64,000 nucleotides of DNA. Origin: Anaerolineales bacterium (lineage in GTDB: Bacteria; Chloroflexota; Anaerolineae; Aggregatilineales; UBA2796). The stretch lies in contig JABTTZ010000001.1 in NCBI GenBank assembly GCA_015075625.1, forward strand, positions 1 through 64,000, in the 5' to 3' direction. Positions within the stretch are counted from its first letter, which is position 1. Each line of letters opens with the position of its first letter. The position numbers and the translations under genes were made by a program. Shown here piece after piece: positions 1 through 64,000 of the stretch. The notes under the pieces were generated by a model. It was not told where the DNA came from, did not search any database, and worked only from the letters and a program-made list of their open reading frames with translations.

Positions 1-338
1 ACGATTTGGGTGAAGGCTACCGCCGGGTACTGGTTAGCCCGTTGATACAGCCCCAGCACAAACCCCGCTGGCACGGTGAACACCCCTTCGCCTGTTTCCG
101 TCGCTGCTTCTTCAGGGGTGTGGTAGACACGGCGCAGATCAGGCGGTGGTGTGCCGGTCAGCGCCCCTGTCGGCGTGGGCGTGCCGAAGTTCGGCAGGAT
201 CAGAACGTGGCAGACCGCTGGGGGGAGGGTTGGGGTGGGGGTGGGCGTCATGGTTGGTGTCGGCGTCGCCGTCGGGAGGGGCAGACTCCCGCAGTCCCCG
301 CTAACGATCTGCGGGCAGTGTACACGATCCGCCGCCGG
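1..338 (-). CDS. Open frame leaving the window: Pro/Thr linker plus SH3-like segment, probable further module of the peptidase locus
   Basis: This minus-strand frame is open from the TAA at 341-339 to the window edge. It begins with Cys-containing residues, passes through a Pro/Thr-rich linker (TATPTPTMTPTPTPT) and continues into a segment with the pattern C-x-V, then YHTPEEAA, then VPAGFVLGLYQ. That pattern resembles the SH3-like segment that follows the junction in the two orphan peptidase modules further upstream. The only internal ATG is at 251-249, inside the linker, and no ribosome-binding site is visible. It follows propeller D by 28 bases, so I read it as the head of another module or a fragment of one. 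The start and function are uncertain. Confidence 0.45.
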
Positions 339-366
339 TTATTCTGGACGCTCCGCCACCGTCCGC

Positions 367-1551
367 CTACTCCCATGTGACCCCGCAGACGAAGACCAAC
401 TCCCCATCGACCCATATCCACTCGCCACCACCGCCGGGGCAGACGGGATCGCCGGGAGGAATGATGAAGCCGCCGCTGGGCGTGGGGTGAGGTGTGGGCA
501 CTACCGTTGGCACACCAGCGATCCCGCTGACATCCACCGTTTCCAAAATGGACTCCCCCGTACTGCTTACGCCAGCATAGGTGACAAGGTTATTGGTGGG
601 GTTCCAATTCACTGCGTTCAACTGCCCATTGATATTCAGAACGGTTGCCACATCTTCAGTCAAGAGATTGACAATGTAAAGCTCACCGTCATGTGACACA
701 ACCGCGATGAAATTCCACGTACCATCCCATGAAATGTCGGCAATGCTGCGCCTCGGTGCTGGCGGTATGCTGTCTGTGACTTCAATAGCATTTACACCTT
801 GAAGAGTATTTAGATTGTAAATTAGCAGAAAGCCAGTGTTATTCCCCCAAGCTATCTGAGTATTGTCTGGTCGAGGTTCTGTTGCACCCCCTTCAGCAGA
901 TCCCCCATATCTATTTTGAATATCTTCAACGCTGGGAACAATGAGTTCACCTGAAAATACATTTACTTTCGTTGCGCCATCTCCCAGCCATCCATTATCA
1001 CCCAACCAAACTCTTCCGGGTCCACCACCGGATAAATCTCCTTCTTGAAAGATTGACCGACTCTCTTGGTTATCCCATACACTCGTTTCATAACTGTATG
1101 TACCGACGACCACATAGCGCCCATCCACACTCCATGTAATCTTTTGTACTCCTTCTGGGATATTTTGAATAGAATCAAATGTGAAGAACCCATCAGGATC
1201 GCCTACGGCAAACTCGTAAACTAATTGCCACGAAGTGGTGTTCCAGATATACATCCTATTACCAATGCCAGCAGCGAGTCGTTCCCCTTGTGGACTCCAA
1301 GTAATAGATGCCTTGTACAACACAAGGGGGCGTGTAAAGTGAAAAATGTCTGTGCTTTGATCAGATACCCTAATGCGAAGCGTACCACTGTTATCCACCA
1401 TAGCCAGTCTCTCACCGTTGGGACTCCATGCCACATCAAGGATCATAGAAGGTGCGTTTTGTCCCCATAGCCTATTCACGTTAACGGCGAAAGAGAGTGC
1501 CGCAATTGCCAGTAGAATGAACACTTGAACGGCGCGACGTCGTATCGGCAT
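367..1551 (-). CDS. Secreted WD40-like beta-propeller D with conserved C-terminal tail
   Basis: The 394-residue product starts with a cleavable-looking signal peptide (about residues 1-30, ending near LWGQN). It then shows WD40/TolB-type blades such as DVAWSPNGERLAMV, ITWSPQGERLA, ITWSVDGRYVVVG and ISWDGTWNFIAV. A Pro/Thr linker (about 345-365) leads to a tail with CPGGGG, two Trp residues and a final Cys followed by WE. The tail is a diverged form of that in propellers A-C. The gene starts 3 bases after the stop of the broken peptidase gene, which implies one transcript. Propeller C is a close paralogue along its whole length. No catalytic residues are visible, and a binding or scaffold role outside the cytoplasm is inferred. 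Confidence 0.85.
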   Translation of the reverse strand: MPIRRRAVQVFILLAIAALSFAVNVNRLWGQNAPSMILDVAWSPNGERLAMVDNSGTLRIRVSDQSTDIFHFTRPLVLYKASITWSPQGERLAAGIGNRMYIWNTTSWQLVYEFAVGDPDGFFTFDSIQNIPEGVQKITWSVDGRYVVVGTYSYETSVWDNQESRSIFQEGDLSGGGPGRVWLGDNGWLGDGATKVNVFSGELIVPSVEDIQNRYGGSAEGGATEPRPDNTQIAWGNNTGFLLIYNLNTLQGVNAIEVTDSIPPAPRRSIADISWDGTWNFIAVVSHDGELYIVNLLTEDVATVLNINGQLNAVNWNPTNNLVTYAGVSSTGESILETVDVSGIAGVPTVVPTPHPTPSGGFIIPPGDPVCPGGGGEWIWVDGELVFVCGVTWE

Positions 1552-1554
1552 GGG

Positions 1555-3047
1555 TTACCAACCTTTCTCATCGAAGATGTTCTGCATGACGATGTGCATC
1601 CATTCCAGTCGGGCATCACCCGGATAGCTATCATCGTTGCCATTGAATGTATCTGGTCCGAAGATTCCCCAAGATTGATTGCGAAATCCGTTCCAAAATC
1701 CTGGTACACTTTCCCGATACGTAAACAGAACGTCACTTATAGTTCGGTAAACCCAATTCAGGAACATATCAGCGGCTTCTTCTTCGAGAACCAACACAGT
1801 AGAGTCTGAAGCAAACACTTCGGCTGGATGTTGCTGAAAGTCAGTGAAAATATTGTCAGGACCGCTTCCCCACCCGCGATCTCGTCTGATATATTGACTA
1901 GACTTGGTATTCCCAATAATTGTGAAGACACGACTGTTGACTACATAGACGCAAGTTGTGTCAAATTGCAATGGAGCAACTTGAGTTGGAATAGGAGAAG
2001 TTGAATCTGTACGAAGGGTGTCCCTTAAAAATGTGGGACAAATACCGCTTGATACCCCCTGAAAAGCAAGATTGAGCAAGCGGCAAGGTGATGTTGCCGA
2101 GGTCGGACTACAATTCGTTGAGGTCGTGCGATTATCGAAGACATGTCCCAGTTCATGCACCAAGAGATACTGCATGAACGCCAAGTTCGTTTGACCGCTC
2201 GCTCCAGCCAATATCATCTCACTACCAGCGGTAATGGTGAGAGTGAATTACAGACAATCGTTCGAGGGATTGGTGATGGTGCAGTTGTTGCGCCAGTTCC
2301 TTGAATGTAACGCAGCCGCCATCAGTGATGTTGTCGCTCGCATCATTCACATTATTTCCAAATGATACGCTCTTGGTTTCAGTCCTGAAGGAACTGTATA
2401 AGCGACGGCAATTTCTTGCGAATTTGGCGTACCCACTGCCTTATACAGCACGATGTGGTAGGGTATCCCCAGTGATCATGATCTGCCGGAATAGCTCTGG
2501 CGTTATGCGGGAGGATCTGATAAGCGGTCGAGGGCTGCTGCCGTCGTCACCACGCCTTTATAAATCTCGACGATTTCGGTTTCCGTCCAGACGAACGTGC
2601 TTCATTTCGCAACAACACGCCGTAATCCTGCTCAAGCTCAGTGAGCGCCGTTAAGGATCAATAACTGGGTTGTGAGTATATTACAAGGCGTGTCCTGCTG
2701 CTGTTGTGGTGTCTGTGTGACATTACCACCTCCTGCATAGAACCAGCGACCCACAGAAGCGGGATCGGTTGCGTTAGTGCGAATGCGCACAAGGTTGGGA
2801 TTTACGAACGATCTTAAATCAACCTCGATAATCGTTCCACTGGGAGACTCCTGTCGTTAGTTGCCGACCGAGCATCTCTAATGGCGTCGTGAAGTACGAT
2901 GGATCCCGTCCCTCTGCGACTGTCACTTTGCATGGGTTGCTGCGCCTGCCCAAAGCCCAACCCATCGGCATTGCTCTGCCCCGGCAGCGCCAGCACCACG
3001 CGCGGATTCGAGCCATCCACCTCCGCCAAGCGGTACTGAGTTTGCAT
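1555..3047 (-). pseudogene. Zinc peptidase module 1, frame-disrupted near-copy of module 2
   Basis: The intact 3' part (2217-1555) encodes a zincin core with HELGHVF near its start and the later EEEAADMFLNW stretch that may supply the third zinc ligand. The 5' part (2218 to about 3047) is nearly identical to the start of module 2 (5029 to about 5860) but carries at least eleven small insertions or deletions. Examples are an extra GG near 2235, a lost G near 2305, a lost C near 2384 and a lost A near 2513. Only two or three base substitutions accompany them. The reading frame is therefore broken in many places. The excess of one- and two-base changes, mostly in homopolymers, fits uncorrected long-read error in a repeated region at least as well as gene decay. 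If corrected, it would be an intact module of about 490 residues. Confidence 0.7.
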
Positions 3048-3190
3048 CGTGGGGGACGTCTGCTGGTAGACATAGGCGATCTGCGTCCCGTCGGGGGAGA
3101 GGTCAAACTGCCCGCCCTGCCATCACACGCCAATTCGCTACTCCCAATTTGGTTGGCAGATGAAGATGGGGAAGCCATTTTCCCACACCC
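2057..3190. repeat. Long near-identical block, copy 1 (pair with 4861-5995)
   Basis: From the shared CCCCTGAAAAGCAAG near 2057 to the end of propeller C near 3190, the sequence matches 4861-5995 almost base for base. To the left of 2057 the two copies become only moderately similar at once. The sharp edge suggests a recent duplication or gene conversion. Copy 1 differs mainly by small indels. Confidence 0.8.
2944..3119 (-). repeat. Junction repeat J1 (176 bp)
   Basis: This is one of four copies of a 176-bp sequence. It encodes the propeller blade GGQFDLSPDGTQIAYVYQQT and runs to LPGQSNADGLGFGQA. In this copy it lies between the end of propeller C and the broken zincin module. It is preceded on the minus strand by an in-frame TGA. 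Confidence 0.9.
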
Positions 3191-4346
3191 ACTCGCCGCC
3201 ACCGCCGGGGCAGATGGGGGCGCCGCCGGGAATGCCGGTGGGATGAGGGTAGGCGGTAGGGAGAGGGGGCGTCGCGGTTGGCGGTGTGAGGGTAGGCACT
3301 ACCGTTGGCACACCAGCGATCCCGCTGACATCTACCGTTTCCAAAATGGACTCCCCTGTACTGCTTACGCCAGCATAGGTGACAAGGTTATTGGTGGGGT
3401 TCCAATTCACAGTAGTTAACCGACCCGCCACGTTTAAAACAGTAGCTACTTCTCTTGTAGCTAAATTGACAACGTATAATTCTCCATCATTGGAGACCAC
3501 TCCTATAAATTCCCCAGTTCCATTCCAAGATATATCAGAAATGTTGCGTCTCGGCGCTGGCGGTGTACTGTCTGTGACTTCGATGCCTATGACAGCCCAC
3601 GTTGTGTTGAGATCGATGATCAGTAAATAGCCATCAATAGTCCCCCAAGCGATCTGACTGTTGTCTGGTCTGGGTTCGGTTGTGCCGCCTTCAGCATTAC
3701 CGCCAAATCGTCTTTGGATGTCTTCTGTTGGAGGACGGGTACGATCACCTGTAAATGCATTGAGCCAGTTTGCGCCATCTCCCATACGACCATCGTTATT
3801 GAGCCACACTCGCCCCGGTCCGCCACCTGATAAATCGCCATCGCGAAAAATTAGTTGCCCTTGCTGTGTATCCCAGACGCTTGTTTCATAGCTGTATGTA
3901 CCGGCGACAACATAGCGTCCATCTAGGCTCCATGTGATCGTCTGCACGCCTTCTGGGATATTGTCTACATCTATCCATGTGAAAAAACCGCTCGGTAACC
4001 CCACTTCATATTCATGCAGTAGTTGCCAGGTCTCCACATTCCAGATGTACATACGATTACCTATGCCTACGGTGAGTCGGTCTCCAAGCGGGTTCCACGC
4101 AACGGCTGCTTTAACCAATGTACTTGGGCGTGCAAACTCAAAGACTGTAGTATTTTGGCTTGGCACCGTAATATTGAAAGTGCCATCATTTGCAATACTA
4201 GCTAGCATTGTCCCATCGGGACTCCACGCAACATCCAATAGAACAGCCTCTACATTTTGAGCTGACCCAACGACAGGGTGGATACTGAATAGAACTAGCG
4301 TGATTGCCACCAGCAAAAGCTGAGACTTGAGAGGTATTTTGGGCAT
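3138..4346 (-). CDS. Secreted WD40-like beta-propeller C with conserved C-terminal tail
   Basis: The start at 4346 is chosen because it gives a signal peptide (MPKIPLKSQLLLVAITLVLF, cleaved near VGSAQ) and lies 4 bases after the stop of zincin module 2. The product has 402 residues. Blades include DVAWSPDGTMLASI, VAWNPLGDRLTVG, ITWSLDGRYVVAG and ISWNGTGEFIGVV. A Pro/Thr linker around residues 345-380 is followed by the tail CPGGGG-x-W-x-W ending in C-x-x-x-WE. The tail is almost identical to those of propellers A and B. Propeller D is its closest relative here. I infer an extracytoplasmic partner of the adjacent peptidase; no enzymatic motif is visible. Confidence 0.88.
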   Translation of the reverse strand: MPKIPLKSQLLLVAITLVLFSIHPVVGSAQNVEAVLLDVAWSPDGTMLASIANDGTFNITVPSQNTTVFEFARPSTLVKAAVAWNPLGDRLTVGIGNRMYIWNVETWQLLHEYEVGLPSGFFTWIDVDNIPEGVQTITWSLDGRYVVAGTYSYETSVWDTQQGQLIFRDGDLSGGGPGRVWLNNDGRMGDGANWLNAFTGDRTRPPTEDIQRRFGGNAEGGTTEPRPDNSQIAWGTIDGYLLIIDLNTTWAVIGIEVTDSTPPAPRRNISDISWNGTGEFIGVVSNDGELYVVNLATREVATVLNVAGRLTTVNWNPTNNLVTYAGVSSTGESILETVDVSGIAGVPTVVPTLTPPTATPPLPTAYPHPTGIPGGAPICPGGGGEWVWENGFPIFICQPNWE

Positions 4347-4350
4347 GTGG

Positions 4351-5844
4351 TTACCAACCCTTCTCATCAAAAATGTTCTGCATGATGATTTGCATCCATT
4401 CCAACCGTGCATCGCCAGGATAGGTGCTATCGCTACCGGTGTAAGCATTAGACCCGTAAGTACCCCAAGATTGATTTCGAAAGCCGCTCCAGGTTCCAGG
4501 CACACTGAGTGGATCGAGGTAAGTAAACGGGATATTGCTTATAGTCCGGTACACCCAATTCAAGAACATATCTGCAGCCTCTTCTTCAAGGACAAGCACC
4601 AGAGGATCTGAGGCAAATACATCGGCTGGATGCTGCTGGAAATCCGTGAAGATATTGTCGGGACCGGCTCCCCAACCCCTATCACGCCTACCATATTGAC
4701 CTAAATCACTTCGTATGCCGATCACTCTAAAAGAGTCTGCATCTTCCACACTGGTGCAAGTTGTCGTAAAGCTTAAGTCAGGACTCCCATCAGGAAGTTC
4801 TGAAAGCGCATCAGCACGGAGTGAGTCTCGCAAGTAGGCAGGACAACTTCCACTCGCAAGCCCCTGAAAAGCAAGATTGAGCAAGCGGCAAGGTGATGTT
4901 GCCGAGGTCGGACTACAATTCGTTGAGGTCGTGCGATTATCGAAGACATGTCCCAGTTCATGCACCAAGAGATACTGCATGAACGCCAAGTTCGTTTGAC
5001 CGCTCGCTCCAGCCAATATCATCTCACTACCAGCGGTAATTGAGAGTGAATTACAGACAATCGTTCGAGGGATTGGTGATGGTGCAGTTGTTGCGCCAGT
5101 TCCTTGGAATGTAACGCAGCCGCCATCAGTGATGTTGTCGCTCGCATCATTCACATTATTTCCAAATGATACGCTCTTGGTTTCAGTCCCTGAAGGAACT
5201 GTATAAGCGACGGCAATTTCTTGCGAATTTGGCGTACCCACTGCCTTATACAGCACGATGTAAGGTAGGGTATCCCCAGTGATCATGATCTGCCGGAATA
5301 GCTCTGGCGTTATGCGGGAGGAATCTGATAAGCGGTCGAGGGCTGCTGCCGTCGTCACCACGCCTTTATAAATCTCGACGATTTCGGTTTCCGTCCAGAC
5401 GAACGTGCTTTCATTTCGCAACAACACGCCGTAATCCTGCTCAAGCTCAGTGAGCGCCGTTAAGGGATCAATAACTTGGGTTGTGAGTACATTACAAGGC
5501 GTGTCCTGCTGCTGTTGTGGTGTCTGTGTGACATTACCACCTCCTGCATAGAACCAGCGACCCACAGAAGCGGGATCGGTTGCGTTAGTGCGAATGCGCA
5601 CAAGGTTGGGATTTACGAACGATCTTAAATCAACCTCGATAATCGTTCCACTGGGGAGACTCCCTGTCGTTAGTTGCCGACCGAGCATCTCTAATGGCGT
5701 CGTGAAGTACGATGGATTCCGTCCCTCTGCGACTGTCACTTTGCATGTGGGTTGCTGCGCCTGCCCAAAGCCCAACCCATCGGCATTGCTCTGCCCCGGC
5801 AGCGCCAGCACCACGCGCGGATTCGACCCATCCACCTCCGCCAA
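4351..5844 (-). CDS. Zinc peptidase module 2 (HELGH zincin) with truncated propeller head
   Basis: The frame encodes up to 497 residues. The first 30 residues are the propeller junction sequence (AEVDGSNPRVVLALPGQSNA and on). An SH3-like segment follows (about 32-115, with CKVTVAEG and GRWFYAGGG). The catalytic domain has HELGH at residues 295-299 and EEEAADMFLNW about 130 residues later, which may hold the third ligand. Several Cys pairs fit an exported protein. The start is doubtful: the ATG present in J1 and J3 is ATC here, leaving TTG at 5844, with no ribosome-binding site and no signal peptide. The related catalytic domain forms the C-terminus of the 9888-13697 protein. I read this as a headless C-terminal module that may need recombination or readthrough to be exported. 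Confidence 0.75.
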   Translation of the reverse strand: MAEVDGSNPRVVLALPGQSNADGLGFGQAQQPTCKVTVAEGRNPSYFTTPLEMLGRQLTTGSLPSGTIIEVDLRSFVNPNLVRIRTNATDPASVGRWFYAGGGNVTQTPQQQQDTPCNVLTTQVIDPLTALTELEQDYGVLLRNESTFVWTETEIVEIYKGVVTTAAALDRLSDSSRITPELFRQIMITGDTLPYIVLYKAVGTPNSQEIAVAYTVPSGTETKSVSFGNNVNDASDNITDGGCVTFQGTGATTAPSPIPRTIVCNSLSITAGSEMILAGASGQTNLAFMQYLLVHELGHVFDNRTTSTNCSPTSATSPCRLLNLAFQGLASGSCPAYLRDSLRADALSELPDGSPDLSFTTTCTSVEDADSFRVIGIRSDLGQYGRRDRGWGAGPDNIFTDFQQHPADVFASDPLVLVLEEEAADMFLNWVYRTISNIPFTYLDPLSVPGTWSGFRNQSWGTYGSNAYTGSDSTYPGDARLEWMQIIMQNIFDEKGW

Positions 5845-5995
5845 GCGGTACTGGGTTTGGATCGTCGGGGACGTCTGCTGGTAGACATAGGCGATCTGCG
5901 TCCCATCGGGGGAGAGGTCAAACTGCCCGCCCTGCCATCACACGCCAATTCGCTACTCCCAATTTGGTTGGCAGATGAAGATGGGGAAGCCATTT
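4861..5995. repeat. Long near-identical block, copy 2 (pair with 2057-3190)
   Basis: This is the intact-frame partner of the block at 2057-3190. It covers the 5' two thirds of zincin module 2, junction J2 and the 3' tail of propeller B. Confidence 0.8.
5759..5934 (-). repeat. Junction repeat J2 (176 bp)
   Basis: This is the second copy of the 176-bp junction, between propeller B and zincin module 2. It differs from J1 and J3 by a few substitutions, one of which changes the ATG of the MQTQYR stretch to ATC. An in-frame TGA precedes it. Confidence 0.9.
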
Positions 5996-7083
5996 TCCCA
6001 CATCCACTCGCCGCCACCGCCGGGGCAGACGGGGTCGCCGCCGGGGTATCCGGTGGGGTGAGGGAAGGCGGTGGGGAGCGGTGTGGGCGTTGGTTCCGTA
6101 TAAGCAGGGAGATACGCCATATAAAAATCACGGTCTTTCATGATGGCGACTTTGTTCCCATCAGGCGAAAACCAGAACCGGTCACCCTCGGCGGTATTCA
6201 GGTCGCTGCTAATCAATGTTGTCGCCCTAGTGAGGATGTTGTGTTCGTATAACCCTGTGCTAGTGATGTAGCGAACGGCATGATGCCCCGCCACGAATTT
6301 CCCAAACCCTAACCCCCTATCAACGAGGGGAACAAAAAGTGTTTCATGAGGCATTCGGGTTTGCCAGATGGTGAGACCGCGCTTGTCGGGAACACCCAGT
6401 AATAAATAGTCCCCATCCAGCGAAATATCATAGAGTTTAAAGTATGTTAAAGTAACATCTCCTACACGAATGCCATCATGTAAAGACACAATATTTGTAT
6501 TATTCAACCCCTCATTAAAATTGGAGATATAGAAGGTCTTCGGGGCAAGCGTGTGGTGATTCAGGATGAACGCCGAACTATCAGCACTCCACAAGACCTC
6601 GTAATTGGCTCTGAAATTATCAAAGTAATCAGTGTATGTACCCTCAAGGAGAACATGCTCCTCTGAGGTGAGATCCGCTAACCCAAGACTGTTGGCATTT
6701 CCAAAGGAGCCTTTGTCTGTCTCGTGGCTGGTGACATAGACAATGTACCGTCCATTGGGAGAGCGCAGGAAAAAACTCGTGTTTCCATCGGGGTCTGTAC
6801 CAACCTCAAAGGCTTGGCGTTGAGCCTCCGTTAATGGCACTTGCAGGGGCCATGCCCCCTCTGTGATGGCAAGCTGTTTGTTTTGCACGTCATAGGAAAA
6901 CCACTCATAGCCCTGAAAGATAAAATACTGGCTATCCCATGACCAACTATGCTCATAGTCACCAGAACCTAAATGGACAACGAAATCGATAGTTGCTTGT
7001 GCTTTTAACGTTGTCAGTTTGGCAATTATCAAAAAGATCGTTATGAACAAGATTGTAAAAACACGAATTCCGTTGCGACGCAT
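5953..7083 (-). CDS. Secreted beta-propeller B with conserved C-terminal tail
   Basis: The 376-residue product opens with a signal peptide (about 1-29, hydrophobic FTILFITIFLIIAKL). It is followed by repeats with HSWSWDSQYFIFQG, SADSSAFIL, DISLDGDYLLLG and WFSPDGNKVAIM, typical of TolB-like blades. It is less similar to A, C and D in the blades. The Pro/Thr linker and the tail CPGGGGEWMWENGFPIF with the final C-x-x-x-WE are nevertheless nearly identical to theirs. AAGGA lies about 10 bases before the ATG. It starts 18 bases after the M23 module ends, so it is probably cotranscribed with it. It is probably a binding protein outside the membrane, and its substrate is unknown. Confidence 0.85.
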   Translation of the reverse strand: MRRNGIRVFTILFITIFLIIAKLTTLKAQATIDFVVHLGSGDYEHSWSWDSQYFIFQGYEWFSYDVQNKQLAITEGAWPLQVPLTEAQRQAFEVGTDPDGNTSFFLRSPNGRYIVYVTSHETDKGSFGNANSLGLADLTSEEHVLLEGTYTDYFDNFRANYEVLWSADSSAFILNHHTLAPKTFYISNFNEGLNNTNIVSLHDGIRVGDVTLTYFKLYDISLDGDYLLLGVPDKRGLTIWQTRMPHETLFVPLVDRGLGFGKFVAGHHAVRYITSTGLYEHNILTRATTLISSDLNTAEGDRFWFSPDGNKVAIMKDRDFYMAYLPAYTEPTPTPLPTAFPHPTGYPGGDPVCPGGGGEWMWENGFPIFICQPNWE

Positions 7084-7101
7084 GATTTTGGAATCCTTTC
7101 G

Positions 7102-8724
7102 TTAGTGATTCGGTTCGGTAATGACCAGCGGGGAGGCAAATGCTTCTGTTCCGTATCCCACAAAACCCCTGTAGCCATTGTGCTGAACGATATACCCTGT
7201 ACCGGGTAGTGCGGAATAATAATCGAGGAAGCAATTCATTTGAACTTGCAACGAGGCTTGCCCCACCGTCTTTTGGGGATCAAAAGGGTTTGGCGCATTG
7301 GTTAAAACATCTGGTGAGAAAGCAAAACTGGCATCACTACTCGGCAGGAACTGCATGACATCGTAGAGATGCGGGGGGATAATTTCCCCCGCAGTGCCTA
7401 CCTGACGAGGCAAAATACCATTGGGCGCGATCTCTAGGCGTAGGGGTAAGGGCGGATCAGCCTCAGGGTTATAAACCTGCGAGCCATAGCTGTGAACTTC
7501 CAAATGGAGATGTGTCTCGCTAGAAATGCCATCCGCTGTGAATTGACCAATGACGCCAAGTTGCTCCCCCGTTCGGATCACCGCGCCCACATAGATGGAC
7601 TCAGCATGGATGGACTCCAGATGACCATAGAGAATATAGAAATGCCCATGCCGAATGATGACCGCATAGCCACTCGTTTCACTGACCGTCCCGCCCCACT
7701 GATAATGTGACCCTTCGTTGCCGTCTATGTTGATGCCCACCACAATGCCATCCGCTACCGCCCGTGCGTGGATCGGTCTATCCGTTGGGATGAAAAAGTC
7801 TGCGGCATGATGGGTGCCACGCGGGTAGTTGTGGTCTCGCCCTTGAATTCCCAAGGTATGAATTTCTCGTCGTGGGGTTTCGCACAAAATGGCAGGATCA
7901 ACGGGCCAATCAGAGAATTTGGGGGATGGATTACCCTCGTAAGTACGCCAAGATAACGCCGAGTCATTTGGATCGATGTCATAGCGCGTGGCACGAAGAA
8001 GTGTACTAAGGCACGGTGGAGGGTTGTTTTCATCGGCATAGAAGAACGATTTTTCCACCCATCCGGTTATGGCGTCACCTGATGGGGTTGTCCCTCCTTG
8101 AAGGAAAATCTGAGAGACATAAAACCATGTGACATTCTTGTAATCTACATGCTTCTCGATGATTTTGTAATCCCGTGAATTGGCACTCGCCGGAATCTTA
8201 GATGAGGGCAGATTATTGGAAACGGGAACCCTCAAAACATCATAGCTTGCCCCGTTCGTCAGATTGCCATCCACAATACATTCAGGCAGTTGAGCCTGAA
8301 CAGGGGCTGTAGCACAATCACCACTGACGAGTGTAAGCCCATAGCCAGCGTACATCCAGAAGCGAGCGGGTCCCGATTGAGGAGTAATATACGTCGCTTC
8401 CACCTCAACAATGTTATAGGCTTTGTCTTTGTAGTATTGCACGATATCGAGGGAGGCTACATCATCCTTTGAATAAGCCCCCTGATACGAGGCTAGATTC
8501 AAGGCTTTTTCAAAACGTCTGGCGGGCACACTATCTCGTAAGCGGAGGGCGTCTTCAGGATCACTAAACCCATACATGGTTTCGCCTGTGTTGATGATGA
8601 CGCGACAATATTGGGGATTCGCCTGCCCAAAGCCCAACCCATCGGCATTGCTCTGTCCCGGCAGCGCCAGCACCACGCGCGGATTCGAGCCATCCACCTC
8701 CGCCAAGCGGTACTGAGTTTGCAT
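7102..8724 (-). CDS. M23-family peptidase module with SH3-like segments and truncated propeller head
   Basis: The 540-residue frame begins with the junction sequence (MQTQYRLAEVDGSNPR and on). An SH3-like segment follows (about 38-120, CRVIINTGETMYGF to FWMYAGYG), then a second SH3b-like segment (about 150-225, ending GWVEKSFFY). The C-terminal domain is a LytM/M23 metallopeptidase. H305-x3-D309 (HHAAD) and H405-x-H407 (HLHLEV) are the zinc and catalytic motifs, with GHLESIH between them. M23 enzymes cut peptide cross-links in cell walls or other Gly-rich peptides. The ATG has no ribosome-binding site in front of it and there is no signal peptide, which is odd for an enzyme acting outside the cell. 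It sits between propellers A and B in the same transcript. Confidence 0.82.
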   Translation of the reverse strand: MQTQYRLAEVDGSNPRVVLALPGQSNADGLGFGQANPQYCRVIINTGETMYGFSDPEDALRLRDSVPARRFEKALNLASYQGAYSKDDVASLDIVQYYKDKAYNIVEVEATYITPQSGPARFWMYAGYGLTLVSGDCATAPVQAQLPECIVDGNLTNGASYDVLRVPVSNNLPSSKIPASANSRDYKIIEKHVDYKNVTWFYVSQIFLQGGTTPSGDAITGWVEKSFFYADENNPPPCLSTLLRATRYDIDPNDSALSWRTYEGNPSPKFSDWPVDPAILCETPRREIHTLGIQGRDHNYPRGTHHAADFFIPTDRPIHARAVADGIVVGINIDGNEGSHYQWGGTVSETSGYAVIIRHGHFYILYGHLESIHAESIYVGAVIRTGEQLGVIGQFTADGISSETHLHLEVHSYGSQVYNPEADPPLPLRLEIAPNGILPRQVGTAGEIIPPHLYDVMQFLPSSDASFAFSPDVLTNAPNPFDPQKTVGQASLQVQMNCFLDYYSALPGTGYIVQHNGYRGFVGYGTEAFASPLVITEPNH

Positions 8725-8796
8725 CGTGGGGGACGTCTGCTGGTAGACATAGGCGATCTGCGTCCCGTCGGGGGAGAGGTCAAACTGCCCGCCCTG
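8621..8796 (-). repeat. Junction repeat J3 (176 bp)
   Basis: This is the third copy of the junction, between propeller A and the M23 module. It is about 95% identical to the copy inside the main gene (11854-12029) by eye, with roughly nine differences. Identity to J1 and J2 continues for about 70 bases into the propeller tail. Confidence 0.9.
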
Positions 8797-8814
8797 CCAT
8801 CACACGCCAATTCG

Positions 8815-9870
8815 CTACTCCCAATTTGGTTGGCAGATGAAGATGGGGAAGCCATTTTCCCACACCCAGACGCCCCCACCGCCGGGGCAGACGGGATCGC
8901 CGCCGGGGGGAATGATCGCTGTTTCACCCACGTGCTCAATATGTAAATTAGCGCTCTCATCAACGAAAACAAACGAGCGACTATCCGCACCCCACGATAC
9001 CGAAGTGACGGGCGATCCAGTAGGGCTGGTGAACGTCTGAACAGGCTGCCATGTCTGGGCATCCCAAACCAATACCTTCCCATCCCGCCCACCTGTCAAC
9101 ACATAGCGCCCATCAGGACTCCAATCGACACTGTAAATGGTATCCGTGTGCTGACCATAAGTGTCAATGACAATTGCTCCGGTGGCAGCCTCCCACACGG
9201 TAAAACTGCCCGTTTGTACCCCACCCCCTCCAGCGACAAATGCTCCATCAGGTCGCCAATCCATGGATAACAAATAGTTATCACTGTCCTCAAATCGCTC
9301 ATTTTGAAATGCCACATAGTCGTAGAGAGCTATTGAATCGCCATTCGCAAATGACAAGCGTCGATTGTCAGGCGAAAAAGCAATGGGAGAGCCACGGTTG
9401 ATATCCCAAACAAGGTTTCCATCTGAAGTATTATGAATTGCGGTCATGGACACTTCAGGGTAACAAATTCCAAGCCATTCATCTGTGCTATTCCATGCCA
9501 CTGATGTTGCTGCTACAGTAGAATCATAATGTGTTCGATAGACTAGACGCCCTTCAATGTTCCAAATGATTACTTTACCATTGCAACCCCCACTAGCAAG
9601 CCAACGGCTATTATGACTCCATGCTAGAGAGCAAATCGCCGCCGTATGTTCCTCTAAGACGAATTCAAGCTGTTGTGTGGTGGCATCCCAAACAAACACA
9701 TAGCCTTGGTCGCCTCCACCAGCAATCCATCTACCATCGTAACTCCAAGCTGTAAAGCGAAGGTTCGTTAGCGTGAATGATTGCGCATCGCTAGGCGTGC
9801 TGTAAATTACTCCAAAACAGCAAAGGAGGAGAATCAACCCCAGACGTTTGGGTAAAGAGACTGTGTTCAT
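8815..9870 (-). CDS. Secreted WD40 beta-propeller A with conserved C-terminal tail
   Basis: The ATG at 9870 is chosen over one at 9900. It has GAGGT about 10 bases upstream, gives a clean signal peptide (MNTVSLPKRLGLILLLCCFG) and does not overlap the preceding gene, whose stop is 17 bases away. The 351-residue product has the most regular WD40 blades of the four propellers: WDATTQQLEFVLEEH, LAWSHNSRWLASGG, IIWNIEGRLVY, WSPDGRYVLTGGRDGKVLVW. It ends with CPGGGGVWVWENGFPIF and C-x-x-x-WE. There is almost no Pro/Thr linker. It directly follows the complete peptidase gene and is probably its partner. Confidence 0.88.
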   Translation of the reverse strand: MNTVSLPKRLGLILLLCCFGVIYSTPSDAQSFTLTNLRFTAWSYDGRWIAGGGDQGYVFVWDATTQQLEFVLEEHTAAICSLAWSHNSRWLASGGCNGKVIIWNIEGRLVYRTHYDSTVAATSVAWNSTDEWLGICYPEVSMTAIHNTSDGNLVWDINRGSPIAFSPDNRRLSFANGDSIALYDYVAFQNERFEDSDNYLLSMDWRPDGAFVAGGGGVQTGSFTVWEAATGAIVIDTYGQHTDTIYSVDWSPDGRYVLTGGRDGKVLVWDAQTWQPVQTFTSPTGSPVTSVSWGADSRSFVFVDESANLHIEHVGETAIIPPGGDPVCPGGGGVWVWENGFPIFICQPNWE

Positions 9871-9887
9871 GGTTTGCTTACCTCGCT

Positions 9888-12800
9888 TTAGTTTTTCCAA
9901 GTGGTGCTATTCCCATCGAAAATGGCTTGCAGGACACGATTCATCCAATCAAAGCGCTTGTCACCGGGACGGTGGGCGGTGTATTCACAGCCAAGATATT
10001 TTCGTTGGCAGTAGGCAACATTTAGAGAAACCTCGATGCGCCATGCACGGTTCTTGAACCCTGTATCAAGTGAGAGATCATCCAAGACCATGCGATAGAC
10101 CCAATTCAGAAACATATCCGCACCAGTTTCTTCATATTCTTCCGCCTGACTTCCGCCAGCATCGTAGGGCTGTGGAACATCAAAAGCATTTTGTTGGAAA
10201 CGTCGCCCTACGCCCTCATTTATTGTTGCGGGACCGCTCCCCCAGCCATCTTTCCCGCGTTGCCAATCCAGAACACTTTGTTGGACGACTACACCCATTA
10301 CTGGACGTTCCTCAAAACGTAAATCAGTGCGTAAATTGTCCCGAATCACTCTTTCCGAATTGATCTGCCGCCTATTTTCTTCACTCGGATCTTCGATGTA
10401 GTCGCCCAAGCCAACATTTAATAGATAAGGATTACCACGCCCGCTGCGGTAGTAGAAAACATGCCCCAATTCATGGACAATGGTGTGTTCGCTCATGACG
10501 GCTGTCGCGGCATAGTTACACTGAATCAGGGCATCTACGCCTTGCGGTGTGCCAATGGCAGTTGCCTCACAATGGGTCGTTTGCGCTCCGGTTTGACGCA
10601 TGATACGAATCAACGTTGGGGCAGAGGGGTTGGATGCCGCCATGACGCGCCGAAACACATCGCTTGGCGCGTTTCGCCCTTCGGCGGGAATGCCACTGGT
10701 GTTGCCGATCTCCATGTGCCGCGTGTGCATCGCCAATGCCAATGCCGTTTTGCGCACACCGGCGAGGATGTTCAGTTTTTCGAGGGTTGACCATCCCCCA
10801 GTCGCCTCCACGCCGTATTTTGCCAATTCGAGGTCAGGGTTAATCGTTGGCGGTGATGGTGGTATCACCAAAACAGCGGAAGAACGTCCCCAAGAAGGTG
10901 CGATGTCCCCATCAATTCCGGCGGTGATGGGCGTTAAGGCGCTATTCTGGATGGGTGTGGCTGTCCAGAGTCGACGATTGCCGGGGCGCTCTAAGGTCAC
11001 CGCCACACTACTCCCATCCCGACTGCTCCCCGTGCGGTTAGAAACAAACAGGAAAGAATTGCCATCCGGTGACCATGCCGGGCTGTCATTCCACCACCCC
11101 GCGCCGTCCGTGACCCGAAAGACACTCGCCTGCGTTAAAGGAAGATCGAAATCAATGCAATAGATTTCGGATGATCCCCCCTCTTCGGAGACAAAAGCGA
11201 TACGGTGTTTTCCTTCCGCCGTCAAAACAGGCATCCATGCCGAATCATAAGCAGGTTCGGCTACAGGAATAGCGGTTTCCAGTCCAGTCGCTATCTCAAG
11301 GATGATCAGTCGCCGCTTGGGATCGCGTGTTCCCGGTGGCGGTGTAGGCGTTGGTGTAGAGGGAGGCGGATCAAGGCGGTTGTCCCCAATCCGCACAAAT
11401 ACAATCCGCGTCCCTTCCGGCGACCATGCCGGACTGGTATCCCATGTCCCCACGTCACCCGTCAGCGAGGTTAATGGCATCGGCTGTCCAGTCGCAAGGA
11501 TAATCATCCAAATGTTGCTGCGCCGCCCATCATTGTCTGAAGTAAAGGCAATTCGAGTGCTATCTGGCGACCACGCCGGTTCATCTTCATTGACAGATGG
11601 GGAATTGGTCAGATTGATAGGATTGGTCCCATCGGCGTTCATGATAAAGAGATCACGATTGCCATTTAGCGTGGAAATATAGGCAATTCGTGTCCCATCG
11701 GGTGAAAAAGCAGGTTGGGTATCGGTGACGGTATTCTCAGTAAGTTGCTGAAGCCCTGACCCATCAGGATTCGCTGTGAAAATTTCTAAATCGCCCTCAT
11801 TGCCAGTGCGAAATTCATCGCGTGCTGAGGCAAAGACAATTCGTCCCCCCGATGCTTGCCCAAAACCCAACCCATCGGCATTGCTCTGTCCCGGCAACGC
11901 CATGACCAAACGCGGATTCGAGCCATCCGCCTCCGCCAAGCGGTACTGAGTTTGCATCGTGGGGGACGTCTGCTGGTAGACATAGGCGATCTGCGTCCCG
12001 TCGGGGGAGAGGTCAAACTGTCCGCCCTGAACCAATGTCGTCCCGTAGTAGACTGCTGTCGCCACATCGTTCACCCGCCGGATCACCCCATTGAGCGTGT
12101 AGTACAAGCGCGTCCCATCGGGCGACCACTGCGGGAAGGCAGGGCGTCCGCTGTCTCCGTAGTAGAGGTAGACGAGGTGAGCTGTCTGTGTCCAAGCGCC
12201 GAATGTATCTCGCCGCAGCAGCCACAAGCCATAGGGGTCAAAGGGGTTTGCCGAGGCGCGGTGGGTGAGGGCAATCGTCGTCCCATCGGGCGAGAAGGTA
12301 GGGTAGCGCGGGTAGGGCATCGCGTTGTAGGGTGGGACGCCAATCGGTGTTGGACTCAAGCGCTGTGTGCCATCCGCCTTGACCAGCCAAACCGCATCGT
12401 AACGAGCATGGTGGCGATTCGAGTCAAAGAGGAGATACACCCCATCCGGTGACCATGTGGGGTGACTATCCTCCCAACCCCAGGACTCGGTGACCTGAAT
12501 TTCCCCCCATGTGAGCGTGTCGTAAACAAAGAGTTCGCCGCGTCCGTGCCGCCACGATTGATAGGCAGCCTTCTGTCCGTCCGGCGACCAGACGGGCGGG
12601 CTGCTCATCTGCAATCCGCTGATTTGGCGGGTTGTGCCATCGGGCATGAGCGTGTAGAGACAGGTATTTCCCTGCCCGGCTTGCGGACACCCGCCGTAGG
12701 AGAGCGGTGAGCGCAAATCGGGGGGCGGGACGGGGGCATTGGCGGGCGGTGGGGTAGCGGGGATAGGCGGCGTTTGTGGTGGCGGTGAGGCGCAGCCAGA

Positions 12801-13697
12801 GGTTTGGGTCGGATCGCTCACCGCAGCGGGCATGAAGGTGACGCTTGTACTGACCGCATCCGCCACAAAGGTGGTCTCGTTCACCTCTGGCACACCGTCC
12901 GCCCCCCACCAATTTCCACTGGCGTCAAGGGGGCTTTCTGCGCCGTTGAAAACCGCCCCGCCGCCATTGCCATAATTTCCCTCAAAATAGCTTTCATGAA
13001 TGGCTGCCGTCCCACCCTCGGCATTGTAAATCGCTCCCCCTTGTGAGGCACGGTTATTCAGAAAACGTCCACAGGTGATAGACATTTGCCCAACATTATA
13101 GATCGCCCCACCGACTGCCGCTGCGCTCCGTTGGCGGTGGTGGGCGAAGGTCGTCCGGCTGATGAGCAGTTCACCTTCATTGATGATTCCCCCTTCCGCC
13201 GCCGTCGGGTCGCCAGTGTCAATCACCGCGTCAAGGATATGGAGCGCACCATAGTTCGTGATTGCCCGTCCGTTTCCCTCCATGACCCGCAGCGTGGCGT
13301 GGTGGATTGTCAAATCACCCTGCGGCATGATGATGATCGGCGTGATGCCGGGGTAGAGCGGGGTTTCCAGATAGCGAAAGAGGAGGGTGGCGTTGTTCCC
13401 GTAGAGGGTCAAGTTTCCTCGCACGGTGGGGAGGATGGGTTGAGAGGGCGAGCCGGGGAGGGCAAAGGTGTACGTCCCTCCTTCGAGGTAGATTACCGTT
13501 GCCACATCGCCAAACTCTGCGGCGTGGTTCGCGCCCGCCAACGCCTCGGTGAGCGCCAGCGCGTCCCCCGCCGCGATGAGGTAGGTTTGGGTTGGCGTCT
13601 CTCCCTGTGAGTGTACGGGAGATAAGGGTATGGTGAGGGTGTAAAACGCTAGGGTAGCGAACAGAAGGGCAATGAACAAACGCATCCGACGGGACAT
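9888..13697 (-). CDS. Main gene: secreted beta-helix / TolB-propeller / zinc peptidase fusion, 1269 residues
   Basis: The signal peptide is residues 1-30 (MSRRMRLFIALLFATLAFYT). Residues about 35-300 look like a right-handed beta-helix of the kind that starts with a repeated GGAIYN / GALHILD pattern. A Pro-rich linker (about 305-330) leads to TolB/DPP-like blades from about 335 to 930 (VWSPDGQKAAYQ, TWSPDGVYLLFDSN, FSPDGTRIAYIST and others). The C-terminal domain is a zincin with HELGH at 1075-1079 and EETGADMFLNW farther on as a possible third ligand. The 176-bp junction encodes residues about 557-615, in the middle of the propeller. It is the first gene after the promoter at 13738-13765 and the only peptidase in the array with a signal peptide. 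Its target is unknown. Confidence 0.88.
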   Translation of the reverse strand: MSRRMRLFIALLFATLAFYTLTIPLSPVHSQGETPTQTYLIAAGDALALTEALAGANHAAEFGDVATVIYLEGGTYTFALPGSPSQPILPTVRGNLTLYGNNATLLFRYLETPLYPGITPIIIMPQGDLTIHHATLRVMEGNGRAITNYGALHILDAVIDTGDPTAAEGGIINEGELLISRTTFAHHRQRSAAAVGGAIYNVGQMSITCGRFLNNRASQGGAIYNAEGGTAAIHESYFEGNYGNGGGAVFNGAESPLDASGNWWGADGVPEVNETTFVADAVSTSVTFMPAAVSDPTQTSGCASPPPQTPPIPATPPPANAPVPPPDLRSPLSYGGCPQAGQGNTCLYTLMPDGTTRQISGLQMSSPPVWSPDGQKAAYQSWRHGRGELFVYDTLTWGEIQVTESWGWEDSHPTWSPDGVYLLFDSNRHHARYDAVWLVKADGTQRLSPTPIGVPPYNAMPYPRYPTFSPDGTTIALTHRASANPFDPYGLWLLRRDTFGAWTQTAHLVYLYYGDSGRPAFPQWSPDGTRLYYTLNGVIRRVNDVATAVYYGTTLVQGGQFDLSPDGTQIAYVYQQTSPTMQTQYRLAEADGSNPRLVMALPGQSNADGLGFGQASGGRIVFASARDEFRTGNEGDLEIFTANPDGSGLQQLTENTVTDTQPAFSPDGTRIAYISTLNGNRDLFIMNADGTNPINLTNSPSVNEDEPAWSPDSTRIAFTSDNDGRRSNIWMIILATGQPMPLTSLTGDVGTWDTSPAWSPEGTRIVFVRIGDNRLDPPPSTPTPTPPPGTRDPKRRLIILEIATGLETAIPVAEPAYDSAWMPVLTAEGKHRIAFVSEEGGSSEIYCIDFDLPLTQASVFRVTDGAGWWNDSPAWSPDGNSFLFVSNRTGSSRDGSSVAVTLERPGNRRLWTATPIQNSALTPITAGIDGDIAPSWGRSSAVLVIPPSPPTINPDLELAKYGVEATGGWSTLEKLNILAGVRKTALALAMHTRHMEIGNTSGIPAEGRNAPSDVFRRVMAASNPSAPTLIRIMRQTGAQTTHCEATAIGTPQGVDALIQCNYAATAVMSEHTIVHELGHVFYYRSGRGNPYLLNVGLGDYIEDPSEENRRQINSERVIRDNLRTDLRFEERPVMGVVVQQSVLDWQRGKDGWGSGPATINEGVGRRFQQNAFDVPQPYDAGGSQAEEYEETGADMFLNWVYRMVLDDLSLDTGFKNRAWRIEVSLNVAYCQRKYLGCEYTAHRPGDKRFDWMNRVLQAIFDGNSTTWKN
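11854..12029 (-). repeat. Junction repeat J4, inside the main gene
   Basis: This is the in-frame copy of the 176-bp sequence within the TolB-like propeller of the main gene. Outside the 176 bases it shares no obvious identity with the three downstream copies, so the repeat has sharp edges on both sides. Confidence 0.9.
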
Positions 13698-13737
13698 AAG
13701 AAGGCAATCTCGCGGGTGTAATCCTAGACCGCCGCTA

Positions 13738-13765
13738 ATATTACCCCCCCCCCGTACAATGTCAA
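13738..13765 (-). promoter_or_regulatory. Sigma-70-type promoter with a G10 tract in the spacer
   Basis: On the minus strand TTGACA (13765-13760) is followed by 16 bases and TAATAT (13743-13738). Ten of the 16 spacer bases are consecutive G (13753-13744). The start codon of the main gene is about 34 bases after the predicted transcription start. A change in the G tract would alter the 16-base spacing, so slippage could change promoter strength. Confidence 0.65.
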
Positions 13766-13824
13766 GGGATGGGGGGATAGGGTGATTAGGGGGGAGTCTA
13801 TACCACGCCGTTGAAAACCCGTGC

Positions 13825-13871
13825 TTGACTTTTTGCCGAACCTGCTTTAAGCTAGTTCGTTGCGGTACAAT
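13825..13871 (+). promoter_or_regulatory. Possible promoter region for rpoB
   Basis: TTGACT (13825-13830) is followed after 17 bases by a weak TAAGCT. A better -10, TACAAT (13866-13871), lies farther on with a poor -35. One of these probably drives rpoB, divergent from the peptidase array, but I cannot choose between them. Confidence 0.35.
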
Positions 13872-13989
13872 CCAAAATTCATGAACTATTCTCCAAGTAA
13901 ACCCAATCAGACCCTTTCAACTGTGAACCGCCCGGTTTTCTACAGTTGATTTGTCGTTTCCAGTACCTCTAGCACACGGGAGCGATTCG

Positions 13990-16900
13990 ATGAAAAAACG
14001 ACTGGACACGAAGAACTACGCCCGAACACACGATGTGCAGGAACTGCCCTCACTCATTGAGGTGCAGCTTCAATCCTTCGAGTGGTTCAAAACCGACGGT
14101 ATGGGCGAATTGTTCTCGGAGATCAGCCCGATTGAAAGTTACAATGGTAGTCTCAAACTCTATTTCCCCGGACCTCAACCGGAAACGGATGAATTTGGTC
14201 TGAAATATTGGTTTGAAGACCCCAAACACAGCGAGGAACTGTGCCTTGAGCGGGACATGACCTACTCTGCCCCGCTTTATGTGCGGGTGGCGTTGGTCAA
14301 CAAAGAAACCGACGAGATTCTCGTCAACGATATTTTCCTCGGTGATTTTCCCTTGATGACAGAGAACGGCACGTTCATCATCAATGGCATTGAGCGCGTC
14401 GTTGTCAGCCAGTTGATTCGCTCCCCCGGCGTCTATTTTGACGTGGCAGAAGAACGTACCACCGGGCGCAACCTCTCCAATGCGAAGCTGATTCCTGATC
14501 GCGGCGCGTGGATGGAATTTGAAACGCGCAAGAGCGACTACATCACGGTCAAGTTCAACCGCAAACGCACCGTCCCCGTGACGATTCTGCTGCGGGCGTT
14601 GGCTGCCGTCTCTGATGATCACGATGATCTCTCCCCGATCCGCACCGGATCGGATGAAGAACTCTTGGCGATCTTCAAAGATGTCGATGATGCCGACGAT
14701 CATCACTACCTTGAAGCGACGATCAAAAACGAGCCGCAGTGGGATATTAAAGAAGGGCGCACCATTGGCGAAATGGCGCTCTTGGAATTCTTCAAGCGGA
14801 TGCGCCCCGGCGACCCGCCCAACCTTGACAACGCCCGCGAGTATTTGCGCCAGCAGTTGTTCGATCAGCGCCGTTATGACCTTGAGCGCGTCGGGCGCTA
14901 CAAGCTGAACCAACGGATGGGCTTGGACACGATCATTGATCGCAAAATCCGCACGGTGACGAAGTACGATCTCGTCAAGGTGGTGGAGCGGATGATCATG
15001 ATCAACAACCGCAAGGCAGAGCCAGACGACATTGATCACCTCGGCAACCGCCGCGTGAAAACGGTTGGCGAATTGATCCAAAGCAAACTGCGCGTTGGCT
15101 TGCGCCGTACCGAGCGCGTGATCCGCGAGCGGATGACGATGAAAGAGGCAGACCGGATCACCCCCGTGACGCTGATCAACATCCGTCCGATTGTTGCCGC
15201 CGTCCGCGAATTTTTCGGCAGCAGCCAACTGAGCCAATTCATGGAGCAGACGAACCCGCTGGCGGAACTGACCCATAAACGTACACTCTCGGCATTGGGT
15301 CCGGGCGGTTTGCGCCGTGAACGTGCCGGTTTCGATGTCCGCGACGTGCATCACAGCCACTACGGGCGCATCTGCCCGATTGAAACGCCGGAAGGTCCGA
15401 ACATTGGCTTGATTGGGCGTTTGGCAACCTATGCCCGTGTGAACCCTTATGGATTCATCGAAACGCCCTACCGAAAAGTCGTCAAAGAGCTTGCGCTCAA
15501 CGACGAGCGCTTGTTTGGACGGCAGCTTAGTGAAGACCTGACGAACGCCGATGATGAGGTGATCGTTGAGGAAGGGACGGTGATCACCGAAGGGCTGCTG
15601 AAGAAATTTAAGCAGATGAAGATGAAGACCGTCCCCGTTCGCCCCTTCGTCAGCGGGGAGACAGTTTACCTCTCGGCTGATGAAGAAGATCGCTTCATGA
15701 TTGCCCAAGCCAACGCCACCCTCGATGAACACAGCCAGTTCACTGGGGATCGCATCTCGTCGCGTTTCCATCAGAAGTTTTTGGACACAACGCCCAACCG
15801 CATCGATTATATGGACGTAGCCCCTCGGCAGATCGTTGGTATTTCAGCGGCGTTGATCCCCTTCTTGGAGCATGACGACGCCAACCGCGCCCTGATGGGA
15901 TCGAACATGCAGCGTCAGGCTGTGCCGCTGCTGAACCCCGATGTACCGATTGTTAGCACGGGGATGGAAGACCAAGCCGCCTACGACTCCGGTCAGGTGC
16001 TGTTGGCGGAAGCTGCCGGCGAGGTGATCAGTGTGACGGGCGATAAGGTCGTTGTCAAAGACGACAGCGGCGACCTGCGCGAATATCGCCTGCGGAAATA
16101 CACCCGCTCGAACCAATCGACGTGCATTGATCAGCGCCCAGTGGTGGAAAAAGGGCAGCGTGTGAACCGCCGCGATGTGATCGCGGATAGTTCCTCAACA
16201 AAATCAGGCAATCTGGCGCTTGGTCACGATGTGGTCTGTGCCTTCTTGTCATGGGAAGGGGGCAACTACGAAGACGCCCTCTTGATCAGCGAACGCCTGC
16301 TGCGTGAGGACATGTTCACCTCGATCCACATCGAAAAACATGAGATCGAAGCGCGGGATACCAAACTGGGACCGGAAGAAATCACCTATGACATTCCCAA
16401 TGTCGGTGAAGAAGCGCTCAAAGACCTGAATGAGGATGGTATTGTCCGCATTGGGGCAGAGGTCGGTCCGAACGATATTCTCGTTGGAAAGATCACCCCG
16501 AAGGGCGAGAAAGAACTTAGCCCAGAGGAAAAACTGCTGCGGGCAATCTTTGGCGAAAAAGCGCGGGAAGTGAAAGATACTTCGCTGCGTTTGCCGCACG
16601 GTGAACGAGGTAAGGTGGTTGATGTGAAAATCTTCAACCGCGAGGAACACCGCGATTTGCCGGCTGGTGTTGAGCAGATGGTGCGCGTCAGCGTGGCGCA
16701 GCGCCGTAAGCTGACACAGGGCGACAAAATGGCGGGGCGGCATGGGAATAAAGGTGTGATCTCGAAGGTTGTGCCGTTGGAAGACATGCCCTACCTTGAG
16801 GATGGGACGCCCATCGACATCATCTTGAACCCCCTCGGCGTGCCGGGGCGTATGAACATTGGTCAGGTCTTGGAAACGCATCTCGGTTGGGCAGCGGGGC

Positions 16901-17916
16901 AGCTTGGCTTCCGCGCCGTGACTCCCGTTTTTGACGGGGCGGAAGAACGCGAGATTGAGGCAGAACTCGGACGGGCGTGGCTGATCGACTACACATGGGA
17001 AGCGATCACCGAACGGGCGTGGGCATGGATCAATCCGCAAGGTTACAGCGAAGAAGAGCTGGAAGATGATGAGGAAGTCCGCCGCTTGTTCGTGAGTGAT
17101 TGGCTGGCGGGCAAGCCCGACTATGACAGCGATCTGCTGATGTTGGAGCATATCTATCTGCGCCGTTCTGTCCTGCGGGAGTGGGTGCGCGAACAAGGTT
17201 GGAATCCTGATGATGTGCTGATCTTTGATAATACAGGGATGTCCTCAGCGGAGCGGGATCGCATTGATGCCAACGCCATTGACCTAACTCTATATGTGTG
17301 GACGGCATTTGCTTCTGGCGAAGAAACGCCGGCAGGTTTAAGCCGCGAAGAACTGCGCGAGTATGCGCACCGCATCTCGATCCGGACCGGACTCCCCGTG
17401 CCGATCTATGGCAAGCAGATGCTCTACGACGGAAAAACGGGGCAGCCTTATGATCGCCCAGTGACCATCGGTGTGATCCACATGCTGAAGCTGGCGCACT
17501 TGGTCGAAGACAAGGTTCATGCCCGCTCAACGGGACCATACAGCCTTGTCACACAGCAGCCGCTTGGTGGGAAGGCACAGTTTGGCGGTCAGCGCTTCGG
17601 GGAGATGGAAGTCTGGGCGCTGGAAGCCTATGGCGCAGCGTACACCCTCCAAGAAATGCTCACGGTGAAATCGGACGACGTACAAGGGCGGGTGAAAACC
17701 TACGAAGCCATCGTCAAGGGCGACCCGATTGAAGAACCGGGGATTCCGGCGTCGTTCCGCGTCCTCGTCAAGGAATTGCAATCGCTTGGCTTGGCGGTGG
17801 AAGCGATCACCGAAGCGGGCGATGTGATCACCTTTGGGCGTGAGCGGGAAGATAACCGTCAGCCGAATATCAAAACGGGATTGTTCGGCTTAGAGCCAAA
17901 CCGTCAGGGAAATTAG
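13990..17916 (+). CDS. rpoB: RNA polymerase beta subunit
   Basis: The 1308-residue protein has the beta-subunit landmarks in order. These are the rifampicin-pocket region ([10 protein letters not shown] and [15 protein letters not shown], about residues 405-475), [16 protein letters not shown] and [10 protein letters not shown] in the catalytic core, and [21 protein letters not shown] with [15 protein letters not shown] near the C-terminus. The ATG at 13990 is preferred because GGGAG lies 7 bases upstream; a TTG at 13951 is in frame. About 100 residues (near 1020-1120) interrupt the C-terminal half before LPVPIYGK and look like a lineage insertion. Two pocket positions are unusual: E419 (E. 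coli D516) and T432 (E. coli R529). rpoC does not follow; the next gene is a flippase on the same strand. Confidence 0.98.
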
Positions 17917-17924
17917 AGCTTTCT

Positions 17925-17980
17925 CCCCTATAGCCACCTCAAGCATCTTGGAAAAGGTGTTTGGGGTGAGGCTTTAGGGG
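17925..17980. other. Imperfect inverted repeat after rpoB
   Basis: CCCCTATAGCC and CCTCA upstream pair with TGAGGCTTTAGGGG downstream. There is no T run, so this is a weak terminator or processing-site candidate between rpoB and the flippase gene. Confidence 0.35.
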
Positions 17981-18022
17981 CTGCTGGATAATCCTTTAGG
18001 GCAGGGCGGTTGAAGTGTTTTG

Positions 18023-19555
18023 ATGTATCGCCAACTCACGATCAACACCCTTATTAACCTCCTCAACCTGACAGTGAATATCATTGTTGGGTTTTTGATT
18101 GCCCCCTATTTCATCCACAGTTTGGGCAGCGAACTGTACGGCATCTGGGTGTTCACCCTTTCGCTCTCCGTCACACGGGGGGCACTGATCATTTTTGATT
18201 TGGGCATTCTCTCTGCCCTTGTCAAATATGTTGCCGAATACCACGCACAAGGAGACCCGCGCAAAGTAAACGAAGCCTTCAGTGGCGCCTTTCTCACCTA
18301 TCTACTCATTGGCGGGGTGACTGCTTTAGGGCTGCTGGTCTTTGCCGCCGCTTTTAGTGGCAGCCTCTTTCGCACCCCCCCGGAACACCTAGACACCGCC
18401 CGCAGCCTGCTCTTTATTTTGGCGCTGCAAACCCTCTTTGATTTTCCGGCACTAGCAGTGCAAGGCGTCCTCGAAGGGTTGCAGCGGTACGATGTGACGC
18501 GAGGGCTTAATATCGTCCGCATCTTCCTTTACAGCGGGTTAAGCCTCCTCTTTTTACAGGCGGGAATGGGTGTTTATGCCCTTGCTTGGGCAACCTTCCT
18601 GAGCGAACTTGTGCGCTTACTTGGGCATATCTATTGGGGACGACGGGCGTTTCCAGCGTGGCGCTTGGTCTACTGTCCTTCGCGGGCTGTGCTGCGGGCA
18701 ATGGTCGGTTTGAGCAGCAAAATGTTTGTTTTTGCCCTTGCCACAACAGTTTATAACCAAATGGATCAGATCATCCTTGCCACACGCCTCTCGACAACGG
18801 CACTCACCGATTACGACATTTCTGCCCGCTTGCACACTCTCGTCTTTGCCCTAACGACGCTGATCGGTCCCTTTATGGTGCCCGCCGCCTCTGCACTCTA
18901 TGCCCAAGCCGATCTCCCCGCCCTACGCCGTCTGATGCTCCGCGCCACGCGCTTCACCGCCGCCTTCGCTGCTCCAGCGACGATTCTGTTGATCGTCTTG
19001 GCGGAATCGATGACGCGCTATTGGATTGGGGCAGAGTACCTTCACACCGTGACAGCAACCCGCCTGTTTTTAAGTTACCTGCTGATGTACCTTTTGATTC
19101 GTGTCGGGCAAAACATGTTGATCGGGATGAACCGCCTCGCCGTGCTGCTTCCCGCCCTTCTGATCAGCACCATCGTAAATCTTCTCGTCAGCCTGATCGC
19201 CGTAGGCTCGCTCGGCGTTACCGGAGTTATTCTAGGGACAGTGGTGGGGAACGCGGCTGCCTGCCTTCTTTATCTCTATGCGTTCCGACGGGATATTGGG
19301 ATAACCTTCAGTGAAGTATGGCGCCGCGTGATTTGGCGCACCTACCCACAAGCGCTGATGGCGGGAGGGGCGGTGTTCTTACTCGCCACCTCTCAACCGC
19401 CACGCAATCTTTTTCAGGTAGGTTTGTATGGGGCGTTGGGAATGCTCGTTTATTTTGGATTATTTGCTTTCACTGGACTAGAGCGCGTAGAACGGCAAGC
19501 GCTTACACGGATTATTTTGCGCCAACCTCGCCCTACTACACCGGATATGGAGTAA
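18023..19555 (+). CDS. Polysaccharide flippase (Wzx/PST type, MOP superfamily)
   Basis: The 510-residue product has about 12-14 membrane segments. Its N-terminal region (INTLINLLNLTVNIIVGFLI, then IHSLGSELYGIWVF) is typical of oligosaccharide-lipid flippases, which turn over undecaprenyl-linked repeat units from the inner to the outer face of the cytoplasmic membrane. The ATG at 18023 is preferred over a TTG three bases earlier. It is the first gene of a three-gene group with two glycosyltransferases, each start being within 15 bases of the previous stop. Together they suggest assembly of a capsule or other surface glycan. The family is clear; the carried sugar is unknown. Confidence 0.88.
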   Translation: MYRQLTINTLINLLNLTVNIIVGFLIAPYFIHSLGSELYGIWVFTLSLSVTRGALIIFDLGILSALVKYVAEYHAQGDPRKVNEAFSGAFLTYLLIGGVTALGLLVFAAAFSGSLFRTPPEHLDTARSLLFILALQTLFDFPALAVQGVLEGLQRYDVTRGLNIVRIFLYSGLSLLFLQAGMGVYALAWATFLSELVRLLGHIYWGRRAFPAWRLVYCPSRAVLRAMVGLSSKMFVFALATTVYNQMDQIILATRLSTTALTDYDISARLHTLVFALTTLIGPFMVPAASALYAQADLPALRRLMLRATRFTAAFAAPATILLIVLAESMTRYWIGAEYLHTVTATRLFLSYLLMYLLIRVGQNMLIGMNRLAVLLPALLISTIVNLLVSLIAVGSLGVTGVILGTVVGNAAACLLYLYAFRRDIGITFSEVWRRVIWRTYPQALMAGGAVFLLATSQPPRNLFQVGLYGALGMLVYFGLFAFTGLERVERQALTRIILRQPRPTTPDME

Positions 19556-19560
19556 CGGCA

Positions 19561-21273
19561 ATGTCTGTTCCCAATGATTCCGCACGGACATTTCTTGAGA
19601 AAAATCCGCTTTTACGCTACCTCAACCACCACCAGCCGCACCTGTTTCGCCTTGTGTGGGAAGCCTATTTGCGCGCACGCCAAGCACGCCCTGCCAACCA
19701 GTCCTTGCATCCCCTCACGCCAATTCTCCAAGCACGAGGATGGTCAAAGGAAGAAAAACACCCCCCCCCTGTAAAAGGTGATAGCCGGCATATCTTGTTT
19801 TTTTCCTTTGAGGGGTGGTCTACACACATCATTTTTGATGGGCTGCTAGGGGCTGCCCTCCGCCAGCGGGGGGTGCGTGTGAGCCATTTCACCTGTGGGG
19901 GTGTAATGCCCATCTGTAACCTGCAAAATGCCTCCTCCAATGTGCCGCCCATGCCCTGTGGGCGCTGTCGCGCTTATGCCGATAGCGGCTTACGTGCCTT
20001 TGGACATATCCCCACAATGATTCACCATCTTCTCAGCGCGAGGGAACGTGCCGAAATTGCCGCAGAGGTGGCGGCGATCCCTGTTGATGATTTGCTCGCC
20101 TATACCCACGATGGGTTGGCATATGGGCATTTTGCCTCCTTCAGCGCACGGTGGTTTTTCGGCGTGAACCAACTGCGCACGGAGATGCGTGAGCATGTCC
20201 GAAACTACATTGTGCTAGGGCGGACGGTAAAAGCCGCCCTAGAGCGGCTGATTGCCAAAGACCGACCGCATAAAATCATCATGATGAACGGTCTGTTGGT
20301 GGCGGAGCGGGTTGTCCGTGCGCTTGCTGAACGCGAAGGTATTTCGTATATCACCTCTGAGCGGGGCTACCTCGCCAATACCTTTATGCTCAGCCATAAC
20401 TATCCGATGGGGCAGTTTGAGTTTGAGCCAGTATGGGAGATGCACCGAGACATACCACTCCGTGAGGATCAGCGCGATCATCTGCTGACCTACCTGCAAG
20501 AACGGCGTTACGGGCGCGGGCAAATGGACAACCTATGGAAAACGGTGCAGGAGGGAACAGAGACACTCCGAACGGCAGTTGGGCTAAGCGCTGAAAGACC
20601 TGTCGTTGGCGTTTTTACGAATGTCACTGGTGACACGGCTCTTTTAGATCGTGATCAAGCCTATTCCGACATGACGGCGTGGATTGATGATCTGATTCGC
20701 CGCTTTAGCGCCCTTCCTGCTGTGGATTTGGTGTTTCGGATTCACCCTGCCGAGTCGCGTTTGGATCGCTATCGTCCCTATGAATCGGTTGGCAATTACA
20801 TTGCTCGCCACCACCCTATTTTGCCCTCAAACATTAAGATTATTCCTTCCGAAAGCACCCTGAGCAGCTACACCCTTTTGGAAGTCTCTGATCTGGTGAT
20901 GGTTTACGCCTCAAACATTGGGCTGGAAAGCGTCCTGATGGGCAAGCAAACGGTGGTTTCTGGGCAAGTTCATTATCGGGGGAAAGGCTTCACTCGCGAT
21001 GTCCATACCTCAGAGGATATGGCAGGGTGGATAGAGCGTTGGCAGAGTGGCAATCTCCCTCCAATTGATCAAGAGACAGCGCAGCGCTATGCCTACAGCT
21101 TTTTTTATCGGGCGATGATTCCCCTCGATGAGGTTATGGAGGAAGGCACATTTGGACACATGCGCTTGAAGATACAAGGGGTGACTGATCTGCGCCCCGG
21201 CGGGAGTCGGACGTTCGATGCGCTGTGTGACTCCATTTTGGATGGCACACCTTTCGTCAATCCCTTTGCCTGA
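19561..21273 (+). CDS. Capsule-synthesis-type glycosyltransferase-like protein (GT-B fold)
   Basis: The ATG at 19561 is chosen because GGAG lies 8 bases upstream and it follows the flippase stop by 5 bases; a longer open frame overlaps the flippase. The 570-residue product has no signal peptide. Its C-terminal half has VDLVFRIHPAESR, an SDLVMVYASNIGLES stretch and VVSGQVHYRGKGFT, a pattern seen in capsular polysaccharide synthesis and phosphotransferase proteins such as the Capsule_synth family. An N-terminal Cys cluster (about residues 115-140, with CGG, CNL and CGRCR) could bind a metal and is unusual. It probably adds a sugar or a phosphate-linked unit to the surface polymer handled by its neighbours. 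The donor cannot be read from the sequence. Confidence 0.75.
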   Translation: MSVPNDSARTFLEKNPLLRYLNHHQPHLFRLVWEAYLRARQARPANQSLHPLTPILQARGWSKEEKHPPPVKGDSRHILFFSFEGWSTHIIFDGLLGAALRQRGVRVSHFTCGGVMPICNLQNASSNVPPMPCGRCRAYADSGLRAFGHIPTMIHHLLSARERAEIAAEVAAIPVDDLLAYTHDGLAYGHFASFSARWFFGVNQLRTEMREHVRNYIVLGRTVKAALERLIAKDRPHKIIMMNGLLVAERVVRALAEREGISYITSERGYLANTFMLSHNYPMGQFEFEPVWEMHRDIPLREDQRDHLLTYLQERRYGRGQMDNLWKTVQEGTETLRTAVGLSAERPVVGVFTNVTGDTALLDRDQAYSDMTAWIDDLIRRFSALPAVDLVFRIHPAESRLDRYRPYESVGNYIARHHPILPSNIKIIPSESTLSSYTLLEVSDLVMVYASNIGLESVLMGKQTVVSGQVHYRGKGFTRDVHTSEDMAGWIERWQSGNLPPIDQETAQRYAYSFFYRAMIPLDEVMEEGTFGHMRLKIQGVTDLRPGGSRTFDALCDSILDGTPFVNPFA

Positions 21274-21286
21274 GAGGTACCTCGCC

Positions 21287-22282
21287 ATGAGTGATCCGAT
21301 AGGCGATACGCTGCCCTTCGTCACGGTCATTTTGCCAATACGCAATGAAGAACAGTTTATCGAGCGCTGTTTGGGGGCAGTCTTAGCACAAGATTACCCT
21401 CCAGAGTGGATGGAAATCCTCATTGGCGATGGGATGAGCGAGGATGACACGCGGGCGATTATTGAGGCGATGCCCGGTGCGGAGCGTGTACAGATTATCC
21501 CCAACCCACGTCGCATTCAGGCAGCGGCTATGAACATCACATTGTCCTATGCTAAGGGGGATTATGTGCTGCGCATTGATGGGCATACCATCATTGCGCC
21601 GGATTACGTTCGGCGCTGTGTGGAACACCTTCAGCGAACGGGAGCATACAACGTTGGTGGAGCAATGAATCCGGTGGGGGTAACGCCGATGGGAAAGGCG
21701 ATTGCGGCAGCGGGAAAATCCGCCTTTGCTGTGCCAAGCGCCTTCCATGTAAGCAGTCAAGCGGCGTTCACCGATACGGTTTACATGGGGGCGTTTCCCC
21801 GTCAGGTTTTGGTGCAGGTGGGGGGCTATAACGAACACGTTGGGGTCAATGAAGATTACGAACTGAATGTGCGTCTTCGTCGCGCCGGAGGGACGATCTA
21901 TTTCGCCCCGGACATTCAATCGCTCTACTATGGACGGCAAACCCTAACGGCGCTTGCCCGCCAATATTTTCGCTATGGGCGTTCCAAAGTCCAGACACTG
22001 CGTGAACATCCTTCGTCGCTACGCCCCCGTCAAATTATTGCCCCTGCCTTTGTCGCCGGCATTGCTAGTGTGCCGCTCCTCGCCTTGTTTGCACCGGCGC
22101 TTCTTCCTGTGTGGGGGGGTGTCGTCCTTCTCTACGTCGTCCTGACGGTAATCGTTAGTTTTCGGCTTGCGGCGGCGCAAGGGTGGGCGTTGTTTGGGCG
22201 ACTGCTGCTTGTTTTTCCAACAATTCATCTAGCGTGGGGATGCGGCTTTTGGGTAGGGGTTATTCGCCCTTTTCGCCGCTAA
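21287..22282 (+). CDS. Family 2 glycosyltransferase, ExoA-like, with C-terminal membrane segments
   Basis: The ATG at 21287 follows GAGAGG at a suitable distance. The N-terminus is a GT-A fold: VTVILPIRNEE, IGDGMSEDDT and the metal-binding region RIDGHTII. NEDYELNVRLRRAGG is the acceptor-side motif. Two or three hydrophobic segments follow (about residues 265-325). This layout matches ExoA-type succinoglycan glucosyltransferases and related enzymes that extend polyprenyl-linked sugars at the membrane. It closes the flippase/glycosyltransferase group. The track of similarity is strong for family 2; the ExoA assignment is a family-level guess. Confidence 0.85.
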   Translation: MSDPIGDTLPFVTVILPIRNEEQFIERCLGAVLAQDYPPEWMEILIGDGMSEDDTRAIIEAMPGAERVQIIPNPRRIQAAAMNITLSYAKGDYVLRIDGHTIIAPDYVRRCVEHLQRTGAYNVGGAMNPVGVTPMGKAIAAAGKSAFAVPSAFHVSSQAAFTDTVYMGAFPRQVLVQVGGYNEHVGVNEDYELNVRLRRAGGTIYFAPDIQSLYYGRQTLTALARQYFRYGRSKVQTLREHPSSLRPRQIIAPAFVAGIASVPLLALFAPALLPVWGGVVLLYVVLTVIVSFRLAAAQGWALFGRLLLVFPTIHLAWGCGFWVGVIRPFRR

Positions 22283-22285
22283 GCG

Positions 22286-22317
22286 CTCATCCCCCCGCCT
22301 TTGCCAGGGGGGATGAG
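22286..22317. terminator. Hairpin between convergent genes
   Basis: CTCATCCCCCC pairs perfectly with GGGGGGATGAG around a 10-base loop. It lies 4 bases after the GT2 stop and before the convergent gene at 22337. No T run follows on either side, so termination is inferred from position. Confidence 0.5.
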
Positions 22318-22336
22318 GGAAGAATACCCTTGCCAC

Positions 22337-22705
22337 TTACCGCGTGAAAAACTGACGCGCCTCGTCGCCTTGCAGGTAGAACAAGACAAACCCATTGACC
22401 AGCAGAGAGAGCAAGGGCAGCCCGTTTCCGGTCAGGGCGCTTCCCAACGCCACAATGATCCCGATCACGGCAAGGAAGGTGGCAATACCCTGTCCGGTAC
22501 GCCGCCCGCTCCAGATCGACGCGCCGAGCAGCAAGTTCAGCCCGCCGGTGATCAGCCCCCAAATACCCATCGGAATCATCCAAGGGGCAAAACAAAACGC
22601 CAGTGCGCCAACAACGCTGTTGACCAACCCTCCAAGCACTGCCAGAATCCCAAAGATGAAATAGTAGGCAGCAATGCCGACAATTGGCAAAGGACGTTCA
22701 GACAT
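22337..22705 (-). CDS. Small four-helix membrane protein, unknown function
   Basis: The 122-residue product is almost entirely hydrophobic with about four membrane segments (IAAYYFIFGILAVLGG, ALAFCFAPWMIPMGIW, GIATFLAVIGIIVALG, LPLLSLLVNGFVLFYL). It ends in a short charged tail. AGGAGG lies 8 bases before the ATG, a strong ribosome-binding site. It is a single gene, convergent with the polysaccharide group and divergent from the membrane protein at 22905. I do not recognise the family. Confidence 0.7.
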   Translation of the reverse strand: MSERPLPIVGIAAYYFIFGILAVLGGLVNSVVGALAFCFAPWMIPMGIWGLITGGLNLLLGASIWSGRRTGQGIATFLAVIGIIVALGSALTGNGLPLLSLLVNGFVLFYLQGDEARQFFTR

Positions 22706-22904
22706 GACGATCTTCCTCCTGTTGTATCTACATAATCTGTACGTGAGGAGTGCGGTGGGGTTGCGCCGAGGGGGTGTAAATTTTTGGTAAAAAGACGCTG
22801 CGTAGGGCAGTCGTTCATTGGTCGTCCCCCATTCAGCGTTTGGTGGGGACGCATTCTCGGCGTATCATGGCGTATGGTATGAGGGGAAGAAAGGATTGCC
22901 GATC

Positions 22905-24530
22905 ATGTTTCTTTTTCGCCCACTGCGGGGGTGCGCGTGGCTTCTGATTGTGATCCTCGCCCTTGCGGCGCTGATCGGTGCGGTGCTGTTCAGCGCTCTA
23001 CGCGGCGGAGTTGACCTTGCCCAGAGCGGGGCGCGGCTTTCCAGCAGCGGCGAGGCTATTGCGCCCGCTTCGCTGAACAGCGTGTATGGAAAAATGCCGC
23101 TCTTTGCCAATGTCCCCCTCCCCCAACAGGCGAACCGCGATTTCCGCGCCCTCGTCACGAACGCCGGAATCGCCGCCGGAGCGGTGGGGGCGCTCTACAT
23201 GATTGGGATCATCCTTTCCGGGGTGGCAGATGGGGCAGGCAAGGGAATCGAGCGTCTGCTGCGGACGGTGCGTTTGTGGCTCGCCATTCAGCGCCTTCGG
23301 GCGGCGCTGCGTTGGACGATCCGCCGCCATCTGCTGACGCTCCCCATTTTTGTGCTGATCTACGCCGTGATGGGCGTTCTTTTCGCCACCTCAGATCGCC
23401 TGACGCCGCTAACCAGCCCGGCAGGGATTCAATTGGCGCTGGTCTTAGCGGCAGCGGTGGGGGTAATCAGTTTGGGGGCGGATGCCGCCATTCGTCTTGC
23501 CGGACGCTTTAGCGGGGGGCGTCGTCGTTATGGTGCGCGTCCTTCGGTCTTGCTTTTGGCGGGGGCGGCAGCGGTTATCTCGCGGGTGGTGGGCGTCCCG
23601 CCCGGGCTACTTTTTGCCCCACTGGGCGATCTTCGCCCCCGCCCCGATGAAGCACCTCGCAGGGGGCTGGTTGCCGCCCTGTTGACACCCTTCATTCTTC
23701 TAGCGGTGGCAGCATTGGGTTGGCTAGGGGTGGGTCTCCTCGCTGAAATTGGGCGGGCGACATTTCCCCCCGAAACCCTGAACAGGGCTGCGCCATTGGC
23801 AAGCCTGCTTCAAACCTTTGGGTTTGCCATCTTTGTGATGGGTACCCAAACGGCATTCTTCGTTGTGCTGCCACTTGGAACATCCGCTGGTGGGCGGCTT
23901 TTTGCCTTGCGAAAGCCGTTGTGGGCGGCGGCTGCCTTTCTGCCCACTTTTGCCCTCATTCATCTTTTCCTAAACCCCATTGGGATGCTCAGCAGCGCGA
24001 TCACAACCGCGCCAATGCTCCTTTTTGGGGTGGGTATCGTCCTTTTGGCGTTGGTCGGTTTTGGGTTGTGGTTTTCGGCGCAGATGAGCGCGGCAAAGAC
24101 AGCACCCGGCTTTGGCTGGTATAGCGGCACGCCTAGCCCCCTACCCCTTCTCTACCCACACCCCGAAGCGCCAACTGTTGGCTTGCCAGCAACAGCCGCG
24201 CCACCGCTCCCAGTGGCAACAGCGCCGCTCCCACAGCCGCCACCACCCGATAAAGACCTTATGCCCGATACGCAATCCCAACGGGCGGCAGTGCGTTTGA
24301 GTGTGCCGTATATGCCCTACACGCCGCACCCGACGGCGGGGGCATTGTTCCCCCCCCCCACCCCTGACGAGGCGGCAGAGCTTGCCAAAGATGCCGAATT
24401 TCTGCGGGGGATCACCGGACAAAATGCGCCGCTGGAAGGGGATCTGAAAGGGGGCATAAAAACCGATTCGGCAATGCCCCCGCCGCCTCGTTCGCGCTAC
24501 AGCGAGGATGAGAATACGACAAAACACTAG
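22905..24530 (+). CDS. Multi-pass membrane protein with Pro-rich cytoplasmic tail, unknown function
   Basis: The ATG at 22905 is preferred because AAAGGA lies about 9 bases upstream and it gives an immediate hydrophobic segment (CAWLLIVILALAALIGAVLF). The 541-residue product has about ten membrane segments up to about residue 395. A Pro/Ala-rich tail follows (LPATAAPPLPVATAPLPQ and similar). The gene precedes the ParA/kinase cluster on the same strand with a 175-base gap that contains its own promoter-like sequence. I do not recognise the family. The low-complexity tail suggests a protein-interaction or spacer role, which is inference. Confidence 0.7.
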   Translation: MFLFRPLRGCAWLLIVILALAALIGAVLFSALRGGVDLAQSGARLSSSGEAIAPASLNSVYGKMPLFANVPLPQQANRDFRALVTNAGIAAGAVGALYMIGIILSGVADGAGKGIERLLRTVRLWLAIQRLRAALRWTIRRHLLTLPIFVLIYAVMGVLFATSDRLTPLTSPAGIQLALVLAAAVGVISLGADAAIRLAGRFSGGRRRYGARPSVLLLAGAAAVISRVVGVPPGLLFAPLGDLRPRPDEAPRRGLVAALLTPFILLAVAALGWLGVGLLAEIGRATFPPETLNRAAPLASLLQTFGFAIFVMGTQTAFFVVLPLGTSAGGRLFALRKPLWAAAAFLPTFALIHLFLNPIGMLSSAITTAPMLLFGVGIVLLALVGFGLWFSAQMSAAKTAPGFGWYSGTPSPLPLLYPHPEAPTVGLPATAAPPLPVATAPLPQPPPPDKDLMPDTQSQRAAVRLSVPYMPYTPHPTAGALFPPPTPDEAAELAKDAEFLRGITGQNAPLEGDLKGGIKTDSAMPPPPRSRYSEDENTTKH

Positions 24531-24603
24531 GGTGCGGGAGGGAAGGCGGCGAAACCACAAGGGCGTACAGCATACATCTTCTTTCTTTGGCGTATCAAAC
24601 TTG

Positions 24604-24612
24604 TGCTATACT
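24604..24612 (+). promoter_or_regulatory. Extended -10 promoter candidate for the ParA/kinase group
   Basis: TGCTATACT contains an extended -10 (TGn) and TATACT. No good -35 is present 17 bases upstream, as is common for extended -10 promoters. The ATG of the ParA gene is about 95 bases downstream. Confidence 0.4.
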
Positions 24613-24705
24613 CGCCCCCATTGGAATGGCATTTCCCACATTTTGCGGATAGAATCGGTGATCGTCACTCTCAGACCATCGCCCTCAGAAAGGTAGCTGC
24701 ATCGC

Positions 24706-25464
24706 ATGGCTAAGATCATTTCGATCCACTCGTTTCGTGGCGGGACGGGCAAATCGAACACATCAGCGAATCTCTCCGCCATCATGGCGTCGGAAGGCAA
24801 GCGCGTCTGTGTGATCGATACGGATATTCAATCCCCCGGCATTCATGTCTTGTTAGGGCTTGGCGAAGACGACATGAAACTGTCGCTCAATGATTATTTA
24901 TGGGGCAAGTGCCAAATTGAAGAAGCCGCTTATGATGTTACTGCGAATGTAGACCCCAGCATCGAAGGGAAGCTGTTCCTCGTTCCGTCTAGCATCAAAG
25001 TCAGCGATATTGCCCGTATTCTGCGCGAGCATTATGATGTTGGCTTGCTCAATGATGGCTTCCAACGGCTCATTGAGGCGCTCAAACTGGATGTCCTGAT
25101 CGTTGATACGCACCCCGGTTTGAACGATGAAACGCTCCTTTCGATTGCCATTTCAGATGCGCTCGCTATTATCATGCGCCCAGACCAGCAAGACTTTCAA
25201 GGGACAAGTGTCACCGTAGAGGTTGCCCGCAAACTAGACGTGCCTCGCTTGGTTTTGATTGTGAACAAAACGCCCACCATCTACGATTTCAATCAAGTCC
25301 GTCAGAATGTTCATGAGCGCTTTGGTGCTGAAGTTGCGGCAGTGCTGCCCCACTCTGACGAAATGATGGTCTTGGCATCGGAGGGGGTGTTCGTCATGAA
25401 ATACAAAGATCATCCCATTGCTCAAACCCTTCGCGGGGTAGCGCGTTCGCTCCTTGAGGACTAG
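24706..25464 (+). CDS. ParA/MinD-type P-loop ATPase with Arg in the signature-lysine position
   Basis: The 252-residue product has the deviant Walker A region at residues 10-17, FRGGTGKS, where the usual KGGxGK[ST] signature lysine is Arg (R11). CVIDTDIQSPGIHVLLGL and VLIVDTHPGLNDETL are the switch and Walker B regions. Proteins of this class dimerise on ATP and position chromosomes, division sites or other cargo. There is no ParB gene next to it. It is followed 28 bases later by a membrane-anchored Ser/Thr kinase and then a winged-helix-like protein, which argues for a signalling or localisation role rather than plasmid partition. The Arg variant may affect dimer-dependent hydrolysis; this is inference from the known role of the lysine. 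Confidence 0.9.
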   Translation: MAKIISIHSFRGGTGKSNTSANLSAIMASEGKRVCVIDTDIQSPGIHVLLGLGEDDMKLSLNDYLWGKCQIEEAAYDVTANVDPSIEGKLFLVPSSIKVSDIARILREHYDVGLLNDGFQRLIEALKLDVLIVDTHPGLNDETLLSIAISDALAIIMRPDQQDFQGTSVTVEVARKLDVPRLVLIVNKTPTIYDFNQVRQNVHERFGAEVAAVLPHSDEMMVLASEGVFVMKYKDHPIAQTLRGVARSLLED

Positions 25465-25492
25465 CCCCGGACGGTCTGTTAGAAAAGGGTGA

Positions 25493-26575
25493 ATGATGCT
25501 CAACCTCGTCGGTCAGCGGCTAGGCAACTACGAAATCATCTCCCGCTTTGGCGAAGGAGGCATGGCGGCTGTCTACAAAGCACGCCAAGTCAATATCAAG
25601 CGTGAGGTAGCCATTAAAGTCATTCTGCCGAGCCTTGCCCAGCGGGATGAATTTAAGAAACGCTTTGATAAAGAGGCTGAATTATGCGCCTCCCTAAGCC
25701 ATCCGAATATCGTCAAAATCTTTGATTATGGCGTGGCGCGGGGCTTTCACTTGGCGCTCACCAATGACTCGATTGATGCCCGCAAGGACGTGTACTTCAT
25801 TGTCATGGAACTGCTGACGGGCGGCAGTTTGGCAAGCAAAATCATACGCGAACCCTTGCCGCTCAGCGCCGCCGTGCCAATCATTGAGCAGATTGGCTCA
25901 GCGTTGGATTACGCCGCCTCACGGGGGCTGATTCATCGTGACCTGAAGCCGGGGAATGTCCTCTTTGACGCACAAGGCAACGCCATCCTCTCCGATTTCG
26001 GCATTGCACGCCTAGAGGGGGATAAACAACAAATCACCCAAGACGGTATGGCGATGGGAACGCCTGCCTATATGGCGCCTGAAATGTGGGAGGAGGTCGA
26101 ACTAACCCCCTCCCTCGATATTTATGCGCTTGGGGTTTTGCTCTATGAGATGCTGACGACAAAACTACCCTTCTACTCGCGGACTCCCTACGCGATCATG
26201 AAAATGCACCGCGATGATCCTGTCCCCTCTGTCTCGAAGCATGTCGATGGGATACCCCCTGGTGTGGATGAGGTGATCCGCAAAGCAATGGGCAAAACGG
26301 TTGAAGACCGCTACCCCAAAGCAATGCAGATGGCACGCGATCTGAAAAAAGTTGCCGCTGCCGCTGAAACAGATACCGTCCTGCTGGAAAAATCAGCCGA
26401 GGCAAAACTTTCCCCAGAGCTTCAAGCAGAGCGGGCGAGGGCGGTTGCCGGCAAGCCTTCTAGCGCTCCGAAGGAGTCGGCTTCAACCTTAAATCCCAAA
26501 ATTATTCTTCCCCTCATCGCCGTTGGGGTGGTCGTCATTTTGATCCTGTTGTTGATTCTTGCTGGGCGGGGCTAA
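25493..26575 (+). CDS. Membrane-anchored Ser/Thr protein kinase (PknB-like)
   Basis: The 360-residue product has a complete Hanks-type kinase domain: glycine loop GEGGMAAVY (20-28), catalytic lysine K42 in AIKV, HRDLKPGNVL (about 148), DFG (about 168) and GTPAYMAPE in the activation segment. A hydrophobic segment near the C-terminus (about 335-357, ILPLIAVGVVVILILLLILA) anchors it, leaving almost nothing outside, so it has no PASTA or other sensor domain. About 18 residues (GVARGFHLALTNDSIDARKD) are inserted before the hinge, between the strands that normally join directly. It probably phosphorylates cytoplasmic partners, perhaps the adjacent ParA or winged-helix protein, in the same group. 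Confidence 0.93.
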   Translation: MMLNLVGQRLGNYEIISRFGEGGMAAVYKARQVNIKREVAIKVILPSLAQRDEFKKRFDKEAELCASLSHPNIVKIFDYGVARGFHLALTNDSIDARKDVYFIVMELLTGGSLASKIIREPLPLSAAVPIIEQIGSALDYAASRGLIHRDLKPGNVLFDAQGNAILSDFGIARLEGDKQQITQDGMAMGTPAYMAPEMWEEVELTPSLDIYALGVLLYEMLTTKLPFYSRTPYAIMKMHRDDPVPSVSKHVDGIPPGVDEVIRKAMGKTVEDRYPKAMQMARDLKKVAAAAETDTVLLEKSAEAKLSPELQAERARAVAGKPSSAPKESASTLNPKIILPLIAVGVVVILILLLILAGRG

Positions 26576-26645
26576 GGAGCGATTATCAACAAAGTCATGA
26601 TAGAATCAGCTGTCAGATGAATCGTAGTGCGGGGGATAGACAACC

Positions 26646-27404
26646 ATGAGTCAAAAACCCACCGGGCAGCCACCTTTTGATGATTCATCATCAGATAATG
26701 GAATCAAGCCCACCGACCTCTTGGCGCTCCCCCCAGATGAGCGCAAGATTATGCGCATCATCATGCGTTATCCTAGCGTGAATCGCACTGGCGTTTACGC
26801 GCTTATTGAGGCAATGCCGCCCGAAGAACACCTCTCCCGTGCCGCCATTGATGGGGCATTGATCGATCTCGTTGAAAAGGGCTGGCTTCAGCAGCGTGGC
26901 GATTCCTACGAAGTTGGCGCAATTAACCGCACCTTTGCCTTGAATCAGGCCTATGATGCGCCCCATACTGATCCCAATCCTACCCGCCCGAACGCTAAAA
27001 AAGACACCGCTGCCACCCAAACCGGACAAACCTCGGATCGCCATCGTCGCGGCTTGGATCGGATCAGCAACTTTTGGGGCAAGCTAGGGGCAAAGGGTGA
27101 GGCAGAGCTTCAAGAGAAAAGCTCCAATGCTGCCCGTATCCGGCGCAACGATGCCACCTCTGATGAGGAAAAACCAGAAGGTCCGCTGCGCAACGAGGCG
27201 CAAAAGCAGGGCTTTGTCAGCAGCCTCTTTAAGGAATTTACCGGCGGCAAGGCGAAAACGCTGGAGGATATTCCCCCCGAACAACGGGAAGTTACCCTTA
27301 GCCAACCCGCCACGCCGCCTTCGGGGACATCGGTGCGCATTAGCAAGCTGTTCGAGGAACTCCGCGCTAAACCGAAAAACGACGACGACGACGAGAAAAA
27401 ATAA
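26646..27404 (+). CDS. Winged-helix-like protein with long charged tail, unknown function
   Basis: The 252-residue product has a predicted small helical domain at about residues 25-95 (DERKIMRIIMRYPSVNRTGV, then HLSRAAIDGALIDLVEKGW and LQQRGDSYEV). It looks like a winged helix-turn-helix with a following strand. The rest is charged, poor in hydrophobics and probably disordered, ending in an Asp/Lys run. Thr and Ser near acidic residues in the tail could be kinase sites. It follows the kinase gene by 70 bases and a TAGAAT-like -10 is in the gap, so it may also have its own promoter. The domain call is by pattern only. Confidence 0.6.
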   Translation: MSQKPTGQPPFDDSSSDNGIKPTDLLALPPDERKIMRIIMRYPSVNRTGVYALIEAMPPEEHLSRAAIDGALIDLVEKGWLQQRGDSYEVGAINRTFALNQAYDAPHTDPNPTRPNAKKDTAATQTGQTSDRHRRGLDRISNFWGKLGAKGEAELQEKSSNAARIRRNDATSDEEKPEGPLRNEAQKQGFVSSLFKEFTGGKAKTLEDIPPEQREVTLSQPATPPSGTSVRISKLFEELRAKPKNDDDDEKK

Positions 27405-27456
27405 ACGATCTTATGGGAATCTTATAGCACCGTTCAAGGAGATCGCCCCCTGCCGA

Positions 27457-27484
27457 TTGACAAACCTACTCATCACACTATACT
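27457..27484 (+). promoter_or_regulatory. Consensus promoter 1 of a matched pair
   Basis: TTGACA (27457-27462), 16 bases, TATACT (27479-27484). TTCAAGGAGAT lies 13 bases upstream. The same arrangement recurs at 28041. Confidence 0.75.
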
Positions 27485-27535
27485 TGTGGATTACGATAGG
27501 CTGTGGGGAGCAAGGGATAGAATACCGCTGCTTAT

Positions 27536-27583
27536 ACGTCTTGTAAGATGTTTGATTATAGCGCAGCCAGTGAGGATACTGCA
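27536..27583 (+). ncRNA. Leader element copy 1 (hairpin plus 17-mer)
   Basis: ACGTCT-TGTA-AGATGT forms a 6-bp hairpin (27536-27551). After 15 bases comes CCAGTGAGGATACTGCA (27567-27583). The same hairpin position, the same 15-base gap and a 16/17 match of the 17-mer occur at 28117-28164 with different stem bases. This copy overlaps the first codons of the gene at 27548. Confidence 0.45.
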
Positions 27584-27964
27584 ATAAAGCCGCGTATTTA
27601 CTCCCTGCTTGTTTGTTCCCAAGTGATCCGCGATGATCTCACGGGGGGCTGGCAGTTGAATCCCGTCAGCCATTTGGCGGTGGGCGGGATTCCTATTGCC
27701 CTTGATCTGATCGTTGTGGCGAATGTCATGGCGCCGCCCGGTATGTATGAATTGGCGTTTGGCGTCCGGCACGACGAGGATTACACCTCGCTGCCGCTTA
27801 CCAAGCCGACATCGGTTGAGATCATGCCCGAAAAGAACCTTGAATTCATGGCGCGGGTCTCCGTGACGCTGAGCAAAGATGGGCTGTACGTCTTCAGCGC
27901 CGACCTCATCAACTATGACAACGCGGTTGCCCCTATTCGGATCACCATGCGCGATGGCGGATGA
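27548..27964 (+). CDS. Small beta-rich protein of unknown function, DUF6941-like
   Basis: The 138-residue product has no signal peptide or membrane segment. It is predicted mostly beta: RIYSLLVCSQVIRDDLTGGW, then IPIALDLIVVANV, YELAFGVRHDE, FMARVSVTLSKDGLYVF and ADLINYDNAVAPIRITM. The order resembles small beta-sandwich proteins grouped as DUF6941, found in many bacteria and of unknown role. It has a strong promoter of its own at 27457. No clear ribosome-binding site precedes the ATG; the leader hairpin covers that position, so its translation may be structure-controlled. The next gene has a copy of the same promoter-leader unit. Confidence 0.65.
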   Translation: MFDYSAASEDTAIKPRIYSLLVCSQVIRDDLTGGWQLNPVSHLAVGGIPIALDLIVVANVMAPPGMYELAFGVRHDEDYTSLPLTKPTSVEIMPEKNLEFMARVSVTLSKDGLYVFSADLINYDNAVAPIRITMRDGG

Positions 27965-28040
27965 TCCTCGAAAAACATCAGCCTGTCGCCAAAAATCAAG
28001 AAACCTACAGCATTTTTCAAGGAGATTGACCACTTAGTGG

Positions 28041-28068
28041 TTGACAGCCCGGCTTATCACGATATACT
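28041..28068 (+). promoter_or_regulatory. Consensus promoter 2 of a matched pair
   Basis: TTGACA (28041-28046), 16 bases, TATACT (28063-28068). TTCAAGGAGAT is 14 bases upstream, as at promoter 1. Confidence 0.75.
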
Positions 28069-28116
28069 CACCGATGAGCAGGCGGTGGTGATCAAGGGCA
28101 AACGAACGACGCCCGT

Positions 28117-28164
28117 CCTTCTGGTAAGAAGGCTGGTTGTAGTCCAACCAGTGAGGGTACTGCA
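28117..28164 (+). ncRNA. Leader element copy 2 (hairpin plus 17-mer)
   Basis: CCTTCT-GGTA-AGAAGG (28117-28132) forms a perfect 6-bp hairpin. After 15 bases comes CCAGTGAGGGTACTGCA (28148-28164). CTGGTT and AACCAG just before the 17-mer can also pair. It is noncoding here; the gene start is at 28199. Confidence 0.45.
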
Positions 28165-28198
28165 CACACTATCCCCAAAAGATCAACCCATTGTGCCT

Positions 28199-29989
28199 AT
28201 GAGAACCCGCCTGATCACCCTTGCCTGTCTGCTGGCTCTTTGTGTTTCCACCTGTATTTCTGTCTTTCCTTCCCACGCCCAATCAGACGGTACGGATCGA
28301 AAAAATTACCGCAGCGCGGCGCTTGGCGTCGCCTTTGATTATCCGGTGGAATGGGAGGTGCGCGAAACACCGCAAACGGGGACAGTCATTGCCGCCTCAC
28401 CTGCCGACCTCACCGCCATTGCCAGTGGCATAACCCCTGTCGGGTTGATCTTCACCCTCACAATGACGACGATGCGCCAAATTGGGGCGGGGACTCCGGC
28501 TGATTTTTATGCCGTGCTTGGGCGGATGGGTGCGGCGGGGACGGCAGGGGAGACAGAAATCAATCAGGCGCGGGGGGTCCTTGCCGATACGCAAAACTCA
28601 ACGACAGGCATTGCCGGACGGGTGCTGATCCTTTCGGTGGGGCAGCGTCGTGTTGCCCTTGTGCGGGGGTTTTCTACGCCCCTCAACTGGACAGAAGGCA
28701 CAGCCAGCGCTTTTGATGCGATCACGGCGACGCTCACCTTCTTCACCCCTGACGGGAAAGACCTAGACCGCATTGGGACGCCCCTTTGGAATTTAGAGCC
28801 GCCCAACCTCACCCGCCTGACGGATGTCAGCCTCTCGGCAAACGGGGGGACGATTTTCGTCTCCGACGCCGAAAAGGGGATTTGGACTCTGAATCCAGCC
28901 GGAGAGACGCTTAGTATTGACCGTCCCTCGGCAATCAGCACCTTTGGTGGGTTTGCCGTTCTTGCCAACAATACGCGCTATGTGGCTGACCCCACCTCGC
29001 ATACTATTTGGCGGATTCGGGGGAACGATGTTCAGCGGCTTGCCGGCGGGCGGGAAGGCACACAGCGCGGCGCCTTTGGCGCGGGGCATCCACGCCTCAT
29101 CGCCTTTCCCGAAGAATTGATCTACGCTCTTGATGAGACGGAAAACGGCGTTCGCATTCAGATTTTCAACCGCACCGGACAGGCGCTTACCGCATGGGAG
29201 TTGGATCGCATTTTGGGCTACCGCATTGACGCCCCAATTATGACGGCGGATAGCGGCGGTTATGCATATATTGTGGGGCGCAACACAAATGGCATTGCCA
29301 TTCTCAACCCGAATGGGAGCATCCTCCGCCAGAACATTGCGGCGGCGGCGCTGGCGGGGGTAGAGGTGACAGCGATCACCGTAGATCGCTTCGTCAATTT
29401 TTACGTTGCCACCCGTGATCAGGGCGTATTCCGTTTGAATAGTGATGGGCTGCTGCAAGGGGTGATCGGTGAACCCTATGATGGGGCGTCACCGCCTAAA
29501 TTGGGGCAGTTGGCAAAGCCCGTCGCCCTTGTCTTGGCGGGGGATAGCGCCTTGCTCTACGTCGTTGATGCCGAACCCTACCCCCAAGTGGTGTCCTTCT
29601 CTCTGAATGGGGATCGGGCGCTTGATTTGAAATCGGGAACACGTGAGGGCGGGGCAATCGCCCCCGGAGCGCGGGTCTTAGGGGCAATCACGCCGTCCGC
29701 GTTCGTTTGGGAATACCATTTTGAGGGGCAGCGATGACAGATCATCACCATTACGATGAGCGCCCTCGACAGCACGCTTGATCCCTACCTTGCCTTGTTG
29801 AATTTTGAGGGAAAGCCCCTCTTTGGCATTGACGACACCCGCGCCGCCGATTTGGGGCGCTTTGACGCCCGTATCGCTGAATACCGCCTCCCCTATACGG
29901 GATCGTATCGCATCCAAGCGACGCGCTTCGGACGAGAGGCAGCCACCAGTCGGGGCGAATTCGAGTTAACCTTTGAGGTAGCAAAGTAG
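28199..29989 (+). CDS. Secreted NHL-like propeller plus PPC domain, interrupted by an in-frame TGA
   Basis: The ATG at 28199 gives a signal peptide (RLITLACLLALCVSTCISVF). An N-terminal domain (about 35-180) is followed by an NHL/SMP-30-like propeller (about 190-475; VSLSANGGTIFVSDAEKG, GDSALLYVVDAEPYPQVVSF). The frame meets TGA at 29735-29737 straight after FEGQR. It then continues without a shift through QIITITMSALDSTLDPYLAL to a stop at 29989. That continuation is the expected remainder of a pre-peptidase C-terminal (PPC) domain, whose usual sequence here is EGQxGQ. A single GGA-to-TGA change would explain it. Either the gene is recently inactivated, the base is an error, or the TGA is read through. 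It has its own promoter and leader. Confidence 0.8.
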
Positions 29990-30012
29990 GCGGGGCGGCG
30001 TCCGTCCTTGCT

Positions 30013-31491
30013 TTAAGCCGAAAGAAGGCGTAGAACCGTCCCTTTAAGGCGTTGGCTAGAGCAGCCATCAAAGTAGGAGTCGTCCTGACTGTAGGGAGCA
30101 AGCGTCTCTTTGATGTGGGCGAAATAATCCCTATCATGCAGCAAGCGCTCTACCTCTGCCTGAAGGTCGGGCGCGGTAAAGGTGCGGATCAACTCTGGTT
30201 GGCTGCCCCAATAATAATTTGCCCACCGTTCGATCTGGGGGGGCAGTAGGGTATCGTACATGCTCATCATAACGACGGGAATCGCACAGCGCAGCGCCCA
30301 TTGAAGGGTGTTCGTATACCAGGAGACAAAGAGTTTCCCCTCAGGGATGGCTTCCAACAGCGGGCGTTCCTCAATAGGGATGGATAGCTCTGCACAGAGC
30401 GCCCGATACCATGCTTGCCCATGAGAGGGGTGTAAACAGGCTCGCACCTCGGCAGAAGTTTCCTTCAGGGCAAGCCCCACCTCAGTCAAGATGCGGCGAT
30501 GCTCATCCCATGTAAGGGCATAGCCATGTTCGGGAAGGGGCGGAACATACCATAACAAGAGAGGACGCCCATCACTGCGGGCAGTTGAGAGGGGCTGCTC
30601 TTTCAGCGCCTCAAAGAGACGATCATCCGTCCGTTCGCCGGTGACGATCAAGCGTTCGCGGGGGACACCATACCCTTCATAACGCGCTTGATCACGCGGG
30701 GAAGGGAGCAGCAGGTAATTCGCTTTGCCACCGCCCATATACCAGGGGCTGCGCGGCTGAATGCCAAACCCCCACTGCACCCAAATGTCCAGCGGGTGAG
30801 TCCGAAAAATAGGGCGCGTCTCAAAACGTTTTACCGTGTGAGGGAAGATAAGCGCGGTGAATTCCTGAAAAAGGCGAGAATGATGCGTATAGCGCGGGCG
30901 GTTGATCGCCATTTCAAGTTTTCCTTCTTGATAGCTGTTGGCGGTGGCACGCGGAGGGATGATCATTGGGACGCCCTGACGATGTAGTTCAGTCGTGAAA
31001 TAGATATCCCCATCCTGATCGCTGTTGAGGAATGCCCCGCGTGGTTTGAACAAGGAAACCACCTCGCGATAGAGATGTAATTTTTGGCGGGTGTTCTGAA
31101 TGAGCCACTGGAACAAAGTAACCGGAGCAATAAGCTGCCGCCCAACGCCGCGCACCCGCCTGTAGAGAGAGCGCCCGCCTGTCGTGTTGGCGGGGGCTTC
31201 CCCGGTGTTTTCTGGTTGTTTCTCGGCGGATGCGACGTTTGATGCATCGCCTACCCCTAAAAACCGCCATAGGTGAAGGGCGGGGTACACCTCTATGAGA
31301 CATTCGCGCCACTCCGTTTCGGTTTCGTAAAGGAAAACGGGCAGAAAGCGCTCGGCAAGCGCTTCGGCAAGGAAGATCATATCCGGCATATTCAGCCGAA
31401 AGCGCGGCTGAAAAAAGACGACAGGCTGTGTAAGCGTGCCACAGAAGGCACGCGCTTGAGCAAAGTTGGTGATGATGGGAGCGTTGGTCAC
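30013..31491 (-). CDS. GT-B-like glycan protein, unknown specificity
   Basis: The 492-residue product lacks a signal peptide. VVFFQPRFRLNMPDMIFLAE at the N-terminus and, in the C-terminal half, RPLLLWYVPPLPEHGY, VRACLHPSHGQAWY and GKLFVSWYTNTLQWALRCAIPVV follow the pattern of GT-B glycosyl- or phosphoglycosyltransferases and UDP-sugar epimerase-like folds. The nucleotide-sugar site would be near HPSHGQ and the SWYTNTL loop. A Gly/Thr-rich stretch at about 90-110 looks unstructured. It is convergent with the PPC gene and stands alone. I infer a role in surface glycan synthesis like the genes at 18-22 kb; the donor and product are unknown. Confidence 0.6.
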   Translation of the reverse strand: MTNAPIITNFAQARAFCGTLTQPVVFFQPRFRLNMPDMIFLAEALAERFLPVFLYETETEWRECLIEVYPALHLWRFLGVGDASNVASAEKQPENTGEAPANTTGGRSLYRRVRGVGRQLIAPVTLFQWLIQNTRQKLHLYREVVSLFKPRGAFLNSDQDGDIYFTTELHRQGVPMIIPPRATANSYQEGKLEMAINRPRYTHHSRLFQEFTALIFPHTVKRFETRPIFRTHPLDIWVQWGFGIQPRSPWYMGGGKANYLLLPSPRDQARYEGYGVPRERLIVTGERTDDRLFEALKEQPLSTARSDGRPLLLWYVPPLPEHGYALTWDEHRRILTEVGLALKETSAEVRACLHPSHGQAWYRALCAELSIPIEERPLLEAIPEGKLFVSWYTNTLQWALRCAIPVVMMSMYDTLLPPQIERWANYYWGSQPELIRTFTAPDLQAEVERLLHDRDYFAHIKETLAPYSQDDSYFDGCSSQRLKGTVLRLLSA

Positions 31492-31533
31492 AGGTGAGTT
31501 CTTCTGGTGATCGATGATTATGGATAGAGCTTA

Positions 31534-31562
31534 CCCCTTTTTGCCTCTGTGCGAAAAAGGGG
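31534..31562. terminator. Hairpin terminator candidate
   Basis: CCCCTTTTT and AAAAAGGGG form a perfect 9-bp stem with an 11-base loop. It lies after the stop of the lipoprotein gene (minus strand) and before the GT-B-like gene, so it probably ends lipoprotein transcription. Confidence 0.55.
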
Positions 31563-31599
31563 ATATGCCCATGAGAAGGGATGCTTGGGGAGGTATTCG

Positions 31600-32112
31600 T
31601 TAAGGCATTCTGGCAACAACGAGGGCAGCCGCCAGTTGAAGGCGCGTTAAATCGCCCCGAAACGATGCGGCGCTGCTGTATATCTGCGCATACAACGTCC
31701 CTTTCCGAATGTAGAGAGCGAGGGTTGTTCCCGCATCATAGAAAGCATCTTCCCCCAAGCCGGCTATCGGCGTTGGCTTGATGTAGGACGGGCTTTTGAG
31801 CGCCTCGAACATATCGGTGTTTCCCTGTTTGGCAACGCCCAGATAGACCGTCAGAATGGTGTTCCCATTGGTATCATTGTAAATACATTCAGACTCAAAC
31901 CGCCCCACACTGGATGTCCCATCGACAGGTGTGTTGTCAAAGATTTCACGGACTTCCTCTTTGATGATCAAGAGGCAAGGATCAGGCAAGTTTTGCGATG
32001 ATTCGGGGGAAGGGTTGCCTGGCGGGTTGGTCGGCGCTGGCTGTGAACTGCCACAGGCGGCGAGAAAGACCATGACCATGATCAGTGAAAGGGAAATCAC
32101 AACCTTACGCAT
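31600..32112 (-). CDS. Lipoprotein of unknown function
   Basis: The ATG at 32112 is chosen because GAGGTG lies 5 bases upstream. The 170-residue product has a lipoprotein signal peptide (VVISLSLIMVMVFLAAC; lipobox LAAC) followed by a Ser/Pro/Asn-rich spacer of about 30 residues. The folded part (about 45-170) has two Cys (in PCLLI and ECIY) that could form a disulfide. It contains alternating strands such as TILTVYLGVAK and TTLALYIRKGTLY. This is reminiscent of small DUF3558-like extracytoplasmic domains but I am not sure of the family. It is anchored outside the membrane by the lipid. Confidence 0.75.
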   Translation of the reverse strand: MRKVVISLSLIMVMVFLAACGSSQPAPTNPPGNPSPESSQNLPDPCLLIIKEEVREIFDNTPVDGTSSVGRFESECIYNDTNGNTILTVYLGVAKQGNTDMFEALKSPSYIKPTPIAGLGEDAFYDAGTTLALYIRKGTLYAQIYSSAASFRGDLTRLQLAAALVVARMP

Positions 32113-32159
32113 GGCACACCTCGTAAACATGAAAAACGCAATGCGCTTCTAGGATAGTC

Positions 32160-33215
32160 TCAATTGAGGAGTTCCGCTACCGCACAGTTGGTGCAGTGAA
32201 GGCTTTTCACCGGAATGCCGCTGACGAGATCAGCCAACCAATCGCGGAAGGGAATCCCTGCCGTTTGATAGGTGTAAAACTCAGGGCGGGTCAGAATGGT
32301 ATGCCCGCTGCCGCCATTGATGAAGGCGCGGAAGTTTGGCACGCTTTGCTGAAGATCGTTCAACATTTGCTGCATTGCCTCTTGCCAGCCGCTTTCACCC
32401 GTCAGCGCCAAGAAAAAGGACTGCACCCCGTCATTTACGGTGGTGAATTGGGCAAACGTAACGGCTGGAAAACGCGCCGCCACTGCTTTGTAAAGGATAT
32501 TTACCGTTTGGTCGGAAGGGGGTGTGTTCTCTAGCTCTGGCAGCCATTCGTGCAGCACCTCCACCGTCCCCCACACATCAAACCCCGTCCAACCCACCGC
32601 CACGACACCCACACCCGAATCACCAAGGTGGTAGGCTGGCACGCCATCATAGTGTTCTAAGATACCTTTGGCGTGAACAATTGCCCCCAAACTGCCCGCA
32701 CTGCCGCCCGCAATGAACACCCGTGATGGGGTGGGGAAGCGTTCATAAATTTGGGCGAGGGCGGTTTGGGCGTTGACAAACCCCCGATGATGAATGGTGA
32801 TCCTCGATGACCCCTGCTCATAGGTATGATCACTGTTCCCGATGTGCAGATCGCCTGTGCAGTAGCTCAGCAAGATGATCTGATCCCCCTGAAAGGGGTT
32901 TTCGGGGCGATCTGTGAACATGCCATCCCGATAGCGATCTGGGAGGTCGGCGGGGACGTTTGGGCGGTACATGCCACTCTCGGTAGCGCACATTCCCTCA
33001 TCCCAACAAGCGCCCCCACCAGCAAAGAAAATGACGAGGTTATCGTTTGTGCCGGGGCGGTAAAAATAGCTGTAGGACGAGCCATCGGCGCAGATGGTTT
33101 CTCCGCCGGGGGTGATCCGCTGCCATGGCGGGGGTGTTGATGGTTGAGCAGTGGTAAGGGCGGCGGGGAAGGTAAGAACAACTAGGATGAACAAAACGAT
33201 CCATCGTTTAGCCAT
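32160..33215 (-). CDS. Secreted pectin-acetylesterase-family hydrolase
   Basis: The 351-residue product has a signal peptide (about 1-23, WIVLFILVVLTFPAALT). LVIFFAGGGACWDEGMCAT forms the oxyanion-type region. VFIAGGSAGSLGAIVHA holds the nucleophile Ser in GGSAGS, characteristic of the pectin acetylesterase/Notum alpha-beta hydrolase family. Two Cys close to the C-terminus (CTNC) resemble disulfides in the family. An Asp and a His for the triad are plausible near HLGDSGVG and GGSGHTI. The family removes acetyl or acyl groups from polysaccharides or proteins; the substrate here is unknown. It may act with the TPR/STAND neighbour only by chance of position, because about 360 bases separate them. 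Confidence 0.85.
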   Translation of the reverse strand: MAKRWIVLFILVVLTFPAALTTAQPSTPPPWQRITPGGETICADGSSYSYFYRPGTNDNLVIFFAGGGACWDEGMCATESGMYRPNVPADLPDRYRDGMFTDRPENPFQGDQIILLSYCTGDLHIGNSDHTYEQGSSRITIHHRGFVNAQTALAQIYERFPTPSRVFIAGGSAGSLGAIVHAKGILEHYDGVPAYHLGDSGVGVVAVGWTGFDVWGTVEVLHEWLPELENTPPSDQTVNILYKAVAARFPAVTFAQFTTVNDGVQSFFLALTGESGWQEAMQQMLNDLQQSVPNFRAFINGGSGHTILTRPEFYTYQTAGIPFRDWLADLVSGIPVKSLHCTNCAVAELLN

Positions 33216-33573
33216 AAGGTCTCGTATCTCTCAGGTTAGGCGGCTGAACATGGTGATCTCATCGATGAATCTACGAGGACAGTCCCTATCATAATAGCCT
33301 ACGCCGCAAGGATTCACCAAGCCCCCTTGTTTGGCGAAAGGAACAAGACTGGATAGCAAAGCGTGGGGTTACAATGCCAGCGCTAAGGCTGATCACCCCG
33401 TTGGGGCTTAAACGGGGTACAGATTCCCTCCCCACATTCGCCAGATTGGGTTGTATGAGAGGTTTACCCTTCAGAATCTCGATTTACCCTTTGCCCGTGT
33501 GTGGAAGCACACACCGAAAGCGGCTCGTCATCCCCCTTGTTGAGGAGGGGAAAGGGCTGTCGTTGACCCTCTG
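33216..33573. other. Intergenic region with one family-B palindrome
   Basis: There is no gene in these 358 bases. Around 33376-33420 a GCGCTAAGGCTG stretch and CCCCGTTGGGG hairpin resemble the intergenic repeats near 44.5 and 46.4 kb. The rest shows nothing I can name. Confidence 0.5.
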
Positions 33574-36258
33574 CTATCCCACATACGCCTTTGCCGCGAA
33601 CTCGCGGTTTGTGGTGGCTTGGGGGAGCGCTGTCCCCGCCGCCGCAATGCGCTTTATCCGGGTTTCTGCCCGCTCCAATAAGCCTTTTGCCAATGTGTCT
33701 CGATCATTTGCTTCAACGGCTTCTTTCAGAAATTCCGCTGCTTGGGAAAGCGTTTGTACATCATCCAAAAGCAAGCGCCCCAATTCCCGCGCATATTCGC
33801 CCAAGCGCAGCTTGACCGTCGGATTCTGCTCATAAACAAGGTGGATGGCGCGGCTGTAATTGGCAACCGCTTCAGAGCGATCATTTTGGAAATAACGCAC
33901 CCGCGCCAACCCCACTAAATTCACCGATTCGTTGTGGGTATCGCCTTGCTCGCGGTTGAGGAAAAGCGCCCGCTCATAGTAACTTTGCGCTTGCGTCCAC
34001 GCCCGCAGCGCCTCGTGGTTGGCGGCAATTTGTCCGGTATAAAAGGCTTCGTCGTTCTCCAGCCCTTCGCGGTGGAAGATGGTCAATGCCTGCTCCAACA
34101 TCAGAATCGCTTCCTGATGTTTCTTGGCATCCTGATACGCCATTCCTAAGCGGGCAAGCCCTTGCCCAATCGAATCCCACTGTTCGGTGGCACGCAGCTG
34201 CTCTACGACATTCGTATACACTTGTATCTCATCGCCGCCCGTCGCTGCCTTCGCCATCCCTTGCATCATGATCAGCCGTGCAGTGCGGGGTTTATCGCCC
34301 GCTTTCCGCGCCGCCGCAATGCCCCGCGTGGCATAGTCGTCCATCTTTTTGTAATCGCGGAAACGGCACAGCGAGGCAAGCTGTTCAAGGGCATCTGCCT
34401 CCCCCGCCGCGTCCTTTAATTGTTCATAGTGGCTGAGGGCATCGGCATAATAGTTTGTGGCGTCAGCGTCATTTTCCATCTCCAAGCGGGCGAATGCTCC
34501 TAGCCGCATGAGGACGGCTGCCTCGCGTGCGGGGTCGTTCGCGGCTGCTGCCAGCGCCTCCTGAAGGCTGTCCAGAGTGACCTCCTCAACGGGGGGAGGG
34601 CTGTCCTCTTGGGCGGGCGCTTCCCCAAGTGGGGCAAGGGTGAGCGGCTCGGTGTCCACTTCATCAAGGGTGAGCGGGAGCGGGTCGCGCTCGGCATGTG
34701 CCGGCACAAAATCGGCAGGCGTTGGGGGAAGGTCGGGAAGGGCTTGATCGCCAGCAAGGGTGGGGGCGAGATCAAGCGGAGGGGGAAGTTTTTGGATCGG
34801 CTGTGTTTCGACCTTTGGCGTTGGCGTCTTGATTCCGGTATTGAACAGATTCAGGGGCAGGGGGGGCGTCGCTTGGCTATCGTCGGGGGAGGGTTCCGGT
34901 TCAAGGAAATGGGGTTGTTTGGGGGCAGGGGGGAGGGCGGTTTGGGGCATTTCTGTGGGCGAGGTAGGCACAGGCAAGGGGATTGGGGTGGGCGTTGTCG
35001 GCTGGATGAGCGCGACAAGCTGTTTGAGCTGATCGATTTCGGGACGGAAACCACGCACACTAAGGAAATTCCCGGCCTTCACCTCCAGCGCGACAATGAG
35101 GTGTCCGAGGGCGTCGTGATCGCTTTTGTCGGTAAAAACCGCCCCCGCCCCCAAGATATTGGGGAGTTCCACAACCAGCGCATCATGATCGGAAGGCGAC
35201 TCCTTCGCGTGGCGGTCAACATACCCCGCCATGACCTGCAACATCCGCCCTTCTAGCCCTTCCAGACGCCCATAACCGCGCAACATTCCCTGAAAATAGC
35301 GGGCGACAGATTCGTGAATGGTGAAATAAGGTTGGCGATAGAGCGTGCTTTCGCGCAGCAGCCCACGCCCGACCAAAAGCCGCAAGAGGGAAAGGGTTTG
35401 TTCGGGGACGATTTTGGTCAGCCCAGAGACAACCTCCACCCCGGCGCCGCCCGCAAAGGTGATCGACATAGCCATGATCACCCCTTGTGCCGGCGCGGGA
35501 AGGCGCTTGAAGATCATCCCTAAAATCGTCCCCAGGGTGTCCTCGCCAGTGGTGGTGGGAAGGCTGGCGACAATCTCGCCCGGGGAGAGCTTCTCCGCAG
35601 CGGCATAGCGCCCGAACAGTTCTAGGGTGAGCGGCACACCACCGATGATCTTTCCCAACCCAAAGAGATCGTCATTGGGGTCGGCGGCGGGGCTGCCCGC
35701 ATAATGGCGGAACATATCGACGCGCTCTGTTTGGCTAAGGGGGGCGAGGTGGGCGCTTGTCCAGCGTGAATCCTCGCTTGGGGGGGAATCGTAGGTGATC
35801 AAGACGGGGACTTCAGCGGCACAGGCTTGGATAAACTCATAGGCGGCGTCGAGATCGACAATGCCATCAAGGACGATCAACGGGCGGCTTTGCATCAGCC
35901 GCGCCCGCGCTTGGGAGGCACGGACGGTACTTCCGCCTGCATAGGGGGCATAGGTATCAACCCCGAAGGCACGCCCCACCCGCGCTACCAGTGTCCGAGC
36001 GTCATCTTCCAACACGTCCAGCCAGAGGACGCCGCCCCGCTTGGAGGCAATATAGCCCGTTGCCAAGACCGCTGCCAGCGCCGTCTTGCCCATCCCTGCC
36101 CCACCCGCGATGAGGAAGGCGCCGCCAGCTTTCAGCGCCGGGTAGAGGGCAGCGGCAACTTTATCTCGTCCAATCAGTTTTGTCGGGGGTAGGACAGGCA
36201 GCGCCCGAATATCGTGAACGGGCGCCTGATGTGGCGTGAAGGGACGGTTCGACTCCAT
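33574..36258 (-). CDS. STAND NTPase with C-terminal TPR repeats
   Basis: The ATG at 36258 has GAGGTG about 6 bases upstream; an earlier in-frame start at 36303 has none. The 894-residue product begins with an NB-ARC-like ATPase. Walker A GGAGMGKT is at 52-59 and the Walker B region is RPLIVLDGIVDLD. A winged-helix region follows to about 330. A Pro-rich segment (about 425-570) separates it from about seven TPR-like helical repeats (about 585-860; ALSHYEQLKDAAGEADALEQ, AQSYYERALFLNREQGDTHN). STAND proteins are ATP-driven switches that oligomerise when the repeat domain senses a ligand. No effector domain such as a nuclease or TIR is visible, so it may regulate by binding. Confidence 0.88.
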   Translation of the reverse strand: MESNRPFTPHQAPVHDIRALPVLPPTKLIGRDKVAAALYPALKAGGAFLIAGGAGMGKTALAAVLATGYIASKRGGVLWLDVLEDDARTLVARVGRAFGVDTYAPYAGGSTVRASQARARLMQSRPLIVLDGIVDLDAAYEFIQACAAEVPVLITYDSPPSEDSRWTSAHLAPLSQTERVDMFRHYAGSPAADPNDDLFGLGKIIGGVPLTLELFGRYAAAEKLSPGEIVASLPTTTGEDTLGTILGMIFKRLPAPAQGVIMAMSITFAGGAGVEVVSGLTKIVPEQTLSLLRLLVGRGLLRESTLYRQPYFTIHESVARYFQGMLRGYGRLEGLEGRMLQVMAGYVDRHAKESPSDHDALVVELPNILGAGAVFTDKSDHDALGHLIVALEVKAGNFLSVRGFRPEIDQLKQLVALIQPTTPTPIPLPVPTSPTEMPQTALPPAPKQPHFLEPEPSPDDSQATPPLPLNLFNTGIKTPTPKVETQPIQKLPPPLDLAPTLAGDQALPDLPPTPADFVPAHAERDPLPLTLDEVDTEPLTLAPLGEAPAQEDSPPPVEEVTLDSLQEALAAAANDPAREAAVLMRLGAFARLEMENDADATNYYADALSHYEQLKDAAGEADALEQLASLCRFRDYKKMDDYATRGIAAARKAGDKPRTARLIMMQGMAKAATGGDEIQVYTNVVEQLRATEQWDSIGQGLARLGMAYQDAKKHQEAILMLEQALTIFHREGLENDEAFYTGQIAANHEALRAWTQAQSYYERALFLNREQGDTHNESVNLVGLARVRYFQNDRSEAVANYSRAIHLVYEQNPTVKLRLGEYARELGRLLLDDVQTLSQAAEFLKEAVEANDRDTLAKGLLERAETRIKRIAAAGTALPQATTNREFAAKAYVG

Positions 36259-36327
36259 CGGTACACCTCGTTTGGATGCCAGCGTGACTGACAGATCACT
36301 CAATCACTCATTGTATCAATTAGCGTG

Positions 36328-36555
36328 TCAACGCTTGTCAGCCCGATTCAATTGGCGGGCGGCGGCTTTTCCCGCCCGTAGGGATTCATCGATGCTCTCG
36401 CCGTCGATCTGGCGGCGAAGGTGAGTGGCGGCATCTTGCGTTTGTTCGGCAAGCAAGGCGCGGCTTTCGCGCCCGCTGCGGGGAGCGCGGATGAAGCCAA
36501 TCACCGCGCCGATGACTGCCCCTATGACCGCCCCGCGCCAAAAAAAACGCCCCAT
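36328..36555 (-). CDS. Small YtxH-like membrane protein
   Basis: The ATG at 36555 directly follows the stop of the preceding gene (36557). The 75-residue product has one Gly/Ala-rich membrane segment (RGAVIGAVIGAVIGFIRA). It then has RSGRESR and an amphipathic, charged helix. That is the usual plan of YtxH-family proteins, small envelope or stress-associated proteins of unclear role. It forms a group with the two membrane proteins upstream. Confidence 0.65.
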   Translation of the reverse strand: MGRFFWRGAVIGAVIGAVIGFIRAPRSGRESRALLAEQTQDAATHLRRQIDGESIDESLRAGKAAARQLNRADKR

Positions 36556-36556
36556 C

Positions 36557-37048
36557 TTAGGATTTCTTCTTTCCACGTACTAGGCGGCGGATGTTGCCGA
36601 CCTCGCGCAGAAAGGTGACCGCCCCCACGACGGTGGAGGTGGTGCGAATGACGGGACGGGTGACGCTCTGCGAGACAAATTCTGTCGTCCCCCGTGCGGT
36701 GGCAATCGTATCCCGTGCTTCCTCCAAGATCGGTTTCACCTCACTGCTCAAGAGATTGACAAGGGCGGTTAGTTGGATGATGAGGAGGACGAAGGCAGCG
36801 CAGATCAAAATCCCTTGCAGCGCCAAAACGACAATGAAGAAATCGCGCAGGATGCGGAAAAAGTTTGCCACGCCCGCTGAATCTGATGCGCCGCCAATGA
36901 CGGCGATGAGAAAGCCGATGATGACAAAGAGCGCCAAGCCGCCAAAGGCAATGCCCATCCAACGCATCATCGTTGGACGTGATTCGTTCTTAGGCGTATC
37001 GTCTGCCAGATGGTCTTTAGCGATCCATGGTTCGGGAGCGTTGGACAT
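36557..37048 (-). CDS. Two-helix membrane protein with helical tail, DUF948-like
   Basis: The 163-residue product has a polar N-terminus of about 28 residues and two membrane segments (about 30-52 and 70-95; FGGLALFVIIGFLIAVIGG, FFIVVLALQGILICAAFVLL). A long helix follows (LLSSEVKPILEEARDTIATA, then VTFLREVGNIRRLVRG). The helical part resembles DUF948 proteins. It overlaps the upstream gene by 32 bases and abuts the YtxH-like gene, so the three are probably cotranscribed. Confidence 0.65.
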   Translation of the reverse strand: MSNAPEPWIAKDHLADDTPKNESRPTMMRWMGIAFGGLALFVIIGFLIAVIGGASDSAGVANFFRILRDFFIVVLALQGILICAAFVLLIIQLTALVNLLSSEVKPILEEARDTIATARGTTEFVSQSVTRPVIRTTSTVVGAVTFLREVGNIRRLVRGKKKS

Positions 37049-37346
37049 TCCCTAAAGTCCCCCTTAGAGCGCCTTTGCCCAAGCGTGGGGCGCGTTTGCT
37101 GGTCAGAAACCGTGTGAACAGAAGTGCCATGAGTGCGCCGAAGGTTGCGGCAAACAGGTTGATTTGCCCGACGCGAAAGAGCGTCACGGCAAAGGCATTG
37201 CCAAAGATTTGCCCTAGCGCAAACCCAAGCCAACCCGCCAAGAGGTAAAGCGCCAACCGCCGCGCATTTCCCCCAGAGACAAGGTGAAATGCCGCCCCGT
37301 AGAGCGTTGCCATAATGAAGCCAAAGACGACTGCCGGACTCGGCAT
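37017..37346 (-). CDS. Small membrane protein of unknown function
   Basis: The start at 37346 gives a 109-residue product with three membrane segments and AGGAAA upstream; the longer frame to 37553 runs into the divergent gene's start and lacks support. Segments are PSPAVVFGFIMATLYGAAF, LALYLLAGWLGFALGQIFG and INLFAATFGALMALLFTRFL. A basic tail follows. It is the first gene of the three-gene membrane-protein group and is divergent from the SRPBCC gene, so both promoters lie near 37350-37430. Confidence 0.65.
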   Translation of the reverse strand: MPSPAVVFGFIMATLYGAAFHLVSGGNARRLALYLLAGWLGFALGQIFGNAFAVTLFRVGQINLFAATFGALMALLFTRFLTSKRAPRLGKGALRGTLGNVQRSRTMDR

Positions 37347-37436
37347 GATGCCATTTCCTGTGCCGATTGCCTGCCACTCATGCCAATTGTACCTGATCAT
37401 GTTAAACTCACCACGCAACCGAAAACCACGAGGAGT

Positions 37437-38726
37437 ATGTATCGCGTGCCGTCTATTGACCAGCGCCAGACCATCGCTGCGCCCGCCGAAGCGGTGTGGG
37501 GATTCCTCGCCCGCCCAGAGTTGATCTCGAAATGGCACAAGGGCTATAAGCAAGTGTCGATCCTCAGCACAAAGATTGGGGTGGTGGGAACGCGGCGGCG
37601 CGTGGTGGATGAGGCGGGGCGTGCCACCATTGAGGAGATCAGCCAGTGGTTGGAAAATCTTGGCTATGAGTATGTCATGGTGGAGGGACGTTATCGAGAC
37701 TATCGGGGGCGGCTACGTCTACAGCCAATTCCCGAAGGGACGATTGTGAACTGGACGTTCGAGTACCACTTGCGGGGTATTCTGCCGCGCCTCGGCTATC
37801 GCCGTCGCCTAGAGGGGCTGATGAGCGAGAGCCTGAAGGCGCTCCGTAAACAGGTGGAACTCAGCGGGGTGCGCATTGACCCTGACAAACAAGAACGATT
37901 TGCCATGCGCCCCGCGCCGAATTGGGAAGAACGGGCGGCACTTGCCCACAAAACAAGCCGACAGCCCATTGAATCGGTTGCCCCTAGCGCCCCCCGTGCC
38001 GCACATGTGGCGCTGCCCGATGTGGAACGGGCGATTGTCTTGGACGAGGATGACGCCTCTCTGCTAAGCGCTGAAGCAACGATGCCGATGAGCTACACGA
38101 CCACCGCTCCAACGCCTATCGCCTTGCCGCGCATGGCACCACCGCCGCCGCCAACAGAGGCGACTATTTTACGGGGGGGGACGCCGCTCCCCGCGCCGCC
38201 CGACCCCTCGTTTGTGGCGTCGCTGAGCGGGGCTGAACCACCCATAGCCGATACCAAACCGCGCAAACCAAAAGGTCTAGAGGAAGCGCTGCACACCGGC
38301 GCAGAACATGCCGACCCACAGGCGTTGACCGTTCCCGTCTCATTGGTTGCCCCGCCCGCCGCTCCCCCCCCTGCCTCTGCGCCGCCGCTGGAGGTGACGC
38401 AAACGTATGCCATGCCCGCCGCCTCGCCACCGGTAAGGCTCTTTGCCCCAGACCCGCCGAAAATTCTCACGGAGCGCCCTGTGCCACCTCCCACCCAACA
38501 CGATGATACAGGGACGACCAGTGTTTGGGAGGCATTCGGCTTGACCCCGCCCAGTGAACGCAACCGCGAGACGACGGAAATGTTGATCGCCACGCTGCAA
38601 GAAGGCAGCGGGACGACAAAAACACTGCGAGGGGTGGTGAAGGCGCGAGGACGGCGGGCGACAATCCCCGTTCGGCGGGCAGCGACGGGGGATAAACGAA
38701 CGATGGCGCGGCGGAAACGTCGTTAA
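37437..38726 (+). CDS. SRPBCC-fold protein with long Pro-rich tail
   Basis: Residues 1-145 form a START/polyketide-cyclase-type (SRPBCC) domain: IDQRQTIAAPAEAVWGFLAR at the N-terminus, WLENLGYEYVMVEG and VNWTFEYHLRGILPRLGYRR. Such domains bind hydrophobic ligands. The remaining 280 residues are Pro/Ala/Thr-rich, with a basic end (RRKRR), and look disordered. AGGAG is one base from the ATG at 37437 and 10 bases from an in-frame GTG at 37446, so the GTG may be the true start. The gene is divergent from the membrane-protein group. Neither ligand nor partner is evident. Confidence 0.75.
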   Translation: MYRVPSIDQRQTIAAPAEAVWGFLARPELISKWHKGYKQVSILSTKIGVVGTRRRVVDEAGRATIEEISQWLENLGYEYVMVEGRYRDYRGRLRLQPIPEGTIVNWTFEYHLRGILPRLGYRRRLEGLMSESLKALRKQVELSGVRIDPDKQERFAMRPAPNWEERAALAHKTSRQPIESVAPSAPRAAHVALPDVERAIVLDEDDASLLSAEATMPMSYTTTAPTPIALPRMAPPPPPTEATILRGGTPLPAPPDPSFVASLSGAEPPIADTKPRKPKGLEEALHTGAEHADPQALTVPVSLVAPPAAPPPASAPPLEVTQTYAMPAASPPVRLFAPDPPKILTERPVPPPTQHDDTGTTSVWEAFGLTPPSERNRETTEMLIATLQEGSGTTKTLRGVVKARGRRATIPVRRAATGDKRTMARRKRR

Positions 38727-38742
38727 GCTGCTTTGCGGGGGA

Positions 38743-38772
38743 AGGCGGACGCGCTGCAGCGCGTCCCTACCG
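38743..38772. repeat. Family-C intergenic palindrome
   Basis: GGACGCGCTGCAGCGCGTCC is a perfect palindrome, followed by CTACC. Similar GGACGC...GCGTCC units recur at 48721, 54385 and elsewhere in the window. Confidence 0.6.
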
Positions 38773-38783
38773 GGGTGAGGGGG

Positions 38784-39107
38784 TTAATAGGTGGGAACGG
38801 CGGGATCAACCTCGCTTGACCATTGGTTGATGCCGCCCATCATATTCAAGATGTTTGTATAGCCCTGCGCCATAAGCCACCAGGCGACCTGCTCACCGCG
38901 ATTCCCATGATGGCACATGATCACAAGGGGGGACTCCTTTGGGAGACGTTCCACCTCAGCGGGGAGGTTATCCATAGGGATGTGCAGCACGCCGGCGAGG
39001 GCGGCAGTTTCCACTTCCCATTCCTCCCGAATATCCAAAATTACAAGTGCTTCGCCGGAATCGAGGCGGCTTTTTACTTGGGTGGGGGTGATGTTTGGCA
39101 TCGTCAC
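38784..39107 (-). CDS. Single-domain rhodanese-like sulfurtransferase
   Basis: The 107-residue product is one rhodanese domain: LVILDIREEWEVETAAL, the PMDNLPAEV turn and the active-site loop CHHGNRG with the catalytic Cys at residue 65. It probably carries sulfur as a persulfide in the cytoplasm. A GTG at 39107 is the likely start, with GAGGA 9 bases upstream; an ATG two codons later lies too far from it. It precedes nothing closely coupled, and the next gene on the same strand starts upstream at 39624 with a 19-base gap. The sulfate transporter is 3 kb away with no direct link. Confidence 0.88.
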   Translation of the reverse strand: MTMPNITPTQVKSRLDSGEALVILDIREEWEVETAALAGVLHIPMDNLPAEVERLPKESPLVIMCHHGNRGEQVAWWLMAQGYTNILNMMGGINQWSSEVDPAVPTY

Positions 39108-39126
39108 GATGATGTGTCCTCATCCT

Positions 39127-39624
39127 TTAGCGTGGAATAGCGTACTCTTGCTGCCCAGAATAATAACGCTGAACTTGTGACCAGACGAGGGTCGCTGTTT
39201 CATGGACAAGGGGGTTTGTGGGGTCTATGGCGCGTGCCTGCTGAACAAAACTCCACGCTTCTAAGGGGGAGGTGGCAAGGTTGACCAAATAGAGCCACGC
39301 CCCAACATGGCGCGGATCGCTGTGGGTGACTTGGGTGAAGTAAAAGCGTGCTTCCTCCACGCGCCCACCCATGAGGGCAGCAACCCCCAGATTGTAGGCG
39401 ACGGCGAGATCAAAGCCCGTCCGATCTGGGGGGGGGCGGCGGCGGAGGGCAAACCACAGAATGAGAAGTGCTGCCACCCCAAAGGGAATTACCGCCAATG
39501 CGCCGACAAAAAAGCCGCTGGCGGGTTTGCGCCCCTTCCCCCAAAAGACGAGCGGGGTAATCACCACCCCCATAAGGAGGCTGAAGGCAAGGTAAACGAG
39601 ATAGGCTTGAAGGCGTGTGTCCAT
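39127..39624 (-). CDS. Membrane protein with TPR-like cytoplasmic repeats
   Basis: The start at 39624 removes seven residues of a longer frame and begins just before two membrane segments (LQAYLVYLAFSLLMGVVITP and FFVGALAVIPFGVAALLILW). The C-terminal 90 residues contain two TPR-like helix pairs: FDLAVAYNLGVAALMGGRVE and RHVGAWLYLVNLATSPLEAW. The domain probably binds another protein. It lies 19 bases upstream of the rhodanese gene, so they may be cotranscribed. Confidence 0.7.
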   Translation of the reverse strand: MDTRLQAYLVYLAFSLLMGVVITPLVFWGKGRKPASGFFVGALAVIPFGVAALLILWFALRRRPPPDRTGFDLAVAYNLGVAALMGGRVEEARFYFTQVTHSDPRHVGAWLYLVNLATSPLEAWSFVQQARAIDPTNPLVHETATLVWSQVQRYYSGQQEYAIPR

Positions 39625-39727
39625 ACCTATTATTCTAACCCGCAAGCTGTTTTTTTGATCCCCCTTTCGCCTACGTTTCGGCTACCACTGGTAAACGGCT
39701 GTCACAGTGATTTCGAGAAAAACCCTA

Positions 39728-39777
39728 TCCTCCCCGCACCCCTTTCCCCGTAAACAGGGAAAGGGGCGCGGGGAGGG
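39728..39777. repeat. Family-A intergenic palindrome
   Basis: CACCCCTTTCCC and GGGAAAGGGG with flanking CTCCCCGC / GCGGGGAG form a hairpin of about 18 bp. The same unit occurs at 44659 and 46270. Confidence 0.7.
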
Positions 39778-39881
39778 CGGGTTAGAGAAGGTCAACACAC
39801 CCTCGTTTGGTAACGATTGGCTCAGACAACACGTCAAAATGTATGGGATGATTGTGATGAATAGAGCAAAGAGGGGTTATG

Positions 39882-40517
39882 ATGAACGTTGGCATTCTTG
39901 GATCGGGCAAGGTTGCCCAAACATTAGGGACAAAGATTGCCTCACTGGGTCATCCCGTGATGCTTGGGGCGCGGGATGCGGCAAAATTGACCGAATGGGC
40001 GGAGGGGACAGCGAACACCCAGATTGGCACATTGGGCGAAACGGCGCAGTTTGGCGAAATTCTCTTTAACTGCATCAGCGGCAGTGGGTCGCTAGAGGCG
40101 CTCACGCTGGCGGGTGCAGAGAACATGGCAGGGAAAATCCTGATCGATCTCGCCAACCCGCTGGATTTTTCGCAGGGGTTTCCGGCGCTCTTTGTAGCCA
40201 ACACCGATTCACTCGGTGAGCAGATTCAACGGGCGTTCCCCGATGTGAAAGTTGTGAAGGCGCTGAACACGGTGACGGCGGCGCTGATGGTCAATCCATC
40301 ACAGCTTGGGGGAGATCACTTCCTCCCGCTATGTGGGAACGACCCTGAGGCACGGGCGACAGTGGCAGACATCTTGAAAATATGGTTCGGCTGGCAGACG
40401 ATCCTTGACCTCGGTGATCTAAGCGGGGCGCGGGCGATGGAAGGGATGCTGCTGATGTGGATACGCCTCTACGGGATGTTTGGGACGGGCATGTTTAACT
40501 TTACCCTTGTAAAGTAA
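39882..40517 (+). CDS. F420/NADP-dependent oxidoreductase-like NAD(P)-binding protein
   Basis: The 211-residue product begins with a Rossmann motif, VGILGSGKVAQTLGTKIA, and GARD at the end of the second strand, where NADP-binding members have an Arg. GKILIDLANPLDF and VKVVKALNTVTAALMV follow the fold of the F420H2:NADP oxidoreductase family. Many bacterial members act only on NADP(H) and have unknown substrates. GAGGGG is 5 bases before the ATG at 39882. It is monocistronic by its neighbours. Confidence 0.85.
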   Translation: MNVGILGSGKVAQTLGTKIASLGHPVMLGARDAAKLTEWAEGTANTQIGTLGETAQFGEILFNCISGSGSLEALTLAGAENMAGKILIDLANPLDFSQGFPALFVANTDSLGEQIQRAFPDVKVVKALNTVTAALMVNPSQLGGDHFLPLCGNDPEARATVADILKIWFGWQTILDLGDLSGARAMEGMLLMWIRLYGMFGTGMFNFTLVK

Positions 40518-40608
40518 CTCTGTAACTCACTTTACGCACTTGGGTTTGTTCACCCCGTATTCATCGAAAGGGGCAGCTTGAGGGGGAAGCCCCCTCAAAA
40601 AAAGGGTA

Positions 40609-40655
40609 TTCCCCCTCTCCCGCGTAGCGGGCTGAGGGGGGCTGGGGGGTGAGGG
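40609..40655. repeat. Diverged family-A palindrome
   Basis: CCCCCTCTCCCGCGTAGCGGG and GAGGGGGG can pair around a short loop. It resembles the family-A hairpin with more mismatches. Confidence 0.45.
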
Positions 40656-40700
40656 TCTGTGCGTAAGGTGCGTATGTAATATAAGCACATTGGGAGATGT

Positions 40701-41579
40701 ATGACTACGTTGAGTGGAAAAACCGTCCTGATCACCGGCGCAACGAACGGGATTGGGAAGCAAACGGCGCTTGAGTTGGCAAAACAAGGGGCAACCGTTG
40801 TGATCGTCGGGCGTAACTCCGAACGAACACAGGCAGTCATTGCCGAAATCAAAACGGTGACGAACAACCCAAACATCGAAGGGCTGATCGGTGATCTCTC
40901 GCTGATTGCCGACGTGCATCGCCTTGCCGATGAATTCAAGGCACGCCATGATCGCTTGCACATTTTGATCAACAATGCGGGGGGGATTTTCTTCCAGCGC
41001 GAAGAAACGAGTGAGGGACATGAGATGACCTTTGCCCTCAACCATCTCAGTTACTTCCTGCTGACGAATCTGCTTTTGGATATGCTTCAGGCAAGCGCCC
41101 CGGCACGGATCATCAATGTTTCGTCGGATGCTCACCAGATGGGAAAAATCGACTTTGAGGATATTGAACTGAAGAAGGCATACGCCGCCTTCGCCGCCTA
41201 CGGACGTTCCAAGCTGATGAACATCTACTTCACCTATGAGTTGGCGCGGCGTTTGAAGGAATCAGGCGTGAGAGGGGTCACGGTGAACGCGCTTCATCCG
41301 GGCTTTGTGCGCACGGGGTTTTGGCATAACACCCCAAACGGGTTTATCAAAGGGGTGATGGGTGTTTTGCAGCGGTTCGGGCTGACGGTGGAAAAGGGCG
41401 CGGAAACGTCTGTTTACCTTGCCACCTCGCCAGAGGTAGAGGATGTGAGCGGGAAATACTTTGAAAAGAAGAAGGCGAAACCTTCGGTGAAGGGATCGTA
41501 TGAGAAGGACGAATGGGCGCGGTTGTGGACGGTGAGCGCTGAGATCACCGGGTTGGCTGTGCCAGAGATGGTGAGTTAG
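40701..41579 (+). CDS. Short-chain dehydrogenase, retinol-dehydrogenase-like
   Basis: The 292-residue product has the SDR signature: GATNGIG (13-19), NNAGG, the Ser in INVSSDAHQ and the YGRSK catalytic pair. RIINVSSDAHQMGKIDFEDI and NALHPGFVRTGFW match the retinol dehydrogenase-like branch, which acts on alcohols or ketones with NADP(H). VGRNS at the end of beta-2 suggests NADP. It follows a 183-base gap with a palindrome and is convergent with the sulfate transporter. The substrate is unknown. Confidence 0.9.
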   Translation: MTTLSGKTVLITGATNGIGKQTALELAKQGATVVIVGRNSERTQAVIAEIKTVTNNPNIEGLIGDLSLIADVHRLADEFKARHDRLHILINNAGGIFFQREETSEGHEMTFALNHLSYFLLTNLLLDMLQASAPARIINVSSDAHQMGKIDFEDIELKKAYAAFAAYGRSKLMNIYFTYELARRLKESGVRGVTVNALHPGFVRTGFWHNTPNGFIKGVMGVLQRFGLTVEKGAETSVYLATSPEVEDVSGKYFEKKKAKPSVKGSYEKDEWARLWTVSAEITGLAVPEMVS

Positions 41580-41607
41580 CCCGACGGTGAATCGCAACCG
41601 CAGGGCA

Positions 41608-41628
41608 GGCGGATGCCCAGGGGGCATC
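41608..41628. repeat. Family-C-like palindrome
   Basis: GGATGCCC and GGGGCATC pair around a two-base loop between the convergent SDR and cysA genes. Confidence 0.4.
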
Positions 41629-41650
41629 TCTACGGGGTGCGGGCGATGCC

Positions 41651-42685
41651 TTAGGATACCAACCGCAGTGCCGCCCGCCCCTCTATGACGGATTCCCCGG
41701 AAATGACGCGATAACTGCGTACCCCAACGGCGAGGCGCTCACCGGCATGAAGGCTTAGCTGGGTTGCCGTCTCGCCCGTTAAGAGGGCATTCACCGTGAC
41801 GCCAGATTCCAAGGTCAGGCTGACGCGCTCGCATGCCCCGGCAAAGATGGTTTCGGTCACCATGCCGTAGCCAATGACCTCGCCTTCGACCTCGCCAACG
41901 TGCCGCGCCACGCTGATCGCCTCTGGGCGTGCCATGATCTCCGTCTTAGCTCCCTCCCATCCGGCGGGGATGAGGTTTGCCGTCCCTAAAAAGAAGGCGG
42001 TGTAACGGTGTTGGGGAGTCTGATAAAGGGCGGTTGGTGTCCCGACTTCTACAAGCCGACCGTTTTCAATGACCCCGATCTGATCGGCAAGTTCAAGCGC
42101 CTCGTCCTGATCATGGGTGACGAGGATGGCGGTGATCCCTAAGCGGCGTTGGATCGCCCGTACATCGCGCCGCAACTGGGTGCGGATGCGCACATCAAGC
42201 GCCCCGAACGGCTCATCCAACAGCAAGACCTCCGGTTCATAGGCAAGCGCCCGCGCTAAGGCAACGCGCTGCTGCTGACCGCCGGAAAGCTGATCGGGAT
42301 AGCGCTCACCATAGCCCGCCAACTGAATCAAACTGAGCAGTTCCCCCACCCGCGCCGCTTGCGCCGCTTTGGAGACGCGCCGCACATCCAGCCCAAAGGC
42401 GATGTTTTCGGCAACGGTCATGTGCCGGAAAAGGGAATAACCCTGAAAGACAACGCCGGTGTTCCGTTTTTGGGGAGGGAGACGGGTGACATCCTGCCCG
42501 TGCAGCCAGACGCGCCCTTTATCCAGCGGGGTGAGTCCAGCGATCATGCGTAGAATGGTACTTTTCCCGCTGCCGCTCTCGCCTAGCAATACGAAGAAAT
42601 CGCCGCGCTCAATGGTCAGGGTGACATCCTGAACGACGGGCGTCTTGCCAAATGATTTTTGGACATTTTCGAGATGGATAGACAT
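41651..42685 (-). CDS. cysA: Sulfate/thiosulfate ABC transporter ATPase
   Basis: The 344-residue ATPase has Walker A GESGSGKST, signature LSGGQQQR and Walker B LLLDEPFGALD, with the switch His in VTHDQDEALELADQ. A C-terminal TOBE-like domain (about 240-340) is typical of CysA, PotA and related importers. It is the last gene of the sbp-cysT-cysW-cysA group, starting 2 bases after the cysW stop. The sulfate call comes mainly from the operon and from the sbp-like binding protein. Energy from ATP drives import through the two permeases. Confidence 0.93.
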   Translation of the reverse strand: MSIHLENVQKSFGKTPVVQDVTLTIERGDFFVLLGESGSGKSTILRMIAGLTPLDKGRVWLHGQDVTRLPPQKRNTGVVFQGYSLFRHMTVAENIAFGLDVRRVSKAAQAARVGELLSLIQLAGYGERYPDQLSGGQQQRVALARALAYEPEVLLLDEPFGALDVRIRTQLRRDVRAIQRRLGITAILVTHDQDEALELADQIGVIENGRLVEVGTPTALYQTPQHRYTAFFLGTANLIPAGWEGAKTEIMARPEAISVARHVGEVEGEVIGYGMVTETIFAGACERVSLTLESGVTVNALLTGETATQLSLHAGERLAVGVRSYRVISGESVIEGRAALRLVS

Positions 42686-42687
42686 CG

Positions 42688-43521
42688 TTATTCGCCTCTC
42701 CTGAGGGCGACGCCGGTCTTACCGCGTCGCAATACATCCATAATCACCAGTGAAAGGATAGACAAGACGATGAGAACAAGGGCAATCCCATAGCCGCCCA
42801 CGTTGTTTCGATCATCCAGCGCCCGTTGAAGGTAGACTGTCGCTGTCTCGGTGGTGCGTTCAATCTGCCCACCTGCCACCGCCACTGCCCCGTAGTCGCC
42901 TATGGCGCGAATGAAGGTGAGCATGATTCCAAAGCCAAGCGCCCGTGAGATTTGAGGAAGGATCACCCGCCGAAAGGTGCGCCAACGGCTGGCGCCCATC
43001 GTGGCGGCGGCATCTTCCTGTTCCCGACGGAGCGAGGCAAGGATAGGCTGCACCTCGCGCACGACGAAAGGCAGGGTGACAAAGACGGTAGCAATGACCA
43101 CCGCTAGGGGGGAATAAACAAGGGCGACAGACTCCGTTTTGAACCACCCCAAGCGCCCAAAGAGGACGATCATCGTGTAGCCGAAAATGACGGGGGAAAA
43201 GATAAAGGGCGCATCGACAAGGGCATCAAAAAAGTGCTTGCCGCGGAACTCATGACGCACCAAGACCCAGGCGAGGGCAATACCAGCAATCGTGTTGATA
43301 ATCACGGCGGTGAAGGCAGCAATGAGGCTGAGACGAAAGGCAATTAGCACATCGGGGCGCGTCAGTTCGCGGATGAGCGCCTCGCCACCGCGACTGAACG
43401 CCCCACCGAGGACGGCAATAAAGGGGGCGGCAACCAACACCAGCCCGTACAGCAGGACGATCCCAACAAGGACTGCCCCAACGAGGTTTTGGGGACGCTT
43501 TGCCCGCTCAGTGGTGTTCAC
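42688..43521 (-). CDS. cysW: Sulfate ABC transporter permease CysW
   Basis: The GTG at 43521 is chosen because GGAGG lies 7 bases upstream; the longer frame to 43620 has no such site. The 277-residue product has six membrane segments. The EAA loop, VREVQPILASLRREQEDAAATMGASRW, is of the CysW type: key residues are the E-x-x-A-A-x-x-x-G core near residues 175-185. It overlaps the preceding permease gene by 14 bases, a sign of translational coupling. CysT and CysW form the transmembrane heterodimer. The N-terminal 20 residues are basic. Confidence 0.9.
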   Translation of the reverse strand: MNTTERAKRPQNLVGAVLVGIVLLYGLVLVAAPFIAVLGGAFSRGGEALIRELTRPDVLIAFRLSLIAAFTAVIINTIAGIALAWVLVRHEFRGKHFFDALVDAPFIFSPVIFGYTMIVLFGRLGWFKTESVALVYSPLAVVIATVFVTLPFVVREVQPILASLRREQEDAAATMGASRWRTFRRVILPQISRALGFGIMLTFIRAIGDYGAVAVAGGQIERTTETATVYLQRALDDRNNVGGYGIALVLIVLSILSLVIMDVLRRGKTGVALRRGE

Positions 43522-44371
43522 GGTGCGTCCTCCGAATGATGCGATCCGCCGCAAGGGTGAGGGCAAAGGCGAGTAACAACAGTAAGCAAGAAATGCTGCT
43601 TGCCGCCGCCATGTTGCCATTTTCTACTTGGGTATAGACGTAGACCGTTGCCGTTTGGGTGCGCATGGGGATGTTGCCGGAAATAATGACCGCCGAGCCG
43701 AATTCGCCCAATGCCCGCGCAAAACTCAGCAGCGCTCCGGTTAGCACAGCGGGAAGGATCGCGGGGAAAATGACCCGTCGGAACGTCCGCCAGGGGGATG
43801 CGCCGAGGGTGAGCGCCGCCTCTTGCTGGCTTGCCTCAAGGGACATGAGGACAGGTTGTACGGCGCGAACGACGAACGGATAGCCAATAAAGAGCAGGGC
43901 AAGGATAATCCCGGGCGAGGCAAAGATGATCTTGACGCCCAATTCCTTCTCAAAAAATTTGCCGATCACCGTTTGCGGACCGTAAAGCAAGATGAGCATG
44001 ACGCCGGTGACAAGAGCGGGGACGGAAAAGGGAATATCGATCAGGATATTGAGCAGCCCCTTGCCTGGGAAGTGATAGTGAACGAGGACGTAGGCGGTGA
44101 GCGTCCCCATGATTGCGTTGATCACCGCCATGACTGCCGCTGTCCAGATGGAAAGCCACATGGCGTTGATTGCCGCTGGACGACTGATGCTGAGCCAGAA
44201 GGCATCCCACCCCCCGCGCAAGCCCTGGACACTGACGACGATCACCGGAACAAGGGCGAACAGCATAAGGTAGCTGAGAGCGGCAGCCCGTAACCCCCAA
44301 ACACCCCAACGGGGGGTGAATGTGGGGCGGAGTGAAAGAGGGAAGGACGGTGTAGTCGTTGTCATTGACAT
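43508..44371 (-). CDS. cysT: Sulfate ABC transporter permease CysT
   Basis: The 287-residue product has six membrane segments and the EAA loop QQEAALTLGASPWRTFRRVI, as in CysT/CysU. FSVPALVTGVMLILLYGP and SFARALGEFGSAVIISGN are typical CysT stretches. The gene follows sbp on the same strand after 358 bases filled with palindromes, so expression may drop between them. It overlaps cysW by 14 bases. Confidence 0.92.
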   Translation of the reverse strand: MSMTTTTPSFPLSLRPTFTPRWGVWGLRAAALSYLMLFALVPVIVVSVQGLRGGWDAFWLSISRPAAINAMWLSIWTAAVMAVINAIMGTLTAYVLVHYHFPGKGLLNILIDIPFSVPALVTGVMLILLYGPQTVIGKFFEKELGVKIIFASPGIILALLFIGYPFVVRAVQPVLMSLEASQQEAALTLGASPWRTFRRVIFPAILPAVLTGALLSFARALGEFGSAVIISGNIPMRTQTATVYVYTQVENGNMAAASSISCLLLLLAFALTLAADRIIRRTHREHH

Positions 44372-44729
44372 TTGGTGTGTTGGTTCGTATTGAATCCGTT
44401 TTTCGTAAGGGTGACCCCCGAAACCCCTTCCCCTCTGCGCATGTGGAGAGGGGAGATAGGTAGTCCAGCGCTAAAGCACCGGGCTGAGATCAGGGAGGAC
44501 AAAGACGCTGCTTTTAGCTCCGGTTTTGGTGCAGGGATTTAGATTGTGTTGACATCGTAATCCCAGTGATCCCGCCGCTAAAGCAGCAGACTAAAAGCAA
44601 CCACCCCTTCGGGGCTTGGAAACCCTAACCTCCACCCCGCAAACACAGAGAGAATCTCTCCCCCTTTCTCCGCGTGCGGGGAAAGGGGGCGGGGGGATAG
44701 GGGTTCTAAACCAAAAACGTCAACAGAAC
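44372..44729. repeat. Cluster of palindromic repeats between sbp and cysT
   Basis: A family-A hairpin lies at 44659-44697 (CCCCCTTTCTCC pairing with GGGGAAAGGGGG) and a variant at about 44424-44455. Family-B units occur near 44467-44500 and 44568-44630 (GCTAAAGC, CCCCTTCGGGG). There is no gene. Being inside an operon, the hairpins could shorten or stabilise mRNA. Confidence 0.65.
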
Positions 44730-45785
44730 CTAGTTCCCCGTCTTTTCAGCGATCAGCTTGGTCACTGCCCCTTCATCGCCAAAGTAGATGTTCAGCGCCT
44801 CTGCCCACCCGCCGAATTCCTCAATGGTGAACACATCCTCCACTGGGGCGAATAACGCCTCAAATTCTTCCTTCGTCAGGGCATCTTCGACCACCGGACG
44901 GAAGTAGTATTTGGCGAAAATGCGCTGCGCTTCGGGCGTGTAGAGGAATTTCACAAAGGCTTCTGCCTCTTTGCGAACGCTGTGCTTATCGGCATAGCCA
45001 TCGACAACGGCAATCGGACTCTGAAGTAAGATGGTGGAAGTTGGGTAAACAGCCTCAACCTCTGCCCCCGCTGCGATCCCGCTGAGCAGTTCGCTTTCCT
45101 GGGTAATCACTACATCACCGATGCCGTTTTCAAAGTTCAGGACGTTTTCGCGCCCATCTTTTGCCAGTGTCACGACGTTCTTGAGCAGGTCGCCATAGAA
45201 CAGCAAGCCCCCTTCGGCGGTCTTTTCATAGCCTGAGACAAAGCCGCGCTTTGCCGCACCGATAGCGCCCAAGGCATTCCATCGCGCTCCACCGCTGGTT
45301 ACCGGGTTGGGGCTGAGCGATTCGATCCCCGGTTTGACAACATCTGCCCAATCCTTGATGTCTTTCGGATTATCGGCACGGACGCCTAAGACAACGAGGG
45401 AGGTCGTCACAATCCCCTTATATTCATTGTCCTGCCAATCGTAGGTGATCAGCCCCGCCTTGATGAGCGTGTTGATCTCGGTTTCTTGCTGGAGAGCGAC
45501 CACATCCGCTTCCAAGCCACCCGCGACAGCACGTGTGAGCGCACCAGAGGCTTGATAGGTTTCTTCAAAGGAGACACGGGTACCGGTCTCCTTTTCGTAG
45601 CGTTCTTGGAAAAGGGCGATGATCTCGCCATAGGCTGAGCCAGCGACGGAAAACGCGCCAAAGGTCAGTGTCACATTGCCTTCGGCAGAATGTGCCGGAT
45701 TCACATCCCCAAAGATGCCAAAAATCCCCAAGGCAAAGGTGGCAATGATCAGAAAGGGAAGGTATTTACGGAGAACCGATAGCAT
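44730..45785 (-). CDS. sbp: Sulfate-binding periplasmic-type protein
   Basis: The 351-residue product has a signal peptide or N-terminal anchor (FLIIATFALGIFGIFG, then PAHSAEG). The body is a sulfate/thiosulfate-binding protein: LTFGAFSVAGSAYGEIIALF, VVALQQETEINTLIKAGLI, NPKDIKDWADVVKPGI and NPVTSGGARWNALGAI are family-typical. VITQESE and VDGYADKHSVRKEAEAF follow. No lipobox Cys is present. GGAG lies 5 bases before the ATG. It is the first structural gene of the sulfate transporter, and its leader contains a Cys-rich open frame and a terminator (45861-46026). Confidence 0.93.
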   Translation of the reverse strand: MLSVLRKYLPFLIIATFALGIFGIFGDVNPAHSAEGNVTLTFGAFSVAGSAYGEIIALFQERYEKETGTRVSFEETYQASGALTRAVAGGLEADVVALQQETEINTLIKAGLITYDWQDNEYKGIVTTSLVVLGVRADNPKDIKDWADVVKPGIESLSPNPVTSGGARWNALGAIGAAKRGFVSGYEKTAEGGLLFYGDLLKNVVTLAKDGRENVLNFENGIGDVVITQESELLSGIAAGAEVEAVYPTSTILLQSPIAVVDGYADKHSVRKEAEAFVKFLYTPEAQRIFAKYYFRPVVEDALTKEEFEALFAPVEDVFTIEEFGGWAEALNIYFGDEGAVTKLIAEKTGN

Positions 45786-45860
45786 GGATACTCCATGAAC
45801 GTTCGTTTTTGGGTTGTTTCACAAGAATGCTGTTTAGGGCATCCACACAGAGTATTAGCA

Positions 45861-45891
45861 AGAAAAAGCCCCGAATACGTCGTTCAGGGCT
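45861..45891 (-). terminator. Intrinsic terminator in the sbp leader (attenuator)
   Basis: On the minus strand AGCCCTGAA pairs with TTCGGGGCT (9 bp, one G-U) around CGACGTA and is followed by TTTTTC. It lies 31 bases after the stop of the Cys-rich leader frame and 75 bases before the sbp ATG. No full-length gene ends just upstream, so it can only act on the sbp leader transcript. Confidence 0.8.
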
Positions 45892-45921
45892 GATGATTCA
45901 GGGTCATTTTGACGCTGGAGA

Positions 45922-46026
45922 TCAGCAACACAGACACGCACACAGACCACACCCACAACAAGCGGCGCTACAACAGCCACAAGACGGCTGACAGCGACAA
46001 AGTGTGTGAACTGGAACGCGGTGCAT
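45922..46026 (-). CDS. Cysteine-rich leader peptide, 34 codons with 12 Cys
   Basis: The frame starts with ATG at 46026 and ends at TGA 45924-45922. Cys codons are at positions 10, 12, 16, 18, 19, 23, 24, 26, 29, 31, 33 and 34; eleven are TGT and one TGC. GGAG lies 9 bases before the ATG, and an earlier in-frame ATG at 46035 is directly against it and so less likely. The terminator at 45891-45861 and then sbp follow on the same strand. This is the layout of transcription attenuation by a leader peptide, where ribosomes slow on Cys codons when charged Cys-tRNA is scarce. Cys-rich leader frames upstream of sulfur genes are known in mycobacteria; the role here is inferred from position and composition. 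Confidence 0.8.
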   Translation of the reverse strand: MHRVPVHTLCRCQPSCGCCSAACCGCGLCACLCC

Positions 46027-46083
46027 ACAGAACATCTCCGATTTATTTGGATAGTTTCTGTGCCTTTCAACGACACAAGGACA

Positions 46084-46112
46084 AGGATAGCACAGTTTTT
46101 TTCAAATTACAA
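46084..46112 (-). promoter_or_regulatory. Candidate promoter of the sbp leader
   Basis: TTGTAA (46112-46107), 17 bases and TATCCT (46089-46084) with an extended -10 TGC. Transcription would start near 46077, about 50 bases before the Cys-rich leader frame. The match is moderate. Confidence 0.4.
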
Positions 46113-46269
46113 GAGTTTTGTGATTGATTTAGTAGGAATTAGCAAAAATGAGGGATTCAATGGGGGTACTGGCATAGGGTCCGAGGGAGGGTAGAAGGGA
46201 GTGGGGCAGCACAAGCAGCCCACCCCGTATGGAGGTAGGCTGTTTGTCGTTTCTAGGAGAACCCCTATC

Positions 46270-46312
46270 CCCCCCGCCCCCTTTCCCTGTGTACGGGGAA
46301 AGGGGGCGGGGG
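46270..46312. repeat. Family-A intergenic palindrome
   Basis: CCCCGCCCCCTTTCCC pairs with GGGGAAAGGGGGCGGGG around a short loop. This is the cleanest copy of the family. Confidence 0.75.
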
Positions 46313-46395
46313 AGCAGCAGAAAGAGTCGGCGATAACTGTACTTATCGGAAATTTGCTGCAACCACACCCACCTTGTTTTGGCGCATATACCCAC

Positions 46396-46445
46396 GCCCC
46401 GACGCTAAAGCACCGGGCTGAAAGCGCCACCTTCGGGGCTTGAAA
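46396..46445. repeat. Family-B intergenic repeat
   Basis: GCTAAAGCACCGGGCTGAAAG and CACCTTCGGGGCTTGAAAG repeat the pattern seen near 44470 and 44570. The remaining bases from 46113 to 46640 hold no gene that I can support. Confidence 0.6.
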
Positions 46446-46640
46446 GACGCATACAGGATGCGGTATAGTAGTTTCCCAAGCCCGGCGGGGGTGGAGTCAG
46501 CCCTAGTTCGCTGTTTGAGTGGCGAGGGCTATATCTCTGCGGCAGCCCTCCCATTCCGAATCCGTATCAATTTTTGCCAAACGATTCACAGCCTGCTAAA
46601 CTTTACACTCCCTCAGCCGCACGCATGAGGGGTTTGCACC

Positions 46641-47255
46641 GTGTTCAAGTGGGGATACATGACACCCCCCAAACAGGCATCCCAATCAACAGCCACAGCC
46701 CGTCTGCTTTTGATCGTCCTCGTTGTCCTTATGGCGGCGGCGTTCATTCTGAGCGGGATACGGCGGGCATCTGTGGAGTATGCGCCAACGGCGGGCGTTG
46801 AGGTCGCTCCGTTTGTCTTTCCCGATGTGGAGACGACGACGATCACCAAAATCATGCTGATCGCAGCCGATCAGAAACGATCCTTAACCCTGATAAAACG
46901 CCCCGGCGATTGGCGCGGGATCGATGAAAGTGGGGTAATTCTCCCCGTCGATTTAACCCAAATGCCCGAAGTGCTGCATGTTTTAGCAAATATGCGTTAT
47001 AATCGGGCTATGACGATTTCTGAACGTTCGGCATTGGAGACCTTCGGGTTGGCAGACGGCGCTTACGTCACCGTACAGTTTGAGGCACTGAATACGCCTT
47101 ACGTGCTACGAATTGGCACAAAAAATCCCGATCAGAGCCTTGCCTATGCATGGCGCGGTGTTGAATCGGAGATAGTCCTTGTTCCCTCGGCACAAGCGGA
47201 CACCCTCTTGCGCCTGCTTGAAAACAAGGCAGCAAACCCAGAGGCAACTCCCTAA
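46641..47255 (+). CDS. Membrane-anchored DUF4340-like protein
   Basis: The GTG at 46641 has GAGGGG 8 bases upstream; an ATG at 46659 is a possible alternative with GGGGA very close. The product has one N-terminal membrane segment (ARLLLIVLVVLMAAAFILSG). The remainder lies outside or faces one side: ITKIMLIAADQKRSLTLIKR, GDWRG, LHVLANMRYNRAM, ALETFGLAD and VLRIGTKNPDQSLAYAWRG. That order is typical of DUF4340, often linked to gliding or ABC-type export loci. Here it stands alone before sigA and ends with a terminator, so its partner is not visible. Confidence 0.8.
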   Translation: MFKWGYMTPPKQASQSTATARLLLIVLVVLMAAAFILSGIRRASVEYAPTAGVEVAPFVFPDVETTTITKIMLIAADQKRSLTLIKRPGDWRGIDESGVILPVDLTQMPEVLHVLANMRYNRAMTISERSALETFGLADGAYVTVQFEALNTPYVLRIGTKNPDQSLAYAWRGVESEIVLVPSAQADTLLRLLENKAANPEATP

Positions 47256-47299
47256 GGGGCGGCAATCCACACCACGCAAGGTATGCCTGTGTGCTGACG

Positions 47300-47327
47300 C
47301 CCCACCCCTTCGGTGGGGTGTTTTTTT
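47300..47327 (+). terminator. Intrinsic terminator after the DUF4340-like gene
   Basis: CCCCACC and GGTGGGG form a 7-bp stem with loop CCTTC, followed by TG and seven T. It lies between the DUF4340-like gene and sigA. Confidence 0.85.
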
Positions 47328-47429
47328 CGGTGCTACGTATCAAAGCGTCACCATATTGAGCCAGTTGTAACGTCCGAGCGAGACTACAGACACAACAGAC
47401 ACACAAGAGAGACAAAGGGTCAGCGTAGA

Positions 47430-48692
47430 ATGTTGATGGCGACGGATAAGGTGCTCCAGCGGCAAATCACACAGCAATTGATCGGCAAGGGGGAGGCGCA
47501 AGGCTTCATCCTCTATGAGGATATTCTGGCGCTCATCCCCAACGCCGAGCAAAACCTCGAACTTGTTGAGGAGGTCATGGATAGCCTTGCTCAGGCGGGA
47601 GTGACCGTCTCTACTGAACCGCCCCACGCCGACCCTCTCACCATTGAGAGTGCCGATCCCGATCTCCCCGACATGCTGGACATGCCCGGTGATGACGATT
47701 TGGAAGGCATGGCGGAACTGGAGGCAATCGGACTTGATCTGATCGAAGACCTCGGCTACCAACAGGCGATTGAAACCGATGATGTCGTCGGGCTTTATCT
47801 GAAAGAAGCGGGGCGCGTCCCCTTGCTCACTGGTGAGGAAGAAGTTCGCCTTGCCAAGCGGATGGAGATGGGGCGCTTTGCCCTCGAAAAACTTCAAGAC
47901 GAAGGCGATTACCTGCCCCTTGAAGAACGGATGGATTTGAACGATGTCGTTGAGGACGGCAACCGCGCTCAGGAACATCTGATTCAGGCGAATTCCCGCC
48001 TTGTGATCAGCGTGGCAAAAAAGTACACCGGACGCGGCGTCCCCTTCTTAGACTTGATCCAAGAGGGCAACATCGGCTTGATCCGCGCCGCCCGGAAGTT
48101 TGAATACCAGCGCGGACACAAGTTCAGCACCTATGCCACGTGGTGGATTCGGCAAGCGGTTAGCCGCGCTGTTGCCGATCAGGGGCGGACGATCCGCGTA
48201 CCCGTCCATATGGGTGACCAGATTAACCGCTTGCGGCGCATCTCCCTACGCCTGACGCAAGAGCTAGGGCGCGAACCGGTCATGGACGAACTGGCGAAGG
48301 CGATGAACACTACGCCGGACAAGATCAACACCCTGCTGGAGATTTCTCGCCGTCCGGTGAGCCTTGAAGCGCCCACCGATGAGGATGAGGAAACGGAGAT
48401 CGGTGATTTTGTTGAGGATACACGCAGCATGTCGCCCTCGGAGGAAACGGAAGGGGAAATGTTGAAACATCACCTCTCGGTGGCGCTTTCCCGCCTGCCA
48501 GACCGCGAGGCGCACATCTTGAAACTGCGCTATGGTTTGGAAGATGGCGAGGCGCACACCCTAGAGGAAGTGGGCAAGGCAATCGGCGTCACGCGGGAGC
48601 GTGTCCGCCAGTTGGAGGCGCAAGCGATCAACCGTCTGCGTCGTTCGTCCTCCCACCAAATTCTGCGGGATTTCTTGGAAGGGCGCGTTTAA
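47430..48692 (+). CDS. sigA: Primary sigma factor, sigma-70 family
   Basis: The start at 47430 (or the ATG two codons later) gives about 420 residues, beginning after the terminator. The N-terminal 100 residues are acidic and look like a sigma region 1.1. Regions 1.2 and 2 are complete: [40 protein letters not shown] and the -10-binding [20 protein letters not shown]. Region 3 and region 4 follow, with the helix-turn-helix [20 protein letters not shown]. This matches a housekeeping sigma factor and accounts for the TTGACA/TATACT promoters seen in the window. AGGG about 10 bases upstream is a modest ribosome-binding site. Confidence 0.95.
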
Positions 48693-48720
48693 AAACCGCC
48701 CCCCCTCTGACCGCACCACT

Positions 48721-48750
48721 GTAGGGACGCCCCCTGGGGCGTCCGTCCTA
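48721..48750. repeat. Family-C palindrome between sigA and rsfS
   Basis: GTAGGGACGCCCC and GGGGCGTCCGTCCTA pair around CT. It lies between convergent genes and may also terminate both. Confidence 0.65.
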
Positions 48751-48770
48751 CCTCACAATCGAATCGCCGC

Positions 48771-49160
48771 TTATTGCACCCGCAGCAGCACAGGCGCGTC
48801 CCGCCATAACCCCTCAAGGTCATAATAACTGCGGGCTTGGGGGGCAAACATATGGACGATCACATCGCCATAATCCATCAGTACCCACCCATCCTCGCCC
48901 TTGCCTTCCACCCCTGCCGGAAGAATTTGCGACTCTTTTTTGATTTCCTCGCGGATTTTTTCGACAATCGCGTTCAACTGCCGGTCACTGTTCGCTGTCC
49001 CAATGACGAAGTAATCGCACATGACCGTCAACCCGCGCAAATCCATCAGGACGATAGCCTCGCCCTTCACATCTCCAATCAAATCAACGACGCGCCGCGC
49101 CAAATCTACGGATTCCGTAAGCGCCTCCCAACCACATCCTACGTGAACTAGAACCGCCAT
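48771..49160 (-). CDS. rsfS: Ribosome silencing factor RsfS (Iojap family)
   Basis: The 129-residue product matches RsfS: VVDLIGDVKGEAIVLMDLRG, CDYFVIGTANSDRQLNAIVE, GWVLMDYGDVIVHMFAPQAR and YYDLEGLW. RsfS binds ribosomal protein L14 and blocks joining of the subunits when nutrients are short. The N-terminal 12 residues are not part of the family core, so the true start may be a few codons later. It lies after livM on the same strand (24 bases downstream) and converges with sigA. Confidence 0.93.
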   Translation of the reverse strand: MAVLVHVGCGWEALTESVDLARRVVDLIGDVKGEAIVLMDLRGLTVMCDYFVIGTANSDRQLNAIVEKIREEIKKESQILPAGVEGKGEDGWVLMDYGDVIVHMFAPQARSYYDLEGLWRDAPVLLRVQ

Positions 49161-49184
49161 TCTATCATGAGGCGGCGGGAGCGT

Positions 49185-50264
49185 CTAGCGCGGCGCTGAA
49201 CGGCGACCCGTTCGCCACGCCCGCAGCGTGCCAACGATCCCACGCGGAAACACGATCACCGCCGCAATAAAAACCGCCCCCAACAGCAGCCCCCAAATCG
49301 CTTTGATCTCAATGTGCAGAACCTCTGCCCCAAGGGGAATGGAGATCACCGCATCGCGCAGGAGAATCTCCAAGAGGTGCAGCCCCGTTGCGCCGATGAT
49401 CGGTCCCGTGAACGAGCCGATCCCGCCGATGATTGTCATCAAGAGGGGATCAACCGTATAGCCCACGCTGAGCAGTTCGGGACCGACCTTTTTGTTCAGA
49501 ACCGCCTGCAACACGCCAGCCACCCCCGCCAACACTGCCGAGAGGGTGATTGCCATCAGTTTGTAGGTCAGTGTGTTGTAGCCGATCACCCGTGTGCGGT
49601 CTTCGTTTTCGCGGATCGCTTGAAAGACCGCCCCCGTTGGCGAGAAGATCAACCGCCGGATGAACACGAATACACCCGCCGCCAACGCCAACGTCACAAA
49701 ATACAGGGTCAACCGCGACTGCGCCGGATCAATCCACGCGGGGACGGCGTTCAGGGCAAAGCCATCTTCGGCGCGGGTCAGTTCTAAGCGCCCAAAAAAG
49801 ACGAAGAACATCTCGGCAATGGCGAGGGTGAAAATAGCAAAATAGACCCCCCGCAATCGCAAAGAGACCAAGCCCACAAATAACCCCAATAGAATGTTGA
49901 ACACTATCGCGCCCACCACCCCCACCAATAGCCCCACATCGGGCGGCAGGCTCAGGTATTGCAGGGCGATCCCTACGCTGTAACTGCCCACCCCAAAAAA
50001 CAACGCATGACCAAACGAGATCACGCCGGTGAAGCCAAAGAGCAGGTTGTAGCTCATGGCGAGGATAGCGAGGATGTAAATCTCGATCAGCACCGACTGC
50101 CAGCGGACGGATTCCCCGCGCATGATGTAGCGCTCACCGCGCAGCACACCCAACGGATTCGAGTTTGTCAGCCATGCCACCACAAACGGAAAGAGGATGA
50201 GGGCGGCGATCACCCCAAGGATCAGCCAATCTTGGCGGAGCGTCTTGAACAGGCGGTTCGTCAT
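49185..50264 (-). CDS. livM: Branched-chain amino-acid-type ABC permease LivM
   Basis: The 359-residue product has about nine membrane segments and the LivM-type core AMSYNLLFGFTGVISFGHAL. GPIIGATGLHLLEILL and VFPRGIVGTLRAW follow near the end. An extra polar loop after the first membrane segment (LRGERYIMRGESVRW) is longer than usual. LivM and LivH form the channel of HAAT-family importers for branched-chain amino acids, amides or urea-type solutes. The gene begins 4 bases after livH. The substrate class is open because of the acyl-CoA genes in the same cluster. Confidence 0.92.
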   Translation of the reverse strand: MTNRLFKTLRQDWLILGVIAALILFPFVVAWLTNSNPLGVLRGERYIMRGESVRWQSVLIEIYILAILAMSYNLLFGFTGVISFGHALFFGVGSYSVGIALQYLSLPPDVGLLVGVVGAIVFNILLGLFVGLVSLRLRGVYFAIFTLAIAEMFFVFFGRLELTRAEDGFALNAVPAWIDPAQSRLTLYFVTLALAAGVFVFIRRLIFSPTGAVFQAIRENEDRTRVIGYNTLTYKLMAITLSAVLAGVAGVLQAVLNKKVGPELLSVGYTVDPLLMTIIGGIGSFTGPIIGATGLHLLEILLRDAVISIPLGAEVLHIEIKAIWGLLLGAVFIAAVIVFPRGIVGTLRAWRTGRRSAPR

Positions 50265-50267
50265 GGC

Positions 50268-51290
50268 TTACCTCACGCTCCCAAACAGCCCACTGGGGCG
50301 CAGCAGTAAGACCAAGACAAGCAAGAGCATGGGCGTCACACTGGGCAAGGCGGAAAAGTTCGTCCCCACCGCTGCTGATTGGGCGACAGCGATGGACAAG
50401 CCGACCAAAATACTGCCCACCGCCGTTCCGCCATAGCTGCCCATCCCGCCGAGAACGACGACGGCTATTGCTTGCAGCAGGAACGACCCCGCCAGCGAGG
50501 GCGACGCCCCCAAAAATGGCGCGGCAACCGCCCCGCCAAAGGCGGCAACGGCGCAGCCGAGGGTAAAGACGAGGGTGAACACGGCGCGGACGTTGATGCC
50601 CAACGCTTGTACCATCTGTCCATCCTCCACGCCCGCCCGAATGATGATCCCGATCCGTGTGTAGCGCAGCAGCAAGCCGATGCTGATGATTAGCACCGCG
50701 CCCATCCCCACCACAAACAAGCGGTAGGTGCTGAAGCGCTGCCCAAAGACTTCAAAAGCGCTCTCCCGCACGCCGAATAAATCCGTCCAACTGTAGGGGG
50801 TTGTTGACCAAATCAGCTTGACGATTTCGGCAATCACCAGCGAGACACCGAAGGTCATCACCAATTGGAAAATCGGACGCGCATACAGCGGGCGGAGCAG
50901 ACCGCGCTCCAGCGCGGTGCCGCTGAGCGCCCCCACGCCAATGGCAGCGATCACCGCCAGTGGAAAGCGCAGGTTGGGGTCAGGGATGACGGCGCTCACG
51001 TCGATCACCCCGCCGGGGTGCTGCACCTCATAGGCAACATACGCCCCGATCATGAAGAACGATCCCTGTGCCAAATTGAGGACATCGATCAAGCCAAAGA
51101 TGATCGACAATCCTGAGGCGACGAGGAACAACAGCATCCCCTGAAACAGCCCAGAGAGCAAGGTGATCCCCAAATCGCCAATGCTTGTCGCCTTTGCCAT
51201 CGCCACAATGAGCAGAAAGGCGAGGATCGCCGCAATTGCCCATGTCGTGGTGCGTTCGCGGAAGGGTTTTGTCAGCAGCGACCAGTTCAT
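50268..51290 (-). CDS. livH: Branched-chain amino-acid-type ABC permease LivH
   Basis: The 340-residue product has eight or nine membrane segments with the LivH core SGLSIIFGLIDVLNLAQGSF. GMGSYGGTAVGSILVGLSIA follows, and the C-terminal LLLVLVLLLRPSGLFG is typical. It pairs with LivM. The gap to livF upstream is about 24 bases and livM begins 4 bases downstream, so translation is probably coupled. Confidence 0.93.
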   Translation of the reverse strand: MNWSLLTKPFRERTTTWAIAAILAFLLIVAMAKATSIGDLGITLLSGLFQGMLLFLVASGLSIIFGLIDVLNLAQGSFFMIGAYVAYEVQHPGGVIDVSAVIPDPNLRFPLAVIAAIGVGALSGTALERGLLRPLYARPIFQLVMTFGVSLVIAEIVKLIWSTTPYSWTDLFGVRESAFEVFGQRFSTYRLFVVGMGAVLIISIGLLLRYTRIGIIIRAGVEDGQMVQALGINVRAVFTLVFTLGCAVAAFGGAVAAPFLGASPSLAGSFLLQAIAVVVLGGMGSYGGTAVGSILVGLSIAVAQSAAVGTNFSALPSVTPMLLLVLVLLLRPSGLFGSVR

Positions 51291-51314
51291 GAAAACGCCT
51301 TTTCGATTCGTGTG

Positions 51315-52022
51315 TTAGGAAATGCCCAAATAGCGTTTGATCAGCGCTTCATCCTTCACCAAATCGGGCATCAGCCCGCTGCTGACCGCCTGCCCATCGT
51401 CAAGGATCACGTAGCGATCGGCAAGGCGGCTGGCAACGCGGAAGTTCTGCTCTACGAGAAGGATCGTGCTGCGCTCGGCAAGGCGGGCAATCGCCTTCAT
51501 CAGGTGCTCGATGATCACCGGCGCCAGACCTTCGCTTGGCTCGTCAATGATGAGCAGACGATTTTCCGGCACAAGCGCACGGGCAATCGCCAACATCTGC
51601 TGCTGCCCGCCGGAGAGATTCCCACCGGGGAGGTCGATCAGCCGCTTGAGGTCGGGGAACAGTTCAAAAATCATCCCCTCGTTACGGGCAAGGTCTCCCC
51701 GCCGCCGTTCGGCAATGCGCAGGTTATCGCGGACGGTCAGTTCTTTGAAGATCGCCCGATGTTCGGGGACATAGCCAATACCGAGGGCGGCAATATCAAA
51801 GATGCGCTTCCCTTGCAGGGGCTTTCCCCCATAGGTGATCGTCCCTTGCGTCGGGGGGGTGATGCCCATGATGCTTTTCAGAGTTGTCGTTTTCCCCGCC
51901 CCGTTGCGCCCTAACAGGGCGGTGATGCTCCCTTCGGGAACAGCAAAGCTGACCCCTTCCAAAATATGGAACTGCCCAATAAAGGTATGGATGTTCGTCA
52001 CGTCAAGCAGCATGTCAGTCAT
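51315..52022 (-). CDS. livF: Branched-chain amino-acid-type ABC ATPase LivF
   Basis: The 235-residue product has Walker A LLGRNGAGKTTTLKSI, signature GGNLSGGQQQMLAIARAL and Walker B LLIIDEPSEGLAPVIIE. The switch region VEQNFRVASRLADR completes the site. The order and length are those of LivF. It pairs with LivG to drive transport. A family-C-like palindrome lies in the gap to livG. Confidence 0.93.
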   Translation of the reverse strand: MTDMLLDVTNIHTFIGQFHILEGVSFAVPEGSITALLGRNGAGKTTTLKSIMGITPPTQGTITYGGKPLQGKRIFDIAALGIGYVPEHRAIFKELTVRDNLRIAERRRGDLARNEGMIFELFPDLKRLIDLPGGNLSGGQQQMLAIARALVPENRLLIIDEPSEGLAPVIIEHLMKAIARLAERSTILLVEQNFRVASRLADRYVILDDGQAVSSGLMPDLVKDEALIKRYLGIS

Positions 52023-52046
52023 AAAAAATTCTCAAAATAAATCCTT

Positions 52047-52085
52047 GTAGGGGCGCATTGTATGCGCCCGCCGCCGTCGCACCCC
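52047..52085. repeat. Family-C-like palindrome
   Basis: GTAGGGGCGCATTGTATGCGCCC contains GGGCGCAT-like pairing with ATGCGCCC. It lies between livG and livF. Confidence 0.5.
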
Positions 52086-52089
52086 ATGG

Positions 52090-52881
52090 TCACCCCGCCT
52101 CAGGCGCCGATGGCGCGTCGTAGAGCGTCCCCAAGTAGACCTCTTGAACGGTCTTATTCGCCGCGATCTCTGCCGGAGTCCCTTCGGCAAGGATGCGCCC
52201 TGCCGCCATGACGGTGATCGTATCCGCCAAATTCATGACAACCTGCATGTTATGTTCCACCAAGAGGATCGTCTTGTTCGATTCGCGCCGCACCGTATCA
52301 ATAATGTGCAGCAGTTCGGGGACGCTCTCAGACGCCATGCCCGCCGTCGGCTCGTCCAAGAGCAGTAAATCGGGGTCAGCCGCCAAAAGAATCGCCAATT
52401 CCAACTTCCGCTTTCCGCCGTGTGGCAGGGCATTGGCGGGGACGTTGAGCGCATCTCCCAAGCCGACCAACCCTAGCACCTCACGGGCGCCGCTCATATA
52501 GATGGTGAAGGAATCCGCCCGCCGGAGAAAGCGCAGGTTGTCCGCGCCGCGTGCTTGGGCGGCAAGGCGAACATTTTCCATGACGGTGAGCGTGGGAAAC
52601 AGGTTTGTAATCTGGAATGAACGCCCCATTCCGACGTGAACGCGGCGGTACACGGGAAGATGGGTCACATCGCGCCCGTTGAAGATCACCGTTCCCGCCG
52701 TCGGGCGGTAGCGCCCGCCGATTAGATTAAAGAGGGTTGTTTTGCCCGCCCCGTTTGGTCCGATAATGGCGTGGGTTGTCCCCCGCTGGACTCGAATGCT
52801 GACATCCTCAACGGCGATTAAACCGCCGAATTCCTTGCGGAGGTTACGTCCCTCCAAAATGACTGGTGACTCAGTGACCAC
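52090..52881 (-). CDS. livG: Branched-chain amino-acid-type ABC ATPase LivG
   Basis: The 263-residue product has Walker A IGPNGAGKTTLFNLI, the LivG-type sequence GMGRSFQITNLFPTLTVMEN and Walker B LLLLDEPTAGMASES. The signature loop is PHGGKRKLELA, a departure from the usual LSGGQ but of the form seen in LivG proteins. VEHNMQVVMNLADTITVM is the switch. It is followed by livF and preceded by the binding-protein gene after about 135 bases with palindromes. Confidence 0.92.
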   Translation of the reverse strand: MVTESPVILEGRNLRKEFGGLIAVEDVSIRVQRGTTHAIIGPNGAGKTTLFNLIGGRYRPTAGTVIFNGRDVTHLPVYRRVHVGMGRSFQITNLFPTLTVMENVRLAAQARGADNLRFLRRADSFTIYMSGAREVLGLVGLGDALNVPANALPHGGKRKLELAILLAADPDLLLLDEPTAGMASESVPELLHIIDTVRRESNKTILLVEHNMQVVMNLADTITVMAAGRILAEGTPAEIAANKTVQEVYLGTLYDAPSAPEAG

Positions 52882-52917
52882 TGCGATTTATGGCTTCCTT
52901 GCCTAGCTATCTTCAAG

Positions 52918-53010
52918 AAGGGCGTACCCATCGGTGCGCCCTTATAGTATTTCATTTATCGTGGGGCGATAGGGGCGTAGAGTATGCGCCCCCTTTTCCC
53001 ACCCTGTAGG
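52918..53010. repeat. Family-C-like palindromes between livK and livG
   Basis: GGGCGTACCCATCGGTGCGCCC near 52920 and GGGGCGTAGAGTATGCGCCCC near 52973 are two inverted-repeat units of the GGGCGxx...xxCGCCC type. Confidence 0.5.
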
Positions 53011-53016
53011 GACTCC

Positions 53017-54324
53017 TTAGGGCATTTCCGCGATCATCTTCATAAACGCTTCGTCCAGCTTGACACGATCTGCCAAGATTGCCTCAGGGAGCAGCACTGG
53101 CGGGATGATTGCCTTCGCCGGCACTTCCGCCAGAAGTTCATAGAATTTCTGATCGGGGTCGGTCAGGTTCGCCAGTTTTGCCACGTACATGGGGACAAGC
53201 GCTTGGTGGTCAGAAGGACGAATGGCATACGTCCCTTTCGGTCCCTCAAAGACCAAGCCTTCCAACGCGGGGATCATCGCCTCTGGGGTGGCGTCGCCCT
53301 TCGTCGTCGTCACGGCGTTCACCAGCGCTTGGGCGGTGGCGAAGGAACACTCGGTGAACAAATCGGGAACATCGTTGTAAACCGCTTTGTGGGCGTTCAC
53401 CATCCAGGTGTTGATGTCGTTCGTGGGGAAACTGTAGTGGTAGACGATCCACGAGATGTTCCCAATGGTGGAGGGGTCGCTTTTTGCCACGATGTCGTTC
53501 GAGTTGAAGGCGGCAACCACTGCCAGTTTTTCGCCCACGCCCAGTTCGGCAATCTGTTGGAACAGCGTCACCGAGCTATCGCCCGCCCAAATGGGGAGCA
53601 TCGCCGTTGCGCCGGATGCCAACACCTGCTGAAGGTAGGGGGTGAAGTCCGTCGTATCCAGCGGCGCGTAGATCGGCGCACCGACGAATTCGATCCCAGC
53701 CCCGCCGAGGACGCCTTGCGCCGCCCCTGCCGAAGCCTTTCCAAAGTCGTTATCAATCGCCAAAATGACGAATTTCCCCTTCAGGTTTTCCTTTGCATAG
53801 GGGGCAAAAGCGAGGAAGTCTTGGAAGGTGTTCCGGCAGACGCGGAAGGTGTTCACATTGAAGTTTGCGCCAGTGATCGCAGGGGAGGCGGCGGGCGCAG
53901 CAAAGAGGATCACATCGGAGTCGAGGGCAACCTGCTGAACGCCGGTCATGACGCCCGAACTCGGCGCGCCAACCAGAATTTCGACACCCTCTTGCTCAAT
54001 CAGTTCGCGTGCCTGTGTTGCCGCATCGTCGGGCTTGCTGCCGTTATCACGCATGATCACTTCCACCGGACGCCCGGCGATGGTGACTGCCTTCAACGCC
54101 TCGTCAAGGCTGTTGTTGTGGTCAGCCAACTTAACTCCCGCGGCGTAGAGCAAACCGAGCTTGAACCCCTGTTCAAGTTCGTAACCATAAATTGTCAGCG
54201 CCCCCGATTGATCGACAAGCAAGCCGATCTTCAGGGGGTCTTGCGCCTGGGCGCGGGGAAAGGCGGGGATCAATGCCGCCGCCATCAGAAAAACGAGTAC
54301 GAAAAGAATCACTTTACGAGACAT
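53017..54324 (-). CDS. livK: ABC substrate-binding protein, LivK/amide type
   Basis: The 435-residue product has a signal peptide (VILFVLVFLMAAALIPAF, cleaved near RAQAQ). It is a periplasmic-binding type 1 protein: PLKIGLLVDQSGALTIYGYE, VEVIMRDNGSKPDDAATQAR and GVEILVGAPSSGVMTGVQQV. The ligand-binding pocket includes the SSG and the AIDNDFGKASA region. No lipobox Cys is present. It serves the Liv permease downstream. Its place beside an acyl-CoA ligase and a MaoC-like enzyme suggests that the ligand may be an acid or amide rather than leucine, which is inference. Confidence 0.9.
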   Translation of the reverse strand: MSRKVILFVLVFLMAAALIPAFPRAQAQDPLKIGLLVDQSGALTIYGYELEQGFKLGLLYAAGVKLADHNNSLDEALKAVTIAGRPVEVIMRDNGSKPDDAATQARELIEQEGVEILVGAPSSGVMTGVQQVALDSDVILFAAPAASPAITGANFNVNTFRVCRNTFQDFLAFAPYAKENLKGKFVILAIDNDFGKASAGAAQGVLGGAGIEFVGAPIYAPLDTTDFTPYLQQVLASGATAMLPIWAGDSSVTLFQQIAELGVGEKLAVVAAFNSNDIVAKSDPSTIGNISWIVYHYSFPTNDINTWMVNAHKAVYNDVPDLFTECSFATAQALVNAVTTTKGDATPEAMIPALEGLVFEGPKGTYAIRPSDHQALVPMYVAKLANLTDPDQKFYELLAEVPAKAIIPPVLLPEAILADRVKLDEAFMKMIAEMP

Positions 54325-54384
54325 TCAACGATCCTCCATAGAAAACGAACGAATCATGGGTTTGGGCGGCTGCCCAACGAGACC

Positions 54385-54404
54385 GGACGCCTTATAGGGC
54401 GTCC
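54385..54404. repeat. Family-C palindrome
   Basis: GGACGCC-TTATA-GGGCGTCC is a compact hairpin between the MaoC-like gene and livK, followed by CTACAA. Confidence 0.6.
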
Positions 54405-54451
54405 CTACAAGGCATGGCGATGGGTGGAAATGCCTCACTGGGCGTCCCAGG

Positions 54452-54880
54452 TTATGGCTTCGGGGCAATCACCACCGCCTCGCCCTCCAAAACGACGATA
54501 CCATCTTGGTTGGTGCAGAGCGTCTTGAGCGTCGTGATCCGCTTATCCTCTCGATAGGCAGTCACCTCCACACTGGCGGTGATCGTCTGCCCAATATAGA
54601 CGGGCGCTTTGAAGGTGAGTGTCTGCGAGAGGTAGACCGTCCCCACACCGGGGAGGTCGCAACCCAAGACGGCGGAGAGCAGCGACGCTGTAAACATCCC
54701 GTGTGCAATGCGCCGCCCGAAACGGGTGGTCGCCGCGTAGCTCTCATCCAGATGGACGGGGTTGGTGTCCCCAGAGAGCGCCGCAAATGCTCGGACTGCC
54801 TCATCGGTGATCGGCGTCGTCCGGCTTGCCGTCATCCCTACAGTGATGGCAGGTGTCATCGTCATGCCCCTTCCTCCCAT
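54452..54880 (-). CDS. MaoC-like (R)-specific enoyl-CoA hydratase
   Basis: The 142-residue hot-dog protein carries the hydratase-2 pattern: FAALSGDTNPVHLDESYAAT with the catalytic Asp and His, FGRRIAHGMFTASLLSAVLG and LTFKAPVYIGQTITASVEVT. Enzymes of this type add water to trans-2-enoyl-CoA to give (R)-3-hydroxyacyl-CoA. It overlaps the acyl-CoA ligase gene by 19 bases on the same strand, which indicates coupling. Its role may be breakdown or trimming of an acid activated by the ligase. Confidence 0.9.
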   Translation of the reverse strand: MGGRGMTMTPAITVGMTASRTTPITDEAVRAFAALSGDTNPVHLDESYAATTRFGRRIAHGMFTASLLSAVLGCDLPGVGTVYLSQTLTFKAPVYIGQTITASVEVTAYREDKRITTLKTLCTNQDGIVVLEGEAVVIAPKP

Positions 54881-56397
54881 GCCAAATCTTGTTTCACAAC
54901 CTTTCCCGCCCCAGAGATGGGTAGTTCATCGCGGAACAGGATGTGCTTGGGGACTTTGTAGCCGGCAAGGTGGTGCTGTAAATGGGCGCGAAGGTCACTT
55001 TCTGTTGCCGTTTTCCCCTCGTGCAAGACGATGAACGCCTTGCCCACCTCGCCCCATTTCGGGTCGGGGACGCCAATCACCGCACAGAGCTTCACCGCCG
55101 GATGCTTGTAGAGGATTTGCTCAATCTCGTTGGGGTAGATGTTCTCCCCGCCGCTGATGTACATATCCTTTTTGCGGTCAATGATCGTGTAATACTCATT
55201 GTCGTCGCGCATGGCGAGATCGCCCGTATGAAACCAACCCTCGGAGTCTACGGCGGCGGCGCTTGCCTCCGGCGCGTTGAAATAGCCCGAACATTGGGAG
55301 GGTCCGCGCAAGACAAGCTCGCCCACTTGTCCGAGGGGGAGGGGTTGGTTGGTCTCCCCGACAATCCGCGCATCGACAAAGAAATTCGGGCGTCCGATGC
55401 TCCCCGCCTTGCGGATAGCATCTTCGGGGGCAAGGGCAAACACCCCCGGACCAAACTCCGACATGCCAAAGCCCTGTTTGAATTGGATATTCTTTTCGGC
55501 GCGAAATTTTTCCACCAAGCCGATGGGCAAGGGAGCGCCGCCGCTGGTGCAAAAACGCAAGGTACTGAGGTCGGCTTGCTCCCAATTGGGCGCTTCGGTC
55601 AGCAGTTGATAGGTAGTGGGGACGCCTGCGTAGACCGTTGCCGAGTATTCCTCCAGCAAGGTGAGGACTTGCGCCGCCTCAAATTTGCGGACGAGGACAA
55701 CCGTCCCACCGAGGATTAAGAGCGGCACGGTATAGACGAGCAGCCCCCCCGTGTGGAACAGGGGAAAGGTGTTCACTGTTACATCGTCATGATGGAGATC
55801 ATGAATGATTGTGTTCAACGTGTTCCAGGCGATCATCCGGTGGCTGATCTGCGCCGCTTTGGGCAGCCCTGTTGTGCCGCCGGTGAAGATCAGGCAGGCA
55901 ATGTCTTCCTCGTGCAGGGTTTCCGTCGTCACTGGATAGGGAATCGAATCGGTCAGCGTTTTCTCATAATAGCGGCTGCCCTGAATACCCTCGCCATCGA
56001 TATGGACGTAATGCTGGATGATCTCTGTGTGAGCGGCAAGTTCTTCCACAACGGGGGCAAATTCGCCGGAATAGATCAAGACGGTGGGCGTCGTTTTCTT
56101 GATCAGTTGGAGGTGTTCGCGCCAATGCAGACGCCAGTTTAAGCCGGTGAGGATCGCGCCGAGTTTTCCGCAGGCAAAGAAGGCATCAAGGTGTTCGATG
56201 CCGTTATAGGCAAGGATGGCGACGCGATCCCCCTTGCCGATATTCGCTCCATCGCGCAGCCAGTTGGCAAGGCGGTTGGCACGGGCGTTCAATTCGCCAT
56301 AGGTAAAGGCGCGGTGTGGGTTTTTCCCGGCATCCACCACCGCCAACTGATCGGGCGTGTAAAGCGCACGCCGTCCGCTGTAATCACCAATGTACAT
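54862..56397 (-). CDS. Acyl-CoA synthetase (AMP-forming)
   Basis: The start at 56397 is chosen as the first ATG; a TTG six codons upstream is in frame and no strong ribosome-binding site is visible. The 511-residue product has the P-loop CLIFTGGTTGLPKAAQISHR, an adenylate core YAGVPTTYQLLTEAPN, FMSEFGPG-like GFGMSEFGP, and DRKKDMYISGGENIYPNEIE. The catalytic Lys is near the end in ISGAGKVVKQDL. It is a fatty or aromatic acyl-CoA ligase of the AMP-binding family. It lies between the Lrp regulator and the MaoC-like gene. Confidence 0.93.
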   Translation of the reverse strand: MYIGDYSGRRALYTPDQLAVVDAGKNPHRAFTYGELNARANRLANWLRDGANIGKGDRVAILAYNGIEHLDAFFACGKLGAILTGLNWRLHWREHLQLIKKTTPTVLIYSGEFAPVVEELAAHTEIIQHYVHIDGEGIQGSRYYEKTLTDSIPYPVTTETLHEEDIACLIFTGGTTGLPKAAQISHRMIAWNTLNTIIHDLHHDDVTVNTFPLFHTGGLLVYTVPLLILGGTVVLVRKFEAAQVLTLLEEYSATVYAGVPTTYQLLTEAPNWEQADLSTLRFCTSGGAPLPIGLVEKFRAEKNIQFKQGFGMSEFGPGVFALAPEDAIRKAGSIGRPNFFVDARIVGETNQPLPLGQVGELVLRGPSQCSGYFNAPEASAAAVDSEGWFHTGDLAMRDDNEYYTIIDRKKDMYISGGENIYPNEIEQILYKHPAVKLCAVIGVPDPKWGEVGKAFIVLHEGKTATESDLRAHLQHHLAGYKVPKHILFRDELPISGAGKVVKQDLAWEEGA

Positions 56398-56443
56398 AAC
56401 AAACCGCGTTCTCAAAAAAACTAGCGAACCATTTCCGCAAACC

Positions 56444-56932
56444 CTAACGTACTTTCAACGGCGAGGGGGGTTTGATCTCGTTCAGCACCAAACTCGTCTC
56501 GATCCGTTCTACACCCGGAAGCGCTGCCAGACGTTCGTTCAGCAGGGCATCCAGTTCGCGGTGGTTGTGCGCCACCACCTTCAACATCAAATCTTGCGTC
56601 CCTGCCGTACCGTAGCACTCCAAAACAGCGGGTATCTCCCGCAGCGCCGCCCGCAGCGCCTCTTGTTGCGGCGGGGTCAGGGCGTGCAGCCCAATCCGCA
56701 CAAAGCACAAGAGGTCATAGCCAACGCTTTCCCGATCCACCAGTGCCGCGTAGCGCTGGATGATCCCCGCCCGTTCCAAGCGTTTGATGCGCTGGTGGAC
56801 GGCAGGCGCAGAAAGGTGAATCTTGCGGGCAAGTTCCGCCACGCTGATCCGCCCATCCTCTTGAAGTTCATCTAAAATGGCGTGGTCAAGCTGATCAAAA
56901 CCACGCGCCAACAACGCATGATGCATAACCAT
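56444..56932 (-). CDS. Lrp/AsnC-family transcription regulator
   Basis: The 162-residue product has the N-terminal helix-turn-helix DHAILDELQEDGRISVAELA / LSAPAVHQRIKRLERAGIIQ (about 14-55). The C-terminal RAM domain has IPAVLECYGTAGTQDLMLKV and LPGVERIETSLVLNEIK. Such regulators sense amino acids or related acids. It is the first gene of the ligase-MaoC-liv group, 46 bases before the ligase, and probably controls it. Confidence 0.92.
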   Translation of the reverse strand: MVMHHALLARGFDQLDHAILDELQEDGRISVAELARKIHLSAPAVHQRIKRLERAGIIQRYAALVDRESVGYDLLCFVRIGLHALTPPQQEALRAALREIPAVLECYGTAGTQDLMLKVVAHNHRELDALLNERLAALPGVERIETSLVLNEIKPPSPLKVR

Positions 56933-57066
56933 TTTCTCGCATTGTATGTGGGGATTGTACGCGAGGGGAGGGATTCAAAAGAAATGATCGGCGGGGGAGG
57001 GAAAGACCTTGTTTTCGTTTGAGGCTGAAGAAGGGTCGGGCAGTTAAACTGGGCTAAGTAGGGCGA

Positions 57067-57861
57067 TCAATCGCGCAGCCTATCATAAATGGTGAGAAAT
57101 CCCCGCCGCAGCAAACGCGGGCGGGCATCCATCCGATAGGTATCACGCAGCCGAAGTGCCGCGCTTAGCCAGCGGGCGCGGAGCGGCAGCCCCTTCCGCT
57201 GGTCAAATTCGCGCTTCCACGCCTCGAAAAACGCTGCTGGACGGGGATCGCGCATTCGGTGAATCAACCGCTTGGGGAGGATCGTTTGGAAGTCTGCCGG
57301 ATGGGGATGCCCGTGAAAGTTCGTCCCAAAGGTTAGCCCGATATGCCGTAGACCGTCTGCCGTGTGCCGGTAGAGATCAAAAGCGACGAGACTCCCCGTT
57401 GGGTTCGATGTCCCTTCGATCAGCAGCCCGCCGATCTCAAGAGCGGCGCTCAGTTCTGCCAGTGCAGGGGCAACCGCCGCCTCCTCGTACTGGCGCAAGA
57501 CGTTATAAGCGCGGATCAGGCGTGCAGTTTCGCCATCGAGCGTCTCGCGGAGGTTGAACCCGCCGAGGCGAAACTCAAGGTACGGCGGCGCGGCGTAGGG
57601 GCGTGCCTCAGCGACGCGCTGCGGATCAATCTCAACGCCGATCACGTGCAGACGGGGGGCAAGCCGCCGCCAGCGTTCGTAGAGTTCAAGCGTCGTCCAC
57701 ACCGCCGCGCCAAAGCCCAGATCAACGACGAGCGGCGATCCCCCCCGTAAGGTCTCCTCATGGGCAAGGGCAATGTAGGTATCGATCTGCCGCAGACGGT
57801 TGAGGGCGGTTTTCCCCCGTGTGGGAAGACCGAGTGGCTTGGGTCGTCGTTTTGTAGGCAT
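57067..57861 (-). CDS. Class I SAM-dependent methyltransferase-like protein
   Basis: The 264-residue product has a SAM-binding pattern: LVVDLGFGAAVWTTLELYER (motif I) and LHVIGVEIDPQRVAEARPY (the acidic end of beta-2). A region with IGGLLIEGTSNPTGSLVAF lies where motif IV to V would be. The N-terminus is basic (TKRRPKPLGLPTRGKTA). The target could be a nucleic acid or a small molecule and is unknown. It has a separate transcript, since a 130-base gap with no coupling lies before the Lrp gene's start on the same strand. Confidence 0.78.
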   Translation of the reverse strand: MPTKRRPKPLGLPTRGKTALNRLRQIDTYIALAHEETLRGGSPLVVDLGFGAAVWTTLELYERWRRLAPRLHVIGVEIDPQRVAEARPYAAPPYLEFRLGGFNLRETLDGETARLIRAYNVLRQYEEAAVAPALAELSAALEIGGLLIEGTSNPTGSLVAFDLYRHTADGLRHIGLTFGTNFHGHPHPADFQTILPKRLIHRMRDPRPAAFFEAWKREFDQRKGLPLRARWLSAALRLRDTYRMDARPRLLRRGFLTIYDRLRD

Positions 57862-57889
57862 TGTCTAGTAAAAGTCTCGTCCATCCCCA

Positions 57890-57925
57890 CCCCGTAGGGC
57901 GCCATCTGGGGCGTCCGCGCCGGAT
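57890..57925. repeat. Family-C-like palindrome
   Basis: GTAGGGCGCCATCTGGGGCGTCC is a diverged copy in the space between the divergent genes at 57861 and 58028. Confidence 0.5.
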
Positions 57926-58027
57926 GTATAGGCAGTATCCTCGATTTTCGATTAAATGTTATGATAGGCACTTGGTTGCTACGCCGCCTGCCGATGTATT
58001 GCCCGAAGTCCCGTGAGGAACACGACA

Positions 58028-58999
58028 ATGCTCAGAAAACCCACCATCTCCATTGTGATCCCTGTCTACAAAAGCCAAGAGAGTCTACCTCTTTTGGTTG
58101 AGGCGCTGGCAGGGCAGCTTCCCCTCATGGCAGACGAGTACGAACTCATTTTGGTCAATGATGGCAGCCCCGATGCCAGTTGGCAGGTCATTCAAGACGC
58201 AACGCAGGAGTATGGGTGGGTTTCGGGCATTCATTTAATGCGAAATTATGGACAGCACAGCGCCTTGTTGTGTGGGATTCGTGCGGCACGCTATGAGATC
58301 GTGATCACGATGGATGATGATTTGCAACACCCGGTGGGTGAACTTCCTAAACTTTTGGCAGCCCTCGATGAGCAGTGCGATGTGGTCTATGGCACACCAC
58401 AAAAACAACAGCACGGCTTGCTGCGCGATCTCGCCTCGGAATTCACGAAGATTGCCCTTCAAAGCGCGATGGGGGCTTCCACAGCGCGAAAAGCCAGCGC
58501 CTTGCGTGCCTTTCGTACCGAACTGCGAAACGCCTTTGCCACTTACGACAGCCCCTATGTTTCCATTGATGTGTTATTGACATGGGCAACGACGCGCTTT
58601 CGCGCTGTGGAAGTTCTTCAAGATGAGCGGCGCTTTGGGCACTCCAACTACACCCTTCGTAAGTTGATCATCCATGCCATCAATATGATTACCGGGTTTA
58701 GTGTCTGGCCCCTCCAAATGACCAGTTGGATCGGCTTTGGTCTGACGTTTTTTGGGGTGATTGTCTTCCTCTATGTTATTCTGCGCTATCTGGTTGAAGG
58801 CGGGAGTGTGCCGGGCTTTCCCTTTCTCGCCTCTGTCATTGCCATTTTTTCCGGTGCGCAGTTGTTTGCTTTGGGAATGATTGGCGAATATCTAGCGCGA
58901 ATGCATTTTCGCCTGATGAAACGCCCTGCCTATACGGTGCGTATGCATATCCTTCCTTCAAAGGAGGAGGCTCATGGAGATCGCTCTCTCAGCGCTTGA
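58028..58999 (+). CDS. Polyprenyl-phosphate glycosyltransferase, DPM/GtrB type
   Basis: The ATG at 58028 has GAGGA 8 bases upstream. The 323-residue product has the GT2 core ISIVIPVYKSQESLPLLVEA, LVNDGSPDASW and the metal-binding DDD in TMDDDLQHP. Two C-terminal membrane segments (SWIGFGLTFFGVIVFLYVIL and SVIAIFSGAQLFALGMIGEY) match GtrB/ArnC-type enzymes that put a sugar on undecaprenyl phosphate. The stop overlaps the next gene by 26 bases. Together with the WecD/WecE-like genes it points to making and attaching an amino-sugar. Confidence 0.9.
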   Translation: MLRKPTISIVIPVYKSQESLPLLVEALAGQLPLMADEYELILVNDGSPDASWQVIQDATQEYGWVSGIHLMRNYGQHSALLCGIRAARYEIVITMDDDLQHPVGELPKLLAALDEQCDVVYGTPQKQQHGLLRDLASEFTKIALQSAMGASTARKASALRAFRTELRNAFATYDSPYVSIDVLLTWATTRFRAVEVLQDERRFGHSNYTLRKLIIHAINMITGFSVWPLQMTSWIGFGLTFFGVIVFLYVILRYLVEGGSVPGFPFLASVIAIFSGAQLFALGMIGEYLARMHFRLMKRPAYTVRMHILPSKEEAHGDRSLSA

Positions 59000-59699
59000 C
59001 GAAGCACGTTTTGGTATCCGTGTGGCGCGTGCTGCCAACATCGAAGGCGGGCATGTCGCGGATATACTTGCCTATTGCCAACAGAACGCCGTGCAGATGC
59101 TCATTGCCCGCTGTGCCGTCGATCACATTCATCATGCACAGATGCTAGAACAATCCGGCTTTTTGTTGATGGATACCCTTGTCTATTACAAGCGCGACGT
59201 GCTGAAAAAAGCAATTCCCGCTGATCCCAACCCCCTTTCCATTCGCTCTGTCCGCATCGGTGATGAGGCGGCAGTCCGAAGGGTGGCGGAGGGGGCATTT
59301 CGTGGCTATGCTGGGCATTATCACGCCGATCCCCGCTTAGAGCGTGCCAAATGCGATGAAACGTACATCGATTGGGCGGTTCGCTCCTGCCTTGACCGCA
59401 ATGTAGCGGCTGAGGTACTGATTGCCGAGACAAATGACTCCATCGTTGGCTTTGCCACCTTACGACTTAATACTACAGAGGAAGGCGAGGGTGTCCTTTT
59501 TGGCGTTGCCCCTGAAGCGCAAGGGAAAGGCATTTATCGCGCCTTCATCCTTGAGGGGATGCGCTGGTGCGCTGCTTCCGGCGCACATCAGATGGTTGTT
59601 TCGACGCAAGTGAACAACATCGCCGTTCAAAAAGTTTGGGTACGCCTCGGGTTTGAACCGAGCTATGCCTACTACACCTTTCACAAATGGTTTGATTAA
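58974..59699 (+). CDS. GNAT acetyltransferase, WecD/RffC-like
   Basis: The 241-residue product has an N-terminal domain followed by a GNAT domain (about 100-240). The acetyl-CoA site is in VLFGVAPEAQGKGIYRAFIL, with QGKGIY as the pyrophosphate-binding turn. VVSTQVNNIAVQKVWVRLGF is the later GNAT motif. The fused N-terminal region and the neighbouring aminotransferase resemble WecD, which acetylates dTDP-4-amino-4,6-dideoxygalactose. It overlaps the glycosyltransferase by 26 bases and is 3 bases from the aminotransferase start. Confidence 0.85.
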   Translation: MEIALSALDEARFGIRVARAANIEGGHVADILAYCQQNAVQMLIARCAVDHIHHAQMLEQSGFLLMDTLVYYKRDVLKKAIPADPNPLSIRSVRIGDEAAVRRVAEGAFRGYAGHYHADPRLERAKCDETYIDWAVRSCLDRNVAAEVLIAETNDSIVGFATLRLNTTEEGEGVLFGVAPEAQGKGIYRAFILEGMRWCAASGAHQMVVSTQVNNIAVQKVWVRLGFEPSYAYYTFHKWFD

Positions 59700-59702
59700 C
59701 CA

Positions 59703-60860
59703 ATGACGACAAAATCGCCCTATAAAATTCCGTTCAACCGTCCTCATGTGGCGGGGCGGGAACATCAGTACATTGCCGAAGCGATTGCCAATGGACATGC
59801 GTCGGGGGATGGTGCGTTCACCAGGCGCTGTCATGGGCTGCTGCAAGAATGGCTTGGCGTACCAAAAGCCCTGCTAACAACCTCCTGCACCCATGCCTTA
59901 GAGATGTCTGCGCTCTTGCTTGATCTACACGCTGGTGATGAAGTGATCATTCCTGCATTCACCTTCGTCTCGACGGTGAATGCCTTTGTTTTGCGTGGGG
60001 CAACGCCCATCTTTGCCGATATTCGCCTAGATACGTTGAATGTGGATGAACGCCTTCTGGAGTCCCTGATCACCCCACGCACGAAAGCGATTGTGCCTGT
60101 CCATTATGCCGGCGTTGCCTGTGAGATGGACGCGATTCTGGCGCTGAGCGCTCAGCACGGGCTAACCGTCATTGAGGATAATGCTCACGGCTTGTTTGGG
60201 AAATACAAAGGGCGCTGGCTTGGAACGTTTGGGGCGTTGGCGACCCAAAGTTTTCACGAGACGAAAAATTTTACTTGTGGCGAAGGGGGCGCCCTGCTCA
60301 TTAATGACGAACGTTACAGCGAGCGTGCCGAGATCATCCGAGAGAAAGGGACAAACCGCAGCCGCTTCTTTCGTGGGCAGGTCGATAAATACACATGGGT
60401 CGATCTTGGCTCAAGCTACCTACCATCGGATATGTTGGCGGCATATCTCTACGCTCAGTTTGAGGCACGCGAACACATTCAAGCCAAACGTCAGCGCATC
60501 TGGCAGTATTATGATGCGCATCTGCGCCAATGGGCACTGGAACACGGGGTGACGCTGCCAACCATCCCCCCCCATGTTGAGCAGCCCTACCATATGTATT
60601 ACCTGCTGATGCCCTCGCTAAAAGAGCGCCAAGCGTTCATTGAACACCTGAAAGCACAGGGGATATTGGCTGTTTTTCACTATTTGCCGCTCCATCTTTC
60701 CGAGATGGGGCAGCGCTTTGGCGGCAAGGTGGGCGATTGTCCTGTGACCGAATCGGTCAGTGATCGCTTGGTACGCTTACCGTTCTATAACGACCTCACC
60801 GAGAGCGATCAGGCATTTGTTGTCGATGCGGTGGTGGCATTTGGTGGGTTTACAAGCTAA
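59703..60860 (+). CDS. Sugar aminotransferase, DegT/WecE-like
   Basis: The 385-residue product is a PLP-dependent aminotransferase of the DegT/DnrJ/EryC1 family. The Schiff-base Lys is K188 in SFHETKNFTCGEGGA. IPFNRPHVAGREHQYIAEAI and DEVIIPAFTFVSTVNAFVLR match WecE (dTDP-4-amino-4,6-dideoxygalactose transaminase). The acetyltransferase just upstream would use the product. The sequence does not show whether the final sugar is Fuc4NAc, but the pair makes that the likeliest. No dTDP-sugar biosynthesis genes (rmlA, rmlB) are in the window. Confidence 0.9.
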   Translation: MTTKSPYKIPFNRPHVAGREHQYIAEAIANGHASGDGAFTRRCHGLLQEWLGVPKALLTTSCTHALEMSALLLDLHAGDEVIIPAFTFVSTVNAFVLRGATPIFADIRLDTLNVDERLLESLITPRTKAIVPVHYAGVACEMDAILALSAQHGLTVIEDNAHGLFGKYKGRWLGTFGALATQSFHETKNFTCGEGGALLINDERYSERAEIIREKGTNRSRFFRGQVDKYTWVDLGSSYLPSDMLAAYLYAQFEAREHIQAKRQRIWQYYDAHLRQWALEHGVTLPTIPPHVEQPYHMYYLLMPSLKERQAFIEHLKAQGILAVFHYLPLHLSEMGQRFGGKVGDCPVTESVSDRLVRLPFYNDLTESDQAFVVDAVVAFGGFTS

Positions 60861-60879
60861 CGCCGATAGAAAGAATCAT

Positions 60880-62241
60880 ATGACAATTAATCATAAATCC
60901 TTGCGCTATGGCTTAGTTATCTTAGCCTCAGCGCCCCTTCTCATTTATTTAGCCGCCAGTTTCTCAATACGTTACCATGCCGATGATTTTTGCCTCATTG
61001 GGCGCGTTCACGATGATGGCATTCTTAGCACAGCCGCAACTTACTACATGACATGGGCGGGCGCATACGGCACATTCACCGTGATGGGTGTGGAGGGATC
61101 TGTTGGTTTGGGGGTGGAACCCATCGCCTTTGTCCTCCTGTTTGTGTTATGGTGGGGTTCTGTTTTTGGCTTGATGCGGCACTTCTTGCAACGCCAAGCG
61201 ATCCCCGATTCAACACTGACCGCAGCGACTGGGACGTCGATGCTATGCACAGTCACTTTGATTACCACCCCAAATGTTGTCCAATCGCTTTATTGGCTGA
61301 ATGGGCGGGTCGCCTATTTCTTGCCGATGGTCTTGATCATTGCCTTCTTTGGGGCGATTGTAGAAATTCAGGGCAAGCACTCTCAGCGTCCCTTGTTCTT
61401 CGGGTTCTTGGGGCTATTTTTTCTGTGGGGGATGATCATTGCCGGGTTTGCCATCAGTCATTCCATGGTCTTTATCTTGCTCGCAGGGGGCGTCTTTTTG
61501 TTAGTACGGAAGACCTCCGCCGCTCCCTATCTTTTTATCGGGGTCTTGGGGGGAGTGTTAGGGACAGCTATTTTTTATTTTGCTCCGGGCAATGCGATCC
61601 GGGCATCTTTTCTACCCCCTCCGAACATAGGGTATACCATCACCAGTACTCTGATCAGTCCCGGACTACTGATTGCGGGGATGCTTCACTGGATGCCGCT
61701 TGCGCTCCTTGCCTTTTTTGTTCTGCCCTTCTTATATGCCCATACTGCCGATACAACACACGTCCCATCCCCTAAACGCAAGGTGTATCTCAGGATTATC
61801 CCGATAGCAATCATTCTGTGTACAATGGCAACCTTTGCTCCAGGTTTTTATGGTCTTTCAGAAATCATTCCGGGACGAATCTGGATTTTGCCCATCTTTA
61901 TCATGTGCTTTGGCGGTCTTTTATGGTTTTACCTCGTCGGTCATGCGACGCGGCGTCACCCACCTCATACACCGAGTCTGATCCCCCTGATTCTACCGAT
62001 CATCGTTCTAACGATTATGGGGACAATCTCCGCTATCGACCTCTTCAGCGCTATGCGCAAATTTGCCGAGGCGTGGGATGCGCGAGACCAGCAGTTGCGA
62101 ACGGCTCAAACGAAAACGATTTCAACCGTTTCGTTTCAGGGGGTCTTCGGCTTTGACGATCTAACCTCCGACAGCGACTTTTGGGTCAATCGCTGCATGG
62201 CAAACTACTATGACCTTGAAACCATTTACGCTGCGCCTTAA
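60880..62241 (+). CDS. Multi-pass membrane protein of the glycan cluster
   Basis: The ATG at 60880 follows the aminotransferase stop by 19 bases with AAAGA upstream. The 453-residue product has about ten membrane segments. YHADDFCLIGRVHDDGILST near the first segment contains an Asp-Asp pair, as in the first loop of GT-C-fold enzymes and DUF6056-like proteins. It could transfer the sugar from undecaprenyl phosphate, with the DPM-type protein and the Wec-like pair supplying the donor. That function is inference from context; the family identity is uncertain. Confidence 0.7.
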   Translation: MTINHKSLRYGLVILASAPLLIYLAASFSIRYHADDFCLIGRVHDDGILSTAATYYMTWAGAYGTFTVMGVEGSVGLGVEPIAFVLLFVLWWGSVFGLMRHFLQRQAIPDSTLTAATGTSMLCTVTLITTPNVVQSLYWLNGRVAYFLPMVLIIAFFGAIVEIQGKHSQRPLFFGFLGLFFLWGMIIAGFAISHSMVFILLAGGVFLLVRKTSAAPYLFIGVLGGVLGTAIFYFAPGNAIRASFLPPPNIGYTITSTLISPGLLIAGMLHWMPLALLAFFVLPFLYAHTADTTHVPSPKRKVYLRIIPIAIILCTMATFAPGFYGLSEIIPGRIWILPIFIMCFGGLLWFYLVGHATRRHPPHTPSLIPLILPIIVLTIMGTISAIDLFSAMRKFAEAWDARDQQLRTAQTKTISTVSFQGVFGFDDLTSDSDFWVNRCMANYYDLETIYAAP

Positions 62242-62268
62242 ACCCAGTGTCTTATTTTCCTCTCCCCC

Positions 62269-63342
62269 TCACCCCCGCGCCGCCGGTGCAACGTTCTGCC
62301 CACTCCCCGCCGTGACATGAAACACGCCTTGTTCATAGAGCGTCTCCCCGCGCAGCACCGTCCGCACGACGCGCCCGCGCAGCGTCCATCCGGCAAAGGG
62401 CGTCCACGCCGCACGGCTGATTGTCCCCTCAAAGGTGGGTGACCAAACCTGATCAGCATCCACCTCGCAATAGGTATTGGGCTGTTCGGGCAGGTTGAAA
62501 ATGCGACGGGGGGCATCGTACATGCGCTCGATAACCGCCTCCAACGCCAGCCGCCCCTCATGGACTGCCGTCAGCATCAGCGCCAGCGCTGTCTCTAAAC
62601 CCGGGAAACCCGGCGGCGGGATTTCGCTGTCTTTTTCCGTCAGAAGATGGGGGGCGTGGTCGGTAGCGAAGCAGTCAATCACGGGCATATTTTCCCACAG
62701 CGCCGCCTGATCCGCTTTCGTCGCCAAGCGCGGACGCACCTCACAGCGCCCGCCGCCGAGGTGCGGACTATCTTCCACCGAGAGGAACAAATGATGCGGG
62801 GCAACCTCGCAGGTGACGGCAACCCCACGCATCTTCGCATCCCGAATCAGGGTGATCTCCTCGGCGCGGCTGACATGGCAAATATGGACGCTGCGATTTT
62901 CGAGGTAGGCGCACATCAGGACGGCGGGAATTGTTCGCCCTTCGGCATGGCAGACAATGGACGTTTCCTTTGGAAAACGGGCGAAATGCTCTCGAATCGT
63001 CCGCAAGTCCTTGATGTGCAGCGGTCCGTAGGTGGCGTCTAGGTAAAACTTCATCCCCACGACACGGGGGGCAAGCGCCGCCGCCGTCAGGATATTCGTT
63101 TCGCTCGCGCCGAGGTAAATCCCCCAATCGCAGACGGCGCGGGCAGCGGCGGCATGTTCCCCTAACGCCAACGAGTCGGGATCAATCATCGGAGGCTGTG
63201 TGTTGGGCATTGTCAAGACAGTGGTGATTCCCCCCGCCAACGCCGCCTTTGTCCCGCTGAGGAAATCCTCCTTATGCTCTCCGCCGGGTTCGCGCAAATG
63301 AACGTGCGGGTCGATCAGCCCGGGCAAGCGAATGGTCGTCAT
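62269..63342 (-). CDS. pyrC: Dihydroorotase, CAD-like
   Basis: The 357-residue product has the zinc ligands H13 and H15 in PGLIDPHVHLREPGG and the carboxylated Lys in GMKFYLDATYG. ICHVSRAEEITLIRDAKMRG with ENRSVH, EVAPHHLFLS and CFATDHAPH complete the site. The sequence order and spacing are closer to the dihydroorotase domain of animal CAD than to the classic bacterial type I enzymes. It converts carbamoyl-aspartate to dihydroorotate in pyrimidine synthesis. It overlaps the thioesterase by one base in a TGATG, a translational coupling. No other pyr genes are in the window. Confidence 0.93.
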   Translation of the reverse strand: MTTIRLPGLIDPHVHLREPGGEHKEDFLSGTKAALAGGITTVLTMPNTQPPMIDPDSLALGEHAAAARAVCDWGIYLGASETNILTAAALAPRVVGMKFYLDATYGPLHIKDLRTIREHFARFPKETSIVCHAEGRTIPAVLMCAYLENRSVHICHVSRAEEITLIRDAKMRGVAVTCEVAPHHLFLSVEDSPHLGGGRCEVRPRLATKADQAALWENMPVIDCFATDHAPHLLTEKDSEIPPPGFPGLETALALMLTAVHEGRLALEAVIERMYDAPRRIFNLPEQPNTYCEVDADQVWSPTFEGTISRAAWTPFAGWTLRGRVVRTVLRGETLYEQGVFHVTAGSGQNVAPAARG

Positions 63343-63812
63343 CAGCGCTGATTCTTCACACGGCGTTCTTGCCGTTCGCGGGCAGCCTGCATCGCGGCGC
63401 TTTCTTGGGGGGTGGTCGCCACCAATTTCGGGATGGGCGAGGGCTTCCCTGTGCTATCCACCGAGACGTAGACAAGGTAGGCGGTGTTTGTGTGCTTTTT
63501 GGCGCCGGTGATCGGGTTTTCCGCCACGACCTCAGCCCGGACTTCCATGCTCGTCCGTCCGGCGTGGGTCAGTTCCGCCTGCACGGTGACGAACGCCCCC
63601 ACCAAGATCGGCTCTAAGAAGGTCATCGAGTCAATGGCAACGGTGACGACAGGGGCGCGGGCGTGGCGCATCGCGGCGAGAGCGCCCGCTTCATCCACCA
63701 GTTTCATAATCACCCCGCCATGAACGTTCCCCAACACATTCGCTTCTGGCGGACCCATCAGGTGGGTCAGAATCACCCGCGAATCGGCAATGGTACGTGT
63801 TTCGTCAGCCAT
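63342..63812 (-). CDS. Acyl-CoA thioesterase, YciA/hot-dog type
   Basis: The 156-residue product is a hot-dog fold thioesterase. Pattern: LTHLMGPPEANVLGNVHGGV with the catalytic Asp in KLVDEAGALAAMRHA, then VTVAIDSMTFLEPILVGAFV and VRAEVVAENPITGAKKHTNT. The charged C-terminus (ARERQERRVKNQR) is longer than usual. It is the upstream gene of the thioesterase-dihydroorotase pair, an unusual combination with no obvious pathway link. Confidence 0.92.
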   Translation of the reverse strand: MADETRTIADSRVILTHLMGPPEANVLGNVHGGVIMKLVDEAGALAAMRHARAPVVTVAIDSMTFLEPILVGAFVTVQAELTHAGRTSMEVRAEVVAENPITGAKKHTNTAYLVYVSVDSTGKPSPIPKLVATTPQESAAMQAARERQERRVKNQR

Positions 63813-63877
63813 AATGCTCCATAGTATTCGTTCTTATTCGCCCCTTCGTGGGGGTGTCCGCCTGACCCGCACACCAA

Positions 63878-64000
63878 TTACGGTTTCTTCGGCGGCGGTG
63901 GTGTCGTCGGTTTGGGCTGTGTGGGGGCGTTTTCGCCAATATCTGCCCGTCGATCTGAGACGCGCTTGAACACCTCTGGGTCTTCTTCAAGAACATCAAG
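63878..64000 (-). CDS. C-terminal end of a protein that continues beyond the window
   Basis: The frame ends at TAA 63880-63878 and is open to the edge. The visible 40 residues read LDVLEEDPEVFKRVSD, then RADIGENAPTQPKPTTPPPP and KKP. The Pro/Thr tail is similar in style to other proteins here. The family cannot be told. Confidence 0.6.
   Translation of the reverse strand, partial: LDVLEEDPEVFKRVSDRRADIGENAPTQPKPTTPPPPKKP

Follow-up and report, generated by a model that had tools for sequence, protein, structure and literature searches.

A tract of ten consecutive guanines separates the –35 and –10 hexamers of the promoter ahead of a 1269-aa gene, and this promoter belongs to a block of promoter, leader and start codon that recurs at several places in the same genome before paralogous genes. 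On balance, and with rather more confidence than doubt, we favor a reading in which the G tract is a slippage-tuned spacer and the multi-copy block drives a family of paralogous head genes for secreted proteins. The stretch of DNA analyzed as a whole (the window; 64,000 nt) is contig C1 (JABTTZ010000001.1) from its position 1, such that window position 1 corresponds to C1:1.

An initial sequence-only reading of the site had described TTGACA, a 16-base spacer with ten Gs and TAATAT, and both direct reading and a promoter scan bore this out. The plus strand reads ATATTA-C10-GTACAATGTCAA across the promoter and, on the minus strand, the 16-base spacer (13759–13744) consists of TTGTAC followed by G10. 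In the scan, the same site ranked top of four in the interval 12000–16000, for which shuffles expect 1.7. TAATAT agrees with the –10 consensus at only four of six positions, and AATATT, 17 bases from the –35, would serve equally well as the –10 element. The distance to the main gene, given earlier as about 34 bases, was corrected to 40 bases between the –10 and the ATG. Taken together, the promoter at 13738–13765 is real with high probability.

Table. Features of the window and copies of the promoter block in the source genome (window positions unless a contig is named)
Feature	Position	Strand	Remarks
–35 hexamer TTGACA	13760..13765	–	direct reading and promoter scan
G10 tract in promoter spacer	13744..13753	–	direct reading; G9 in paralogous copies B, C and D; A plus G8 in E
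–10 hexamer TAATAT	13738..13743	–	spacer 16; direct reading and promoter scan
Promoter-leader-start block, 83 bp	13686..13768	–	94% identical, common to loci B and C
Divergent neighbor, presumably rpoB	13990..17916	+	recognized from sequence
Head gene, 1269 aa	9888..13697	–	heads C-terminal cassette array; ATG at 13697
Joint, 173 nt, within head gene	11857..12029	–	92–95% identical to joints of three cassettes
WD40-like gene behind head gene	8815..9900	–	ends in shared tail GGDPVCPGGGG..WENGFPIFICQPNWE
Cassette 1: joint and C-terminal domain	7102..8799	–	peptidase M23 match; without start before joint
Shared-tail gene, partner of cassette 1	5953..7083	–	
Cassette 2: joint and HELGH domain	4351..5937	–	
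Shared-tail gene, partner of cassette 2	3138..4505	–	
Cassette 3: joint and HELGH domain	1555..3122	–	frameshifted behind joint
Gene with tail variant FVCGVTWE	367..1551	–	near end of contig C1
Block copy A	window		G10; intact gene
Block copy B	C1 near 1557600		G9; intact gene
Block copy C	contig C5 near 17250		G9; intact gene
Block copy D	C1 near 458670		G9; gene broken after short start
Block copy E	C5 near 22440		A plus G8, TTGATA; truncated gene
Block copy F	contig C4 near 255230		G6; decayed remnant

A run of ten Gs is by itself compatible with chance: the window contains two such runs against 0.46 expected, and at least two were present in 11 of 100 dinucleotide shuffles. Across the genome there are 106 windows of nine G, and the 78 distinct tracts of at least nine G that were studied cover 102 of them. 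Only four of the 78 sit between a –35 matching at six of six positions and a –10, and each of these is a copy of the same block. The pattern TTGACA, eight or more Gs and TANNNT matched once in the window and in none of 100 shuffles. Over 154 genomes of the order, the pattern matched five times, namely in four copies of the single promoter block in the source genome and once in genome G117, where the match precedes a different kind of gene; the reversed pattern, used as a control, had no match in these 154 genomes. As the arrangement recurs as a single block, a chance G run was rejected as a full account of the site.

Searching the genome with the downstream half of the block finds five copies (A to E); a search with the upstream half brings in one more, which has decayed (F). 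Eight to ten Gs are kept in all five of copies A–E. In the comparison of A with B as in that of A with C, the common stretch sets in ~3 bases ahead of the –35 and gives out within a few codons of the ATG. Beyond these limits, the upstream DNA of A is unrelated to that of B and C and the coding DNA is strongly diverged, with head proteins that are, over part of their length, 41% (B) and 39% (C) identical to that of A. We compared the blocks from CTTGACA to the ATG, leaving out the G tract (62 positions). Each of the three pairs with intact genes (A–B, A–C and B–C) shows two differences, and the seven pairs involving a broken-gene copy (D or E) show 4–13. Identity over coding bases 46–600 is 0.49, 0.53 and 0.57 for the same intact pairs, on a baseline of 0.45–0.46 in pairs with D, where the gene is lost. 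The coding remnants of B and E are 0.81 identical, yet their block differences still lie within the range of 4–13. Small as this sample is, and with D and E possibly differing in age, the block is constrained before intact genes and appears relaxed once the gene dies, as would be expected if selection kept promoter, leader and start in working order. The sole indel in the block among A–E is the extra G of the window copy, inside the tract. G10 thus stands against G9 across three otherwise near-identical intact copies; the difference is one between paralogs, not between cells, and as such could be old.

Owing to this extra base, the spacer measures 16 bases in copy A versus 15 in the other four. 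Sixteen bases also separate the elements of the best site before rpoB (TTGACN-16-TANNNT) in all ten other genomes of the family (loci L264–L273), sites that are orthologous, so that the ten cases are not ten independent facts; upstream of the source genome's own rpoB, the same search returned no site at its thresholds. Public genomes, scanned with TTGACA-G8+-TAANAT, gave at least 121 matches in at least 119 stretches. Among the matches listed, the spacer is 16 in 47, 15 in 26 and 14 in three cases. The pattern permits as many combinations at a spacer of 14, and the clustering at 16 and 15 therefore suggests that G-tract spacers elsewhere, too, are found at promoter-like distances.

We propose that the G tract acts as the adjustable spacer of a block composed of –35, G tract, –10, leader and start codon. 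Replication slippage in living cells would gain or lose one G and so shift the distance between –35 and –10 by one base. With G10 the distance becomes 16 bases, the rpoB spacing of the family, for which reason the window copy is predicted to be the stronger state; with G9 it is 15 bases, and expression is predicted to be weaker. Each head gene would in this way assume its own stochastic expression level, and variation of this kind might be of benefit. The tract is probably a slippage-prone expression dial, length-dependent expression is most likely its function, and phase variation would be the best explanation of the block. Of the earlier proposal, the promoter itself is now well backed, by a repeated and constrained block ahead of paralogous genes with a 9/10 G difference between copies, and the phase variation is inferred.

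A fixed promoter would be the first competitor to this proposal. The spacer would be frozen, inherited along with recently spread copies, its length would rarely change and it would have no role in switching. The 15-base spacer in four of five copies is in line with this view, as is the presence of mutS in the genome, on account of which MutS loss was also discarded as a cause of raised slippage. A recent common origin may likewise hold, given that a 101-base block query of the 154 genomes of the order matched the source genome only, the 153 others being without the block. However, the genes that follow the intact copies have diverged strongly in their coding DNA, which implies that these copies are not recent, unless the block moved alone, and the single length difference lies within the tract. 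We therefore regard a fixed promoter as unlikely, if worth keeping in mind.

That the true window tract is G9, lengthened by a homopolymer error of the assembly, we hold to be improbable. The frame is kept in 33 of 35 G9 tracts in testable coding contexts, which renders assembled lengths of nine credible. Tracts of at least ten can barely be checked in coding frames: two were testable in this one assembly, one in frame and one shifted, and the window's G10 could hence be off by one. The promoter block and its G run stand in any case.

Alternatively, the block might chiefly serve recombination that swaps head genes between loci, with the G run being incidental or an aid to recombination. Copies C, D and E are indeed located at array boundaries, behind a tail gene and ahead of a head gene, and cassettes are clearly shuffled between loci. 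Yet the stretch common to A, B and C spans promoter to start, and the block drifts after gene breakage as a working promoter would, making a primary role as homology arm quite improbable; this reading and that of a length-tuned promoter are not mutually exclusive. Hardly credible, finally, is a translational switch with a start before the tract, in which tract length would set the reading frame: the window frame is open upstream of the ATG through G10 to 13916, but in copies B and C, whose frames start at DCLLM, a TGA in the same frame stands immediately ahead of the conserved ATG, so that the open frame in the window comes from one base difference and such a switch is disfavored as a conserved design.

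Returning to the slippage-tuned promoter, the gene that it would drive encodes GGAIYN-type repeats, TolB/PD40-like propeller repeats and a HELGH-containing C-terminal domain that is 35% identical to that of cassette 2; searched by sequence against the PDB, the last 353 aa of the protein retrieved no match. The N-terminus is signal-peptide-like as judged by eye, and the protein is probably secreted. The surface location envisaged by the sequence-only reading would be conjectural. Placing the whole array under the promoter likewise proved too strong. As the three cassettes behind the head gene have no start codon before the joint, control by the promoter would most plausibly be limited to the head gene and its immediate partner.

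In all three cassettes, the joint is in the same frame as in the head gene, and in this arrangement they look like storage copies. A tail gene follows each C-terminal unit of the window, and the array runs up to the contig end. One C-terminus has an M23 match and the others carry the HELGH motif; no immunity family was among the matches obtained for the array genes. Tail matches number 27 in the source genome, one in the same-genus genome and none in nine other family genomes. Arrays of headless cassettes with conserved joints and tail genes are present in the window (1–12029) and at five further loci (L062, L063, L086, L087 and L090). Their layout varies: in A the cassettes follow the head gene, in C most of them precede it, and in array D the block is situated at the far end, ahead of the broken gene. 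The head gene of locus B carries a different joint. From this joint on, its C-terminus and partner align over 2079 bp with a cassette unit of locus C at 86% identity, which we take as good evidence that sequence was once exchanged or copied between stored units and a site of expression. It may tentatively be suggested that two layers operate here, with a G-tract dial at each site and a C-terminal half that, together with its partner, is replaced from headless cassettes via the joints. If true, this would lead to combinatorial variation in which ends are made and how strongly, and on/off variation and part-swapping may coexist.

Beyond the source genome, an exact 20-mer of the block had no match in public genome contigs, where records of the own or a very near genome were possibly left out, and a degenerate 21-mer had none in viral contigs. 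In G001, a genome of the same genus, no such array or tract occurs within the 1.5 kb ahead of rpoB; since other DNA is found there, conserved synteny beside rpoB was dismissed. Four head-gene homologs (two each in G001 and G010) have readable upstream DNA, which contains no G tract; in a fifth (G001 contig C193), the upstream region is cut off by the contig end.

Length-tuned poly-G promoters have been described mainly in host-associated pathogens. In the relevant passages of PMC7864442, the promoter of tp0126 (an OmpW homolog of Treponema pallidum) has a poly-G between –35 and –10 whose length sets the spacing, with best transcription at 17 bases, and porA of Neisseria meningitidis has a poly-G in the spacer, the spacing governing transcription. 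A homopolymer of at least eight bases between –35 and –10, by which phase-variable promoters of the porA/tp0126 type are recognized, is present in the window, and if switching is confirmed the promoter would work like these two. Unlike the case studied here, tp0126 is a single pathogen gene with published length and expression work, and porA is described in those passages as a single locus, with no cassette array (PMC7864442); here, several near-identical copies have spacings of 15 and 16. A general survey of homopolymer tracts, in the parts pertinent here, deals with tracts inside coding genes (PMC2831843).

The cassettes, in turn, resemble those of Neisseria MafB islands, which according to excerpts of PMC4287609 combine a full-length secreted-protein gene with alternative C-terminal cassettes, some of which have no initiation codon and carry a short motif also present in the full-length gene. 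Two traits by which MafB, Rhs and CDI systems are identified were found: a head gene plus headless cassettes with an in-frame homologous joint (173 nt), and an expressed C-terminus matching a silent cassette elsewhere (locus B versus C). In contrast to MafB, the C-termini are peptidase-like and are partnered by secreted WD-like proteins with a shared tail; an immunity gene was not recognized, and the head promoter bears a G tract. What sets the system apart from these known kinds is the combination, the multi-copy promoter block and the host; no such system was found in open-licence literature on Chloroflexi/Chloroflexota phase variation or metagenome-assembled poly-G promoters. The poly-G device appears here as a multi-copy block heading a cassette-exchange gene family. 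With three loci in a single cell whose tracts can each be counted, a concrete test becomes feasible. To judge from the public-genome scan, other uncultured groups seem to have multi-copy poly-G promoters as well.

Other poly-G sites were observed as well. Within the window, a C10 run on the plus strand (24350–24359) is located near the end of a 570-aa frame (22818–24530) and is a possible coding slippage site. Tracts of G10–G11 at L030, L096, L109, L112, L133 and L138 are flanked by a long open frame to one side and by a far shorter one to the other; they could reflect genes subject to slippage, errors of assembly or simply the ends of genes. Clostridia MAGs (L148, L167, L195 and L197; L147, L158, L161, L178 and L215) contain recurrent sites of the form TTGACA-AAAA..GC-G8/G9-TAAAAT, most of them with an inverted repeat behind; such sites could represent a repeat element rather than gene promoters. 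Lastly, an uncultured Bacilli MAG (L157, L174, L176 and L216) harbors four promoter copies of the form TTGACA-CC-G9/G10-TAATATATAAT, three with G9 and one with G10, which have nearly the same leader and, in reading frames read over 400 bases, the same first residues MRIINKKYL.

Follow-up and report, generated by a model that had tools for sequence, protein, structure and literature searches.

The sulfate transporter operon sbp-cysT-cysW-cysA described here is preceded by a cysteine-rich leader ORF and an intrinsic terminator, and we consider the best explanation, with a probability of roughly 0.85 and in the absence of experimental or expression data, to be that the sbp leader constitutes a ribosome-mediated, cysteine-responsive transcription attenuator. 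The interpretation as a cysteine attenuator, advanced in a preliminary description of this DNA, is supported by our analyses. Further, this genome has the same device before cysH(-sat) and sir, and its relatives have it before cysH, sir and cysK; a set of cysteine-sensing attenuators therefore appears to govern sulfate uptake, sulfate reduction and the synthesis of cysteine in the order.

Within the window (the whole stretch of DNA that was analysed, 64,000 nt), the leader and the terminator are directly observed (Table 1). Two features expected of an attenuator are met, namely a leader ORF enriched in codons for the amino acid of the pathway (12 Cys among 34 codons, with a GGAG and orthologous leaders), and an intrinsic terminator with its U tract between the leader and the first gene. 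The frame, its GGAG and the terminator had been correctly reported in the preliminary description, the distance from the leader stop codon to the terminator start being 30 nt. The leader encodes MHRVPVHTLCRCQPSCGCCSAACCGCGLCACLCC (ATG at 46026, TGA at 45924-45922) and uses both TGT and TGC codons; the hairpin reads AGCCCTGAA-cgacgta-TTCGGGGCT, followed by TTTTTCTT. The promoter-like element upstream is weak, matching the consensus at 8 of 12 positions where the scan required 9, and would place the RNA start near 46077. Genes were assigned with NCBIfam, the first base of sbp being 45785, and the gene order previously proposed for the operon was recovered, with cysW falling just below and cysA below the family cut-off.

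Table 1. Features of the sbp attenuator region and of the downstream sulfate transporter genes
Feature	Coordinates	Strand	Basis
cysA-type ATPase	41651..42685	-	TIGR00968, E 1.9e-94, below curated cut-off; operon position
cysW-type permease	42688..43620	-	TIGR02140, E 1.6e-65; TIGR00969, 239.9 bits vs cut-off 240
cysT-type permease	43508..44371	-	TIGR02139, above cut-off
sbp, sulfate ABC transporter substrate-binding protein	44730..45785	-	TIGR00971, E 1.6e-55, above cut-off
Intrinsic terminator hairpin, 9 bp, then U tract	45867..45891	-	terminator scan
Predicted antiterminator 3' strand (terminator left arm, loop, part of right arm)	45870..45894	-	folding
Predicted antiterminator 5' strand (last Cys codons to stop codon)	45924..45946	-	folding
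Cys-rich leader ORF, 34 codons, 12 Cys	45922..46026	-	sequence; orthologous Cys-rich leaders
GGAG Shine-Dalgarno of leader, 9 nt 5' of ATG	46036..46039	-	sequence
Promoter-like element TTGTAA, 17 nt, TGC-TATCCT (extended -10)	46084..46112	-	sequence; weak

The cysteine content of the leader is exceptional, as 12 or more in-frame Cys codons were obtained in only 1 of 5000 dinucleotide shuffles, whose mean was about 5-6. With 7 Cys in 15 codons, it is the sole short frame of the window at that density, and no other short frame there combines 5 or more Cys in 15 codons with a terminator behind it. No family of NCBIfam or Pfam was matched by the leader, and Rfam models gave no riboswitch or T-box match in the window or in six further loci. 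Elsewhere in the window, two near-identical Cys-rich frames (2672-2740 and 5450-5551) end in GVSCCCCGVCVTLPPPA and apparently belong to a repeated stretch; no terminator was found after either of them.

The question of an attenuator was decided by the comparison of orthologs. Orthologs of sbp were gathered from relatives, the class and the order, and 28 of the order's 154 genomes have one. Upstream of 14 of these 28 genes, and of none of the 18 outside the order, lies a leader reaching 5 or more Cys in 15 codons; with at least 4 Cys, the count within the order rose to 17/28. As controls, opposite-strand tiles reached the stricter density in 4 of 614 cases and same-strand tiles in 10 of 332, some of the latter containing sbp leaders. 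A lack of cysteine enrichment in orthologous leaders, which would have refuted the attenuator as originally proposed, was therefore not what we observed, even though about half of the sbp orthologs of the order do not pass the strict cut. The leader peptides diverge strongly (e.g., MAPKTRCCTVCCDCLNCRCSSAW, MLRIARDCLCSTLAYGQCCCR, MHLYSVPRSIVPLYRARELVGCRSQQCCCCCR and MSVCESPSCCCSDNCRCNADIVDPESI), and what they have in common are clustered Cys codons, with both TGT and TGC in use. Many of them lack a terminator, including the MHLYSV group, L011, L013 and L014. In these terminator-less sbp loci, folding did not clearly show the Shine-Dalgarno of sbp becoming exposed when the ribosome stalls; their output step may be Rho-dependent termination or direct coupling.

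Several arrangements were noted among these orthologous loci. In L003, L005, L006, L013 and L014 the Cys leader separates sbp from sat or cysH, within a longer sulfur cluster and without a terminator. In genus g12, another Cys-rich frame (L007, 1350-1493, and the equivalents in L008-L010) comes after the leader and terminator; this second frame, MRSYEMCQPCNCMC...CCCDGC..., has its own Shine-Dalgarno, and its final codons overlap the start codon of sbp. Six leaders of family f2 (L046, L049, L050, L051, L053 and L056) share the conserved start ATG CAT CTC TAC TC(T/C), i.e., MHLYS; from the sequences, its preservation down to third codon positions suggests a possible constraint on the RNA or the start region. 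The leader described here likewise begins with MH.

Beyond sbp, the genes cysH, sir, sat and cysK were searched in 61 genomes, and a Cys leader with an intrinsic terminator was found before cysH, sir and cysK; no such leader-terminator pair of its own was found for sat in these genomes, and in the genome studied here sat lies behind cysH. This genome harbors three units, at sbp, cysH (L075) and sir (L096). The leader of its cysH unit reads MLRLSTCCPCAMCIPTHPPGGW, with GCCCCGGACGCCGCCGGGGC-TTTTTTTT behind it; that of the sir unit reads MNTLYPSPKMCCWQPFAPCAACMCDAPYTIPGRSDAQ, with AGAGCCGACCCGCAAGGTCGGCTTT-TTTG behind it. We then defined a unit as a Cys leader with a terminator 10-60 nt after its stop codon and scanned 1.43 Mb on both strands; these sequences were loci chosen around sulfur genes and not an unbiased sample, the background being provided by the opposite strand and the gene bodies. 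The scan yielded 48 distinct units, 7 before sbp, 19 before cysH, 13 before sir, 5 before cysK and 4 elsewhere. Both recurrence and specificity are thus directly observed, as 44 of the 48 lie before one of these four genes, in 23 genomes of the order, with 16-48 nt between leader and terminator. Several relatives carry two units in tandem (L070, L078, L081, L090, L100-L104, L150 and L151). Outside the order, no leader-terminator unit was present in 30 cysH loci taken from other parts of the phylum. A poly-Cys pattern search of the genome itself was discarded as too unspecific (225 matches vs 130 for the reversed control).

Two further observations arose from these loci. A Cys-rich frame, MKRITKNLLYAFSFPTPTSCLCCCPGRCMCFWTLHHKPDRRE, with a strong terminator was found in L185 (7467-7660; Blastocatellia, Acidobacteriota), located 3' of sulfate transporter genes and 5' of a small ORF and a gene resembling TonB receptors, and is possibly a Cys attenuator in another phylum. 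The records L165 (JAHHHY010000011.1), titled 'Pleurocapsa minor', and L151 (JAPUDW010000308.1), titled 'Bacteroidetes bacterium', come from genomes placed in this Chloroflexota order, and these public records are probably mislabelled or mixed.

The stall-dependent switch was computed by ribosome-position folding, in which the first unpaired base was set 13 nt past the A-site codon and the RNA 5' of the ribosome was excluded. At the sbp locus, the model predicts a helix (45946-45924 with 45894-45870) of -23.3 kcal/mol competing with -21.4 kcal/mol when the terminator is forced, a gap of 1.9 kcal/mol. The computed terminator probability (Pterm) stayed at 0.02-0.04 for a ribosome on any of Cys 1-6, rose to 0.86 on Cys 7 and lay at 0.93-0.96 for positions between Cys 8 and the stop codon; it was 0.93 without a ribosome on the leader. 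If the leader could not be translated for want of its start codon or Shine-Dalgarno, termination would be constitutive according to most of the folding models (Pterm 0.65-0.95). The prediction is model-dependent, as Pterm at Cys 1-6 was 0.59-0.88 vs 0.95 at the stop when pairing across the ribosome was allowed from a start at 46077, and the switch was equalled by 8 of 100 shuffles; a ribosome-dependent antiterminator is therefore predicted here only marginally when this locus is taken alone, and becomes significant over the set of units. The preliminary description had proposed the pairing of GCTGAT (45926-45921) with ATCAGC (45894-45889), whose positions are correct and which overlaps the terminator stem by 3 nt; nevertheless, as the main antiterminator this 6-bp helix was not sustained, being a minor register next to a longer predicted helix in a different one, and as the sole antiterminator it was rejected, with a mean P of about 0.28, since the stalled MFE structures use another register. 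A pairing of the 5'-UTR with the terminator loop (46077-46063 with 45888-45876) was also rejected, because 146 of 1000 shuffles were as good. For covariation at this leader there is no close relative, the nearest sbp being 56% identical.

Across units, the model returned a switch (stalled Pterm <0.3 and >0.7 at the stop) in 13 of 26, and the mean minimum Pterm was 0.48 vs 0.86 in shuffles; most of the 13 were equalled by at most 2 of 100 shuffles. The unit at cysH in this genome was equalled by 13 of 100, and the one at sir, together with about half of all units, showed no equilibrium switch. The folded units are not all independent, as some come from closely related species. Sequestration of the left arm before the right arm is made was supported over 24 units (Fisher p 1.8e-5 using the maximum over Cys positions, and 1.2e-6 using the mean). 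The second unit of L150 is an especially clear case, in which TGTAGTCCG is predicted to pair with CGGACTACA via the terminator left arm and loop, and in the first terminator stem L150 and L151 differ by a compensatory C-G to A-U change. The stall-dependent switch originally suggested is predicted beyond shuffles in about a dozen units, but remains marginal at the sbp locus on its own.

In the mechanism we propose, the Cys-rich leader would be translated by a ribosome following RNA polymerase. With enough Cys-tRNA, the ribosome would advance to the final codons or the stop codon, covering the 5' strand of the antiterminator, so that the terminator could form and transcription would end before sbp. 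If Cys-tRNA were too low, the ribosome would stall on early Cys codons, so that 45946-45924 could pair with 45894-45870; the antiterminator formed in this way would block the terminator, and sbp-cysTWA would be transcribed. Because a Cys leader with a terminator recurs before the sulfur genes of the order, cysteine shortage is probably sensed via the stalled ribosome; charged tRNA-Cys as the signal, like the regulatory response as such, is inferred.

Other explanations have to be weighed against this one. The leader might sense cysteine while its output on sbp is translational or Rho-dependent, as has been suggested for mycobacteria, the terminator being incidental; several relatives do carry Cys leaders before sbp without a terminator, and mycobacterial Cys leaders work without intrinsic terminators (PMC1262725; Canestrari 2020, as cited in PMC13236596). 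We regard this as unlikely, since the leader studied here has a terminator, 44 units of the order pair leader and terminator, and no switch in Shine-Dalgarno accessibility appeared in the terminator-less loci. Stalling on the peptide in response to a metal or redox signal, instead of a shortage of Cys-tRNA, would be in line with the binding of metals by Cys and with the copper-responsive upstream ORFs of other bacteria (PMC9426467); it is very unlikely, given that the peptides are unconserved apart from their Cys codons and that the targets (sulfate uptake, sulfate reduction and cysteine synthase) are exactly the cysteine pathway.

We find both of the remaining explanations hardly credible. 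A functional small Cys-rich, possibly metal-binding, protein encoded before the operon by chance would account for 12 Cys in 34 residues, but not for the absence of a family match, the lack of conservation in spacing and sequence, the recurrence only before sulfur genes, or the tandem leader-terminator copies. Likewise, GT-rich DNA could yield Cys codons ahead of the ordinary terminator of an upstream transcript, and the leader is indeed GT-rich, with shuffles of it already averaging several in-frame Cys; against this stand the rarity of 12 Cys among those shuffles and the recurrence across the order, and, judging from the orthologous sequences, a chance origin may be taken as already refuted.

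If confirmed, a pathway-wide set of terminator-type Cys attenuators in this uncultured Chloroflexota order would show that ribosome stalling is able to take on the role that transcription factors such as CysB or CymR have elsewhere. Tandem units would offer a testbed for whether serial attenuators multiply dynamic range, dozens of unannotated short genes would gain a function, and a simple signature would be at hand for finding such regulons in genomes. That the cysteine attenuators of this Chloroflexota order evolved separately from the actinobacterial ones, that tandem units act as serial checks, and that the second frame of genus g12 is an extra gate, is a proposal for which we see even odds.

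Ribosome-mediated transcription attenuation of the trp, his and ilv type is a textbook mechanism. The units described here resemble it in their leader ORF rich in end-product codons, the intrinsic terminator shortly after it, the predicted alternative antiterminator and the biosynthetic or uptake operon downstream; in contrast, the units of the order are cysteine-specific, act on several unlinked sulfur operons and are often tandem, and the antiterminator of the sbp locus is weakly predicted. Cys leaders without terminators have been predicted in Actinobacteria (Seliverstov 2005, PMC1262725), polycysteine short ORFs were described in mycobacteria (Shell 2015, PMC4633059), and cysteine attenuation without intrinsic terminators was reported for mycobacteria (Canestrari 2020, as cited in PMC13236596). 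The shared traits are a short poly-Cys ORF ahead of cys and sulfur genes and the idea of a ribosome-directed regulon, whereas the mycobacterial ORFs are leaderless, lack an intrinsic terminator and have a translational or Rho-dependent output. Neither trait of that type is seen here: the leader has a GGAG, a promoter-like element some 50 nt upstream, though weak, would put the RNA start ahead of the ORF, and a terminator is present. As the mycobacterial precedent invoked previously is translational and terminator-free, our element is closer to a trp-type attenuator. NCBIfam contained no match for Cys leaders, and nothing on Chloroflexota Cys attenuators was found in the open-access literature. 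The short Cys ORF uORFC-8-2 before cysS in Rhodobacterales, for which attenuation by Cys-tRNA stalling was predicted (PMC8632094), combines tandem Cys codons with two stems and a U-run terminator, and is alike in its short Cys ORF and terminator; it concerns only cysS, with two Cys codons, in alpha-proteobacteria, whereas the leader studied here precedes sbp and has 12, and the units of the order cover sulfate assimilation in Chloroflexota, with 4-12 Cys and tandem copies. In comparison with these systems, the Chloroflexota lineage, the pathway-wide deployment and the tandem arrays appear to be new.
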